A stretch of DNA of 51,970 bases, taken from positions 1 through 51,970 of the forward strand of contig JAIXSM010000072.1 of NCBI GenBank assembly GCA_027484655.1, read 5' to 3'. Positions 1 through 51,970 of the stretch are shown piece after piece; the stretch's first letter is position 1; every line of letters begins with the position of its first letter. This DNA is from Hyphomicrobiales bacterium. GTDB lineage: Bacteria > Pseudomonadota > Alphaproteobacteria > Rhizobiales > Beijerinckiaceae. The position numbers were made by a program, and so were the translations under genes. Under the pieces are notes generated by a model, which did no database searches, was not told the origin of the DNA, and saw only the letters and a list, made by a program, of their open reading frames with translations.

Positions 1-115
1 CCCTCCCCCAACTTCGTTGGGAGAGGGAGTCGCGCACCTAGTTTTGTGCTCTGTATCACTGCGCTTAGTGCTGACCGTCAGCATCCCTCCACTGCTTGCG
101 GGGGAGGGTTTTAGC
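1..115. repeat. CCCTC-type intergenic repeat
   Basis: The stretch begins with CCCTCCCCCAACTTCGTTGG followed by GAGAGGG, and a second CCCTCC...GGGGGAGGG pairing follows. The same style of inverted CCCTC/GAGGG repeat occurs at 34634-34952. These are non-coding dispersed repeats often seen between genes in Hyphomicrobiales. No gene is supported in positions 1-293. Confidence 0.6.
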
Positions 116-183
116 GCACATTATTTTGCGCTTAATTACAGAGATAAAACTGCAAGGCTTGGCGCCCATCTTCCCGCAGCGTC

Positions 184-206
184 ATGGCCGGACTTGATCC
201 GGCCAC
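184..206. repeat. Short palindromic intergenic repeat (GGCCGGA...TCCGGCC)
   Basis: A 7-bp perfect inverted repeat, GGCCGGA-cttga-TCCGGCC, lies at 186-204 after GTCAT. It resembles the small 'GTCATGGCCGG' palindromes scattered between rhizobial genes. It sits about 90 bp beyond the 3' end of the ABC ATPase gene, so it could act as a transcript-end hairpin, but there is no T-run. Confidence 0.4.
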
Positions 207-293
207 CCAGACGAGCGGGACGCGGATGACGGCGCTGTTGGCGCCAACCGGACCGCGCGCGCCCTTTGCTGCAGCGGCGCCGCCCCCCTACCC

Positions 294-1403
294 CTACGCC
301 GCCAGCCAGAGCGCCCGATCAGCGTTGAGGGTGACCTCCACCGCGTCGCCTTCCGCGAACAGCCCCACGCCGGAGACGAAGGGCGCATCGACGGTGATAT
401 CTGTGCCGCCTACGCGCACCCCATAGCGAATGATCGCGCCCAGAAACTCGCGGTGGGCCACCACGCCCGGCAGGCCCGCGCCCGACCCCGCTGGCGCCAC
501 GCTGGCGTGCTGGGGACGGAACACGAGGCGCGATCCCGCCGCCATGCGCGCGCCTGCGGGCACGGGCAGACGCACGCCGCCCACCACCTCGAACGCCAGC
601 GCCCCGCCCTCCTCGATGAGCGCGCCTTCAAGGATGTTGGCCGCGCCCAGAAAGCCCGCGACGAACAGATTGGCCGGGCGTTCGTACAACTCCATCGGCG
701 TGCCCACCTGCTGCACAACGCCATCGCTCATCACGGCAATGCGGTCGCATATGGTGTTGGCCTCTTCCTGATCGTGCGTGACGAAGATGGTGGTGAGGCC
801 AAGCCGCCGCTGCAGATCACGCAACTCGCGGCGCACCTGCACGCGCAGCTTGGCGTCAAGGTTCGACAGCGGCTCGTCCAGCAATAAAACCTTTGGCTCA
901 ACAACGATGGTCCGCGCCAGCGCCACACGCTGCTGCTGCCCGCCCGAAAGCTGGGAGGGGCGCCGATCGGCGAGGTGCGACAGGCCGACAATCTCCAGCG
1001 CGACGTTCACGCGTTTCTCGATTTCGGCGCGCGGCACGCGCCGCTCCTCAAGGCCGAAAGAGACATTCTTGCGCACGGTCATGTGCGGCCACAGCGCGTA
1101 GGACTGAAACACGAGCCCCACGTCCCGCTTCCACGGCGGCAGGTCGCCGACGTCGACATCGCCGATGCGGACCGATCCGCTCTGGGCGGTGTTGAACCCC
1201 GCGATCAGACGCAGCAGCGTGGTCTTGCCGCAGCCCGATGGCCCCAGAAACGCGAAGAACTCGCCGGGCTCGATCTCAAGATTCACATCCTTGAGAACGT
1301 GGTTCGAGCCATAGGAGACATTCACGCCGGCGATAGACACCCCCACCGCGAGCAATGAGGGGGCGCCCATCTGCGCCTGATCGAGAACCATGGCTTCGCT
1401 CAT
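294..1403 (-). CDS. ABC transporter ATP-binding protein (iron(III)/polyamine importer type)
   Basis: This is the ATPase subunit of an importer and hydrolyses ATP at the inner face of the membrane. The 369-residue product has Walker A (GPSGCGKT, about 54-61), Q-loop Gln at about 100, the signature LSGGQ at about 152-156, Walker B LLLDEP at about 173-178, the switch His in VTHDQ at about 210, and a C-terminal TOBE-like region. The start at 1403 overlaps the stop of the permease gene by four bases (ATGA), which implies translational coupling. A longer open frame reaches 2297, but that part is only the permease gene read in another frame. It is the last gene of the operon with the binding protein and permease. 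Family is certain. The substrate is inferred from the binding protein and is not certain. Confidence 0.93.
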   Translation of the reverse strand: MSEAMVLDQAQMGAPSLLAVGVSIAGVNVSYGSNHVLKDVNLEIEPGEFFAFLGPSGCGKTTLLRLIAGFNTAQSGSVRIGDVDVGDLPPWKRDVGLVFQSYALWPHMTVRKNVSFGLEERRVPRAEIEKRVNVALEIVGLSHLADRRPSQLSGGQQQRVALARTIVVEPKVLLLDEPLSNLDAKLRVQVRRELRDLQRRLGLTTIFVTHDQEEANTICDRIAVMSDGVVQQVGTPMELYERPANLFVAGFLGAANILEGALIEEGGALAFEVVGGVRLPVPAGARMAAGSRLVFRPQHASVAPAGSGAGLPGVVAHREFLGAIIRYGVRVGGTDITVDAPFVSGVGLFAEGDAVEVTLNADRALWLAA

Positions 1404-3112
1404 TCCCCCAGCCCTCGCGATCTTTGACTGCGCTCCACGAGCACGTGGGACAGATAGGTGCAAACCGCCACGAACACGACGGCGACCACGCCGAGCGCAG
1501 CGCCCGCGCCGCGTCCCGCAGCCGATTGCATGTAAACATAAATGCCATACGCCAGCGGCGCATCGGAGTTGGATTGCACGAGCATCAGCGTCGCAGACAA
1601 CTCTACTGCCGCAGTCGCGAAGCTCGTGACGAAGCCCGCGAGCATTCCGCCCATCATCAGCGGCACGAGCACGCGGCGCATGGTGCGCGCCTTGGTGGCG
1701 CCGAGGTTTTCGGCCGCCTCCTCCAGCGAGATGGAGATCTGTTGCAACGCCGCGAAGCAGGCGCGCAACGCATACGGCAGGCGACGGATTGCGAGGGCGA
1801 GCACAATCACGAACCAGAACGTGGCCAGCGGCGCGCCGTTGGGCAGCGTCACATCGTAAAACGTGCGCAGATAGCCAATGCCGATGACAACCCCCGGCAC
1901 GGCGAGCGACGCGGTTGCGGCCCAATCCAGCCAGTGGCGGCCAATCAGCTTCGTGCGCAGAACGAGATAGGCGATGGCGCCGCCGATCACCACGTCGATG
2001 CCAGCCGCCAGCGACGCGTAGATCAACGTGTTCTTGATGTAGACCCACGAGTCGTCGAACACGCGGCTGTAGTGCGCCGTCGTGTAGGCGTCGGGCAGCG
2101 GGCTGAACGACCACACGGTCGCGAAGGACAGGATCAGCAGGCCAATGTGCGGGCTGAGCACCAGCACCAGCAGGAACGTCACGACGCTGTAGGCCGCCAC
2201 AGAGCCCAGCGGCTTCAGCTTGCGGCGCGACAAGCCACCGCCGCCACGCTGCACGGTCGCATAGTCCTTGCCATGCAACGATAGCGTCGAGAGCCACACG
2301 GCAAGGACGGACGCCACGATGAGCACAACGGAGATGACGTAGCCCATGGGATCAGCGATCCCGATGGAGGTGACGCGCAGATAGGCCTGCGGCGCAAGCA
2401 TATCCTTCACGTTGAGCAGCAGCGGCGTGGCGAGGTCGTCGAATACCTTCACAAACACCAGCGCCGCGCCGGCGATGTAGCCTGGCATCGCCAGCGGGAA
2501 CACAATCCGCCGGAACAGACGAAAACCAGAGCAGCCGAGGTTCTGGGCCGCCTCCTCCATGCTGCGGTCGATGTTGCGCAGCGCGACGGAGAGATTGACC
2601 AGGATAAACGGGAAGTAGTGCAAGGCCTCGACGAAAACGACGCCCCATAGCCCTTCCATGAAGGGGATCTTGAAGCCGAAATACTCATCGAGAAGCAGGT
2701 TGATCGACCCGTTGCGGCCGAACAGAAGCTGCAGGGCGACGGCGCCGACAAACGGCGGCATCACCAGCGGCAGGAATCCCAGCGTCTGGATGATGAGCGC
2801 GCCTTTGAACTCGAAGCGGGTCGTTATGTAGGCGAGCGGCAGCGCGATGGCTGAGGCCCACGCCACTGTCATCAACGCCACCCAGATCGAGTTCCACGTC
2901 GAGCGCAGGAACAGGTCGTTGTTGAAGAAGTCGTAGAAGTTCACGAGCGTGAAGGCGCCCGTGCCCCGCTCCGTGAACGCCACGTAAATCACCGTGGTGA
3001 CGGGCACGACGAGCAACCCGATCAGAAACAGCGCAATTGCAGCGCCAAGAGCCATCTGGCCCGGCGTCGCTGAGGCGCGCAACCGGCGCAATGGCATGGG
3101 AAGAGCGGTCAA
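1400..3112 (-). CDS. ABC transporter permease, two fused domains (FbpB/AfuB type)
   Basis: This inner-membrane permease of 570 residues carries two BPD_transp_1 domains in one chain, as in ferric-iron, phosphoglycerate and phosphonate-type importers. Each half has an EAA loop that docks on the ATPase: SMEEAAQNLG in the first half and SLEEAAENLG in the second. About a dozen hydrophobic segments are spread over the chain, starting near residue 20 (MALGAAIALFLIGLLVV). It lies 78 bp downstream of the binding-protein gene, with a terminator-like hairpin in the gap, and overlaps the ATPase gene by four bases. One permease chain is enough to form the channel, so the three genes are a complete importer. 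Confidence 0.92.
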   Translation of the reverse strand: MTALPMPLRRLRASATPGQMALGAAIALFLIGLLVVPVTTVIYVAFTERGTGAFTLVNFYDFFNNDLFLRSTWNSIWVALMTVAWASAIALPLAYITTRFEFKGALIIQTLGFLPLVMPPFVGAVALQLLFGRNGSINLLLDEYFGFKIPFMEGLWGVVFVEALHYFPFILVNLSVALRNIDRSMEEAAQNLGCSGFRLFRRIVFPLAMPGYIAGAALVFVKVFDDLATPLLLNVKDMLAPQAYLRVTSIGIADPMGYVISVVLIVASVLAVWLSTLSLHGKDYATVQRGGGGLSRRKLKPLGSVAAYSVVTFLLVLVLSPHIGLLILSFATVWSFSPLPDAYTTAHYSRVFDDSWVYIKNTLIYASLAAGIDVVIGGAIAYLVLRTKLIGRHWLDWAATASLAVPGVVIGIGYLRTFYDVTLPNGAPLATFWFVIVLALAIRRLPYALRACFAALQQISISLEEAAENLGATKARTMRRVLVPLMMGGMLAGFVTSFATAAVELSATLMLVQSNSDAPLAYGIYVYMQSAAGRGAGAALGVVAVVFVAVCTYLSHVLVERSQRSRGLGE

Positions 3113-3135
3113 GATTGCAACTTTCCGGCACGCAC

Positions 3136-3179
3136 GGGAAAAGAAAACCCCGGCCGGCGCGCATGCGCCGGACGGGGTT
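3136..3179 (-). terminator. Hairpin plus T-rich tract between binding protein and permease genes
   Basis: On the minus strand a 15-bp stem with one mismatch (AACCCCGTCCGGCGC paired with GCGCCGGCCGGGGTT, loop ATGC) is followed by TTTTCTTTT. It lies just after the stop of the substrate-binding protein gene. Such an element between the first and second genes of an ABC operon usually lowers read-through, so the binding protein is made in excess. Confidence 0.7.
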
Positions 3180-3190
3180 AGCCGCAGCCC

Positions 3191-4516
3191 TTAGCGGGCG
3201 AGTTTAAGCGCCTCTTCAGCCCGGGCCTTCGCCTGCGCGTAGCGTTCGCGCGCGAAGCTCGCCCACTGCTGCTCAAGCTCCGCCTGGCGGGCGCTCTTCT
3301 CCTTGCCGCCGGTGAACGCCGCGCGGATCTCGGGGCTCGACGCCTGCGCCTCGGTGAGAGGCAGCGCTGCGATGAGATCCCGCGCATCCTTCACCAGCGC
3401 GCTGGCCTTGGCGTTGGCCTTGCGCGCAATAGCGGCCTCGGCGTCGTGGATCGCCTTTGTCGCCGCCTTCAGGCCCTCAAGCTGGAACGAGATCGTCTGG
3501 TCGAACAGCACATCGACGGCGGCGGTGCGCGCCTCCGACTTATCCACGTCGAAGAGCATCATCTTCTGGAACTGCGCGTCCTTGAACGGGTTCGGATATC
3601 CCGCAGGCGCCTTTTCGTAGGTGGCCAAGCGCACGGGAAGGCGACGGATGCCCGGATCCAGCAGAACCTCCTGGCCCTCGGCAGAGAGCAGGAAATCGAT
3701 GAAGGCCTGCGCGCCGGCAGTGTTAGGCGCGTTGGCGACGATGCCGATGTTGGCGGGCACAACCGTGGTCACCGTGGGATACGCGAACTTCACGGGGAAG
3801 CCTGCGGCCTGTGCGGAGAAGGCGAAGAAGTCGATGACGATGCCGACGCCCACCTGCCCGGAGTTCACCGCTTCCGGCACGCCGAAGGAGCGCTCTGTCA
3901 CGTTACGGAAGTTCCCGGCCATCTCCTTGATGGTGCGCCAGCCCTTGTCCCATCCCTCGCCCTGAAGGATCGTCTCGATGGTCAGGTGCGTTGTGCCGGA
4001 GCGCGAGGGAGCGGCGATGGACACGTGATCGAAGAAGACAGGCTTGGCGAGATCCTGCCATTCCCTGGGCTCGGGCAGGCGATTGGCGCGCGCATAGCGC
4101 TCGTTCCACATGATGCCGTAACCCGAAGCGGCGAAGCCGAAGTAGTAGCCGTCCGGATCATTGACGGGATAGGTGCCAACCTTCTCGGCGATGCCTGTCG
4201 CCTTGGGCTTGTAGGCCTGAAGCAGCTTCTTGTTTTTCAGCACCTCAAACGCGTCGGGCGCCGACGCCCACATGAGGTCGATCTGGTTGTTGCTCTTCGT
4301 TTCCTCGATGAAACGCACCGCCGCGTTGGTGTTGCGGTTCTGCACATCCAGCGTGACGCCGGGATAGGCCTTCTCGAAGGCGCGCTTGAACGGATCGGTC
4401 ACGTCCTTGGCGAACGAGGTGACGACGGTCACCTTGCCGGCGGGCGCCTGCGCGCTCGCGAGGCTCGCGCCGAAGGCGAACAGAATGGCCGCAGCTGCGG
4501 CGATGGGTCGGAACAT
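3191..4516 (-). CDS. ABC transporter periplasmic substrate-binding protein (family 1, PgtC/FbpA-like)
   Basis: This is the periplasmic receptor of the importer. The start at 4516 is chosen because GAGGAGGGG lies just upstream and the chain then begins with a clean signal peptide (MFRPIAAAAAILFAFGASLA, cleavage near SAQA). The 441-residue product has the type-II periplasmic fold features seen in iron(III), phosphoglycerate (PgtC) and phosphonate receptors, including TVVTSFAKDVTDPFKRAFEK near the mature N-terminus and VPANIGIVANAPN near the hinge. A lysine/alanine-rich helical tail of about 100 residues after the core is longer than in FbpA. No ligand residues can be named with confidence, so the substrate stays open. 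Confidence 0.88.
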   Translation of the reverse strand: MFRPIAAAAAILFAFGASLASAQAPAGKVTVVTSFAKDVTDPFKRAFEKAYPGVTLDVQNRNTNAAVRFIEETKSNNQIDLMWASAPDAFEVLKNKKLLQAYKPKATGIAEKVGTYPVNDPDGYYFGFAASGYGIMWNERYARANRLPEPREWQDLAKPVFFDHVSIAAPSRSGTTHLTIETILQGEGWDKGWRTIKEMAGNFRNVTERSFGVPEAVNSGQVGVGIVIDFFAFSAQAAGFPVKFAYPTVTTVVPANIGIVANAPNTAGAQAFIDFLLSAEGQEVLLDPGIRRLPVRLATYEKAPAGYPNPFKDAQFQKMMLFDVDKSEARTAAVDVLFDQTISFQLEGLKAATKAIHDAEAAIARKANAKASALVKDARDLIAALPLTEAQASSPEIRAAFTGGKEKSARQAELEQQWASFARERYAQAKARAEEALKLAR

Positions 4517-4643
4517 CAAATCCCCTCCTCGGTCTTCTAAGCTGCGTTCAGCCATTGGGTTTACGTTGGCACACGAGCGCCGACTGGACAATGGGCGACG
4601 CCGGGCGACAATCGTGTGACGCGGGGACAATCGGGAGGCGTGA

Positions 4644-5108
4644 ATGGCGGACCTTGTGGAAATCTGCGCCCGTTTCGGCGCCGCTGCCCTGTGCGGCGGG
4701 ATCATCGGCCTGAACCGCGTGCTCAATGGCAAGCCGGCCGGCGTGCGCCTGCACGCGCTGGTCTCCCTCTCATGCGCGCTGCTGGTCTATGCGGGCGGGC
4801 AAATGCCGGGCGACGGGAGCGCCTCGCGCGTAGCGCAAGGGATTCTCGCAGGACTGGGGTTTCTCGGCGCCGGCGTGATTTTGCGCGAACGCGGCCCCGG
4901 CGCCAGCCATAGCATCCACCACCTGACGACAGCGGCCACCATCTGGTCCGCCGCCGCGCTGGGGGTCGCCTGCGGCGTTGGCCTCTATGTGGAGGCCGCC
5001 ATCGCCACAGCGACAATGCTGATCCTGCTTGTGGCGGCGATCCGCATAGATCGCTTGTTTTTCGGTCGCTTCGGCGATGAGAGCGACCGCGGCGGGCCGA
5101 TCTCGTAA
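4644..5108 (+). CDS. MgtC/SapB family inner-membrane protein
   Basis: A 154-residue hydrophobic protein with the MgtC core: GGIIGLNRVLNGKPAGVRLH and LVSLSCALLVYAGGQ early, then GILAGLGFLGAGVILRE and LTTAATIWSAAALGVACG. These match the conserved MgtC/SapB transmembrane segments. In studied bacteria MgtC-type proteins affect magnesium starvation and acid survival and inhibit the F1Fo ATPase. This copy is short and lacks the soluble C-terminal domain of virulence-type MgtC, so only the membrane role can be inferred. The start follows GGGAGGCGTGA. It is transcribed away from the divergent importer operon. Confidence 0.88.
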   Translation: MADLVEICARFGAAALCGGIIGLNRVLNGKPAGVRLHALVSLSCALLVYAGGQMPGDGSASRVAQGILAGLGFLGAGVILRERGPGASHSIHHLTTAATIWSAAALGVACGVGLYVEAAIATATMLILLVAAIRIDRLFFGRFGDESDRGGPIS

Positions 5109-5110
5109 GG

Positions 5111-5290
5111 TCAGAACATCAAGACAAGCATCGCCAGACCGGAGAGCGCGCCTGCGGACACGAAGGCGGGCAAAAGCCCACGGCTTCGCCGGGGTGCGGG
5201 TTCGTCAGACGCAAAGACCGCCGCGTACCCCGCGGCTTGGGCGGCGCGGCGGAGAAACACTATCGACCCGCCTGATCCCTGTGCATGCAT
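5111..5290 (-). CDS. Possible small membrane protein, unrecognised
   Basis: A 59-residue frame starts at the ATG at 5290 and ends two bases from the mgtC-like stop on the other strand. Its last 22 residues (LLPAFVSAGALSGLAMLVLMF and neighbours) could form one membrane helix. The frame stays open upstream to 5422. I see no strong ribosome binding site and no family resemblance, so it may be chance in a high-G+C intergenic region. Positions 5291-5452 hold nothing else I can support. Confidence 0.25.
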   Translation of the reverse strand: MHAQGSGGSIVFLRRAAQAAGYAAVFASDEPAPRRSRGLLPAFVSAGALSGLAMLVLMF

Positions 5291-5452
5291 GACCGAAGCC
5301 CCGATGAACGAGCCGACCCACCCGACGCGACGCCAACGCAGGGCGACAGCGGCGGTTCCGGCTGTCCAGGGTGGTACCCCGAAAGGAGGGGATACGGGAT
5401 AAGCGCACGACGGCCGAAGCAAACGCTACGGCCGTCATTTCGTCTATGTCCC

Positions 5453-6442
5453 TCAGGCCTTCGCAGGTTCCGCCTGGCCTCGGGTCTTCCACAGGCTGAA
5501 GAGGATGCCGCTCGCCAGGATCACGATGGTGATGCCAAGCCCCCATGCAGGCGGGAACTTTTCCCAGCCCATGCCCCACGCGATGAAGATCTTCGAGCCG
5601 ATGAAGATCAACAGGATCGACAGGGCGTACTTGAGATACCTGAACCGATGCACCATCGCGGCCAGCGCGAAGTAGAGCGCGCGTAACCCGAGAATTGCGA
5701 AGATGTTGGACGTGTAGACGATGAACGGGTCAGTGGTGATCAGAAAGATCGCCGGCACCGAGTCCACCGCGAAAATCACGTCCGCGATCTCGATGAGAAC
5801 GAGCGCGAGAAACAGCGGCGTCATGAACCAGACGAGCTTTCCGCTCTTGGGATCCGGCAGCTTCACGAAAAACTTTTCGTCGTGATGCTGGTCCGTCACG
5901 TTGAACCGGCGACGGATGAAGACGAGCGCAGGGTTCTGCGACAGGTCCGGCTTCTGGTCGCCGAACCACATCATCTTCACGCCCGTCAGGATGAGGAAGA
6001 TCGCGAAGATGTAGAGAACCCACGAGAAGTTCTCGACGATGGGCGCGCCCAGCCCGATCATGATCGCGCGCAGCAAGATAACGCCAAGGATGCCCCAGAA
6101 AAGCACCCTGTGCTGATAAAGTCTGGGAACGGCGAAAAAGCTGAAGATCATCGCGATGACAAAGACGTTGTCCATCGCCAGCGTCTTCTCAACCGCGAAG
6201 CCCGTAAGGTACTCCACGCCCCGCTGGGGGCCGAGATACCACCAGATCCAGGCGCCGAAGCCAACGCCCATGGCGATATAGCCGGCGGAGAGCACGAGGC
6301 TTTCCTTGACCTCGATCTCGCGGTTCTCCTTGTGCAGAACGCCAAGGTCGAACACGAGAAGCGCGATCACGATGGCGATGAACATCAGCCACATCCAGAG
6401 TGGCTGACCGAGCCAGTCGACAAGGAGAAAAGAGGAGTCCAT
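5453..6442 (-). CDS. TerC family integral membrane protein
   Basis: A 329-residue membrane protein with seven or more hydrophobic segments. It has TerC family signatures: AVEKTLAMDNVFVIAMIF about a quarter of the way in, and LVLIEIADVIFAVDSVPAIF with DPFIVYTSNIFAILGLRAL in the second half. The acidic/Asn positions in these segments are the proposed metal-binding residues. TerC/Alx relatives export manganese or act with tellurite resistance proteins. Start at 6442 is preferred because GAGGTGG lies eight bases upstream; an upstream GTG at 6454 would fall inside that site. I looked for a yybP-ykoY manganese riboswitch upstream and did not find convincing features. Confidence 0.9.
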   Translation of the reverse strand: MDSSFLLVDWLGQPLWMWLMFIAIVIALLVFDLGVLHKENREIEVKESLVLSAGYIAMGVGFGAWIWWYLGPQRGVEYLTGFAVEKTLAMDNVFVIAMIFSFFAVPRLYQHRVLFWGILGVILLRAIMIGLGAPIVENFSWVLYIFAIFLILTGVKMMWFGDQKPDLSQNPALVFIRRRFNVTDQHHDEKFFVKLPDPKSGKLVWFMTPLFLALVLIEIADVIFAVDSVPAIFLITTDPFIVYTSNIFAILGLRALYFALAAMVHRFRYLKYALSILLIFIGSKIFIAWGMGWEKFPPAWGLGITIVILASGILFSLWKTRGQAEPAKA

Positions 6443-6637
6443 CAGGGCTACCACCTCATGCCGGCGTGACTTTGGTCACGATCCGACATGACGCGCGCGC
6501 CGGCGACGCGCGTCAGAGGGGCCCGGATCAGCGGGACCTCCTTCATGTTGTGCGCGGCGGCGGGTATTTCAAGAGGGTGAAGCTTTAGTCCGCTCGGCTG
6601 AGCCAGTGGGAATGTTTTCGTTCCGTTCACGTTTGGC

Positions 6638-6666
6638 TTGCAATCGGGCATGGTGGCGGCGATAAG
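6638..6666 (+). promoter_or_regulatory. Probable sigma-70 promoter of parE
   Basis: TTGCAA at 6638-6643 and GATAAG at 6661-6666 are separated by exactly 17 bases. The predicted start of transcription is about 23 bases before the parE ATG. This is seen by eye only. Confidence 0.45.
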
Positions 6667-6695
6667 CGGACCGTCTCACCAGAGCGTTTTGTTCA

Positions 6696-8750
6696 ATGGC
6701 TTCCAACAGCGATCTCTTTGGCGGCGGAGCGTCACGCAAGCCGTCTGCAGCGAAACCCTCTCCGTCCACCCAGAAAAAGCCGGAGCCCGCGAAAGGTACG
6801 CCGGGCGAGGCCGGCTACACGGCAGCTTCCATCGAGGTGCTGGAAGGTCTGGAGCCCGTTCGGCGCCGGCCTGGCATGTACATTGGCGGTACGGACGAAA
6901 CCGCCCTGCACCACCTGTTCGCCGAGGTGCTCGACAACTCCATGGATGAGGCGGTGGCCGGCCACGCCACCTGGATCGAGGTGCTACTGGAGCCCGGCGA
7001 CTGGCTCACCGTGACCGACAACGGGCGCGGCATACCCGTCGATCCGCACCCGAAGTTCCCCAACAAGTCCGCGCTCGAAGTCATCATGACCACGCTACAC
7101 GCGGGCGGAAAGTTTGATTCGGGCGCCTACCAGACGTCAGGCGGCCTGCACGGCGTGGGCGTTTCGGTCGTCAACGCGCTGTCCACGCGCCTTGATGTGG
7201 AGGTCGCACGCGGCCAGCAGCTTTATTCGCAATCCTTCGAGCGCGGCGCCCCGGTCGGCAAGCTCAAGGATATGGGCCGGGTTCACAACCGGCGCGGCAC
7301 AAGGGTGCGGTTCCAGCCGGACCCGCAGATTTTTGGAGAGGACGCGCACTTCAAGCCCGCGCGCCTGTTCCGCATGGCGCGGTCGAAGGCGTACCTGTTC
7401 GGCGGGGTCGAGATCCGGTGGAAATGCGATCCATCCCTGCTCAGGGACGAGTCGACGACTCCTGCGGAGGCCGTGTTCAGGTTCCCCGGCGGCCTGCGGG
7501 ATTATCTCACCACTGACATCGAGGGGAAGGACACCGTCGTCGAGACGACCTTCTCGGGCAAGGTCGAGAAGCCCGGCGGCCACGGCTCGGTGGAATGGGC
7601 GGTGGCATGGCTGTCGGAGGATGATGGTTTCGTCCAGTCCTACTGCAACACGATCCCGACGCCCGATGGCGGCACGCACGAAGCGGGCCTGCGCGTGGCG
7701 CTGCTGCGCGCGCTGAAGGATCACGCCGAGCGCATCGGCCAGACCAAGCGCGTAGCGGCCGTCACCACTGACGACGTGATGGCCGGATGCGCGGCGCTGA
7801 TCTCCGTGTTCATCCGCGAGCCGGAATTCCAGGGCCAGAACAAGGGCCGGCTCATGTCGTCCGAGGCGACCCGCCTCGTGGACGGCGTGCTGCGGGACGC
7901 CTTCGACCACTGGCTCGCAGCTTCCCCGACCCAGGCGAGCAAGCTGCTCGAGTTCGTGGTGGAGCGCGCTGAGGAACGCCTGCGCCGCAGGGCCGAGAAG
8001 GACATCGCGCGCAAGACGCCCGGGCGCAAGCTGCGCCTGCCGGGCAAGCTCGCGGACTGCTCGTCCAACTCGCCGGCCGAGACGGAGTTGTTCATCGTCG
8101 AGGGCGATTCGGCCGGCGGCTCCGCCAAGCAGGCGCGCGACCGCGCGACCCAGGCCATACTGCCGTTGCGCGGCAAGATCCTCAATGTGGCGTCCGCGAC
8201 AAGGGACAAGCTCGCCGCCAATCAGCAGATCGGCGACCTTGTGCAAGCGCTCGGAGCCGGCACGGGCGCGAGCTACAAGGACGCAGAGCTGCGCTACGGC
8301 AAGATCATCATCATGACCGACGCGGACGTGGACGGCGCCCACATCGCCTCGCTGCTCATCACCTTCTTCTGGCGCCAGATGCCGAAGCTGATCGAGGGCG
8401 GCCGGCTCTATCTGGCCGTCCCCCCGCTCTACAAGCTCACCCAGGGCGCGAAGACCGCCTACGCCCGCGATGACGCCCACCGCGCCGAGCTGATGAAGAC
8501 GTTCTTCACCGGCAAGGGCAAGGTGGAGGTGAGCCGCTTCAAGGGTCTTGGCGAGATGCTGCCGGCGCAGCTCAAGGAAACCACCATGCACCGGGGCAAG
8601 CGCACGCTTTTGCGTGTGACGGTGCTGCCGGAGGACAAGGAAGCCACCGCCGACAGCGTCGAGCGGCTGATGGGCAACAAGCCGGAGGCGCGCTTCGCGT
8701 TCATCCAGGAACGCGCGCAGTTCGCTTCCACGGAGGCGCTCGATATCTGA
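6696..8750 (+). CDS. parE: DNA topoisomerase IV subunit B
   Basis: ParE is the ATPase subunit of topoisomerase IV, which works with ParC to unlink replicated chromosomes. The 684-residue product has a Ser/Pro/Lys-rich N-terminal extension (about 1-40), the GHKL ATPase motifs EVLDNSMDEA (about 77-86), DNGRGIP (about 108-114) and GGLHGVG (about 149-155). The TOPRIM region has ELFIVEGDSAGGSAKQARDR and the acidic DADVDGAHI that bind magnesium. Length and the TOPRIM context fit ParE rather than the longer GyrB. The ATG at 6696 lacks a strong ribosome binding site, but the N-terminus MASNSDLFGG is plausible for alphaproteobacterial ParE. No parC is in the window. Confidence 0.95.
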   Translation: MASNSDLFGGGASRKPSAAKPSPSTQKKPEPAKGTPGEAGYTAASIEVLEGLEPVRRRPGMYIGGTDETALHHLFAEVLDNSMDEAVAGHATWIEVLLEPGDWLTVTDNGRGIPVDPHPKFPNKSALEVIMTTLHAGGKFDSGAYQTSGGLHGVGVSVVNALSTRLDVEVARGQQLYSQSFERGAPVGKLKDMGRVHNRRGTRVRFQPDPQIFGEDAHFKPARLFRMARSKAYLFGGVEIRWKCDPSLLRDESTTPAEAVFRFPGGLRDYLTTDIEGKDTVVETTFSGKVEKPGGHGSVEWAVAWLSEDDGFVQSYCNTIPTPDGGTHEAGLRVALLRALKDHAERIGQTKRVAAVTTDDVMAGCAALISVFIREPEFQGQNKGRLMSSEATRLVDGVLRDAFDHWLAASPTQASKLLEFVVERAEERLRRRAEKDIARKTPGRKLRLPGKLADCSSNSPAETELFIVEGDSAGGSAKQARDRATQAILPLRGKILNVASATRDKLAANQQIGDLVQALGAGTGASYKDAELRYGKIIIMTDADVDGAHIASLLITFFWRQMPKLIEGGRLYLAVPPLYKLTQGAKTAYARDDAHRAELMKTFFTGKGKVEVSRFKGLGEMLPAQLKETTMHRGKRTLLRVTVLPEDKEATADSVERLMGNKPEARFAFIQERAQFASTEALDI

Positions 8751-8824
8751 CAGCCCCGTACGCGGAGTCCCGTTACGGCCACAACACGCCGGACGGGAGA
8801 TCGCCGGGAACCTACGGTTTTCGG

Positions 8825-8852
8825 TTGACTTTACCGCGTATACGCCTATCTC
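8825..8852 (+). promoter_or_regulatory. Possible promoter and long leader of the DEAD-box helicase gene
   Basis: TTGACT at 8825-8830 and TATCTC at 8847-8852 are spaced 16 bases apart, giving a leader of about 160 bases. Around the predicted start GCCTAT (8844-8849) can pair with ATAGGC (8868-8873). Long structured leaders are known for cold-inducible helicase mRNAs in other bacteria; here that is only a guess. Apart from this, positions 8751-9022 hold no supported feature. Confidence 0.35.
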
Positions 8853-9022
8853 TGCGCTTGGCGAGGTATAGGCCCGCGCGTGCTTCCCGCCCGTTCCGCC
8901 GCAAGGTTGCGGCGTAATTTCTTCGATTCATACGCGCAGGTGGCCCGCCATCAGAAGCGACTCGCGCTGACTTACGCGCGCCGCGACCGCCCCCGGGGCT
9001 CGGGCCATACGAAGGCCAAGGA

Positions 9023-10603
9023 ATGTCTTTCAAAGAACTCGGACTGAGTGAAAAGGTTTTGGCGGCTGTTGAAGCCGCCGGCTACACCGACGCTACCCCT
9101 ATCCAGGCGCAAGCCATCCCGCACGCGCTGACCGGCCGCGATATCCTCGGCATCGCCCAGACCGGCACCGGCAAGACCGCAGCGTTCACCCTGCCCATGC
9201 TTTCGCGGCTCGAAACCGGCCGCGCCCGGGCCCGCATGCCCCGCACGCTGATTCTCGAACCCACGCGCGAACTCGCGGCGCAGGTCGAGGAAAGCTTCGT
9301 CAAGTACGGCGCCAAGCACAAGCTGAACGTTGCGCTCCTGATCGGCGGGGTTGCCTTCGGCGACCAGGAAACCAAGATCATGCGCGGCGCCGACGTGCTG
9401 ATCGCCACCCCGGGCCGCCTCCTCGACTTCTACGAGCGCGGCAAGCTGCTGCTCACGGGCATCGAAATCCTCGTCATCGACGAGGCGGACCGCATGCTCG
9501 ACATGGGCTTCATCCCGGACATCGAGAAGACCTGCAAGCTGGTGCCGTTCACGCGCCAGACCCTCTTCTTCTCGGCGACGATGCCTCCCGAGATCACGCG
9601 CCTGACCGAGCAGTTCCTCCAGAACCCGGTCCGCGTTGAGGTCTCCCGCGTGGGGACGACCGCCTCCACGATCACCCAGACCTTCGTCGCCTCCCACGGC
9701 GGCGGCGCCAAGCGCGAAACCCTGCGCCAGTTGCTGCGGGCGCAAGAGGATTTCCGTAACGCGATTATCTTCTGCAACCGCAAGCGCGACGTGGCGATCC
9801 TGCACAAGTCGCTCACGAAACACGGTTTCTCAGCCGGCGCCCTGCACGGCGACATGGACCAGCCAGCCCGCATGGCCTCTCTGGACGCCTTCAAGCGCGG
9901 CGACGTCGCGTTGCTCGTCTGCTCGGATGTGGCGGCCCGCGGCCTCGATATTCCGGACGTGAGCCACGTCTTCAACTTCGATGTGCCGATCCACGCCGAT
10001 GACTATGTGCATCGAATCGGTCGCACAGGCCGCGCCGGCAAGCTCGGCGCCGCCATCACCATCGTCACGACCGATGACGCCAAGCATATCGCCGCCATCG
10101 AGAAGCTCATCAAGCTGGACTCCGCATGGGTCGGGCCAAAGCCCGACGAGTTGGGCGACGCCCCGCCGGAAGATCGTCCCCGCCGCCGCGGGGAGCGCGA
10201 CCGTGCCGGCAGCCGCGAGCGCGGCTCCCGCGAGGGTCGTGGACGCGAGGCTCGCTCAGAAGGTCGCGAGGCCCGCGAAGCGCGTCGCGAGCGGCGTCCC
10301 CGCCGCGAAGAGGTAGAGGCGACGGACGAGGTCGTCGAGGCTCTCGCCGAGGCTCCTGCGCCCGCGCCGCGCCGCGAGCGCCCTGCCCGCCCGGAGCGTG
10401 CGCCCCGTCAGGAGCGTCCAGAGCGCCCCGCCATGGTGGAGCGTAGCGCGCCTCGTGATGATCGCCCGCAGCGGGATGATCGCCGGCGCCGGCGCGACGA
10501 CGACGATGGCCCGCCCGTCGTGGGCATGGGCGACCACGTTCCGTCGTTCATGCTCAGGCCGGTTCCGCGCCGGACCCGTGAGAAAGCGTTGGCCGAGGAC
10601 TGA
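9023..10603 (+). CDS. DEAD-box ATP-dependent RNA helicase (RhlE-like)
   Basis: This enzyme unwinds short RNA duplexes in ribosome assembly or mRNA decay. In the 526-residue product the Q motif is at about 3-32, motif I AQTGTGKT at about 45-52, motif Ib TPGR near 129-132, motif II VIDEAD at about 151-156, SAT (motif III) shortly after, and HRIGRTGRAG (motif VI) near residue 335. From about residue 385 the chain becomes an extended Arg/Glu/Pro-rich disordered tail (RRGERDRAGSRERGSREGRG and similar), which typically gives non-specific RNA binding. The tail fits RhlE-type proteins. It stands alone with its own terminator. Confidence 0.93.
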   Translation: MSFKELGLSEKVLAAVEAAGYTDATPIQAQAIPHALTGRDILGIAQTGTGKTAAFTLPMLSRLETGRARARMPRTLILEPTRELAAQVEESFVKYGAKHKLNVALLIGGVAFGDQETKIMRGADVLIATPGRLLDFYERGKLLLTGIEILVIDEADRMLDMGFIPDIEKTCKLVPFTRQTLFFSATMPPEITRLTEQFLQNPVRVEVSRVGTTASTITQTFVASHGGGAKRETLRQLLRAQEDFRNAIIFCNRKRDVAILHKSLTKHGFSAGALHGDMDQPARMASLDAFKRGDVALLVCSDVAARGLDIPDVSHVFNFDVPIHADDYVHRIGRTGRAGKLGAAITIVTTDDAKHIAAIEKLIKLDSAWVGPKPDELGDAPPEDRPRRRGERDRAGSRERGSREGRGREARSEGREAREARRERRPRREEVEATDEVVEALAEAPAPAPRRERPARPERAPRQERPERPAMVERSAPRDDRPQRDDRRRRRDDDDGPPVVGMGDHVPSFMLRPVPRRTREKALAED

Positions 10604-10610
10604 CCTCAAC

Positions 10611-10640
10611 AAAAAACCCCGGGTTCGCCCCGGGGTTTTT
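10611..10640. terminator. Rho-independent terminator, bidirectional
   Basis: AAAAAACCCCGGG-ttcg-CCCCGGGGTTTTT follows the helicase stop by eight bases. The A-run on one side and T-run on the other let it work in both directions. It can therefore also end transcripts arriving from the UDP-glucuronate decarboxylase gene on the minus strand. Confidence 0.9.
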
Positions 10641-10644
10641 CATT

Positions 10645-10747
10645 CGGAGCGGAAACCGTCCTGATTGCATCAGGCCGTCCGCTCCATTTTCTTGTTTTTC
10701 GCATTTTCTTGCGTCCAACCGGCATCCACTTGGCCGCAAAATGCTCT
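10645..10747 (-). repeat. REP-like interspersed repeat, copy 1
   Basis: Read on the minus strand this matches the block at 21620-21725 over its whole length: both contain AGAGCATTTT, GATGCCGGTTGGACG, AAAATGCG, GGAGCGGACG, TGATGCAATCAGG and GGTTTCCGCTCC in the same order. It is non-coding and reaches the last codon of the neighbouring epimerase gene. Two copies in one window indicate a dispersed family. Confidence 0.8.
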
Positions 10748-11729
10748 ACCGCACGCCTTCGCGCTTCGGCTTGTAGATCTCGCCGCGCGCGAGCAGCGCA
10801 TCGAAGTAGGCGATGGTCTTTTCCAGACCTTCCCTGAGTTGCGTGCGCGGCGCCCAAGCCAAAGTCTCGCGCGCTTTGGCGATGTTGGGCTGGCGTTGCT
10901 TGGGATCGTCAGACGGCAGCGGCGCCGACATGACCCGGGACCGTGATCCGGTCAGCTCGACGACAAGATCCGCCAGTTCACGGATGGTGAACTCGTTCGG
11001 ATTGCCCAGGTTCATGGGGCCGGTCACCTCGTCAGGCGTATCCATCAAGCGCATGAAGCCATCCACGAGATCGTCCACATAGCAGAATGAACGCGTCTGT
11101 TGACCGTCGCCGTAGAGGGTGATGTCCGCGCCCTGAAGCGCCTGAACGATGAAGTTCGACACCACGCGCCCGTCATGCGGGTGCATGCGTGGGCCATACG
11201 TGTTGAAGATGCGCGCAACCTTCACCGACAGCTTGTGCTGCCTGCGGTAATCGAAGAACAGCGTCTCGGCGCAGCGCTTTCCCTCATCGTAGCAGGACCG
11301 GAAGCCGATGGGATTGACGTTGCCCCAGTAGGACTCCGGCTGCGGATGAACGACCGGATCGCCGTACACTTCCGATGTAGAAGCCTGGAAGATCTTCGCC
11401 TTCACGCGCTTGGCCAGCCCCAGCATGTTGATGGCGCCGATCACGCTCGTCTTCGTCGTCTGCACGGGATCGTACTGATAGTGCACGGGCGACGCCGGGC
11501 ACGCGAGATTGTAGATCTCGTCCACCTCGACATAGAGCGGAAACGTCACGTCATGGCGCATCAACTCGAAGCGCGGATGATCCAGCAGATGCTCCACGTT
11601 GCGCCGCGTGCTGGAGAAGAAGTTATCGACGCAGAGAACCTCGTCCCCGCGTTCAAGGAGCCGCTCACACAGGTGCGAACCAAGAAAGCCGGCGCCGCCG
11701 GTAACCAGAATGCGCTTTACAGAAGGCAT
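10746..11729 (-). CDS. UDP-glucuronate decarboxylase (UDP-xylose synthase), SDR family
   Basis: The enzyme converts UDP-glucuronate to UDP-xylose with bound NAD, supplying pentose for envelope or exported polysaccharides. The 327-residue product has the Rossmann motif GGAGFLG (about 11-17), the family-typical [15 protein letters not shown] (about 74-88), TSE at about 118-120 and the catalytic YxxxK at about 147-151 (CYDEGKR). An Arg-rich patch [15 protein letters not shown] follows. Those strings distinguish UXS from generic 4-epimerases. It lies 49 bp after a glycosyltransferase-like gene on the same strand, which supports a role in glycan assembly. Confidence 0.92.
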
Positions 11730-11778
11730 GTGGACAATCCCCTGCTTTTGAAATGATGAATAAACAAGCGGCTGTGAA

Positions 11779-12753
11779 TCAGGCTGCGCGCCAGCCGTCC
11801 CCCTCGCTCATGAGGCGACTGACGATCTGCTCAAGGTAATGGGCTGCCAGCGCCCGCCGGCTGAGATGCTGGTCGAAGTAGCTGCGGGCGTTGGCCGCAA
11901 GCTCCTCGATCCTGTCCGGGTTTCGCAGCAAATCCGCGCAGGCGTCAGCGGCTTCGGCCGGCGTATCCACGAGAACAATGTCACGGCCATCCACCAGTTC
12001 GACTGGCAGGCGGTTGCCGTGACGCGCAGCGACGATGCAACTCCCGATGGCGAGATAGTCGACCAGCCTGAAGCAGAAATCACCCTGCCCCGGCAGATCG
12101 ATGAGCACGCGGGCGCGCGCGACCTCCGTCAGGAAACCGCTGGGTCGCAACATCCGGAAGCCCCCGGTGAAGCGGAACCTGCCGTCATTCCCGAGCGCAT
12201 CGAGGTAAGGCCTGCGACGGTCATAACCGAACGCCGCGCCAAAGCGGCCGTGCACCTCATGGGCAAAGCGTCGGGCATCACGAAGCCGGCGCAGAGCCGG
12301 CAGCATCGGATAGAGCCCTGCCCCGCACGCGGGCGTGTATCCGCCCGGGACGACATTCGCGTGGGAATACCCGTCGCGGGCGAATTGCATCTTGAAGTAG
12401 AGAAACACCCGCCCCGGCAGCGCAGGATCGATGCTCGACGTGTCGCCGCAATCGATGACGACAGGATAAATCCGTCCGCGCCAGCGCACGTCGATCACCT
12501 CGCAATCGCGGGTCGGCGGGCGCATGTGGGTGGCGTCATCCACCTGCGTCAGGGCCGACATCCCCGTGCGCAGGTAATTCAGCCAGATCGCGAAGGGCTC
12601 CCAGCTATAGGCTGCCGGCCACTCGATACGCAGCTCCTCCAGCCCCTCCGGCGAGGCAACGCGCGGTTCGCAATCGCCGGCAAGGGCGCTGTAGCTCTTG
12701 AGCCCGATCTCGTGGGCGCGGTCGCGCAGGGTCGCGATCGGGGAAACGCGCAT
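11779..12753 (-). CDS. Glycosyltransferase-like protein (GT-B C-terminal domain)
   Basis: A 324-residue protein whose last third, from [20 protein letters not shown] to the C-terminus, resembles the nucleotide-sugar-binding half of GT-B glycosyltransferases. That part includes the pattern '[14 protein letters not shown]...[18 protein letters not shown]' and a terminal helix region with [16 protein letters not shown]. The N-terminal part is not recognised, and the acceptor and donor cannot be told. The ATG at 12753 is used; an in-frame ATG at 12768 is also possible, because GCGAGG is equally badly placed for either. It precedes the UDP-xylose synthase gene, so a role in glycan synthesis is likely. 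Confidence 0.65.
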
Positions 12754-12962
12754 GTTCACAGGAAGCATCCTCGCTGCCGGACATCCCGAAGGCGGCAGCA
12801 AGGCTCATGCCGGCAAATCGACGAGAAACGGCTCGTTACGGGGGGCCGCCTTGTGCAGAACGCAAAAACTCTCGCAGGACGCGAAGAACGGCTGGCCACG
12901 CGCTCTTGCAAAACGCCAAGGCCAGATGGGCCAAGGTCAGCTGGCGCGATCCAGACGACCAA

Positions 12963-12993
12963 GAAAAAACCGCCGGGCGCAGGGCCCGGCGGT
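12963..12993 (-). terminator. Rho-independent terminator of lon
   Basis: On the minus strand ACCGCCGGGC pairs with GCCCGGCGGT around a five-base loop, followed by TTTTTTCTT. It begins about 40 bases after the lon stop codon. The rest of 12754-13035 shows no gene. Confidence 0.88.
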
Positions 12994-13035
12994 GCGTCAG
13001 ATCGGTTAAAGCCGCTACAGGAGGCGCGCGTCAGA

Positions 13036-15465
13036 TCAGTGCGCGCGCACGCCCGCTGCGTCGTCGTCCGCGCGGCGCGCCTTGGCGGCGGCGGCGGCTT
13101 CCTTCTCCTCATCCCACTCGATCGGCGTGGGCAGGCGCACCAGAGCGTGCTTCAACACCTCGTCCATGCGCGCGACCGGCACGATCTCCAGCCCGTTCTT
13201 CACCGAGGCCGGGATGTCCACGAGATCCTTCGCGTTATCCTCGGGGATCAGCACCTTCTTGAGGCCGCCACGAAGCGCCGCGAGCAGCTTCTCCTTCAGG
13301 CCGCCGATGGGCAGCACCCTGCCCCGCAGCGTCACCTCGCCGGTCATGGCGATGTCGCGGCGCACGGGAATGCTGGTCATCACCGAGACAATGGCGGTGG
13401 CCATGGCGATGCCGGCGGACGGCCCATCCTTCGGCGTCGCGCCCTCCGGCACGTGCACGTGGATGTCCTTACGCTCAAAGACAGGCGGTTCAATGCCGAA
13501 AGCGATGGAGCGCGAGCGCACGTAGGACGCGGCGGCGGAGATGGACTCCTTCATCACTTCCTTCAGGTTGCCCGTGACCGTCATCCGCCCCTTGCCGGGC
13601 ATCATGACGCCTTCGATGGTCAGCAACTCGCCGCCGACCTCGGTCCAGGCCAGACCCGTGACCACGCCCACCTGATCTTCCGACTCAGCCTCGCCGTAGC
13701 GATACTTCGGCACCCCAAGATAGGTGGAGAGGTTCTCGAGGTTCACCTGAACCTTCTTCTTCTTCGAGGTGAGCAACTCCTTCACCGCCTTGCGGGCGAG
13801 ATTGGAGATTTCACGCTCAAGATTACGTACGCCCGCCTCGCGGGTGTAGCGGCGGATCAGCTCCAGCAAGGCGGCGTCATTGACGCTCCACTCCGTGGGC
13901 GAAAGCCCGTGCTTGTGGGTCGTCGCCGGCAGAAGATGCTTGCGCGAAATCTCAAGCTTCTCCTCCTCCGTGTACCCGGCGATGCGGATGATCTCCATGC
14001 GGTCCATGAGCGGCGCAGGGATGTTCAGCGTGTTCGCCGTGGTCACGAACATGACGCCCGAAAGATCATAATCGACCTCGAGGTAATGGTCGTTGAAGGA
14101 CTGGTTCTGCTCGGGGTCAAGCACCTCCAGCAGCGCCGAAGACGGATCGCCGCGGAAGTCCATGCCCATCTTGTCGATCTCGTCGAGCAGGAAGAGCGGA
14201 TTGGACGTCTTCGCCTTGCGCATCGACTGGATGATCTTGCCGGGCATCGAGCCGATGTAGGTGCGCCGATGACCGCGGATCTCCGCCTCGTCGCGCACGC
14301 CGCCGAGCGACATGCGCACGAACTCGCGGCCCGTGGCCTTCGCGATGGACTTGCCCAGCGACGTCTTGCCGACGCCCGGAGGACCGACGAGGCAAAGGAT
14401 CGGCCCGGCGAGCTTGTTGGCGCGCTGCTGCACAGCCAGGTACTCGACAATGCGCTCCTTGACCTTCTCAAGGCCGTAGTGATCGGCGTCGAGCACATCC
14501 TGCGCGAGGTTGAGATCCTTCTTGACCTTGGAGCGCTTGCCCCACGGGATCGAGATCAGCCAGTCGAGATAGTTGCGAACCACCGTCGCCTCGGCCGACA
14601 TCGGGCTCATCTGGCGCAGCTTCTTCAGCTCCGCCATCGCCTTGTCGTTGGCTTCCTTCGACAGCTTGGTGTTCTTGATGCGCTCCTCAAGCTCGCCCAG
14701 CTCGTCGCGGCCGTCCTCGTCGCCAAGCTCCTTCTGGATCGCCTTCATCTGCTCGTTGAGGTAGTACTCGCGCTGCGTCTTCTCCATCTGGCGCTTGACG
14801 CGCGTGCGGATGCGCTTCTCGACCTGCAGGACGGAGATCTCGCTCTCCATCATGCCGAGGCACTTCTCCAGACGCTTGGCGACGGACTCCGTCTCAAGAA
14901 TGTCCTGCTTGTCGCCGATCTTGATCGACAGGTGCGAGGCGACAGTATCGGCCAGCTTCGAGAAATCCTCGATCTGGCCAACAGCCGCCACAACCTCCGC
15001 GGACACCTTCTTGTTGAGCTTCACGTAGCTCTCGAACTCGGAGACGACGGAGCGCGCAAGCGCCTCGACCTCGACCGGCTCGCCGAGATCCTCGGCGATC
15101 ACGCTCGCCTCCGCTTCGTAATACTCCTCGGTGCGCACGTAGCGCTTCACCGACGCGCGCGCTGCGCCCTCGACGAGCACTTTCACCGTGCCGTCCGGCA
15201 GCTTCAGCAACTGGAGAACCGTGGCGAGCGTGCCCATGGAGAAGATCGACTCCTCCGACGGATCATCCTCAGCGGCATTCTTCTGGGTCGCGAGCAGGAT
15301 GTGGCGATCGCCCTTCATCACCTCTTCAAGCGCGCGAATGGACTTTTCGCGCCCAACAAAAAGCGGAACGATCATGTGAGGGAACACAACGATGTCGCGC
15401 AGCGGGAGAACGGGATAAATCTCGACCACTCCAGGCTTCGCCAATGCACGCTTTTCAGTTGTCAT
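13036..15465 (-). CDS. lon: ATP-dependent Lon protease
   Basis: Lon is a cytoplasmic AAA+ serine protease that degrades misfolded and regulatory proteins. The 809-residue product has the N-terminal substrate domain ([20 protein letters not shown] near the start), coiled-coil region around 190-270 ([20 protein letters not shown]), Walker [10 protein letters not shown] near residue 360 and Walker [11 protein letters not shown]. In the protease domain the catalytic Ser is in [11 protein letters not shown] and the Lys in [10 protein letters not shown]. Length and domain order are standard. AGGACA lies upstream of the ATG at 15465. A heat-shock-type promoter is visible about 200 bases upstream. 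It follows clpX in the tig-clpP-clpX-lon block. Confidence 0.97.
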
Positions 15466-15673
15466 TTTCTGTGTCCTGTTGCGACGTCGCTCGCTCCGGT
15501 CGGCTGCGCTCGACGTGACGCCTCGCCGTCACAAAATCAGATTCGCCAGTGTCCTGGAAACCGGGCCTGTGGGCAGACATCTTGCCGGAGGCCCTGCGAT
15601 AGGCGCCGCCAGCGGTGGGATTGAAACGAAAGCGGCCCCGACGCATCGCCGAAGCCGCACTCCGTCCCAACTG

Positions 15674-15702
15674 ACATGGCCCCCGTCGGGGCGCCTTTCA
15701 AG
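15674..15702 (-). promoter_or_regulatory. Candidate RpoH (sigma-32) promoter of lon
   Basis: On the minus strand CTTGAAA (15702-15696) and CCATGT (15679-15674) are separated by 16 bases, close to the heat-shock consensus CTTGAAA / CCCAT-T. The predicted leader is about 200 bases. lon belongs to the RpoH regulon in studied alphaproteobacteria, which fits. The -35 overlaps the foot of the clpX terminator hairpin. Confidence 0.5.
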
Positions 15703-15728
15703 ACGCCGCGACATCTGCGCGGCGTCTT
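15700..15728 (-). terminator. Terminator-like hairpin after clpX
   Basis: An 11-bp perfect stem, AAGACGCCGCG with CGCGGCGTCTT and a seven-base loop, lies about 35 bases after the clpX stop. There is no good T-run, so it may only stabilise the transcript end. Confidence 0.6.
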
Positions 15729-15764
15729 CAGAAGAGCGTTGCGGCAAGCCTGCGCGGCAAAGGC

Positions 15765-17030
<1,266 letters not shown>

Positions 17031-17085
17031 TTCATTCTCCGTCCAGGCCCGAGGCCGACAAGTCGGATTCGCGACCGTTTTCTAG

Positions 17086-17114
17086 ATTATAGGCGGCGGC
17101 TTTAAGAAACTGTA
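17086..17114 (-). promoter_or_regulatory. Probable clpX promoter
   Basis: A perfect TATAAT lies on the minus strand at 17091-17086, with a weak TACAGT 17 bases upstream. The predicted leader is about 50 bases. The remaining clpX-clpP gap (17115-17396) holds only the clpP hairpin. Confidence 0.45.
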
Positions 17115-17359
17115 GCCCGGGACGCGCAACAGCCGGTCACATAATCCGGCCCCGGAGCGCCGCCTGCGCCCAATGTTCATGATGCGATGCAACCACGGCT
17201 TCGGGCCGCGATCAAGCGGAGCAGCGACAAACAATCCCGCCGCCCGCGCAACAAAAGCGCGGGAGCCGTGTCCGCACCGCAGGGAATAAGTACACAAGCG
17301 GAGCTTCCCCCGCCTGCCGACGCGGCCGGCGCCAAACGCCCGCCGCGACCATAGGCCCC

Positions 17360-17387
17360 GCCGATCACGAAAGCGTGATCGAACGGC
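17360..17387 (-). terminator. Hairpin after clpP
   Basis: GATCACG pairs with CGTGATC around a four-base loop, extended by GCC/GGC outside, directly after the clpP stop. No T-run follows, so termination strength is uncertain. Confidence 0.5.
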
Positions 17388-17396
17388 GAGCAACCC

Positions 17397-18029
17397 TCAC
17401 TTCGAGTCAGCGACCTCGTCCGGGCGCTTCTCAAGCACCTGATCGATGATCCCGAACGCCTTGGCCTCTTCGGCGGTCATGAAATGGTCGCGGTCCAGGG
17501 TGCGCTCGATTGTCTCGTAGTCGCGGCCCGTGTGCTTCACATAGACCTCGTTCAGGCGACGCTTGATCTTGAGGATGTCCTCGGCGTGGCGCTGAATGTC
17601 GGACGCCTGACCCTGGAACCCGCCCGAGGGCTGGTGGACCATGACCCGCGAGTTCGACAGGCAGAAGCGCATATCCTTCTCGCCGCCGCACAGAAGCAGC
17701 GAACCCATGGACGCGGCCTGACCGATGCACAGGGTCGACACCTTGGGACGGATGAACTGCATCGTGTCGTAGATCGACAGACCGGACGTCACTACGCCGC
17801 CGGGCGAGTTGATGTAGAGGTAGATTTCCTTCTTGGGGTTGTCCGCCTCAAGGAAAAGGAGCTGGGCGACGACGAGGGTCGCCATCTGGTCCTCGACCGG
17901 ACCCGCGAGGAAAATGATGCGCTCTTTGAGAAGCCTGGAGAAAATGTCGTAACGATAAGACCCGCGCGAGGTGACTTCCTCGACGCTGGGGATCACGAAG
18001 GAATTGTAAAGGCTGATAGGATCGCGCAT
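17397..18029 (-). CDS. clpP: ATP-dependent Clp protease proteolytic subunit ClpP
   Basis: ClpP is the self-compartmentalised serine protease that partners ClpX or ClpA. The 210-residue product has the catalytic Ser in IGQAASMGS, His in MVHQPSGG and Asp in TLDRDHFM. The start is set at the ATG giving MRDPISLYN, because alphaproteobacterial ClpP proteins normally begin MRDP and a promoter-like TTGCGC-16-TATGTT ends right at the alternative GTG at 18068. The stretch [20 protein letters not shown] differs from the usual VPMVVEQT sequence, a modest divergence in the processed N-terminal region. tig lies upstream, with a terminator between. Confidence 0.94.
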
Positions 18030-18080
18030 CGGGCTCTGTCTCTGTGCCGCCAGGGCGACGGCCTCCACAACATAGTCAGC

Positions 18081-18109
18081 AAAACGCGGCGCGCAATGGG
18101 CGCCGCGTT
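18081..18109 (-). terminator. Rho-independent terminator of tig
   Basis: On the minus strand AACGCGGCG pairs with CGCCGCGTT around nine bases, followed by TTGC (the stem's closing TT makes TTTT). It lies about 35 bases after the tig stop and before the clpP promoter. Confidence 0.75.
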
Positions 18110-18142
18110 CGCGGTTCAGGATAGGTTACCGAAGGTTGGGAG

Positions 18143-19498
18143 TTACGCCTTGGGCGCCTCCGCCTCGTCTTCCTTCAGCAGCTCATCCTTCGACACGGTT
18201 TTGTCCGTCACCTTGGCCTTGGAGACAATCACGTCGACCACTTTCTCCTCGTAGAGAGGAGCGCGGATCTGCGCCACGGCCTGGGGGTTCTTCTGGTAGA
18301 AGTCCCACACCATCTTTTCCTGGCCGGGGTACTGGCGAGCCTGCTCGACAATGGCGGCGGAGAGTTCGTCTTCGGTGACCTGCACCTTCTCCTGCTCGCC
18401 AACTTCGGCCATCAGCAGGCCAAGGCGCACGCGGCGCTGGGCGATTCCACGATACTCGGCGCGGGCGGCCTCCTCGGTCGTGTTCTCGTCGGCGAAGGTC
18501 TTGCCGCTCTGCTGCTGCTCTTCCTGCACGCGCTGCCAGATCGTGTTGAACTCCTGCTCGACGAGCGTCTCGGGAAGCTCGAACGAGTAGCGGGCGTCAA
18601 GGGCGTCGAGGAGAGCGCGCTTCAGCTTGGCGCGCGACACCTGATCCAGCTCGCGCTGCATCGTGGAGCGGATCGCGTCCTTGAGCTTGTCGAGGCTCTC
18701 CATGCCGTAGCTCTTGGCGAACTCGTCACCGATCACCAGCTCGCCGGGAGCGGCGACGGCCTGCACGGTCACGTCAAACGACGCGTCCTTGCCGGCGAGG
18801 TGAGCAGCCTGATACTGCTCGGGAAACTTGACGTTCACGACGCGGCTCTCGCCGGCGGAAGCGCCCACGAGCTGGTCCTCGAAGCCGGGAATGAACTGGC
18901 CGGACCCGAGAACGAGATCGAGCCCCTCGCCCTTGCCGCCCTCAAACTCGACGCCGTCGATCTTGCCGACGAAATCGATGGTGAGCTTGTCGCCGTTCGC
19001 GGCGGCGCCTTCCTTCGGGCTGAAGGGGCGCGACTGCGACGCCATGCGCTCCAGCGCCTGATCGACCTCCGCCTCGTCCACCGCAGCGACCGGACGCTCC
19101 AGCGCCACGTCATCGAAGGAGCCGACCTCGAACTTCGGCAGCACCTCAAGCTTTACCGTGAAGGCAAGGTCGCCAGTGGCTTCCATGGCCTTCTTCACGC
19201 CCTCGTCGCCGCCCTCAATATCGATGGTCGGCTCGTTGGCCAGACGCAGCGAGTGATCCTCGACGATCTTGCGATTCGCCTCGTTGACGGCGTTCTGGAG
19301 CACGTCGCCCATGACCTGCTTGCCATAGAGCTTGCGCAGGTGGCCGGGCGGCACCTTCCCGGGACGGAAACCGTTGATCCGGACCTTGTCCTTCATGTTG
19401 TCGAGTTCGTCTTCGAGGCGCTTGGCCAGGTCCTGCATGGGCAGCACCACCTTGTAGGCGCGCTTGAGACCGTCCGAGAGGGTTTCAGTGACCTGCAT
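18143..19498 (-). CDS. tig: Trigger factor (ribosome-associated chaperone, peptidyl-prolyl isomerase)
   Basis: Trigger factor binds nascent chains at the ribosome exit. The 451-residue product shows the ribosome-binding loop [17 protein letters not shown] (about 44-60, close to the classical GFRxGKxP), a central FKBP-like isomerase domain ([20 protein letters not shown] near 170-190, then [20 protein letters not shown]) and a helical C-terminal chaperone domain. Length is typical. It heads the tig-clpP-clpX-lon proteostasis block, an order conserved in many proteobacteria, and lies about 85 bp from the tRNA-Leu gene. Confidence 0.95.
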
Positions 19499-19583
19499 AT
19501 CGTTCGCCTTCTCAAATGCTGCAGGCGGCGGGCAGTTTCCCGCGCCTCAATTGAACTCCTGGGATGCGGCGAGCTTCGGAGCT

Positions 19584-19668
19584 TGGTGCGGGCGGAGGGA
19601 CTCGAACCCCCATGCCTTTCGGCGGTGGAACCTAAATCCACTGCGTCTACCAGTTCCGCCACGCCCGC
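19584..19668 (-). tRNA. tRNA-Leu (anticodon UAG)
   Basis: On the minus strand the acceptor GCGGGCG pairs with CGCCCGC and is followed by discriminator A and encoded CCA. The anticodon stem GTGGA/TCCAC encloses TTTAGGT, giving anticodon TAG. The T loop GGTTCGAGTCC is canonical, and a class-II variable arm (CGCCGAAAGGCAT) is present, as expected of tRNA-Leu. No element is integrated at its 3' end: the TRAP gene follows about 120 bp away. Confidence 0.95.
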
Positions 19669-19797
19669 CCGCTGCGGCAGCCGCCGGCACGATGCGCCCC
19701 GACCGGCTCGCCGCCGGGTGCGGCTCTATACCATGGGCGGCGCGGGAAGCGAGCAAAAAGTACGCTCCCCGCGCCGTCTTCGAGGCGGACCCCGCCT

Positions 19798-21102
19798 TTA
19801 TTTTATCATTGAGTTCGGCAGGTGCAGCGCAATCTGCGGGAAGATCGTGAGAAGCACGATGCAAACCACCATCGCCACCGCGAACGGCCAGATGCCCCGG
19901 AACACGGTGCTCAGCGGCACGTCAGGCACCAACCCCTTCACAACGAAAACGTTGATGCCCACCGGAGGACTGATGAGCCCGAGTTCCAGCACGATCACCA
20001 TCAGCACGCCGAACCAGATCAGGTCGAAGCCCAGCGCCTTCACGATCGGGATGACGATCGGCAGCGTGAGCACGAGCATGGAGAAGCCCTCCAGGAACAT
20101 GCCCAGCACCACGTAGATCAGCATGATGATCGCCAGGATCACATAGGCGTTCAGATCGAGGCCGGAGAGAATGTCAGCAACCCGCATGGGCAACTGGCTG
20201 AGGGCGAGGAAGGGCCCGAACACCAGCGCGCCGATCAGAATCAGGAACACCATGGCGGTGGTCTTGACCGTATCGAGCAACACGCCTTCCAGCATCTTCA
20301 GGTTGAGCGTGCCGTTCCACCACGAGTAGACGAGCGCGAGGAACGCGCCGATTGCGGCGGCCTCGCCCGGCGTGAACGCCCCGATGTAAATGCCGCCGAT
20401 TGTGAACGTCACAACGAACATCATCGGCCCGGCGCGGCCCATGCTGGCCATGCGCTCGGCCATGGTCGCGCGCGGGCCCGGCGGGCCCAGTTCGGGACGG
20501 AAGTGCGTCACGAGCGCAATCGTGATGACGAACAGCGCCGTCAGCAAAAGACCGGGAAAAAAGCCGGCGAGCAGCAGCTTGCCGATCGATTGCTCGGTGA
20601 GGATGCCATAGACGATGAACGCCGTGCTCGGGGGAATGAGAATGCCGAGCGTGCCGCCGGCGGCGACGGTGCCGGTCGCCAGACCGTTGTCGTACTTGTA
20701 GCGCTTCATCTCGGGCAGGCAGACCTTGCCCATGGTGACAGCCGACGCCACGCTGGATCCCGAGACGGCGGCGAAGCCGGCGCAGGAGACGATGGTCGCG
20801 GACGCCAGGCCGCCACGCCAATGGCCGACCCAGGCGTAGGCGGTCTCGAACAACGCGCGGCCCATGCCGGACGCAGCCGCGAGATTGCCCATCAGCACGA
20901 ACAGGGGAATCACGGCAAGGTCGTAGTAGGCCGCATACGAATACGGATACGTGCCCAGCGCCATCAGCGCCTGCTGCGGTCCGTTGAGGATCGCGAACCC
21001 GACGCTGCCGACGAGCAGCATCGCAATGCCGATGGGCATGCGCAGGGTCAGCAGAAGCAGCATCGCAACGATGCCGAGAAAGCCAATCCATTCAGGGGAC
21101 AT
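19798..21102 (-). CDS. TRAP transporter large permease (DctM family)
   Basis: This 434-residue inner-membrane protein has about a dozen hydrophobic segments and matches the DctM/ion-transporter core of TRAP importers: FVLMGNLAAASGMGRALFET early, AVSGSSVASAVTMGKVCLPE and GTLGILIPPSTAFIVYGILT in the first half, and VLELGLISPPVGINVFVVKG near the end. It moves a carboxylate or similar ligand using the sodium or proton gradient. Its gene starts two bases after the DctQ stop. The DctP gene is the first of the operon. The substrate is not evident. Confidence 0.93.
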   Translation of the reverse strand: MSPEWIGFLGIVAMLLLLTLRMPIGIAMLLVGSVGFAILNGPQQALMALGTYPYSYAAYYDLAVIPLFVLMGNLAAASGMGRALFETAYAWVGHWRGGLASATIVSCAGFAAVSGSSVASAVTMGKVCLPEMKRYKYDNGLATGTVAAGGTLGILIPPSTAFIVYGILTEQSIGKLLLAGFFPGLLLTALFVITIALVTHFRPELGPPGPRATMAERMASMGRAGPMMFVVTFTIGGIYIGAFTPGEAAAIGAFLALVYSWWNGTLNLKMLEGVLLDTVKTTAMVFLILIGALVFGPFLALSQLPMRVADILSGLDLNAYVILAIIMLIYVVLGMFLEGFSMLVLTLPIVIPIVKALGFDLIWFGVLMVIVLELGLISPPVGINVFVVKGLVPDVPLSTVFRGIWPFAVAMVVCIVLLTIFPQIALHLPNSMIK

Positions 21103-21104
21103 GC

Positions 21105-21587
21105 TCAGGCTCCCTCATGCTTCGGGGGAACCCCGCGGATGGTCTGTATCGCCTGCAACAGCAGCACGATGGAGAAGAGCGCCGAGCCGAACGCGACTGC
21201 AAGGCGGAAGGGCCAGTGCGGCATCCGCAGCATGTTGCTCACCTGCTTCCACGCATAGCTCGTTTCCACCACCATCTGCCACGCGATCAACGCGAACAGC
21301 GCGGCGCCGGCGAGCGCGATGAGCGCCGGGACGAACCGCATGGAGGGTCGGTTCAGATACTTCTCGAGCAGGTCAACGCCGATGTGGCCGCCGGTCCAAC
21401 CGCAGTAGGCGATGCCGAGGAAGACGATGAGCGCCATCGAGAACTCGGTCGCCTCAAGCGACCCCCGGAACGGCGCGTTGAAGAAGTAGCGCATGACGAC
21501 GTCGAGCGTCGTGAACGTCATGAGAAGAAGCAGAACGACGCCGGCGGCCAAAGCCAGCGCCCGTAAGAATCCGTCGAAGACAGCCAT
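21105..21587 (-). CDS. TRAP transporter small permease (DctQ family)
   Basis: This 160-residue protein has four hydrophobic segments, the first being ALAAGVVLLLLMTFTTLDVV. It carries the DctQ-typical RYFFNAPFRGSLEATEFSMA and GGHIGVDLLEKYL. It scaffolds DctM in the membrane. The gene is followed by dctM with a two-base gap. A 189-bp gap to the upstream dctP contains a REP-like repeat. Confidence 0.9.
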   Translation of the reverse strand: MAVFDGFLRALALAAGVVLLLLMTFTTLDVVMRYFFNAPFRGSLEATEFSMALIVFLGIAYCGWTGGHIGVDLLEKYLNRPSMRFVPALIALAGAALFALIAWQMVVETSYAWKQVSNMLRMPHWPFRLAVAFGSALFSIVLLLQAIQTIRGVPPKHEGA

Positions 21588-21619
21588 CGCCCACCCGGTG
21601 TGTTGGCATTAGAACGCGC

Positions 21620-21725
21620 CAGAGCATTTTCCGTCCAGGCAGATGCCGGTTGGACGTGAGAAAATGCGGAAAAACAGGAAACTGGAGCGGACGAGCTGAT
21701 GCAATCAGGTTGGTTTCCGCTCCAG
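21620..21725 (+). repeat. REP-like interspersed repeat, copy 2 (inside TRAP operon)
   Basis: This block matches the minus-strand reading of 10645-10747 over about 105 bases. Internal palindromes (CCGTCCAGGC...GGTTGGACG and TGATGCAATCA) could fold in RNA. It lies between dctP and dctQ, so if transcribed it would sit in the polycistronic message and could affect stability or processing. Confidence 0.8.
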
Positions 21726-21776
21726 GGCGGGAAAGCCCGGAAAGGCTTCCCCGCCGATGGTTTCACGCTTGCGCGT

Positions 21777-22796
21777 TTAGCCCAGAAGTCCGTAGGCGCC
21801 GACGAGACCGCGCGCCGGCAGACCGGCCTTCTCGCCCTCGTTCACGCGCTCGTCGATGTGGTTCCTGAAGGCCGCCAGCCAGCGCTTGCGCTCCTTCGCG
21901 TCCAGCTCGATGACTTCGCGATCCTTCCGCGCGGCGGCGATGCCCGCGTCGCTCTGCTCGTCGTAGACGCGCGCGCCTTCAAGGCTGAGTTGGAGGCCGG
22001 TGGTGGCGTCAATGAGCTTGCGCATGTCAGCGGGCAGCTTCTCGTAGCGGCCACGGTTCATGGCGACGAGGAAGTTGGAGCGGCCGAGCGGCGCGTTCAG
22101 AGTGAAATAGCGGGCGACTTCAATGAGCTTGAAGTCGATGGCCGCGGACATCGGGATCATCGCCGCATCGACCACGCCGCGGTCGAGGTTGTTGTAGATC
22201 TGGTTGGCGGGCATATCGATCGGCGTGGCGCCCAGCGCGATAAGCTGGGCCGACTGCGCCGCGGACGGCGTGCGGATTTTCAGGCCGCGCATGTCCTCGA
22301 GGGTGCGGATCGGCTTGTTCTTGCTCATGAGAGCGGCCGAATCCGAGTTCCAGAGGCCAACAACCTTGGCTTCGGTGAACTCGCGGGCGAGGAACTTGTC
22401 GAAATGCTGCCACATCTTGCGCGTGCCGTCCGCGCCGCTTTCGGCTGCGCCCGGCAGTTCGGTCAGCGCCATCATCGGGAAGTCGCCGGATGTATAGCCC
22501 GGCAGCGTGAAGCAGATGTCGGAAATGCCGCGCGCCATCTGCCGGTAGAGTTCCGGCGGCTTACCCCCGAGCTGCATGGAGGGGAACATACGGACCGACA
22601 TCTTGCCGCCGCTTTCCTTCGCCAGCTTTTCAGCCCACGGCGTCAGCACCTTGGCCATGATGATGTGCGTGTTCGGAACGAAGGTGGCCAGCTTCAGTTC
22701 GTCGGCCGCCCAAGCGGGCTGGATCGACAGTCCGAGACCGGAAGCGGCGCCCGCAGCTGCGGCCCCGCCAAGAAAAGTTCTGCGCGTGGCGTTCAT
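21777..22796 (-). CDS. TRAP transporter periplasmic substrate-binding protein (DctP family)
   Basis: The 339-residue product starts with a twin-arginine-like signal (MNATRRTFLGGAAAAGAASG, then SIQPAWA). The DctP core follows: ATFVPNTHIIMAKVLTPWAE, the conserved RTLEDMRGLKIRTP with the ligand-contacting Arg, and DRGVVDAAMIPM. A Tat-type leader is common for TRAP receptors of this sub-group. It is the first gene of the operon with the two permease genes, divergent from the oxidase-like gene at 22976. Confidence 0.92.
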   Translation of the reverse strand: MNATRRTFLGGAAAAGAASGLGLSIQPAWAADELKLATFVPNTHIIMAKVLTPWAEKLAKESGGKMSVRMFPSMQLGGKPPELYRQMARGISDICFTLPGYTSGDFPMMALTELPGAAESGADGTRKMWQHFDKFLAREFTEAKVVGLWNSDSAALMSKNKPIRTLEDMRGLKIRTPSAAQSAQLIALGATPIDMPANQIYNNLDRGVVDAAMIPMSAAIDFKLIEVARYFTLNAPLGRSNFLVAMNRGRYEKLPADMRKLIDATTGLQLSLEGARVYDEQSDAGIAAARKDREVIELDAKERKRWLAAFRNHIDERVNEGEKAGLPARGLVGAYGLLG

Positions 22797-22975
22797 GGTG
22801 TTCTTCCCTCCTCAGCCGACGGTGCGGCCCCTCTTCAGCCGCCTTGCGGCGGATCCCTTAACTTTTGCGAATAGATTAGGCTGCGAGCGGAACAGTGCAA
22901 GCCCCCGCTCAGGCATTCGCGCCAACTTCGCGCCGTGAGGATGAAACGGTAACCGCCGGAGCCTATGAATTCGCG

Positions 22976-24307
22976 ATGACGATCACTCGACGCACACTGC
23001 TTGTCGGCGCAGGGGCTTTCGCCCTTCCCGCAATCTCGCCGTCCGCCGCCCTGGCCAGTGACGGCTTCACACGGCTTGAAGCCCTCGACCTCGGCGGAGG
23101 GCGTCTCGGCTACACCGTCGATGGGATCAGCCGGGAGATTCGCCTCCCACGCGGGCAGGAACTCCGGGTCCGTCTCGTGAACCGGCTGGATCGCCCGACG
23201 TCGGTGCACTGGCGCGGCGTGCGCGGACCCAGCGCCATGGATGGCGTGGCGCCTCTCGTCCAGAAGGCGGTCGAGCCGGGCGGAAGCTTTGACTACCGCT
23301 TCACGCCGCCCGACGCCGGGCTGTTCCTGTTCCACGCCCATGCAGAACCGGATTTCGCGTCCCAGGTGGAGCGCGGACTCGCCGGCCTGCTTGTGGTGGA
23401 GGATCCCGCAGCGCCCCCCGTCGATCACGAGTTCGTCGTCGCCCTGAGCGAACAGGCGAGGCCCGAGGCGTGCCCGGGCGTCTTCGCGCATACGGCCGGC
23501 GAGATCGCGGGGGCAGATCGCGGGGGCGTGGCCATCGCGGTCAACGGCGCCCTCGCCCCGTGGACGCGCACAGCCGCCCCCGGCGCGCGCGTGCGGGTGC
23601 GCTTCGCGAACCTGACCACAGGCCGCTTGCTGCCGCTGGCCATCGAGGGCGTCCAGTCCTACGTGGTCGCCGTGGACGGCCAGCCCTGCACGCCGTTCGA
23701 GCCTTTGCGCAACGTGGTCCCCTGCTCCCCGGGCGCCCGGTTCGATCTGGTGTTCGACATGCCCCGGACCGCCGGCGAGAAGGTGCGCGTGCTGCTGCCG
23801 GGAGCGCCCGGCGAAGACATCCTGGCGTTCACCGCAGAGGGCGCGGCTGTCGAGGCGCGGCCACCAGTGGCGAGCGCGGCGGCCAACCCGCTCCTGCCGG
23901 AGGTGATCCACCTGCAAAAGGCCCGCAGGATGGAGCTTGTGCTGGACGCGACGGCGCCCGGCGACCCGACTTCCTGCCCGGACGGCGCGCCTTCCATTTG
24001 GCGGATCAACGGCAAACCAGCGGGCGCGGCGCCCCTGTTCTCGGTGCGGCGCGGCACGCCGGTGTCTCTCGCCTTCGTCAACAAGTCAGCCGCGCATGTG
24101 GTGATGCGGCTGCACGGTCACGTGATGCGCCAGTTGCACGCGCTGGACGACGGATGGGATCCCTACTGGCGCGACGCCGTGGTTGTGCCCGCGGGACGCA
24201 CGGTGCGGGTGGCGTTCGTCGCCGACAATCCCGGGCGCTGGCGCATCGGCGCCGGCGTGCTCCCCCACGCGACGGGCGGACTGGCGACCTTCTTCGACGT
24301 CACCTGA
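22976..24307 (+). CDS. Multicopper-oxidase-fold protein with degenerate copper sites
   Basis: Exported 443-residue protein. The start at 22976 gives a Tat-type leader (MTITRRTLLVGAGAFALPAI). Three cupredoxin domains are recognisable. In domain 1 the usual HWHG is HWRG (about 78-81), while HAH (about 120-122) is kept, followed by ASQVERGLAGLLVVED. In domain 3 the first motif reads HVVMRLHGH (about 374-382), but the segment that should read HCH...H is IGAGVLPH (about 424-431): the type-1 copper Cys and its flanking His are gone. So it is probably not a working laccase. SufI/FtsP shows that this fold can serve a structural role without copper; that role here is only an analogy. Confidence 0.82.
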   Translation: MTITRRTLLVGAGAFALPAISPSAALASDGFTRLEALDLGGGRLGYTVDGISREIRLPRGQELRVRLVNRLDRPTSVHWRGVRGPSAMDGVAPLVQKAVEPGGSFDYRFTPPDAGLFLFHAHAEPDFASQVERGLAGLLVVEDPAAPPVDHEFVVALSEQARPEACPGVFAHTAGEIAGADRGGVAIAVNGALAPWTRTAAPGARVRVRFANLTTGRLLPLAIEGVQSYVVAVDGQPCTPFEPLRNVVPCSPGARFDLVFDMPRTAGEKVRVLLPGAPGEDILAFTAEGAAVEARPPVASAAANPLLPEVIHLQKARRMELVLDATAPGDPTSCPDGAPSIWRINGKPAGAAPLFSVRRGTPVSLAFVNKSAAHVVMRLHGHVMRQLHALDDGWDPYWRDAVVVPAGRTVRVAFVADNPGRWRIGAGVLPHATGGLATFFDVT

Positions 24308-24309
24308 GA

Positions 24310-25866
24310 TCACGGGCCGTAGAGCGCGGCCCAGACCTTCGGCATCATCTCAGGCAGATCCTCCGCGATGAGGCCCGGCCCGAACGCGCGGGCGGCCGCC
24401 CCGTGCAGCCAGACGGCGGCGCTCGCCGCCTCGAACGCCGGCGCGCCCCGGGCGAGACACGCCGCCGCCAGCCCCGCCAGCACATCACCGGAGCCCGCCG
24501 TCGCCAGCCACGGCGGCAAATCGCTGGCGATTGAGGCGCGCCCGTCAGGATGCGCCACAACAGTATCCGGCCCCTTCAGGAGCACGACCGCGCCCATGAT
24601 GCGCGCCGCCGCCCGGGCGCGGACGAGTTTCGAAGATGCTTGAAGTGCTTGCGACTCTACTTGAGAAACGCCATCGAAACCTCTGACCAGACGCGCAAAT
24701 TCTCCTTCGTGCGGCGTCAGGATCACGCTGCCGGGGAACGCGCTGATGGCGTGGGCCAACTCGTGGCCGCGACCTTCGAAACTCGTCAACGCGTCGGCGT
24801 CGAGGACGACGCCCCTGCCCGGCTCACCGCTGCCGAGCGTGGCGAGCACACCCTCGCGCATGGGCTGGCCAACGCCCCCGGCAGGCCCGAGGACCACCGC
24901 ATTGAAACGGGGATCCAGCAACAGTGTCCCCAGTTCGCCGGCGCCGTCGCATGGCGCGAGCATGATGGCGGTCAGGTGCGCCGCATTGACGGAAAGGGCC
25001 GCGCGGGGCGACGCGACCGTAACCAGCCCCGCCCCGCCGCGAAGGGCGCCACGGGCCGCCAGCCGCCCGGCGCCCGTGCGGTGCGCCTCGCCCGACAGGA
25101 CAAGCGCATGACCCCGCGTGTACTTGTGGCCGTCCAACGCTGGCGCTGGCAGCGACGGGCCCCACAACGCCGGGAGGTTCCGGCTCACCTGCGGGCGCAT
25201 GGCGCCCAGCGCGTCCGGCGGAATGCCGATGTCGGCGCACACCGTGCGCCCGCACAGGGCGCGTCCGGGAAGCAGCAAATGGCCCGGCTTCAGCCGGTGA
25301 AAGGTGACGCTCGCATCAGCCTGAATAGCGGCGCCCCGCACGAGCCCGGTATCGCCATCCAGCCCCGAGGGCGCATCCACCGCCAGCACCAGACCCCTGC
25401 CGGCGGCGCGCCATGCATTGACCCGACCCACCAGCGCACGGGCAGCGCCCTCCAGATCGCGGTCGAGACCCGCGCCGAACAGCGCGTCGATCACAAGGGC
25501 GGCGCCGTCGAGCCCCTGATCTTCCGCCCGGCCGCAAGGTCCGCTCCATTGGGCGGCGGCGAGCGCCGCATCGCCTTTCAGGCGAGCGAAGTTCCCCAGC
25601 AGCGATAGCTCAACATGGAAACCCCGCTCCGCCAGCAGCCGCGCCGCCACAAAGCCGTCGCCGCCATTGTTCCCGGGACCACAGAGCACGACGATAAGCG
25701 CCGCGGCGTCACGCGCCATGGCCGCCGCTTCGTCGGCTACAGCGCGCCCGGCGGCCTCCATGAGCACGATGCCGGGCGTTCCAGCCGAGATGGCGAACGC
25801 ATCGGCCTCGCGCATCTGCGCCACGGTGAGCAGTTCGAGCGGGGCCGCGTGTATTGGCGTTGTCAT
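24310..25866 (-). CDS. Bifunctional NAD(P)H-hydrate epimerase / ADP-dependent (S)-NAD(P)H-hydrate dehydratase
   Basis: This repair enzyme restores NADH and NADPH that have been damaged by hydration. The 518-residue product has an N-terminal YjeF_N epimerase domain (VLCGPGNNGGDGFVAARLLA near residue 55-75, VDAPSGLDGDTG near 145) and a C-terminal YjeF-type kinase-fold dehydratase (VLGPAGG, VLLKGPDTVVAHPDG and the ADP-binding TAGSGDVLAG). The start at 25866 has GGAG seven bases upstream. The frame stays open far upstream, but that part is antisense to the YciF-like gene. It converges with the multicopper-oxidase-like gene, with only two bases between the stops. Confidence 0.93.
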   Translation of the reverse strand: MTTPIHAAPLELLTVAQMREADAFAISAGTPGIVLMEAAGRAVADEAAAMARDAAALIVVLCGPGNNGGDGFVAARLLAERGFHVELSLLGNFARLKGDAALAAAQWSGPCGRAEDQGLDGAALVIDALFGAGLDRDLEGAARALVGRVNAWRAAGRGLVLAVDAPSGLDGDTGLVRGAAIQADASVTFHRLKPGHLLLPGRALCGRTVCADIGIPPDALGAMRPQVSRNLPALWGPSLPAPALDGHKYTRGHALVLSGEAHRTGAGRLAARGALRGGAGLVTVASPRAALSVNAAHLTAIMLAPCDGAGELGTLLLDPRFNAVVLGPAGGVGQPMREGVLATLGSGEPGRGVVLDADALTSFEGRGHELAHAISAFPGSVILTPHEGEFARLVRGFDGVSQVESQALQASSKLVRARAAARIMGAVVLLKGPDTVVAHPDGRASIASDLPPWLATAGSGDVLAGLAAACLARGAPAFEAASAAVWLHGAAARAFGPGLIAEDLPEMMPKVWAALYGP

Positions 25867-26007
25867 ACACTCCATGGTGGGCGCCGACGCTCGGAGACGC
25901 AAGCCCGTGACAACCGCCCACCCGTTGCGGAACCTCCCCGCGCCTGCCGGCTTGTGCCCCAGGAGGCCGCCCCCAGACAGGGCGGCTCGCCGGTGAAGGA
26001 GCGATCC

Positions 26008-26502
26008 ATGACTGACAAGAACCTGAACGACTTGTTCCTTGAAACCCTCAAGGACGTGTACCAGGCCGAACGACAGTTCGTGCGCAAGCTGCCCACCATT
26101 ACGAAGGCAGCGACCTCCCCCGAGCTGCGCGAGGCCTTCATGTCGCACAAGAAAGAAACCGAAGGCCAGATCGCGCGGATCGAACAGATCTTCGAGAAGC
26201 TCGGAAAACGCGCCGCCGCAAAGAGCAGCGAGGCCGTGAAGGGCATGCTGGAAGAAAGCGATGAAATCATTGAAGATTTCAAAAACTCTGAGGCGCTTGA
26301 CGCAGGTCTCATCGCCTCGGCCCAGACCGTGGCCCACTACGAGATCAGTTCCTATGGAACCCTCAAGGCGTGGGCGAAGCAGCTCGGGATGCACGAGGTC
26401 GAGAAACTGCTCGACGACACCTTGAAGGAGACCGTGAAAACGGATCACCTGCTCACGAAAATCGCCGAGAGCTCCGTCAACCGCAAGGCGGCCGCAGCAT
26501 AG
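26008..26502 (+). CDS. YciE/YciF-type ferritin-like protein (DUF892)
   Basis: A 164-residue all-helical protein. The start at 26008 has AAGGAG eight bases upstream. NDLFLETLKDVYQAERQFV at about 5-23 is the DUF892 signature. Acidic residues and His that could bind a di-iron centre recur in each helix: E-R at the first helix, HKKETEGQIARIEQIFE, HYEISSYGTLKAWAKQLG and VKTDHLLTKIAE. YciF relatives are induced by osmotic or general stress and have a rubrerythrin-like fold; biochemical function is unsettled. The frame upstream of 26008 is open but antisense to the NAD(P)HX repair gene. Confidence 0.88.
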   Translation: MTDKNLNDLFLETLKDVYQAERQFVRKLPTITKAATSPELREAFMSHKKETEGQIARIEQIFEKLGKRAAAKSSEAVKGMLEESDEIIEDFKNSEALDAGLIASAQTVAHYEISSYGTLKAWAKQLGMHEVEKLLDDTLKETVKTDHLLTKIAESSVNRKAAAA

Positions 26503-26609
26503 GCCCAGCGCTCCCTACGGCGGCGTCCGCGCCGCCGCTTCCGCAGCTTATGGCCCGATGGACTCCTTCGCCATTGACGCGCCCGGGCGGCGGGGCTTAG
26601 CTAGCCCCC

Positions 26610-26939
26610 ATGAAGCCTCGCCTTGCGAAATTCACGATTGGCCAGGTCGTCCGGCACCGCAAGTTCCCCTTCCGGGGCGTGATCTACGACATTGATCCCG
26701 AGTTCGCGAACACCGAGGAATGGTGGCTCTCGATCCCTGAGGACTCGCGCCCGCGCAAAGACCAGCCGTTTTACCACCTTTACGCTGAAAACGCGGAGAC
26801 CGAGTACGTTGCGTACGTCTCGGAACAGAACCTCGTGCTGGACCAGTCCGAGGAGCCGCTGCGCCATCCCGCCGTGGAAGAACGGTTCGTGCGCAGCGAC
26901 GACGGCGCCTATCACATGAAGGCCCGCCTCGCGCACTGA
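26610..26939 (+). CDS. hspQ: Heat shock protein HspQ
   Basis: HspQ is a small hemimethylated-DNA-binding and Lon-modulating protein in enterobacteria. The 109-residue product starts with KFTIGQVVRHRKFPFRGVIY at 7-26 and continues with DIDPEFANTEEWW and QPFYHLYAENAE, all characteristic of the YccV/HspQ family. In Yersinia HspQ acts as a specificity enhancer of Lon, and lon is in this same window, although not adjacent. I see no clear heat-shock promoter in the 107-bp gap upstream. Confidence 0.92.
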   Translation: MKPRLAKFTIGQVVRHRKFPFRGVIYDIDPEFANTEEWWLSIPEDSRPRKDQPFYHLYAENAETEYVAYVSEQNLVLDQSEEPLRHPAVEERFVRSDDGAYHMKARLAH

Positions 26940-26962
26940 ACGTCAGCCTCAGCGCACCAATG

Positions 26963-26988
26963 AAAAAGCCCGGAGCGAACCCCGGGCT
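26963..26988 (-). terminator. Rho-independent terminator after the IalB-like gene
   Basis: On the minus strand AGCCCGG pairs with CCGGGCT around eight bases and is followed by TTTTTCATT. It lies between converging genes and serves mainly the minus-strand gene. The plus-strand side (ATTCTGG) has a poor T-run. Confidence 0.8.
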
Positions 26989-27013
26989 ATTCTGGTTGCC
27001 GTTTCGGCCTGTA

Positions 27014-27763
27014 TCAGCGAGCAGGCGCTCTGGGAGCTGCGCCCGGCGGGGTGAGCTGACCTTCGAGGCGCTTGCGCTCCTCTTCAGCGCGGCGCTGCAA
27101 GTCATCCTGCAGAGCCTTCTGCTGCGCCTCGAGCACCTTCGGGTCGATGGCGGCGCCATCGAACGACTTGCCGAAGCCATCGAGCGGCACAGCGAAGATA
27201 ACCTCGTTGTTGACCTGGTTCTTCACGATGATGTTGAGAACCGAGCCGCGCTTCATCACCTCAAGAGCCTTCGCATCGAGGCGGGACTCGGCGAAGCAGC
27301 CATTCGGGAAGCAGATCTCGTAGGCGCCCTCAAGGGCGGCGCCCTTGTCGATCGAGAAGCGGAAGCCAGGGCGCAGGAGCAGGCCGACGGGGAGCAGCAG
27401 GCGCACGATGCGCTGGGCGTCGCCCTTCACGTCGTACACGGCGACGGCGAGCACGGGCGGCTGGTCGGCAGCCTGGCCGAAGTCACGGGTCGTGTAGCAG
27501 ATTTCCTTGTTGGCGGCCTCGTCCTTGCCGCACACCTTCGTCCATTCGGGCTGGGTGGCCCTGAGTTCGACGCGGTTCGCCGGCGGCTGCTGTGCGGCGG
27601 GCGGCTGAGCGGGCTGCTGCTGCGCGGGCCGCTGCTGCTGCTGCTGAGCCGGACGCGGCTGTTGCTGCTGCTGCTGCTGCGCCTGGGCGAAGCTCTCGCC
27701 AGACGCCAAGACGAGGCCCATGGCGAGGGCGGCTGCCCCGAAGCGCCTGGAGATGATCGACAT
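27014..27763 (-). CDS. Invasion-associated locus B (IalB) family exported protein
   Basis: The 249-residue product has a signal peptide (MSIISRRFGAAALAMGLVLA, cleavage near SFAQA). A low-complexity Gln/Pro linker of about 45 residues follows (runs of Q broken by P and A), then an IalB domain with paired Cys: KVCGKDEAANKEICYTTRDF and YEICFPNGCFAE. The four Cys probably form two disulfides in the periplasm. IalB was named in Bartonella for erythrocyte invasion, but homologues are widespread in free-living Hyphomicrobiales. A charged helix and PGAAPRAPAR end the chain. The start at 27763 has AAAGGA six bases upstream, better than the GTG at 27778. Confidence 0.88.
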   Translation of the reverse strand: MSIISRRFGAAALAMGLVLASGESFAQAQQQQQQQPRPAQQQQQRPAQQQPAQPPAAQQPPANRVELRATQPEWTKVCGKDEAANKEICYTTRDFGQAADQPPVLAVAVYDVKGDAQRIVRLLLPVGLLLRPGFRFSIDKGAALEGAYEICFPNGCFAESRLDAKALEVMKRGSVLNIIVKNQVNNEVIFAVPLDGFGKSFDGAAIDPKVLEAQQKALQDDLQRRAEEERKRLEGQLTPPGAAPRAPAR

Positions 27764-28069
27764 CCAAATTCCTTTCACTAGCCTTCGCCTTTCGCGGCGA
27801 CCATTGCGTGGCCGGACACACGTTCGGGGAAAACGGACCGACGATGTTCGCCACGCCCCTCATCACCACCGAAAACGGCGAGATATTGACCCCTTGGGGC
27901 TCATATCGCGAACGGGGGGCGGGCGCCAGAGCCGAGTTAGCGCTTGCCCGTACTTACATTGGCTGCGTTGCCAAAATTCAACGCATTTGGCCGCCAGAAA
28001 GTAAATGCCGTTGGTTAATTCGCTGCGGCTGATGTGACGCCTGCCAGACCCTGCTCTAGTCTTGAGCCC
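27764..28069. other. Intergenic region without a supported gene
   Basis: The gap separates the divergent IalB-family and peptide-binding-protein genes. A frame of 74 codons (27808-28032, plus) is open but resembles no family and has no clear ribosome binding site. GCGTTG...CAACGC around 27966-27985 can form a short hairpin. Promoters for both flanking genes must lie here, but I see none close to consensus. Confidence 0.4.
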
Positions 28070-29914
28070 ATGCTTCCGACTCTGATTCGCACTCTGCTCG
28101 TCGTCGCCGCTGCGCTCCTGTCGCCACAGGCGCCGGCGCACGCGGCCGACGCTGCGCCCGGCTCCGGCCCGCGACATGGAATCGCCATGCACGGCGATCC
28201 CGCGTTGCCGCCGGATTTCACCCATCTCCCTTACGTTAACCCCGACGCGCCGAAGGGCGGGCGCCTGACGCTGGGGTTTCAGGGAACCTTCGACGGGTTG
28301 AATCCATTCAACCTCAAGGCCGGGTCCACGGCGCAAGGCCTCGTCGGCCCGGTTTACCAGACGCTCATGATGCGCTCACTCGACGAGCCGTTCACCCTGT
28401 ATGGCCTCGTGGCGCAAACCATCGAGACAGATGATGCGCGCACGTGGGTCATCTTCCGCCTCAACGAGCGCGCAGCGTTCTCGGACGGCAAGCCGATCAC
28501 CTCGGCCGATATCCAGTTCACATTCGAGTTGCTGCGCAAGAGAGGGCGACCGCAGCATCGCGCCGCCTACGGGCAGGTGAAGTCTGTGGAAACGCCGGAC
28601 GCCCGCACCATTCGCTTTGACCTCGCAGGCGCAAACGACCGCGAGCTTCCCATGAATCTCGCGCTGATGCCGGTGCTGCCAGCGCACGCGACCAACGTTG
28701 CGAAGTTCGACGAGGCGACGCTGGAAATACCCGTCGGCTCTGGCCCCTACATCATCCGTGAGGTGCGTCCGGGCGAAGCCCTGCGGCTGGAGCGCAATCC
28801 AGCCTACTGGGCCAAGGATCTGCCCGTGCACCGGGGGCTATACAACTTCAATGAGATCCGCATCGACTATTTCCGTGATGCGGCGAGCCTCTACGAGGCG
28901 TTCCGCGCCGGCGTGGTTGATTACCGCGAGGAGACAAACCCCACGCGGTGGCTCACGGGTTACGATTTCCCCGCCATTCGCAACGGCCGGATGATCCGGG
29001 ACAGCCAACCGCTTGGCGGCGCGAAAGGAATGCAGGGCTTCGCCTTCAACACACGCCGCGCGATCTTCAACGATGTGCGCGTGCGCGAGGCTCTCACCCA
29101 CGTTTTCGATTTCGAGTGGATCAACGCCAACCTCTACGGCGGCCTCTATCGCCGCACGCGCTCGTTCTTCGACGAAACGGAACTCGCCTCCTCCGGCGCG
29201 CCGGCGAGCGCGCGCGAACGCGCCCTGCTCTCACGCTGGCCCGGCCTCGTGCGAGAGGACATACTGGAAGGCAAGTGGACGCCCCCCGTCAGCGACGGGT
29301 CGGGGCGCGACCGCGCCAACGCCCGCAAGGCGCTGGAGTTGTTGCGCGAGGCTGGATGGACGATCCAGAACGGCGTTCTCAAGCGCAGGGGCGAACCCTT
29401 TGTGTTCGAGATCATGGTGCATGATCGCAATCAGGAGCGGCTGGCGCTGAACTATTCCGAATCGCTGCGGCGCATCGGCATCGAGGCGCGGGTGCGGCAG
29501 GTGGATCAGGTGCAGTACCAGCGCCGTCGCCAGAAGTTCGACTTCGACATGATGATGGGGACGTGGCTCGCGTCCAACTCACCCGGCAACGAGCAGCGCA
29601 ACCGATGGTCCTCGGCGGCGGCGAAGATGGAGTCCTCGTTCAATCTCGCGGGCGCCTCATCTGCGGGCCTCGACGCCCTGATGGCGGAGATCGTGGGAGC
29701 CCGCAGTCGTGAGGACTTTGTCGCCGCGGTGCGCGCGTTCGACCGCGCGCTGCAATCCGGCTTCTACATCATTCCGCTCTTCCATGCGGGTGAGCAGTGG
29801 TTCGCCCATATGGCTTATCTCAAACGGCCGGAACGACTTCCCCGCTTCGCCGCGCCGCTGTTCGGAGCTACGCTTGACGCATGGTGGCGCGAGCCTGCGC
29901 CGCAACCGCAATGA
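28070..29914 (+). CDS. Extracellular solute-binding protein family 5 (YejA-like oligopeptide/microcin C type)
   Basis: A periplasmic receptor of 614 residues, starting with a signal peptide (MLPTLIRTLLVVAAALLSPQ, cleavage near AHAADA). Features of the peptide-binding family include GIAMHGDPALPPDF with LPYVNPDAPKGGRLTLGFQG (YejA-like N-terminus), SDGKPITSADIQFTFELLRK, and IPVGSGPYIIREVRPGEALR followed by LERNPAYWAKDLPV. YejA relatives bind oligopeptides and the antibiotic microcin C for the YejBEF permease. No permease gene is next to it here, so the receptor is an orphan or pairs with a distant transporter. The thiol oxidoreductase gene starts 17 bases downstream. Confidence 0.9.
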   Translation: MLPTLIRTLLVVAAALLSPQAPAHAADAAPGSGPRHGIAMHGDPALPPDFTHLPYVNPDAPKGGRLTLGFQGTFDGLNPFNLKAGSTAQGLVGPVYQTLMMRSLDEPFTLYGLVAQTIETDDARTWVIFRLNERAAFSDGKPITSADIQFTFELLRKRGRPQHRAAYGQVKSVETPDARTIRFDLAGANDRELPMNLALMPVLPAHATNVAKFDEATLEIPVGSGPYIIREVRPGEALRLERNPAYWAKDLPVHRGLYNFNEIRIDYFRDAASLYEAFRAGVVDYREETNPTRWLTGYDFPAIRNGRMIRDSQPLGGAKGMQGFAFNTRRAIFNDVRVREALTHVFDFEWINANLYGGLYRRTRSFFDETELASSGAPASARERALLSRWPGLVREDILEGKWTPPVSDGSGRDRANARKALELLREAGWTIQNGVLKRRGEPFVFEIMVHDRNQERLALNYSESLRRIGIEARVRQVDQVQYQRRRQKFDFDMMMGTWLASNSPGNEQRNRWSSAAAKMESSFNLAGASSAGLDALMAEIVGARSREDFVAAVRAFDRALQSGFYIIPLFHAGEQWFAHMAYLKRPERLPRFAAPLFGATLDAWWREPAPQPQ

Positions 29915-29931
29915 CAACAGGAGCGCAGCCG

Positions 29932-30606
29932 ATGACCGGGCAGCAGACGCCGAAAGCCCAGGGCAAACCAAGGGTGACCGTCGATATCGTGTCCGATGTG
30001 GTTTGCCCGTGGTGCTATGTGGGCAAGCGCCGCCTTGAGGATGCGCTGGCGATGACCCCGGATCTCGAAATCGACCTGCGCTGGCGCCCATTTCAGCTTG
30101 ACGCGACCATCCCGCCCGGCGGGATCAGCCGTGAGGAGTACGTGAACCGCAAGTTCGGTCCGGAGCGCGCGAAGGAGATCTACGACCGGATCAGGGGCGT
30201 CGGGGCAGAGGTGGGCATCCCCTTCGCGTTCGAGAAGATCACACGCTCGCCGAACACCCTCGACGCCCACCGCGTGCTGCGCTGGGCGCTGGAGGCCGGG
30301 TGTCAGGAGATGCTCAAAGAGCGGCTGCTCAAGCTCTATTTCGTCGAAGGCGCCGATGTGGGCGACCATGACGTGCTCGCCCGAGCGGCAGCCGATTGCG
30401 GCATGGATGCGCAGGCCGTGCGCGCGCGCCTCGCCACGGATGAGGACGTGGACGCCGTGCGCGCCGACATCGACGCGGCGCAGCGGATGGGCGTCAATGG
30501 CGTGCCGTTCTTCATCATCAATGGTCGCTACGGCGTCTCGGGCGCGCAGCCCGGAGAGGCGCTCGCGCAGGCGTTTCGGCAAGCGAGCACGGATGGAGAG
30601 CCCTGA
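29932..30606 (+). CDS. DsbA-family thiol oxidoreductase (FrnE-like)
   Basis: The 224-residue product has a thioredoxin fold with the redox motif CPWC in VSDVVCPWCYVGKRRLE (about 21-37) and the cis-Pro segment NGVPFFIINGRYGVSGAQ near residue 190. The insert domain is helical. This is the FrnE / 2-hydroxychromene-2-carboxylate isomerase-like group, cytoplasmic because no signal peptide is present. Start at 29932 has CAGGAG nine bases upstream. An ATG at 29911 that overlaps the upstream stop as ATGA is an alternative that would add seven residues. Substrate is unknown. Confidence 0.88.
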   Translation: MTGQQTPKAQGKPRVTVDIVSDVVCPWCYVGKRRLEDALAMTPDLEIDLRWRPFQLDATIPPGGISREEYVNRKFGPERAKEIYDRIRGVGAEVGIPFAFEKITRSPNTLDAHRVLRWALEAGCQEMLKERLLKLYFVEGADVGDHDVLARAAADCGMDAQAVRARLATDEDVDAVRADIDAAQRMGVNGVPFFIINGRYGVSGAQPGEALAQAFRQASTDGEP

Positions 30607-30630
30607 AGCTCCTCCCCCCGTCTGAACGCA

Positions 30631-30656
30631 AAAAAGGCGGCCCGTGAGCCGCCTTT
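30631..30656. terminator. Bidirectional Rho-independent terminator
   Basis: AAAAGGCGGC pairs with GCCGCCTTTT around six bases, between the converging FrnE-like and tsf genes. A- and T-runs on both sides suit both directions. Confidence 0.88.
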
Positions 30657-30679
30657 TCATCAAGCGTAAGCGCGCGCGA

Positions 30680-31603
30680 TCAGCGCGTCATGCTGGCGAC
30701 TTCCGCCGCAAAGTCCGACTCGACCTTCTCGATGCCCTCGCCGAGCGCGTAGCGCACAAAACCCTTCAGCGTCACCGGGGCGCCGGCGGCCTTGGCGGAT
30801 TCCAGCACCACCTGGCCGATGGTCTTGTTGGCGTGCTCCGCATGGATCGAGGGCTGCTCGATCAGGCAGACTTCCTTGTAGTAGGTCTTGAGACCGGACT
30901 CGACGATCTTGTCGAGCACGTTGGCGGGCTTGCCGGCATTCTTCTCGCGCAGCACGTTCTTCTCGCGCTCGACCACAGCCTGATCGAGGCCGGTGGGGTC
31001 CAGAGCGAGCGGCGAGGCTGCGGCCACGTGCAGGGCGATCTGGCGGGCGAGACCCGCCAGCGCGTCGGCAGAGCCAGTGGTCTCGAGCGCGACGAGCACG
31101 CCGATCTTGCCGAGGCCGTCGGCAATGGCGTTGTGCACATAGCTGCCGACGATGCCCTGCGACACCTCAACGGACGCAACACGACGCAGCGTCATGTTCT
31201 CGCCGATGGTGGCGATGGCGTTTGCAATAGCGGAGTCGACCGTGCCGCCAGCGGGGAAGCCGGCCGCCTTGATCGCCTCGACGTCCGTCAGGTTCTTTTC
31301 CTGCGAGACGGCGGCGATGCCGCGCACGAGGCCCTGGAAGTCGGCGTTGCGCGCGACAAAGTCCGTCTCGGAGTTCACCTCGACGGCGACGCCGCGCGTG
31401 CCGGCGACGGCGACCGCCACCAGGCCTTCAGCCGCAACGCGGCCGGACTTCTTGGCGGCCTTGCTGAGACCCTTCTTGCGCAGCCAGTCGATGGCGCCCT
31501 CGATGTCGCCGGCGGTCTCGTTGAGCGCTTGCTTGCAATCCATCATGCCTGCGCCGGTCTTCTCGCGCAGTTCCTTCACCATCGCGGCGGTGATGTTGGC
31601 CAT
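30680..31603 (-). CDS. tsf: Elongation factor Ts
   Basis: EF-Ts exchanges GDP for GTP on EF-Tu during translation. The 307-residue product has the conserved N-terminal [20 protein letters not shown], the core [15 protein letters not shown] and the [11 protein letters not shown] that contacts EF-Tu, and a C-terminal coiled-coil region. ATG at 31603 is chosen over 31609, because AAGGA is eight bases from it. It lies 113 bp downstream of rpsB in the classical rpsB-tsf operon. Confidence 0.96.
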
Positions 31604-31716
31604 GGCCATTGTCCTTTCGCTGGGGACGCGTCCGCACGCGCCCTATCGGAACCGAATGTCGGAGTCATGACGCGCGCAGCAAGGCCGCGCGCGCCAGAGT
31701 GCCTGATTGAAAAAAG

Positions 31717-32727
31717 TTAGCCGGCGATCAGGGCGCGCGCCTGATCAACCCAATTGTCGCGAACGATGCGGCCGTTGAGCTTTAGATCCGCATCCACCTT
31801 GGCGACGTCGTCAGCGGTCATCGCGACGAGCTGCCAGTAGTGGAAAATGCCAGCATCGTTCAGCTTCTTCACAAGCTGCGGGCCAACGCCCGGCAGCTTG
31901 GCGAGGTCGTCCGGCGCGCCGCGCGGAGCGACGAGCAGCTCAAACACCTCGGACGAGGCGCTGACGACGCCATCAGCCGCCGGCAGATCCTCCTCCACCG
32001 GAGCCTCGCTGGCGCCGATGTCGTAGCCCGACGAACCCTGAGCGCGGGAGATGCCATCGATCGCAGCGCGGGCGATGAGATCGCAATAGAGCTGGATCGC
32101 GCGGCCGGCGTCATCGTTGCCGGGAACCGGGAACGCGATGCCGTCCGGATCGCAGTTGGTGTCCAGAATGGCCGCAACCGGGATGCCGAGGCGGTTCGCC
32201 TCCTTGATCGCCAGCTGCTCCTTGTTGGTATCGATCACGAAGATCAGGTCGGGCGTGCCGCCCATGTCCTTGATGCCGCCCAGAGCGCGCTCAAGCTTGT
32301 CGCGCTCGCGGGAGAGCATCAGGCGCTCCTTCTTGGTGAGGCCAACCGCGCCGGCGGCCAGCGCTTCCTCAACCTTGCGCAGGCGCTGGATCGACGCGGA
32401 AATCGTCTTCCAGTTGGTGAGCATTCCGCCGAGCCAACGGGCGTTGATGTAGTACTGCGCCGACTTGCGGGCGGCGTCGGCGATCGAATCCGCCGCCTGG
32501 CGCTTGGTGCCGACGAGCAGCACGCGACCGCCCTTGGCCACCGTGTCGGACACGGCCTTCAGCGCCTGGTGCAGCAGCGGCACGGTCTGGGCGAGGTCGA
32601 TGATGTGAATGTTGTTGCGCGCGCCGAAAATGAACGGCGCCATCTTCGGGTTCCAGCGATGCGACTGGTGGCCGAAGTGCGCGCCCGCCTCGAGGAGCTG
32701 GCGCATGGAAACGTCGGGAAGTGCCAT
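31717..32727 (-). CDS. rpsB: 30S ribosomal protein S2, with C-terminal extension
   Basis: The 336-residue product has the S2 core ([20 protein letters not shown] at 7-26, [25 protein letters not shown]-type site [20 protein letters not shown]). S2 usually has about 240-260 residues. Here about 80 residues follow, ending in a helix-hairpin-helix-like stretch ([20 protein letters not shown]...). Such extensions are known in Hyphomicrobiales. S2 helps bind S1 to the small subunit. A clear promoter lies about 110 bases upstream, and tsf follows in the same operon. Confidence 0.95.
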
Positions 32728-32840
32728 ATGCTTTGTTCTCCGGTTTGACCTCGGCGGACAGCGGACGGGAAACCCGCCACCGGAGCGACCCTTGAAACAG
32801 GGCCGCCTTTTCGAGAAATCCGCCTGTGGGATGCGCGGCG

Positions 32841-32869
32841 CTTCTAGTGCATAGGCGCGAGGAATGCAA
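32841..32869 (-). promoter_or_regulatory. Promoter of the rpsB-tsf operon
   Basis: On the minus strand TTGCAT (32869-32864) and TAGAAG (32846-32841) are spaced 17 bases apart, preceded by GAC as in many alphaproteobacterial promoters. The leader would be about 105 bases, and autoregulation by S2 is possible. Confidence 0.6.
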
Positions 32870-32998
32870 GTCGGGCGCGGGCCGGGCGGAATGAGCCCCC
32901 GTCCCCCATCCGCCTTTCACCCCCGGCCTCTTGTGCTAGACTCGCAGCGAGAGCCGTGGAGCGCCGGCGCGCGAGAACTTTTGCCAGGAGTGTTTGCA

Positions 32999-33562
32999 AT
33001 GAGCGGCTGGGTCGTCGTTGGTCTTCTGGCGCTGGCGAGCGTGTGGCTGATTGTTTCCTTCAACACGCTGGTCGCCCTGCGCCAGCGGGTCAATCAGGCG
33101 TTCGCCGACATCGACGTGCAGCTGCGCCAGCGCCACGATCTCATCCCCAACCTGGTCGAGACGGTGAAGGGCTACGCAGCCCACGAGCGGGCGACGCTGG
33201 ACGCTGTGATCGCCGCCCGCAACAGCGCCGTGGCGGCGGCAGGCGCGGGCCCCGCCCAACAGGGGGCTGTCGAGGGCGCCCTCACCGGCGCGCTGGGGCG
33301 CTTGTTCGCACTCGCGGAGGCCTACCCCGACCTCAAGGCCAACACGAATTTTCAGCAGCTTCAGCTCGACCTTTCGGATGTTGAGAACAAGCTCGCAGCC
33401 GCGCGGCGCTTCTTCAACAATGCGGTCTCCGAGTACAACGCCGCGATCCAGAGCTTCCCCGCCCTGCTCTTCGCCGGCGCCATGGGTTTTGGCCATCGCG
33501 ACTTCTTCGATCTGGGCGATGACCGCGCCCGGCTCGATGCGCCGCCGCAGGTGAAGTTCTGA
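32999..33562 (+). CDS. LemA family protein
   Basis: A 187-residue protein with one N-terminal membrane helix (WVVVGLLALASVWLIVSF) and a long helical domain typical of LemA: LVALRQRVNQAFADIDVQLR, RHDLIPNLVETVKGYAAHER and LQLDLSDVENKLAAARRFFN. LemA proteins are found beside HtpX/M48 proteases, and the next gene here is such a protease, 39 bp downstream. AGGAG lies nine bases before the ATG at 32999. The Arg/Gln-rich segments face outside or the cytoplasm; the exact role is unknown. Confidence 0.92.
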   Translation: MSGWVVVGLLALASVWLIVSFNTLVALRQRVNQAFADIDVQLRQRHDLIPNLVETVKGYAAHERATLDAVIAARNSAVAAAGAGPAQQGAVEGALTGALGRLFALAEAYPDLKANTNFQQLQLDLSDVENKLAAARRFFNNAVSEYNAAIQSFPALLFAGAMGFGHRDFFDLGDDRARLDAPPQVKF

Positions 33563-33601
33563 GCGAGACGGCGCGCGCAATCTGACGTCCGGGAGCGCTC
33601 C

Positions 33602-34573
33602 ATGGGTCCGGCTTTCGGCCTCTACACGCACATTCAGGCGAACCGCCGCCGCTCCGCATTCTTGCTGGCGGCGCTGTTTTCACTCGTCTTCCTTCTGACC
33701 TTGGCCGGCGCGCTGGTGGGCGCGGCGATGGTCGTGGAGGCTGATTTCGCAGGCTACGTGCAGCTCGCGGCGCACACGACACTCGCCCACTCCCCGTTCG
33801 TGGCGCTGGGGGTCGCCGCGTGGGTTGCGCTCGCATGGAGGTTCAATCAGGCCCTGATCGCGCTTGCCGTGCCCTCTCATGGGCTCAGCCGCGCCGAGCA
33901 GCCGCAGCTTTACGCCATGCTGGAAACCTTGTGCGTCTCGCGCGGCATGACAATGCCGAAGCTCGCCATTGCAGAGACGACGGCGCTGAATGCGTTCGCC
34001 TCCGGCGTCAACGAGCAGCAATACACGATCACCTTTACCCGCGGGCTGATCGACGCGCTTGAGCCGCACGAACTTGAGGCCGTCATGGCGCATGAGCTGA
34101 CGCACATCCGCAACGGCGACGTGCGGATGATGGTGATCGCGATGATTATCGCGGGCGCGGTGTCGTTCTTTTGCGAACTGTTTTTCCGCATCGCAGGGCG
34201 CGGCGGGCCCCGGCTCGGGGACACTGGATCAGGCGACCGCAAGAAAGGCGGCGCAGCGGGCGCCATCGCCCTCGCCTTTCTGGTCGTCGCGGCGGCATGG
34301 GCGCTGTCGTTGATGATCCGGCTGATGCTTTCGCGCACCCGCGAGTATCTCGCCGACGCCGGCGCGGTGGAGCTCACCAAGAACCCGGATGCGATGATTT
34401 CAGCGCTGCGCAAGATCTCCGGCAAGGGCGAGATCGAAGGCGCCACATCCGGCGTGATGGAGATGTGTCTCGACAATCCGCGTTCGGGATTTGCGGATCT
34501 GTTTTCGTCGCATCCGTCGATTGAGGATCGAGTGGAGGCGCTGGTGAAGTTTGCGGGCGGAGCGCAAACCTGA
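33602..34573 (+). CDS. M48 family zinc metalloprotease (HtpX-like)
   Basis: A membrane protease of 323 residues. Hydrophobic helices at about 20-45 and 60-80 precede a cytosolic catalytic domain with HELTH in AVMAHELTHIRNGDVRMM (about 163-167) and a further metal-ligand Glu in REYLADAGAVEL. Another pair of helices lies between about 180 and 245. HtpX-type enzymes remove damaged membrane proteins. The pair LemA plus M48 protease is a recurring operon. A final ASP-rich segment (FADLFSSHPSIEDRVEAL) fits the M48B C-terminus. Confidence 0.92.
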   Translation: MGPAFGLYTHIQANRRRSAFLLAALFSLVFLLTLAGALVGAAMVVEADFAGYVQLAAHTTLAHSPFVALGVAAWVALAWRFNQALIALAVPSHGLSRAEQPQLYAMLETLCVSRGMTMPKLAIAETTALNAFASGVNEQQYTITFTRGLIDALEPHELEAVMAHELTHIRNGDVRMMVIAMIIAGAVSFFCELFFRIAGRGGPRLGDTGSGDRKKGGAAGAIALAFLVVAAAWALSLMIRLMLSRTREYLADAGAVELTKNPDAMISALRKISGKGEIEGATSGVMEMCLDNPRSGFADLFSSHPSIEDRVEALVKFAGGAQT

Positions 34574-34633
34574 AGGCGGCGCTGGACCGCGCGCCACACC
34601 CCCGGACGCGGAGCGATCCGGGGCCCCGCGCGC

Positions 34634-34952
34634 AACTTGTTTACATCGTTATTGAGAAGGCCCTCACCCGGTTTGCTTCGCAAACCACCCTCTCCCACTT
34701 CATGGGAGAGGGATTCGCGCACGTTAGCTTGTGCGATATGACATAGGTGCAATCCTGCGGGATTAGCTTCCCTCTCCCATGAAATGGGGGAGGGTCGGCG
34801 CCGGATGGCGCCCGGGAGGGGGCGAGCGCCAACCGGACCGCACGCCACATCCCCGGACGCCACTTATTTACATTACTATTGACAAGGCCCTCACCCGATT
34901 TGCTTCGCAAACCACCCTCTCCCACTTCATGGGAGAGGGATAAGCGCACGTT
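34634..34952. repeat. Cluster of CCCTC/GAGGG intergenic repeats with a direct duplication
   Basis: The block TTTACAT...AAGGCCCTCACCC followed by TTGCTTCGCAAACCACCCTC and CCCACTTCATGGGAGAGGGA occurs twice, at about 34638-34712 and 34866-34952. Between them is a reversed CCCTCTCCCATGAAATGGGG block. Each unit folds on itself (CCCTCTCCC...GGGAGAGGG and TTTGCTTCGCAAA). These are dispersed non-coding repeats. They lie between the htpX-like gene and the displaced dnaE 3' end, so they were probably the original neighbour of dnaE. Confidence 0.75.
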
Positions 34953-34966
34953 GTTAGCAGCAAAAA

Positions 34967-35139
34967 CTACACGTGCTCCACCGCCACCACGCCGGGAATG
35001 GCCTTGATGGCGCCAGCGATCTGCGGGCTCACCTGAAAACGGCCGGGGAGTTTGACTTCCACTTCGCTGTTTTCGCGATCCAGCATGATGACGAGCGACA
35101 CCTCGCCTTCGCCGCGCGTGGCAAGCCGGGCCGAAAGCG
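34967..35139 (-). pseudogene. Displaced copy of the dnaE 3' end (173 bp, direct repeat)
   Basis: This block repeats 36961-37133, the last 173 bp of dnaE including the stop codon, with three single-base differences counted by eye. The last 57 or so codons are still open. There is no matching 5' part. Identity begins exactly at the stop codon and ends abruptly at 35139, which coincides with one arm of a 10-bp inverted repeat. Because the CCCTC repeats follow this copy directly, it is probably the original dnaE end, pushed away by insertion of the cassette at 35140-37133. Confidence 0.92.
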
Positions 35140-35178
35140 GGCGCGATGAGCACCGCTGGCGATGGTCACATCGCGCCC
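35139..35178. repeat. Inverted repeat at the dnaE duplication junction
   Basis: GGGCGCGATG (35139-35148) is repeated inverted as CATCGCGCCC (35169-35178) with a 20-base loop. The left arm starts at the base where the similarity to dnaE ends, so this may be the end of the inserted cassette or part of a recombination site. A shorter GCGATG/CATCGC palindrome is nested at 35159-35174. Confidence 0.7.
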
Positions 35179-35235
35179 CGAAGAGTGCCGCTGTCGATTA
35201 ACAACAAGATCGCCAAAACACCAATTACAATCAAA

Positions 35236-35260
35236 GTGTACGCGTTATCTACGCGTACAC
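35236..35260. terminator. Perfect 10-bp palindrome after the cassette gene (possible terminator)
   Basis: GTGTACGCGT-tatct-ACGCGTACAC lies about 50 bases after the stop of the cassette gene. On the minus strand it is followed by TTTGATT, so weak intrinsic termination is possible. It could equally be a protein-binding site. Confidence 0.55.
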
Positions 35261-35310
35261 TGCCAGCGATCTCGAAGCCTGGCGTTTAGAAGCCTGAGAT
35301 TAGAAGATCC

Positions 35311-36795
35311 TCAGCGCCAGCCGCTAATAGCAAAGATCGACAGCCAGCCGGCCACCAACAATATTTGGGTCCACAAATCACGGTTTAATTCATCATCAAC
35401 CAAAGGCCTCAACAACCGCCATCTTTCGGCTGCATTGACGAGAAGTTCGCGCGCGTTGTTTCTGCGTGCGTTTTGAGTGATCTCAAAGCCCGGCATCTGC
35501 AGAATCAGATTCACGAGGCCCTCAGGTCTCATGTTTAGCCGAAAATGTCTCATATTTCGTTGTGCGATCAGAATTGTGTTTTGCAATCCATGCAGGGGTA
35601 AATTCCCATTTCTATAGTCTTGAACGTTTAGAAAGATCATGCGCACTTGAAATCCAAAGTAGCTCCTCAAATCTCCGACTCCTCCCGGCGGAAATATAGA
35701 CCGTTGCCCGATCAAATAATTGGCCATATTGCTAGCGAAATCTTCTCCCTCCTCACCTTCAAACTGTCGATTATACAGTCTCAACACCTCATCGACTTCT
35801 TGGTCGGTCGGGTCGGTGCGCCCGTTCATCCGATGCGCAATCCTGTTCAACGCATCTATAAATCCCCGATTCAATGGAGCGCCACTGACAAGGCCAGCGT
35901 TCGTTTCATATTGGGTATCACCGGGGTTCGCGCCAGCGGCTGATCGTTCGCCAACAATGAGCGATCGCCCGCGGGCAGGGTGATCATGAAGCTGCAAGCC
36001 AGCGACGGCCAACATGCGCTTAACAAGACCGCCCATTGTCTTGTTATCAGACAGGCGCAGGATGTTGTCGTGGACGCGATCCGCAAATGGCCTCGACTCC
36101 TTTTTGGAGTTGGCAATAGCCTTGGCGCCTATTTTCTTGATCAATCCGCCCAGAAGCAGGGTACTCTCGGTCGCGACGATTTTGCCTTCCTTGTTTCTGA
36201 AAGCGAAAGGCAAGTTATTCCAGTCATGCTTCTCAATGTGTAGGCACTCGGCGCGGAACTTATCCATCACCTTCACGAGGGTCTTGAAATCCTGGCTGAA
36301 GAAGCTCTGCGTCGATTTAAAAACCCTCGACGCCCCTGAGGGGCCGCGCACCGGGAGATGAACCTTGCCGTTGCTGTCCAGATAGGCGAGGCCGTTCAGA
36401 CGCCAGCCCGTCAGCCGCTTTCCGTCCTTGTATATCTCATAGGAAATTGCCTGGGCCCGCCACGGATACTTCTGGCCCTTGATCGGAGGGGACTGGCGCC
36501 AGCGAATGACAACCCGCCCGGTGGTTCCCAAAGTAAACGAGCCAGACTGCATATAGGTGCCGTTGTAGGTGATCCCCGTCCCGGGCCCCGAGTTCCTCGC
36601 CGTTTCAGACGTTTGGAGGGGCTGCATCGCTACAGCTTCCGACTGTTCGACCAGATTGTCGGACCCGGACGATGTTGCGGCAAAATCCTCCGCAAGCAGA
36701 GCCTGCTCCAAAAGATTTTCGGAAATGACGTTGGCGTCGTCAGGCGACGGCGAGGACTCAGTCAAGCTCGGAAAATTTTCCTCATTATCTGACAT
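35311..36795 (-). CDS. Unrecognised 494-residue cargo protein of the dnaE-end cassette
   Basis: I do not recognise this protein. Residues 1-70 are acidic and Ser-rich, probably disordered (SLTESSPSPDDANVISENLL). Residues about 75-150 are rich in beta-type patterns (GSFTLGTTGRVVIRWRQSPP, YEIYKDGKRLTGWRLNG). The middle is helical and mixed, and the last 20 residues (QILLVAGWLSIFAISGWR) could be a membrane tail. There is no signal peptide. Base composition is visibly A+T-richer than the flanks, with codons such as TTA, AAA and AGA, which suggests transfer. A near-consensus promoter and GGGAG before the ATG argue that it is expressed. It is the only gene of the cassette. Possible roles such as effector, toxin or phage defence are guesses. 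Confidence 0.85.
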   Translation of the reverse strand: MSDNEENFPSLTESSPSPDDANVISENLLEQALLAEDFAATSSGSDNLVEQSEAVAMQPLQTSETARNSGPGTGITYNGTYMQSGSFTLGTTGRVVIRWRQSPPIKGQKYPWRAQAISYEIYKDGKRLTGWRLNGLAYLDSNGKVHLPVRGPSGASRVFKSTQSFFSQDFKTLVKVMDKFRAECLHIEKHDWNNLPFAFRNKEGKIVATESTLLLGGLIKKIGAKAIANSKKESRPFADRVHDNILRLSDNKTMGGLVKRMLAVAGLQLHDHPARGRSLIVGERSAAGANPGDTQYETNAGLVSGAPLNRGFIDALNRIAHRMNGRTDPTDQEVDEVLRLYNRQFEGEEGEDFASNMANYLIGQRSIFPPGGVGDLRSYFGFQVRMIFLNVQDYRNGNLPLHGLQNTILIAQRNMRHFRLNMRPEGLVNLILQMPGFEITQNARRNNARELLVNAAERWRLLRPLVDDELNRDLWTQILLVAGWLSIFAISGWR

Positions 36796-36833
36796 ATTTC
36801 ACTCCCAAAAAGGTAAATGAATAGAGCTTAGGA

Positions 36834-36861
36834 ATATTACCCTATTTTGGAGGCATGTCAA
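36834..36861 (-). promoter_or_regulatory. Near-consensus sigma-70 promoter of the cassette gene
   Basis: On the minus strand TTGACA (36861-36856) and TAATAT (36839-36834) are separated by 16 bases, in an A+T-rich setting unlike the rest of the window. The leader is about 30 bases and ends in TTTGGGAGTGAAAT before the ATG. Confidence 0.75.
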
Positions 36862-36960
36862 GTGGCTTCCCGGTCTGCTCGGGACGTGATTCATCGCGAC
36901 AGGCGTTTTGCCGCCTGCCCTGCCGTCGATACTGACGTTCAATCCGAAAACAGCCCGAGG

Positions 36961-39900
36961 CTACACGTGCTCCACCGCCACCACGCCGGGAATGGCCTTG
37001 ATGGCGCCAGCGATCTGCGGGCTCACCTGAAAACGGCCGGGGAGTTTGACTTCCACTTCGCTCTTTTCGCGATCCAGCATGATGACGAGCGACACCTCGC
37101 CCTCGCCGCGCGTGGCAAGGCGGGCCGAAAGCGACGGCAACGGCTCCTCATCGCGCACAAAAATGCGCAGCCCCTTCTGAACGCGGTTAGCCGCCAGATC
37201 CAGCGGCTCGGCGGTGACAATACGGGCGCGCACGTCCTCGCCCTCAACGGCGGCCTGCAGAGTCACCAGCACGACTGACCCCTTCTCCAGCATGTCGCGA
37301 TACTGGTTCAGGGCCTCCTGAAACATGATGGCCTCATACTGCCCGGATGCGTCGGACAGGGTCACGATGCCCATCTTGTTGCCGGACTTGGTTCGCCGCT
37401 CCTGCCGGTCGAGCACAGTGGCCGCAAGCCGCGCGGATGAGGCGCCCTTCTTCACCGCGCGGGCGAAATCCGACCAGCGCTCGACGCGCAGCCGCTTCAG
37501 CACGGACTCGTAATCATCCAGCGGGTGGCCGGACAGGAAAAAGCCGACCGCCTCGAACTCACGCCGCAGCCGCTCGGCCGGCGGCCACGCCGGTGGGCGC
37601 GGCAGCTTCAAGGGGCCCGCGTCTGCGCCTTCCGAAAACAGGCCGGATTGGCCCGCAGCGGCCTCCGCCTGCGTGCGGTTGGCGACAGCAAGCACGGTCT
37701 CGATGCCGGCGAACGCGCGCGCGCGATCCGGCTCCAGTTCATCGAATGCGCCGGCGGCCGCGAGGCTTTCGAGCACCTTCTTGTTGACCTCGCGGGGATT
37801 GAGGCGCCGCGCCAAATCACCGAGATCGGCGAAGGGGCGCCCGCCACGGGCGGCGACAAGCGCCTGCGCCTGCCCCTCGCCAACGCCCTTCACAGCGGAG
37901 AGCGCGTAGCGGATGACATAACCGCCCTGCCCGTCCGGCTGAACCTCGAAATCAACGCCCGAATGATTGATCGACGGCGGCTCCACCTTGATGCCAAGGC
38001 GGCGCGCCTCGTTGCGAAACTCGGCCAGTTTGTCGGTGTTGCCCTTGTCGAGGGTCATCGACGCTGCGAGGAACTCCACCGGATAGTTCGCCTTGAACCA
38101 GCCAGTCTGGTAGGCGATCAGCGCGTACGCAGCCGCGTGGCTTTTGTTGAAGCCGTAGTCGGCGAACTTCGCCAGCAGGTCGAAGATCTCGTTCGCCATG
38201 CTCTTCGCGATGCCGCGATCAACCGCGCCCGTGACGAAGCGATCGCGCTGGGCGTCCATCTCCGCCTTGATCTTCTTGCCCATGGCGCGGCGCAGCAGGT
38301 CGGCTTCGCCGAGCGAATAGCCCGACAGCACCTGCGCAATTTGCATCACCTGCTCCTGGTAGATGATGACGCCGAAAGTTTCCTTGAGAATTGGCTCGAT
38401 CAGCGGGTGAATGTAATCCGCCTTCTGCTCTTCATGCTTCACGGCGCAGTAGACGGGGATGTTGGCCATGGGGCCGGGACGATAGAGCGCCACGAGAGCG
38501 ACAATATCCTCCAGCCGGTCGGCGCGCATTTCGGCGAGCGCCTTGCGCATACCGGCGCTTTCCACCTGGAACACGCCCACCGTCTCGCCGCGGCCCAGCA
38601 TGTCGTAGGTGCGTTTGTCGTCGAGGGGGATCTTGTCCACCTCCACATCGACACCGCGCTGTTTCAGCAGAGCGACCGTCGTTGAAAGCGTTGTCAGCGT
38701 TTTGAGGCCGAGGAAGTCGAACTTCACCAGCCCCGCAGGCTCAACCCATTTCATGTTGAACTGGGTCGCCGGCATATCCGAGCGCGGATCGCGATACAGC
38801 GGCACCAGCTCCTCGAGCGGCCGGTCGCCGATGACGATGCCGGCGGCGTGCGTCGAGGCGTTGGAGTAAAGCCCCTCAAGCTTCTTGGCGATGTCGATAA
38901 GGGCGCGCACCTGCTCGTCGGTCTCGCAGGCTTCGCGCAGGCGCGGCTCGCCCTCAACCGCTTCCGCCAGCGTCACGGGCTTTGCCGGGTTTTGCGGCAC
39001 CAGCTTGGCGAGCTTGTCGACCTGACCGAGCGACATTTGCAGCACGCGCCCGACGTTGCGCATCACGCCGCGCGCGAGGAACGAGCCGAAGGTGATGATC
39101 TGCGCCACGCGATCCTCGCCATAGCGGCGGCGCACATACGCGATCACCTCGTCACGGCGCGTCTGGCAGAAGTCGATGTCGAAGTCGGGCATCGACACGC
39201 GTTCAGGATTGAGAAAACGCTCGAACAGAAGCCCGAAGCGCATCGGATCGAGATCGGTGATGGTGAGCGACCACGCCACCAGAGAGCCCGCGCCCGAACC
39301 GCGCCCCGGCCCCACGGGAATGCCCTGCGACTTCGCGTACTTGATAAAATCAGACACGATCAGGAAGTAGCCGGGGAACTGCATCTTGATGATGATGCCC
39401 AGCTCGAACTCAAGCCGCTTTGCATAATCCTCGCGCGTCAGCCCGGGCGCGCAGCCATGGATCTCAAGACGCGCGTCCAGCCCCTCTTCCGCCTGACGGC
39501 GCAACTCGGCGACCTCATCCAGCGGCGCGCCGTCAAGCGATGTGAAGCGCGGCAGGATGGGCGGGCGGGTGCGCGGGCGATAGCTGCAGCGCAGGGCTAC
39601 CTCGACGGAGCGCTCCAGCGCCTCCGGCAGATCGGCGAACAGCGCGCGCATCTCGTCGCGAGTCTTGAACCGATGCTCGGGAGTGAGCTGGCGGCGCTCG
39701 TCCTCGCTGACCACGGCGCCGTCCGCAATGCACAGCAACGCGTCGTGGGCCTCATAGTCCGAGCGGGCGGCGAAGTACGGCTCGTTGGTGGCCACCAACG
39801 GCAGACCGCGGCGATAGGCGAGATCAACGAGGAACTGCTCCGCGGTCTTCTCATGCGGCAGGCCGTGGCGTTGCAATTCGACATAGAGCTTGTCTTTGAA

Positions 39901-40449
39901 CAGGCTCGCGAGCCGCTCGACGCGCTCGGCGGCGTTGTCGCCGCGCCCGCCCGCAATCAACTGGTTGATGGCGCCGGCGGGGCCGCCTGTCAGGGCGATC
40001 AGCCCGGCGGCGTTTTCCTCAAGGCGCGAGAACAGCACGTGCGGCAGATCTCCGGGCGCGGGCTCGGTCCACGCGCGGGAAGCCAGACGCATCAGGTTCG
40101 CGTAGCCCTCCTCCGTCTGTGTAATGAGCACGAGGCCGCCGCGCCCTGCAGCAGGATCATCCACCCGGGCGCCAGGCCGGCGGGCCTCGCCGAAATCCAC
40201 AGTGAGCTGGCAGCCGATGATCGGCTGAATGCCCTCCTTCGAGACCTTCTCGGAAAACTCGAGCGCGCCAAACAGGTTGTTGGTGTCGGTGATCGCCAGA
40301 GCCGGCTGCTCGTCCGCCTTCGCAAGCTTGATGAGATTAGCGATGGTGAGAGCGCCCTCGCGCAGGGAGAACGACGTATGCGCGTGCAGGTGGACGAAGC
40401 CCACCGCCTGCGTCACCCTTTTGATATCCAGCCCGCCGCCGTCCTGCAT
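36961..40449 (-). CDS. dnaE: DNA polymerase III alpha subunit
   Basis: DnaE is the replicative polymerase subunit. The 1162-residue product has the N-terminal PHP domain (FVHLHAHTSFSLREGALTIA near 18-37), the palm with the catalytic PDFDIDFCQTRRDEVI near residue 415-430, the fingers, a helix-hairpin-helix region, an OB fold near 1000 and a C-terminal tau-binding region ending in VVAVEHV. The start at 40449 follows GGAGGA at seven bases. The final 57 codons lie in the 173-bp segment that is duplicated at 34967-35139, so the present 3' end of this gene may have been supplied by the inserted cassette without disrupting the protein. Confidence 0.96.
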   Translation of the reverse strand: MQDGGGLDIKRVTQAVGFVHLHAHTSFSLREGALTIANLIKLAKADEQPALAITDTNNLFGALEFSEKVSKEGIQPIIGCQLTVDFGEARRPGARVDDPAAGRGGLVLITQTEEGYANLMRLASRAWTEPAPGDLPHVLFSRLEENAAGLIALTGGPAGAINQLIAGGRGDNAAERVERLASLFKDKLYVELQRHGLPHEKTAEQFLVDLAYRRGLPLVATNEPYFAARSDYEAHDALLCIADGAVVSEDERRQLTPEHRFKTRDEMRALFADLPEALERSVEVALRCSYRPRTRPPILPRFTSLDGAPLDEVAELRRQAEEGLDARLEIHGCAPGLTREDYAKRLEFELGIIIKMQFPGYFLIVSDFIKYAKSQGIPVGPGRGSGAGSLVAWSLTITDLDPMRFGLLFERFLNPERVSMPDFDIDFCQTRRDEVIAYVRRRYGEDRVAQIITFGSFLARGVMRNVGRVLQMSLGQVDKLAKLVPQNPAKPVTLAEAVEGEPRLREACETDEQVRALIDIAKKLEGLYSNASTHAAGIVIGDRPLEELVPLYRDPRSDMPATQFNMKWVEPAGLVKFDFLGLKTLTTLSTTVALLKQRGVDVEVDKIPLDDKRTYDMLGRGETVGVFQVESAGMRKALAEMRADRLEDIVALVALYRPGPMANIPVYCAVKHEEQKADYIHPLIEPILKETFGVIIYQEQVMQIAQVLSGYSLGEADLLRRAMGKKIKAEMDAQRDRFVTGAVDRGIAKSMANEIFDLLAKFADYGFNKSHAAAYALIAYQTGWFKANYPVEFLAASMTLDKGNTDKLAEFRNEARRLGIKVEPPSINHSGVDFEVQPDGQGGYVIRYALSAVKGVGEGQAQALVAARGGRPFADLGDLARRLNPREVNKKVLESLAAAGAFDELEPDRARAFAGIETVLAVANRTQAEAAAGQSGLFSEGADAGPLKLPRPPAWPPAERLRREFEAVGFFLSGHPLDDYESVLKRLRVERWSDFARAVKKGASSARLAATVLDRQERRTKSGNKMGIVTLSDASGQYEAIMFQEALNQYRDMLEKGSVVLVTLQAAVEGEDVRARIVTAEPLDLAANRVQKGLRIFVRDEEPLPSLSARLATRGEGEVSLVIMLDREKSEVEVKLPGRFQVSPQIAGAIKAIPGVVAVEHV

Positions 40450-40668
40450 CCCTGATCCTCCGCAGCGTGATACTCGCGGATTCCGCCGGCTGACGCGACC
40501 CCGGGCCGCCCCTTATCCCCGGCCGGATGCCCCGCCAGCCGGATGAAGCGGAAAACCGCCCTGGGAACGTCGCCCGCAGGCGCCTCAGCCTTCCTCAGGC
40601 TCGCTCAGGCGCGCCGGGGTTCGTCATCTCCGGCAAGCGCGCCAAACCCGACGCTGCTCTGCAAGCTC

Positions 40669-40755
40669 TCAGCGCGGCGCGATCAGAAGAATGGCGCCAA
40701 CGAAAACACCCAGCGCGCTCAATTCGACGAAGCCACCAATCAACCGGATCAACAT
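40669..40755 (-). CDS. Possible 28-residue single-helix membrane peptide
   Basis: An ATG at 40755 with GGGAG seven bases upstream opens a frame of 28 residues, beginning MLIRLIGGFVELSALGVFVG and ending in IAPR, almost all one hydrophobic helix. The ribosome binding site and composition are those of a real small membrane protein; the length is too small to exclude chance. It is divergent in position from the phage element and lies upstream of dnaE on the same strand. The rest of 40450-40852 shows nothing further. Confidence 0.4.
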   Translation of the reverse strand: MLIRLIGGFVELSALGVFVGAILLIAPR

Positions 40756-40852
40756 GGTACGTCTCCCGCGTTCTCTCTCAGTGCATTAATTGTACACTTT
40801 TTGTTCTAGTTATCCAACGTGGACGGTGTGTATGGTTAATACTTTGTGGTGG

Positions 40853-40913
40853 TGGACGCTCCATAATTATTTGACCCGGGATTTGGACGCTCCATAATTA
40901 TTTGACCCGGGAT
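40853..40913. repeat. Tandem 31-bp repeats at one end of the Mu-like element
   Basis: TGGACGCTCCATAATTATTT followed by GACCCGGGAT occurs twice in tandem with a 31-base period. CCGGGTCAAATAATT, the inverse of its core, is at 50581-50595 beyond the repressor gene. Paired sites of this kind are expected for MuA binding at a phage right end. Confidence 0.7.
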
Positions 40914-40976
40914 TAGCCGGGACTAGCCGGTTGTGAACGGGAGAGCGCCGGTTGGGCGTCCGATCAAACGCACGGG

Positions 40977-41261
40977 TCAGGCCACCCGCTGGCGCCTTTT
41001 GGCCGCCGCCCGCGCGGCCTTGCGGCGGTTTCTTGTCTGACCACGGAATTTGCCCCCGCGAAGGTGCGTCATAAACCGTGCGATCCCGCTCTTGCTTGGC
41101 GCGCGCTCGGGACCGAATCGCCTGACGCATTCCGTCGCCATGGCGATCACGCCCATTCTTCCGAAGAGGCTCCGAACGTGGGTGGCGACGTCAGGGCGCT
41201 TTTCCCACCAGGGGCGAACGAACCGGGGAACCTCTTGAACGGGCCTTGAAGGATCATTCAT
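40977..41261 (-). CDS. Small basic phage protein, unrecognised
   Basis: A 94-residue product whose ATG overlaps the tape measure stop by four bases. The middle, GVIAMATECVRRFGPERAPS followed by KSGIARFM, could be a helix-turn-helix, and the tail is strongly basic (RNRRKAARAAAKRRQRV). DNA or RNA binding is a fair guess. It is the last gene of the late operon. In complete Mu-like phages the gene after the tape measure is a baseplate or DNA circulation protein; this is neither. Confidence 0.65.
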   Translation of the reverse strand: MNDPSRPVQEVPRFVRPWWEKRPDVATHVRSLFGRMGVIAMATECVRRFGPERAPSKSGIARFMTHLRGGKFRGQTRNRRKAARAAAKRRQRVA

Positions 41262-43321
41262 CGCGTTTCGAACCCATCGTGCAACGCGCCCGGAGAGCGT
41301 ATCAGGTTAGAGGATTGACGCACTGCCGCCGCCGCTCGTTCGGTAAGGGAACCTATTCCGGCGAGCCCGGCGCGAATTTCGTTCACAAGGTCGCGGGTCT
41401 GCTCGAGCCTCGAAAGGTTCACGTCAGGGCTCACCGTCACATTAAGAGCGGACTGTATGTGTTCGCCCGTTTCGCTGGCCACAGTCTTCACGCCTTCGAA
41501 TGGCGAGCCGGCGACGGCCCCGCCAGCGGATGGGAGCAGACGTTCGCGCTCATGCGCGCGCTTCTCGGCAACGTCCGCACCGCTGATCCTGCGCCAGACG
41601 CGGTTAAGGCGATCGAGCGTCCCTTCATTGAGCCGTGCGACGGGATCATAGCCCTCGGGCATCATCGGCTTAGGCGCGGCTGCAAATGCAGCGTCGATAG
41701 CGTACTGGCTTGCGAGCGTCCCCGCGCCCAACACAACGCCTCTAGCGAGAGACTGCCCTATGCTCTTGAGCGCTTGCGCAGCTCCCGGCGTTTCAGCGAC
41801 GGCGTCCGAGACACCTTTCCCAAGATCTCCGATTACGACCGACGCGCCCTTAACGCTATTCCACCAACCGCCGACGCCCGCGTTGACCCGGGAGAGGAAT
41901 GAAGATTGCTGCGAGGCAAGGGCGTAGGTAGTCGCCGCCAAACCGATCTGTTGCCAGTAGGACGCGGCGGTCGCGCCAAAGGAGGCGATTTCCGATCCGG
42001 CGTTCCACAACGTAGCGCCTGTTCCGGTCATGCCCGGCGCCAATTGCATGACGCTGTCGGCCACCGAGTACCCGCGCCCCTTCAGTTCGTTCGACCTTCT
42101 CTCACCAGAGAGCTGCGTTGTGCCCAGCGTTATCGCAGCCGCCTCTCTCTGTGCAGCCAGCGCGCGGGCAGAAGCGTCGGTTGTCGAACTTTGCAACGCG
42201 TACGCCTCGGCAAGCTCGCGCTCAGCGTCTGTGCGCGATGGCATGTAGCGACCGATCTGACCCCGCTTGTCGATCCATTGCTGGGCCGCCTGCCGGGCCT
42301 CCATGTTTCCGAAGACCCCCGAAAGCGCTTCGTTCGCCTTCACGGGATCCATAGCCTTGAAGCGGTCTGCAATCGCGTTCAAAAGATCGAAGAGCGGATT
42401 TGCGCCGCGCATACGCGAACGCTCGATCATCTGACCCGCGTCAATGCCGAACTCATCCCTCAGCTTCTCACGCACGCGGGCATTCGACAGGTCAGAAATC
42501 AGGCGTTGGACGCGCTGCGTCGCCGCGCTGGCTTCGAGGTCTTCGCCCGGCAATTGCAGGAACGCTGGGAGGTCAAGGGCCAGCATTTGCGGCGTCAGCC
42601 CAAGCTGCCCCGCTTCACCGAGCAGCCGGGGCATTTGCTTCGCCATATCCCGAAGTTCAAACGATCCCGCTTTGCCCTGTGCAAAATTGGCTTTGATAGC
42701 CGTAAGCGCTTCTTGGCTCGCAAGTCCTCTTTGAAGATAACGAAGGTAAAGCAGATAAATGTCGGTCGCTTCCGCCTTCGCAGCTTCGGCGATCTTTAGC
42801 AGAACCGGCTCCGCTTGGCTTAATTGCCCCGCGAACTGGGCGCCGCCCTTGGAAAGAAATGCGCGATTGCCAGCCACGATCTTGCGCCAGTCAACGCCCT
42901 CGCCTTTTGAAAGGCCCAGAACCCGCGTTTGAAGATCTGCTACGCTCCCCTCTGCTCCAGCAGCTTTCAGGTCAACAATCTGGCGCTCGAATTCGACCGC
43001 CGCCCCCGTCGCCGCGCGAATGGGCGCGCCAAGTTCATAAGCCGTTTGGGCAACGTTTTGCAGGCCTTGTATCGACTGTGAAAGCCTCGCCTGACGGTCG
43101 ATCAACCCGTCAATGGTGCGCTGATAACTCTCTGCCGCTCGCTGAGCAGCAAAGAAGTCGTCAGCGGTGCGCTTCATACCGCCTCCGACGGGTGGCTCCA
43201 TAGCTTTGTGGGCGCCCTTGGCGGTGTCCTCCAGTCGCTTTACTTGATCAATAACCGACCTGACCGGGGCGGTTGCTTGATCAACTAGCGTCAGAAGCAT
43301 TTCGATTGAAAGTTTGCTCAC
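41258..43321 (-). CDS. Phage tail tape measure protein
   Basis: A 687-residue protein sets tail length in tailed phages. The start is a GTG at 43321. The N-terminus has IEMLLTLVDQATAPVRSVID and a helical coiled-coil part (YQRTIDGLIDRQARLSQSIQ), followed by the tape-measure-type EFERQIVDLKAAGAEG. Hydrophobic stretches (GLAATTYALASQQSSFLSRV, GVVLGAGTLASQYAIDAAFA) and Gly/Ala-rich segments lie in the second half. The preceding overlapping frames are tail assembly chaperones, which is the normal position for a tape measure gene. Confidence 0.88.
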   Translation of the reverse strand: MSKLSIEMLLTLVDQATAPVRSVIDQVKRLEDTAKGAHKAMEPPVGGGMKRTADDFFAAQRAAESYQRTIDGLIDRQARLSQSIQGLQNVAQTAYELGAPIRAATGAAVEFERQIVDLKAAGAEGSVADLQTRVLGLSKGEGVDWRKIVAGNRAFLSKGGAQFAGQLSQAEPVLLKIAEAAKAEATDIYLLYLRYLQRGLASQEALTAIKANFAQGKAGSFELRDMAKQMPRLLGEAGQLGLTPQMLALDLPAFLQLPGEDLEASAATQRVQRLISDLSNARVREKLRDEFGIDAGQMIERSRMRGANPLFDLLNAIADRFKAMDPVKANEALSGVFGNMEARQAAQQWIDKRGQIGRYMPSRTDAERELAEAYALQSSTTDASARALAAQREAAAITLGTTQLSGERRSNELKGRGYSVADSVMQLAPGMTGTGATLWNAGSEIASFGATAASYWQQIGLAATTYALASQQSSFLSRVNAGVGGWWNSVKGASVVIGDLGKGVSDAVAETPGAAQALKSIGQSLARGVVLGAGTLASQYAIDAAFAAAPKPMMPEGYDPVARLNEGTLDRLNRVWRRISGADVAEKRAHERERLLPSAGGAVAGSPFEGVKTVASETGEHIQSALNVTVSPDVNLSRLEQTRDLVNEIRAGLAGIGSLTERAAAAVRQSSNLIRSPGALHDGFETR

Positions 43322-43326
43322 GGCTA

Positions 43327-43493
43327 AAACCAGTCTTTCGCTCTCTGATGCGCAAGCGCACGCATGCGCATGCGCATCAGAGTGTGAAGGTCAAGGGCGC
43401 GCAATTCCGAAAGGCTGAAAGGATATGAAAGGCCGATGTCACTCACGAGTTCGAAGAACGTCAGCGGGCATCGGCCATAAACTCCCCCACTGC
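43327..43493 (-). CDS. -1 frame extension of the tail assembly chaperone
   Basis: In the -1 frame relative to the 100-residue chaperone, an open stretch runs from a GGGGG tract (43487-43493 on the minus strand reads GGGGGAG) past the chaperone stop to TAG at 43327. It encodes LTFFELVSDIGLSYPFSLSE, then LRALDLHTLMRMRMRALAHQ and RAKDWF. It resembles the GpE-type tails added by programmed frameshifting in Mu gp41, P2 E and lambda GT. It has no start of its own. A 12-bp perfect inverted repeat (43343-43354 / 43371-43382) lies inside it. Confidence 0.7.
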
Positions 43494-43763
43494 GTTCATG
43501 ATCCGCGTTTGATCCCCAGCGCTCATCCGGGAGAACACCTCATCTGTCCAGCCCGTAAGCGCAATGGCCAAATTCTTCATCTCGGCAAGGCTAAACCCGC
43601 CCTTGATATGCAACTCGATATCGCGCCCTGTTGGAACGCGGATCTTCGCGACCTTGTACTCGTTTCCAAAGAGGATGAATGGCCGGGACAGGGATACGAG
43701 CGCCGGCTCCCAGTCTTCCCCCTTATCGAAGTTCGGGACATAAGGCGCGTTTTCATTCGACAT
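43461..43763 (-). CDS. Phage tail assembly chaperone (Mu gp41 / TAC type)
   Basis: The 100-residue product, starting MSNENAPYVPNFDKGEDWEP, has the pattern of the Mu gp41 (tail assembly) family: ILFGNEYKVAKIRVPTGRDI, a mid-chain FSLAEMKNLAIALTGWTDEV and an MNAVGEFMADAR end. AAAGGA precedes the ATG at 43763. It coats the tape measure protein during tail assembly. A -1 frame extension follows, as expected. The upstream gpT gene ends about 120 bases away; tail sheath and tube genes that usually lie here are absent. Confidence 0.82.
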   Translation of the reverse strand: MSNENAPYVPNFDKGEDWEPALVSLSRPFILFGNEYKVAKIRVPTGRDIELHIKGGFSLAEMKNLAIALTGWTDEVFSRMSAGDQTRIMNAVGEFMADAR

Positions 43764-43882
43764 GAATCTATCCTTTCGAAAAAGTTGAGCGTGGAAAGCT
43801 GAAAGGCGCGACTTATGCGAGGGGCGGGTAGGTCTAACCACCCCTCGCAAAGCCGCACATTGTCTCCCGAAACGCCACCGGG

Positions 43883-44776
43883 TCAGGCGACGTAGTGCGA
43901 GACGATCAACTCGGCGGAGCCTGCCCAGATGTTGTCGGAAGCTTCGACAACCTGCCGCTGGAGAATTCGTCTGGCGTGTCCCTCCAGGGCAGGCGGCACA
44001 ACCAGCGCGTTCGGAACGATCCCAAGGGCACGCCCGTTGCGATCCGCCCGTATTCTGGACATGGCGTTTCGGGCTGCCTCATAGTTGAACTCCGTCAAAG
44101 GCTGCCGCGACATGAAGGCGGTCTGCCAAAGCCCAAGGCCCGCCGCGCCGCGCCCGCGCACGCCATAGACGTATTCGTCCTTGAACATCACGTGTTCGTC
44201 GTTCGGGCTTGTGAGCGACTGAAACTCAAACGGCAAGCGCTCCTGCCAGATGAGCGGCTTGACCACTTGGGAAGTGTCGAGCAAAAACCATGCGGGGCCT
44301 GCACCGGTCTCATAGTTGCTCACCATTTCGACCGAACCGTTGGGACGGACGACAGGGTGATCCTTGTCAAAGAAATTCTGCCCATCGTAGCACATCATGC
44401 GATAGCCTTCGGCAAGTAGGCCGAAGACAAGTTCATCCGGGAACAAAGCCGTCTGCCGCCCCAAGTGACGGAAAAGTGGCGCCATGAGACCGACAGTATC
44501 GTCCTCGATGGTCTCGCGCTTGACGGAAACCGTGTTCTCGAACTTCTTGTTCTCCAGAGTGAAGCCGTGCGTCCCAAGCTGATGGACAACGCGATCTCCA
44601 ACCCACTCGCGGATGGCGGGCATTTCGCCGAGCCAACCATAAATTTCCTTCGCCGTTGCGCTCTTGGTTTCCATGGCGACCTCGCGCCATTGGGCTGGCG
44701 CCCCAGCGAAACCATCATTGAACAGCGCCTTGAAACCGGTAAAAACACGGTCCAGCATCCCAGCATCAATTTTCAT
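43883..44776 (-). CDS. Mu-like major head protein (gpT)
   Basis: The 297-residue product matches the Mu gpT family in length and sequence pattern: FTGFKALFNDGFAGAPAQWR near the start, SATAKEIYGWLGEMPAIREW and LENKKFENTVSVKRETIEDD in the first third, YDGQNFFDKDHPV in the middle, and MSRIRADRNGRALGIVPNAL near the end. It forms the capsid shell. The ATG at 44776 overlaps the Mor-like stop by four bases and has GAGGG upstream. No scaffold/protease (gpI) gene is near, which complete Mu-like heads need. Confidence 0.9.
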   Translation of the reverse strand: MKIDAGMLDRVFTGFKALFNDGFAGAPAQWREVAMETKSATAKEIYGWLGEMPAIREWVGDRVVHQLGTHGFTLENKKFENTVSVKRETIEDDTVGLMAPLFRHLGRQTALFPDELVFGLLAEGYRMMCYDGQNFFDKDHPVVRPNGSVEMVSNYETGAGPAWFLLDTSQVVKPLIWQERLPFEFQSLTSPNDEHVMFKDEYVYGVRGRGAAGLGLWQTAFMSRQPLTEFNYEAARNAMSRIRADRNGRALGIVPNALVVPPALEGHARRILQRQVVEASDNIWAGSAELIVSHYVA

Positions 44777-45168
44777 AGCAAACCCTCTTGTTTCATCTTC
44801 GCCTTCTCATAAAAGACGGTCCTGCGATGGCACCCAACGGCGCGCGCGATAGCATTCGCGCTACCGCCTTTCATCAATTCCTCGCGTAGGCGTTTGCGCC
44901 TCATGACAAACGCACTGCATTCGCCGAGCGGGATTTGAACCTCGTCTCCCATAGGAAAGAGGTCTGCGACCTTCAGCGCCGTTTCCCAACCCAAAGCGAC
45001 GGCAAGCCAGTGATCCTCGCCAACCTTCCGAAGCCGTTTCACAGTCGGCATAACAACTCGCTGCCCCCCGCAAAAACGTTGAAGCGCGGCAAGAGCCTCC
45101 GGACCCGCAACATCGGCGATGGTCTCGGCAATCGGCTCCCAATCGGGTTTCACGGCCCATCCGCTCAC
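44773..45168 (-). CDS. Mor-like middle transcription regulator
   Basis: The 131-residue product starts with GTG at 45168, with AAGGA eight bases upstream. Mor of Mu activates middle genes and has 129 residues. Here ALAALQRFCGGQRVVMP matches Mor's GGQ(V)YIP strand that dimerises, and RKRLREELMKGGSANAIARA followed by VGCHRRTVFYEKA is a Mor-like helix-turn-helix. Position fits: after the early genes and right before the head gene, whose start it overlaps. It likely drives the gpT-TAC-tape-measure operon. Confidence 0.75.
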   Translation of the reverse strand: MSGWAVKPDWEPIAETIADVAGPEALAALQRFCGGQRVVMPTVKRLRKVGEDHWLAVALGWETALKVADLFPMGDEVQIPLGECSAFVMRRKRLREELMKGGSANAIARAVGCHRRTVFYEKAKMKQEGLL

Positions 45169-45790
45169 TGCTCAATCCTTCCGGCTTCGCCAGCGGCGCT
45201 CGCGGCGCTCGGCGCTGGCGCCGCCGCCGGAGTGCAAATTCTCCGGCGGCGGGCTCCGAGTTTCGCTCGCCTCGCTTTGGACCTGCCCGAAGGCGCGATG
45301 GATCAACCACCTTCAGAACCCCAAAGCGACCGAACCTCAGCGTGCCCAACATGCCGGTGTGACGGCGCGAGCGTCATGGTGAATGTATTCACTGGGAAAT
45401 GGCGGGATCTCGCGCGCGCGGAACGGGGCGAGAGGGGCTGAGAAAGGGCCGAGAGCGCCAGCCGACAGACAGCGGCGGAACGATGGCCGCTGGCGCGCCC
45501 GGCCGAGGCCCGAGGCGGAAAATGGCCAGCGGCTCCAGAAATGGCCGTAGAGGCCCTTTTGAGCCCGGGGGGCTATGGAGGGGCGGAAAATTCTTTAAAA
45601 GCGATCTTAAAAGGGTCTGAGCCCCGGCGCGGGGCATTCGGCCCGAGCAGGATAGACCGGAGCCCCCCGAAACGACGTCGCCCGGCCCCAAAGGGACCGG
45701 GCGACGAGTTATCATGCATGAAGGCCGACGCCAAACTGCGAGAACTACCCGGGCGGCGACCATATCAGCCGCCCCCGCACGTACGTCGGC
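45169..45790. other. Gene-free regulatory gap between early and late regions
   Basis: No frame on either strand looks like a protein gene; the open frames are low-complexity Arg/Gly/Pro. Visible elements are GTGAAT-gt-ATTCAC at 45379-45392 (possible operator), GCCCCG-gcg-CGGGGC at 45621-45635, and the strong hairpin at 45676-45706. CTTTAAAAGCGATCTTAAAA at 45593-45612 is an A+T island in G+C-rich surroundings. The promoter of the Mor-like gene must be here. Confidence 0.5.
45676..45706. terminator. Strong hairpin ending the early phage transcript
   Basis: CGTCGCCCGG pairs with CCGGGCGACG (10 bp) around CCCCAAAGGGA, which itself can pair. It lies about 85 bases after the stop of the last early gene, on the minus strand followed by TCGTTTC. 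The T-run is weak, so Rho may assist. Confidence 0.6.
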
Positions 45791-46240
45791 TCAAGATGTC
45801 GTCTTTTCCTTAGCGATCAGGTACAAGCAGTCCGTGTCCCCCCTCGCATTATCCACCTGTTCTTTTATCCAGGTGAGGAGACCCACGCGGCTTTTCAAAT
45901 CATAGCGTCTGTCAATATTCAAAACGATGTCGGTTTTGATCGCCGCTATCAATGTCTGCAAGCCCATGGCCGCCATGTAGTTGTAAGCTTGCGCCTCCAG
46001 TATAGCGGCTTCGGGCATGAAGGCTAGGCGGCCACCTGCTTCCGTCACGCCGTTATCGTAAAGAAAATCTATAGCTTGCATCACGTCGCCAGATTGCAAA
46101 GCCATTCTGGCCGCTTTCTCAAAAAGCTCAGGCCGCACGTCGCGGGGGGCTTTCCCCCTATCATCGGTTGAAGCATAATGGGGCTCCGCGTCTTCGTTAT
46201 CGTGAGCGTCAACCGGTTTGGCGTTTGCGGGCTTTCTCAT
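45791..46240 (-). CDS. Phage early-region protein, unrecognised
   Basis: A 149-residue product beginning MRKPANAKPVDAHDNEDAEP, with GGAG eight bases before the ATG at 46240. A disordered acidic N-terminus of about 45 residues precedes a helical part (ELFEKAARMALQSGDVMQAI, then DFLYDNGVTEAGG). The end, TWIKEQVDNARGDTDCLYLI, gives no family. In Mu this interval holds semi-essential early genes such as the nuclease inhibitor gam, but I see no Gam resemblance. Confidence 0.7.
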   Translation of the reverse strand: MRKPANAKPVDAHDNEDAEPHYASTDDRGKAPRDVRPELFEKAARMALQSGDVMQAIDFLYDNGVTEAGGRLAFMPEAAILEAQAYNYMAAMGLQTLIAAIKTDIVLNIDRRYDLKSRVGLLTWIKEQVDNARGDTDCLYLIAKEKTTS

Positions 46241-46298
46241 TGAAATCTCCTTTGTGTTGAAAGTCTTGTTCGAAGGTGTGGATACCCGGCGCGCGCGG

Positions 46299-46883
46299 TC
46301 AGTTGGGGCGCGATTGCGCCAAAGGCCCGGTGAGGATGATGTGGATTGCTGCATCGAACTTCGCGAAGTTCTCCATCGCTCCGGCCACGAAGCTTTCGAG
46401 GTTCAGGTGGCCAGACTGTAATGCGGCGACGCCCTCAACGAGCCCGCCCAGTATGGCGCGCTGCTCAACCAGCATGAGCTGCTGTTGAGAGACAGTGAGG
46501 CCTTCGAACAGGTCTTCGCCACTCACGACCTTCGCTTTCGCCGCGTCCTCATTGCGCACTCTTTCGCCGGAAAGGACTGTCTCAGCGGTGGACTTTGCAT
46601 CCGCAATCGCGCGCTCGATCCCGCTTTGGATCGTGGCAAAGGCGCGTTCAAAGTCGCCAGCGCCTTTGCTGGCGAGGACTTCGTCCGCCTTGAATTTTGC
46701 GTCAGCGATGGCGCATTCGATGCCGCTTTGAATGGTCGCAAAGGCGCGTTCAAAGTGGCCACCGCGTTTCAAAGCAGCAGCCTCCTTCAGTGACGTTCCA
46801 AGGCGCTCTAACAGCTCATATTGCGCCGTGACGATCAAAACGAGTTGCTGCTTCGAAAGCAGCTCGGGGTTCGTAATTCTCAT
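46299..46883 (-). CDS. Phage early-region protein with tandem 34-residue repeats
   Basis: A 194-residue product starting MRITNPELLSKQQLVLIVTA at 46883 with GAGG upstream. Two copies of a 34-residue unit follow each other: HFERAFATIQSGIECAIADA and DFERAFATIQSGIERAIADA are their first 20 residues. The DNA period is 102 bases. The protein is helical throughout and may form a coiled coil. Internal duplication suggests copy-number variation. I do not recognise the family. It follows MuB by about 50 bases. Confidence 0.75.
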   Translation of the reverse strand: MRITNPELLSKQQLVLIVTAQYELLERLGTSLKEAAALKRGGHFERAFATIQSGIECAIADAKFKADEVLASKGAGDFERAFATIQSGIERAIADAKSTAETVLSGERVRNEDAAKAKVVSGEDLFEGLTVSQQQLMLVEQRAILGGLVEGVAALQSGHLNLESFVAGAMENFAKFDAAIHIILTGPLAQSRPN

Positions 46884-46935
46884 GACCAAACCTCTGTTTT
46901 TGTTAAAACAACGCAAGAACGCATACGCAACGGCC

Positions 46936-47673
46936 CTATGGGGCGAGCAAGCCGAGCGCCTGCTGACCGCCCCTGAGCTGACGCGCCGCAAGGCGCATAT
47001 GGTCCAGTTGAACCGGCCCCTTCCCGGCATGTTGCTTGGCCGCGCCGAGCAGCGCGACAAGTTCGCGGATGGATGTTTTGTCGCCGTAACGCTCGCCGGC
47101 CTCCCGCGCGTCGGGATCCATTACATCGTAGTCCGCCAGCAACAGCCGGTAGTCGTCTCGCAATGGATTAGTCAGCAAGACCTTCATCGCAATGCGACTG
47201 TCGATCTGCGCGAAGGCGGATTGCGTCGCATTGGTCCGTTTCAAAAGATCGGGGTTGCCGAACAGGATGACAGGAAGCCCGAACCGCTCCGGAAAATCGA
47301 CGATCTCGACAAGCACATCGAGGTCGAGGCGTTGCGCCTCATCAATAATGAGGCAGTATCCGCAGTAAGCCTTCTCCGGGAGGCTCCATTCCAGAACCTC
47401 GCGCACGTTCGCCGCCGGGCCGTAGCAGCCGCCAATGTCCAGGGCATGACCTATAGCGGCAAGCGCGCGTCGATAGGTCGAATGCCCCTTCGTTGCAGTC
47501 ACGAGGCGGCAATGATGATAGTTTTTGGAGAGCCACTCCGCCGCCGTGGTTTTGCCGATGCCGGGGCGCCCCAACAAGGCGGCGGCCGATGGGCGCGGGC
47601 CGGTGACGAATGCATACGCGGCTTCCGCCTTTGTGATCGTCGAGGTTCTTAAGGGTTTTGCGATGCTCTTCAT
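46936..47673 (-). CDS. MuB-like transposition ATPase (AAA)
   Basis: The 245-residue product activates MuA and selects target DNA. Walker A is GRPGIGKTT (about 35-43), Walker B is YCLIIDEAQRLD with Asp111 and Glu112, and a sensor segment VILFGNPDL follows. Mu B is 312 residues; this is shorter and lacks most of the N-terminal helix-turn-helix region, resembling the IstB/TniB-like MuB set of other transposable phages. Its ATG overlaps the MuA stop by four bases. Confidence 0.88.
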   Translation of the reverse strand: MKSIAKPLRTSTITKAEAAYAFVTGPRPSAAALLGRPGIGKTTAAEWLSKNYHHCRLVTATKGHSTYRRALAAIGHALDIGGCYGPAANVREVLEWSLPEKAYCGYCLIIDEAQRLDLDVLVEIVDFPERFGLPVILFGNPDLLKRTNATQSAFAQIDSRIAMKVLLTNPLRDDYRLLLADYDVMDPDAREAGERYGDKTSIRELVALLGAAKQHAGKGPVQLDHMRLAARQLRGGQQALGLLAP

Positions 47674-49658
47674 GCCGCGTCCTCTCCGGTTTTGAAGATC
47701 GATTGAAGCGCCGCCAATTGCTCGCGCGCCTCCCGGTCGCTTTCCTCGCTTTCCCGCGCCCGCCGCTGTTTCGCGGTTTCCTTCAGGCCGGCGGCGATGG
47801 CTTTGGCGTCATCGGAGGCTGTGACGCGCGCGCCTACTGGCGCTTCAGGCGGCGGTGGAAGCCGTGCGACGGCGTCCTCATGGGCGCGGGCGATGTCAAT
47901 CTGTGGCGCGCTCGCAAGGTGCGCCAGCGTCGCCCGCCTGTTTCGCTTGGTGGCCTCGGCGCCCCAGCGCGCCCCTTCGGGATCGAGCACGCCGAACTTA
48001 GGCTGCGGGCGTGCAATGCCAATCAGACGACCCAGCTCATCCTGGACCGGCAAGCCGTCGTAGCCGTGATATTTCGGCTTGAGGATGATGACGCGCTCTC
48101 CGATGTGCGATTTCAATTCGGGGCACGTCCAGAGTTCGCCGTCGCATTTTATGGAGCCCTGACGAAGGACGCGCGTTTCTGGAACGGAGAAGGCCATATA
48201 GAAGGCTTCAATCTCGATCTCGGTTTTGGTCCAGCCCGCTTCTATCGCGTCCTGATAAGCCTGATTGGGCGAACGCCCCTTCAATTGTGCGCCTGCGCCT
48301 TGCGCAAGCCCGTTGTAGAGCGCGATCGCGTTGCCCACGGCACGTACAAAGTCTTGCAATGAACGGGTATATGGCGCGATCTTGCCGGAGACAGTCGCCA
48401 CGCGGGGCTTCATACGGTCGCCGCCGGCATATCCGGGAAGCGCGCTCAGGTAGCGCTCGATTACCCTGAAGATGCCTTCAATCTGCTTTGCCGCCGCGTT
48501 GTAGGGGCGCGCCCGAATGACGCCGCTTCGGTTCTCAAAGTGCGTTTCCATCCCATGGGGTAGCAGGCTGAAAAGGTCTCCCAGCATATCGGCGAAGTTG
48601 TACTCCCCGCCGTTGTCAATATAGAGGTTCTTGGGGAGGCCCCATGAGCGGCACATTCGAACAAAACTGCTAATCACATCGACGTTTGTGATGCCTTTTC
48701 CCTTGGGCTTGATGACAACATCAAACCAGCACCGCTTTGTCGCGTTATCCAACCATGAAATACCGAACGCCCATTCTTGCAGGTCATCCCGGTCGCCGAG
48801 GAACATGTCCAATTTGGTCACGTCCCCATTGACGGACTGCATGGGCAACAGGCCGTCGATTGTGCGCTGGACGCGGGGGCGCATGTTGTCTTCGTAAGAC
48901 TTGCGGTCCTTCCGGAACTTCGCCGACATCCGATAGCGGCGGCGGTCTGGCGCATTGATGTAATGAAGCGGAAGGCTCAAAGCCGAAGCCGACGGTGAGA
49001 GCCCCAGACCTGCGCAGTGGTCCGAAAGCGCATGCTCTCCAAGGAAGCGAATGAGCTTTGGCGTTTCGAGCTGCGCATGAAGCCCGCGAATGAGGCTATC
49101 AAGTGCGCTATCCACCTTGGCGAGCGCGTCATCGCCGCCGCGGTCGCGGATCAGCTTGTCAATTTCCCGCCCTATGACGACGCGTTTGGCGCCCTTGTCG
49201 TCACGGCCCTTGCGCGCGAGCCCTGCCACACCCTGGGTTTCATAGGCGGCGATCCAGCGGTTGAGCGTGCGCGCCGGGCGCGCCTTCATGCTCCCGTCGG
49301 GATGGCGGAAGGGTTTTTTCGCCAGTTCCTTGACGATCCCGGCGCGTTCGCGTGACCCGCGCGGGGCCTCCAGCGCCGGCTTGATGTGTTCGACGTACCA
49401 GAGCGCGCGCCCGACGCCGCCCGGGGCGATCCGGGCCGGTAGCGCCGGCTCGCCTGACGCCGAATACCGCGCCCGAATGTGCTCGGGAAGGCTCGATAGA
49501 TGGACAAGGTAGGACTTGCCGCCCCGACCGCCCCGGCTTTGCGTTGGAGTTGTGCGCAGCGGCTGCCCCTGCATTACGCCCTTCGCGACGGCCTTCCGAA
49601 CCGCCCGTTCTGAGCAGCCTGCCAGTTCCGCGACCGCCGAGACTGTGAGCCACGTCAT
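47670..49658 (-). CDS. Mu-like DDE transposase (MuA)
   Basis: The 662-residue product is close to MuA's 663. The N-terminus (MTWLTVSAVAELAGCSERAV and the RGGRGGKSYLVHLSSLP wing, 1-60) is the Mu winged-helix that binds the enhancer. The catalytic core has Asp in VNGDVTKLD (Asp279), Asp in YIDNGGEY (Asp348) and Glu in AKQIEGIF (Glu394). The C-terminus (ARESEESDREAREQLAALQS...) matches the region that contacts MuB. All catalytic residues are intact. The start at 49658 overlaps the Ner-like gene's stop; the frame further upstream belongs to that gene on another phase. Confidence 0.94.
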   Translation of the reverse strand: MTWLTVSAVAELAGCSERAVRKAVAKGVMQGQPLRTTPTQSRGGRGGKSYLVHLSSLPEHIRARYSASGEPALPARIAPGGVGRALWYVEHIKPALEAPRGSRERAGIVKELAKKPFRHPDGSMKARPARTLNRWIAAYETQGVAGLARKGRDDKGAKRVVIGREIDKLIRDRGGDDALAKVDSALDSLIRGLHAQLETPKLIRFLGEHALSDHCAGLGLSPSASALSLPLHYINAPDRRRYRMSAKFRKDRKSYEDNMRPRVQRTIDGLLPMQSVNGDVTKLDMFLGDRDDLQEWAFGISWLDNATKRCWFDVVIKPKGKGITNVDVISSFVRMCRSWGLPKNLYIDNGGEYNFADMLGDLFSLLPHGMETHFENRSGVIRARPYNAAAKQIEGIFRVIERYLSALPGYAGGDRMKPRVATVSGKIAPYTRSLQDFVRAVGNAIALYNGLAQGAGAQLKGRSPNQAYQDAIEAGWTKTEIEIEAFYMAFSVPETRVLRQGSIKCDGELWTCPELKSHIGERVIILKPKYHGYDGLPVQDELGRLIGIARPQPKFGVLDPEGARWGAEATKRNRRATLAHLASAPQIDIARAHEDAVARLPPPPEAPVGARVTASDDAKAIAAGLKETAKQRRARESEESDREAREQLAALQSIFKTGEDAA

Positions 49659-49888
49659 TCGACGCTCGCCTTTTCGAATGACGCGGCGATGATCCGGCGG
49701 GCAAGCTCGCGGCTGCGTTCGCTGTTCCGGAGGCCCTTGAGCGCGTTTTCGGCAGTTTGCCTCGCAACGCCGTTGACTTGGCACCATGCATTTAGCGTAG
49801 TGCCCTGTGCGACGAAGCGGGCACGTACGGCGCGACATAGGTCTAATGAGCCGAGGGACCGGGGAAAATGGCGGACAGGCTTGTTCAT
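49655..49888 (-). CDS. Small DNA-binding protein (Ner-like)
   Basis: A 77-residue product with a predicted helix-turn-helix: GTTLNAWCQVNGVARQTAEN followed by ALKGLRNSERSRELARRI. Size and place, between the repressor and MuA, match Ner of Mu-like phages, which represses the early promoter late in infection. The ATG at 49888 lies next to the candidate operator at 49900-49908. It overlaps the MuA start by four bases. Confidence 0.68.
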   Translation of the reverse strand: MNKPVRHFPRSLGSLDLCRAVRARFVAQGTTLNAWCQVNGVARQTAENALKGLRNSERSRELARRIIAASFEKASVE

Positions 49889-49967
49889 GAAGCCACCAAA
49901 TCAGGTGCATCGTGTAAAATATGGGTTAAGATGCTCCAATTTTCGGAAGCTGTCAATGGCACCTGAT
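49889..49967. promoter_or_regulatory. Divergent early/repressor control region with paired operator-like sites
   Basis: ATCAGGTGC at 49900-49908 and its inverse GCACCTGAT at 49959-49967 flank the gap between the diverging Ner-like and repressor genes. The second lies at codons 2-4 of the repressor gene. TAAAATATGG and TAAGAT motifs in between could be promoter -10 boxes. Binding by the repressor or the Ner-like protein is inferred. Confidence 0.5.
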
Positions 49968-50399
49968 GCTATCGCTGTCGCCATGTTGCGCGACGTCATG
50001 AGGCTGCGCAGAGTTCAGGTGAAAGATGCGGCCGGCCGCCTTGGCATTTCCTACCGGCGGCTTCAGAATTATCTGTATGGGCAGAGCGACATGCCGCTGG
50101 GAGTATTCTTCGCGCTCGCTGATATGCTGGGCGTCAGCGTCGATTGGCTCAGAGCCAAGCCGCCCTTTGAATTTGGCCACTTTCAGCAGGCCCTTACAGA
50201 CGTGTTCGGAGATAAGTTGCCTGTCGCATCGATAAACGAGAACGGCTTAGCCCTGTCGGAGCGTCCGCCAGGCCAGGCGGCGGATCGTGCGTCCGCGGCA
50301 ACGCTAGCGCTTTTCATTCGCGATGCCTACAACACGCACCTCAACAGGGCTCTGAGAGTACCGCTGGACCCTACCGCTAGCGACCCGCCGAAACCCTAG
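49956..50399 (+). CDS. Phage repressor with N-terminal helix-turn-helix
   Basis: A 147-residue product starting at the ATG at 49956 with GGAAG seven bases upstream. Residues about 10-65 form a Cro/C1-type helix-turn-helix (LRRVQVKDAAGRLGISYRRL followed by QNYLYGQSDMPLG), and LADMLGVSVDWL is the typical end of such a domain. The C-terminus has no peptidase motif, so it is not a self-cleaving LexA-type repressor. It is divergent from the transposition operon and probably keeps it silent. Confidence 0.82.
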   Translation: MAPDAIAVAMLRDVMRLRRVQVKDAAGRLGISYRRLQNYLYGQSDMPLGVFFALADMLGVSVDWLRAKPPFEFGHFQQALTDVFGDKLPVASINENGLALSERPPGQAADRASAATLALFIRDAYNTHLNRALRVPLDPTASDPPKP

Positions 50400-50605
50400 A
50401 AGGCTCTGCGATGAGTTCCGCAATCGGTTCCGCAATAGCCCGTTCAACGCGCGTTCAAGGCATGCCTAAAACCCTATTTTCAGTGACTTAGCGTTACCGT
50501 CGTCGGGACTTCGGGTTCCGCAATCCCTTTCCGCCTTGCGGAACCTGCATCCGCTTGTTGTTCAGTCGTTTACGCCCGCACCGGGTCAAATAATTCAGAC
50601 ACGCC
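50400..50605. repeat. End region of the Mu-like element with GGTTCCGCAA repeats
   Basis: GTTCCGCAAT occurs three times in direct orientation (50415-50424, 50427-50436, 50515-50524) and TTGCGGAACC once inverted (50536-50545). CCGGGTCAAATAATT at 50581-50595 is the inverse of the repeat at the other end. Repeats this close to the repressor gene may be transposase end or enhancer sites. No gene is seen in the stretch to 50851. Confidence 0.55.
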
Positions 50606-50655
50606 GTGGCCATTTAATTTTGCGCGCTCCAGAGCGCGCAAAATTAAATGGCCAC
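50606..50655. repeat. Perfect 24-bp-arm palindrome
   Basis: The left arm GTGGCCATTTAATTTTGCGC plus GCTC is repeated inverted after a two-base spacer (CA). It would extrude as a cruciform or fold as a hairpin. The arm recurs with one difference at 51692-51715. It looks like two opposed copies of one mobile-element end standing head to head. GTGGCCA..TTGCGC motifs are typical of IS21-type ends, but no IS21 genes are present. Confidence 0.85.
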
Positions 50656-51721
50656 AGCTTGCAAGAACTATTTGGCCTTGGGTGGGCTTAAGTAATTGAT
50701 ATAATATAGGTTAAAGGGTGCTTTATCGCTTGGAGCCACAGTAACCCGAAGCTCCCGGCAGGGTTCGCCTAGGTCGTAAACTCATAAACGCTGCTTCAGG
50801 ATTCCCGAATTAGGTTTCTCATGATTCAAACTCCCGAACGGGAGCACTGGAATGGGCCGCTACGAGCTGACGGACGCGGAATGGAAGGCTATCGAGCCGC
50901 ACTTGCCGAACAAGCCGCGGGGCGTTCCCCGCGTTGATGACAGACGCGTTCTCAACGGCATCTTTTGGTTCCTGAGGTCAGCCGCCCCCTGGGCCGATCT
51001 GCCTGAGCGCTTCGGACCGCGCACCACTGCCTACAATCGCTTCAACCGCTGGAGAAAAGCTGGCGTATGGGACCGATTGATGGATGCAATCGTTGCCGCC
51101 CATGACGGCGATGTGCAGATGAGCGAAACCTCTGTTGTTCGGGTCCATCAGCAGGGCGCGACAGCAAAAAGGGGGATCAAGATCGAGGTATGGGTCGCTC
51201 CCGAGGCGGTCTGACGACGAAGATCCACGCGCTGGTCGACAGACAGGGACGACCCATCAGGCTGAAGCTGACCGCAGGCCAGCACGCAGATGTTTCCAGC
51301 GCACAGGACATGATCGCTGAACTTCCTGCCGGAGCCGTGCTGCTGGCTGACAAGGGCTGCGACGCTAACGCATTGAGGCAAGCAGTCAGTGAGCGCGGCG
51401 CATGGGCAAACATCCCGCCCAAATCGAACCGCAAGGATCCAATCTGCTTCAGCAGATATCTGTACAAAGCGCGCAACCTCGTCGAACGCTTCTTCAACAA
51501 GATCAAGCATAATCGGCGAATAGCACGCGATATGACAAAACAGCCGAGAACTTCCTAGCCGCTATACAGCTCGTCGCGGTTCGCATCTGGTTCCCCGCTA
51601 ATGAGTCTACGTCCTAAGGCGACAAAGCACCCTTCGGCCTATGTTTTGTCAATTACTTAATCCCGCCCAAGGTCAAATAATTCTTGCAAGCCGTGGCCAT
51701 TTGATTTTGCGCGCTCCACAT
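50629..51721 (+). mobile_element. IS5-type insertion within an approximately 100-bp imperfect inverted repeat
   Basis: The transposase remnant lies between AAGGGTGCTTTATCGCT (50714-50730) and its imperfect inverse GGCGACAAAGCACCCTT (51618-51634). Similarity continues outward for about 85 more bases on both sides (GAGCGCGCAAAAT, AAATGGCCAC, GCTTGCAAGAA, TTAAGTAATTGA), with roughly one difference in seven. So either the element has unusually long ends, or an IS5-type copy lies between the two ends of an older element. Confidence 0.65.
50852..51617 (+). pseudogene. IS5-family transposase, two-frame type, decayed
   Basis: Frame one (50852-51214) begins MGRYELTDAEWKAIEPHLPN, the IS5-type DUF4096 start. 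At GCAAAAAGGGGG (51164-51175) a -1 shift joins it to frame two (RGMGRSRGGLTTKIHALVDR), the normal IS427-group arrangement. Two lesions argue against activity: the first catalytic Asp, expected in a QMIDTSVVR-like string, reads QMSETSVVR; and near 51524 one base is missing, so frame two ends at 51558, while the expected end (YDKTAENFLAAIQLVAVRIW) continues in another frame to 51617. The second acidic site ADKGCD and the LVERFFNKIKHNRR Glu are present. Confidence 0.85.
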
Positions 51722-51970
51722 GTTGGCCACGTCGCGGATGAGGCCCGAGAGATCCAGCCGCGGCCGGTTGCGGATGTTGAGATCGCCCGCGCCAAGCGTG
51801 GCGAAGGTGAGCCCCTGCTCGTTGCGGTAACGCGCCGAGAAACTCGCGTCCCACGGTCGGTTCACGCCCGCCGACACGCTGCCGGAGACCGCGACGAACG
51901 TGTCCCGGTTCACATAATTATCAAAAACAAGGTCGCCGGTGTCGAGCTTCAGCTTGCCGGTCTTCGACCA
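51653..51970 (-). pseudogene. Fragment of filamentous-hemagglutinin/CdiA-like exoprotein, cut off by the inverted repeat
   Basis: The frame is open from the window's edge (WSKTGKLKLDTGDLVFDNYV) through RPWDASFSARYRNEQGLTFA and TLGAGDLNIRNRPRLDLSGL to IRDVANMWSAQ. It then enters the inverted repeat and ends at 51653. 'ATLGAGDLNI' followed by 'L-GLIRDV' resembles the late part of FhaB/CdiA-type two-partner-secretion proteins, where 'ATIG-G-I-V' and 'LNRD' recur. The 3' part is lost or lies beyond the prophage. The rest of the gene is outside the window. Confidence 0.55.

Follow-up and report, generated by a model that had tools for sequence, protein, structure and literature searches.

Genomic islands of the tRNA type are flanked by a duplication of the end of the gene that they enter. 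Displaced gene ends have also been described for protein-coding genes. Prophage e14 enters the 3' end of a housekeeping gene, icd of Escherichia coli, supplies a replacement end and is described as leaving a displaced 163-bp pseudo icd' (PMC6379469). In Streptococcus salivarius, integrase-less cargo is found at the 3' ends of rpmG, rpsI, fda and rplL as cis-mobilizable elements (CIMEs) of 1.2-13 kb, which are stacked in tandem, derive from ICEs and IMEs and are found in tandem with them according to PMC7563491. A third arrangement, seen in the T6SS effector ends of Vibrio cholerae and in orphan Rhs 3' ends, has the old 3' end of a gene pushed downstream; for the V. cholerae T6SS, a homology-anchored incoming module is described that builds arrays when the process is repeated (PMC5361080). 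Here, we describe a related arrangement in a 51,970-nt stretch of DNA (the window) from a Hyphomicrobiales bacterium, in which the gene with the displaced end is dnaE. As in tRNA-type islands, a duplicated gene end flanks the cargo, but the target is dnaE, no integrase is present and there is no tRNA at the site; the comparison with such islands in the original prediction holds for the plan, and e14 in icd is the closer parallel. The dnaE segment differs from e14, a site-specific prophage, in being 1.8 kb long with one gene and no integrase. It resembles the CIMEs in its integrase-less cargo at a protein-gene 3' end, whereas a scan of 245 dnaE flanks for tyrosine integrases revealed no parent element with an integrase. 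In the T6SS and Rhs systems the effector itself is exchanged, while at dnaE the sequence of the housekeeping polymerase is retained and unrelated genes are added. The dnaE case is a new target and a minimal variant of a known gene-end displacement, not a new kind. Among the open-access papers listed by literature searches, no title or abstract opening reported dnaE as an insertion site, which is weak evidence because coverage was limited to open-access work.

The dnaE product contains the Pfam domains DNA_pol3_alpha, finger, PHP and HHH_6, and its C-terminus matches that of relatives as far as the stop. The last 173 nt of the gene recur on the same strand 1994 bp downstream, with 170 of 173 positions identical (98%). 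The TAG stop codon of dnaE is the exact end of both copies, which diverge from the very next base, and the 5' edge of the repeat is as abrupt as its 3' edge. BLAST of the 173 bp against the bacterium's own genome found two places only (E 4e-86 and 6e-82), and the local alignment score of the two copies was 166, whereas none of 288 windows drawn at random from the same flank scored above 20. The repeat search, BLAST and alignment score together confirm the recurrence of the dnaE tail with three differences and abrupt edges that had been predicted, and the duplication in the window is real. The differences fall at 0-based positions 13, 31 and 70 of the 173; two are synonymous and one changes K to N. 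At positions 13 and 31, the proximal copy has the commonest allele among relatives and the distal copy has less common ones, and at position 70 the proximal copy encodes lysine, as does the nearest relative, G006. Based on this allele pattern, the proximal copy looks to be under constraint and the distal copy free. One could suppose instead that the assembler misjoined strain variants at a shared dnaE end, given that the assembly is an 80-contig draft and that 173 bp could mislead a short-read assembler. However, both outer junctions are within the same contig, three positions distinguish the copies, and the cases in a second genus described below include the single-contig genomes G252, G521 and G670, so that an assembly artefact is very improbable.

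Features of the dnaE locus, in coordinates of the window
Feature	Position	Strand	Remarks
M48 peptidase gene	33602..34573	+	Pfam Peptidase_M48; convergent neighbour bounding the variable interval
Distal copy, displaced dnaE 3' end	34967..35139	-	Direct repeat; 3/173 different; inferred original end
10-bp perfect inverted repeat	35139..35178		Arms 35139-35148 and 35169-35178; abuts inner edge of displaced tail
Inserted segment between dnaE ends	35140..36960	-	1821 bp (1994 bp with one repeat copy)
Terminator-like hairpin after cassette gene	35235..35261	-	11 pairs, loop of 5; consensus match only
Single cassette gene	35311..36795	-	494 aa; orphan, no database match
Promoter-like site ahead of cassette gene	36834..36861	-	TTGACA-16-TAATAT; 10/12 consensus positions; consensus match only
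Proximal copy of dnaE 3' end	36961..37133	-	Direct repeat; end in use; inferred cassette-borne
dnaE, DNA polymerase III alpha subunit	36961..40449	-	1162 aa; intact to last residue

The DNA between the two ends has a GC content of 51-53%, compared to 65% in dnaE, and only five scraps of 25-44 bp were matched across 50 other genomes of the genus. It had been described as a promoter plus one A+T-rich gene. The single gene stands, but at 53% GC against 65% in dnaE it is GC-poor for the genome rather than A+T-rich. Terminator-like sites are about equally frequent in shuffled sequence (4 found, 3.3 expected), and the core of the terminator-like inverted repeat had no other occurrence in the 51 genus genomes at up to one mismatch. 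By eye, the encoded protein has an acidic N-terminus and a C-terminal hydrophobic stretch. It had no match in Pfam, PHROGs, PADLOC, NCBIfam or PDB, in the phage, plasmid, IMG/VR and genome_contigs collections, or in 40 relatives, and AlphaFold run without an alignment gave a pLDDT of 37.9. Two weak matches in 396 other genomes of the order (E 0.007-0.009) were rejected as chance; they overlap ORFs that by eye encode a CpaC-like secretin and an ABC-transporter-type binding protein. No integrase was found in the element, since its sole long gene lacks a match in Pfam, PHROGs or NCBIfam. The locus combines att-like flanking repeats, whose att role is putative, with cargo that includes no recombinase or transfer genes, which is the make-up of a CIME, and the repeat ends at the end of the target gene and rebuilds dnaE, as in the plan of integrase-type elements.

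Several other features of the window were considered. The CCCTCTCCC (CCCTC) repeats occur three times in it, all within 34688-34939, and the stretch between the displaced dnaE end and the M48 gene (34624-34952) contains three CCCTCTCCC...GGGAGAGGG hairpin units, where the chance expectation is 0; two of these units sit in a pair of ~102-bp direct repeats. The expectation that CCCTC repeats should follow native dnaE found no support, as CCCTCTCCC and its complement were absent from the first 1 kb past dnaE in the available DNA of 35 related loci. A Mu-like prophage remnant lies on the 5' side of dnaE (41258-49910), with genes for a transposase (phrog_310), a transposition ATPase, the Mu gpT major head protein, and tail and tape measure proteins. 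Mu-type insertion makes a 5-bp duplication. Transposition by the adjoining prophage was rejected as the source of the repeat, which is 173 bp long. An IS4/5-family transposase is encoded in two overlapping frames (DUF4096, DDE_Tnp_1) at 50852-51558. A tRNA target at the dnaE site was also rejected: the only tRNA of the window is at 19584-19668, and none was found in the eight second-genus loci examined.

Within the genus of the window genome, the dnaE tail was found in 44 of 51 genomes, once in 43 and twice in this genome only; five of the seven genomes with no match are less than 90% complete. When the flanks of the window and 31 relatives, 32 in all, were scanned with a profile, the window alone had a second tail (E 6e-22), and the next match had an E value of 0.26; of these flanks, 24 extend over 3 kb or more and 18 over 10 kb or more. 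The flank is variable, with 49 of 351 genome pairs (27 genomes) sharing any tblastx match in the first 1.5 kb past dnaE. The M48 gene is also present beyond dnaE in G006, G012 and G019, and farther off in G002. Although we found no strict empty site in the genus, the first three of these relatives have other genes between dnaE and M48: named by eye, they are MarR-like and periplasmic-receptor-like genes in G006 and a small secreted-type protein gene in G012 and G019. No donor or second two-tail case was found in the genus. A local rearrangement, in which the tail was copied within the genome by template switching or by duplication and deletion around a pre-existing downstream gene, would suit both this variability and a difference of only 3 in 173 bp, as in a recent copy. 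It does not account for a copied piece that runs to the gene end, for the low GC content and the orphan gene, or for the colinear empty site of G670 described below, and we regard it as an unlikely origin.

Further displaced tails were found in a second genus. A search of 397 genomes of the order with the 59-aa tail matched 339, and two matches were found only in this genome and in G252, which belongs to another family. We guess that the genus of G252 (g43) is Bradyrhizobium-like. The second tail of G252 (93% identical) is on the dnaE strand, 2.6 kb past dnaE and after a caspase-domain gene; a third, 58 bp long and 86% identical, is found 9.2 kb past dnaE. We assembled a non-random set of 101 g43 dnaE flanks, consisting of G252, 20 genomes with at least two tail matches, 20 with one, and 60 further flanks taken from a listing ranked by similarity to the G252 tail. 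With a profile built on the final 90 nt of dnaE, we detected six displaced tails in five of these 101 flanks at E 2.5e-4 or better: two in G252 and one each in G670, G622, G521 and G484, all on the dnaE strand. As controls, the next five 90-nt pieces inward gave two weak matches in g43 (E 0.029 and 0.046); elsewhere, in the genus of the window and 109 other loci, control pieces reached E 0.0024, and the tail profile found nothing better than E 0.09 in the 109 other loci. The G521 tail had an E value of 0.0033 in an earlier profile scan and 1e-12 by BLAST with its own tail. The weakest case is G484, in which the tail stops short of the stop codon.

A number of other candidates were set aside. 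Later g43 scans stopped at 10.5 kb, so that most of the weak nhmmer matches present at about 10-12 kb in many flanks (E 0.027-0.63) fall outside them; these look like a conserved gene because they have a similar position in each flank. Many g43 genomes had two or three matches to the G252 tail; when 22 of them were re-checked, the extra matches proved to be scattered pieces of 24-67 bp with scores of at most 48 bits, and only the two extra tails of G252 survived. A weak tail in G695, near the null maximum, was left out of the count, and the top profile match in L338 was false, a run of N having broken the reading frame. Alignment of seven other g43 loci, with or beside the same cargo, with their own tails gave no convincing match.

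The clearest second case is G670, in which a trypsin-like protease gene and an FHA-domain gene lie between dnaE and an exact 57-bp displaced tail (100% identical). From the displaced tail onward, G670 aligns with G629 from -57 to +630 of its dnaE in a single alignment of 688 bp with 87.8% identity and one gap. Because this alignment is in one piece, the displaced tail lies where the original end stood, and the cargo was therefore inserted. G670 shows one clear case of a true insertion that displaced the original dnaE end. The original prediction called for empty sites and for different cargo in other genomes. Both were seen in g43, where G670 and G629 are colinear through the displaced tail, while the genus of the window yielded no strict empty site and no second two-tail genome.

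In G521 the cargo between dnaE and the displaced tail is a lipoprotein-type gene (DUF2846). In 13 of 40 other genomes, DNA 106-132 nt past the native stop aligns with DNA 117-125 nt past the displaced stop of G521, and these 13 lack the cargo at that place. The same lipoprotein gene is present in G465, G494 and G676, in which no clear tail was found; either the tail has decayed or the gene came another way. In addition, the flanks of G667 and G484 (L291 and L362) are about 97% identical on both sides of a ~735-bp lipoprotein-gene segment by which they differ; the segment starts about 41 bp after the dnaE stop, and no tail was detected. This difference represents a segment recently gained or lost at that same site, perhaps by another route. 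The lipoprotein-gene relatives lacking a tail and the G667/G484 pair argue against a simple one-route account. About 6125 nt after dnaE in G484 (L362:6845-6917), a stretch of ~72 bp is 86-92% conserved in other g43 dnaE flanks, among them 18 of the 20 rows listed, and ARAGORN found no tRNA there.

The number of separate events in g43 may be smaller than the number of tails. In G252, G622 and G484, the tail comes after a caspase-domain-type gene, which is found on the dnaE strand in 71 of the 101 flanks, and because the same gene precedes each of the three, these tails may be relics of one old event. The protease and FHA genes of G670 are found in 3 of the 101 flanks and the lipoprotein gene of G521 in 45; cargo genes are also present near dnaE in further genomes with no detected tail. 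No mobility domain was found in the four cargo proteins scanned. In G252, acyl-CoA dehydrogenase-, SDR- and thiolase-like genes (named by eye) lie between two dnaE tail remnants (L230:7040-13577), and DNA like that past the third tail of G252 stands close after the caspase-type gene in G677 (L295). Given the position of this counterpart DNA, the G252 block looks to have been inserted at a dnaE remnant.

One interpretation of the window locus, to which we give a probability of about 45%, is that DNA from a close relative entered dnaE by one-sided homologous recombination, with a non-homologous join on the other side. In the incoming DNA, the 494-aa gene would have come directly after a dnaE 3' end, and the dnaE sequence common to donor and recipient would have allowed recombination into the chromosome. 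The new end would then have become the working end of dnaE, and the old one, reduced to a 173-bp remnant beyond the cassette, would have kept its connection to the original downstream DNA. One junction would be homologous recombination within dnaE and the other a non-homologous join, that is, homology-facilitated illegitimate recombination (HFIR). We propose that the repeat ends at the stop codon because selection for an intact polymerase would keep only events that rebuild dnaE to that point. Repetition of the process would stack genes beside dnaE with tail remnants in between. HFIR has been proposed for displaced effector ends and arrays in Vibrio (PMC5361080) and is described as rare in E. 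coli conjugation (PMC3240628). The layout of the window, with an anchor, added DNA and a displaced end, fits an HFIR product, and a colinear empty site is seen in G670.

Evidence on integrases and on tail lengths bears on this reading. No tyrosine integrase was found at E<1 among six-frame ORFs of the 245 dnaE-flank loci (2.70 Mb). The profile was built from eight tyrosine integrases of the bacterium's own genome, each of which was recovered when left out (E 1e-5 to 1e-28); a four-sequence profile, which misses one own-genome integrase (E 19) and finds three weakly, also gave nothing in the flanks. The search covers recombinases of the tyrosine type. The displaced tails start at -173, -88, -57, -58, -53 and -96, the old ones being blurred by decay, and the two youngest cases start at -173 (window) and -57 (G670). 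These differing starts seem easier to reconcile with homologous or illegitimate recombination than with one integrase site, and the cargo genes near dnaE with no detected tail also favour dnaE-anchored recombination. The original prediction was of an element of about 2 kb that inserted in dnaE and supplied a replacement end, moved in trans or by recombination in the absence of an integrase. The first part seems largely right; as to the second, no tyrosine integrase was detected in the 245 flanks, and the varied tail starts slightly favour recombination.

Alternatively, and somewhat less probably, the segment could be a decayed or non-autonomous integrase-type element resembling a CIME, with the dnaE 3' end as attachment site, the tails as attL and attR, and an integrase that was supplied from elsewhere or has since been lost. 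The stop codon is the exact end of the repeat, whose 173 bp are close to the 163 bp reported for the icd' duplicate of e14 (PMC6379469), and the 10-bp inverted repeat abuts the junction. Ten Phage_integrase matches in the bacterium's own genome could act in trans. The S. salivarius account likewise describes integrase-less CIMEs of 1.2-13 kb at protein-gene 3' ends, with decayed CIMEs farthest from the target (PMC7563491). However, no tyrosine integrase was detected in the 245 flanks, the youngest two cases start differently, and the dnaE tail had no match as an att site in 50,697 phage records. Candidate att sites in other collections were rejected: the 12 plasmid records that matched are 0.5-4.6 Mb long, six with annotated dnaE at the match, and the sole IMG/VR match is a viral contig with a nearly full-length dnaE that aligns over residues 17-1160.

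Several observations count against one-sided recombination. Although the window tails are 98% identical, they diverge immediately after the stop codon; some sequence past the stop would be expected to be shared with a close donor, so that either the donor cassette began exactly there or later gene conversion evened the tails. In the two youngest cases the boundary coincides exactly with the stop codon, a hallmark of integrase-type islands. The genus of the window offers no donor, empty site or second case, and the seven g43 loci with the same cargo show no convincing tail. Because no tyrosine integrase was found at 245 loci and the tail lengths vary, we slightly favour one-sided homologous recombination over integrase-driven insertion; both are unproven.

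Rather than a proven mobile element, the locus is better regarded as a gene-end displacement that recurs with different cargo in a second genus. A stronger reading is that the dnaE 3' end of Hyphomicrobiales is a dedicated landing site for an unknown class of minimal integrase-less cassettes that carry the dnaE end as a targeting sequence, move one or two genes and stack; we consider this improbable. With comparable displaced tails beside other genes in a few distant relatives, the dnaE end does seem to be a place where short stretches of new DNA can land. With it, the gene of a replicative polymerase joins the protein genes whose ends serve gene gain, and the cargo can be as small as one gene, with no recombinase in it. 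If one-sided recombination is the true explanation, conserved gene ends generally may admit new genes. Such entries would be overlooked by island finders, which seek integrases and tRNAs, and displaced gene ends could serve to order insertions.
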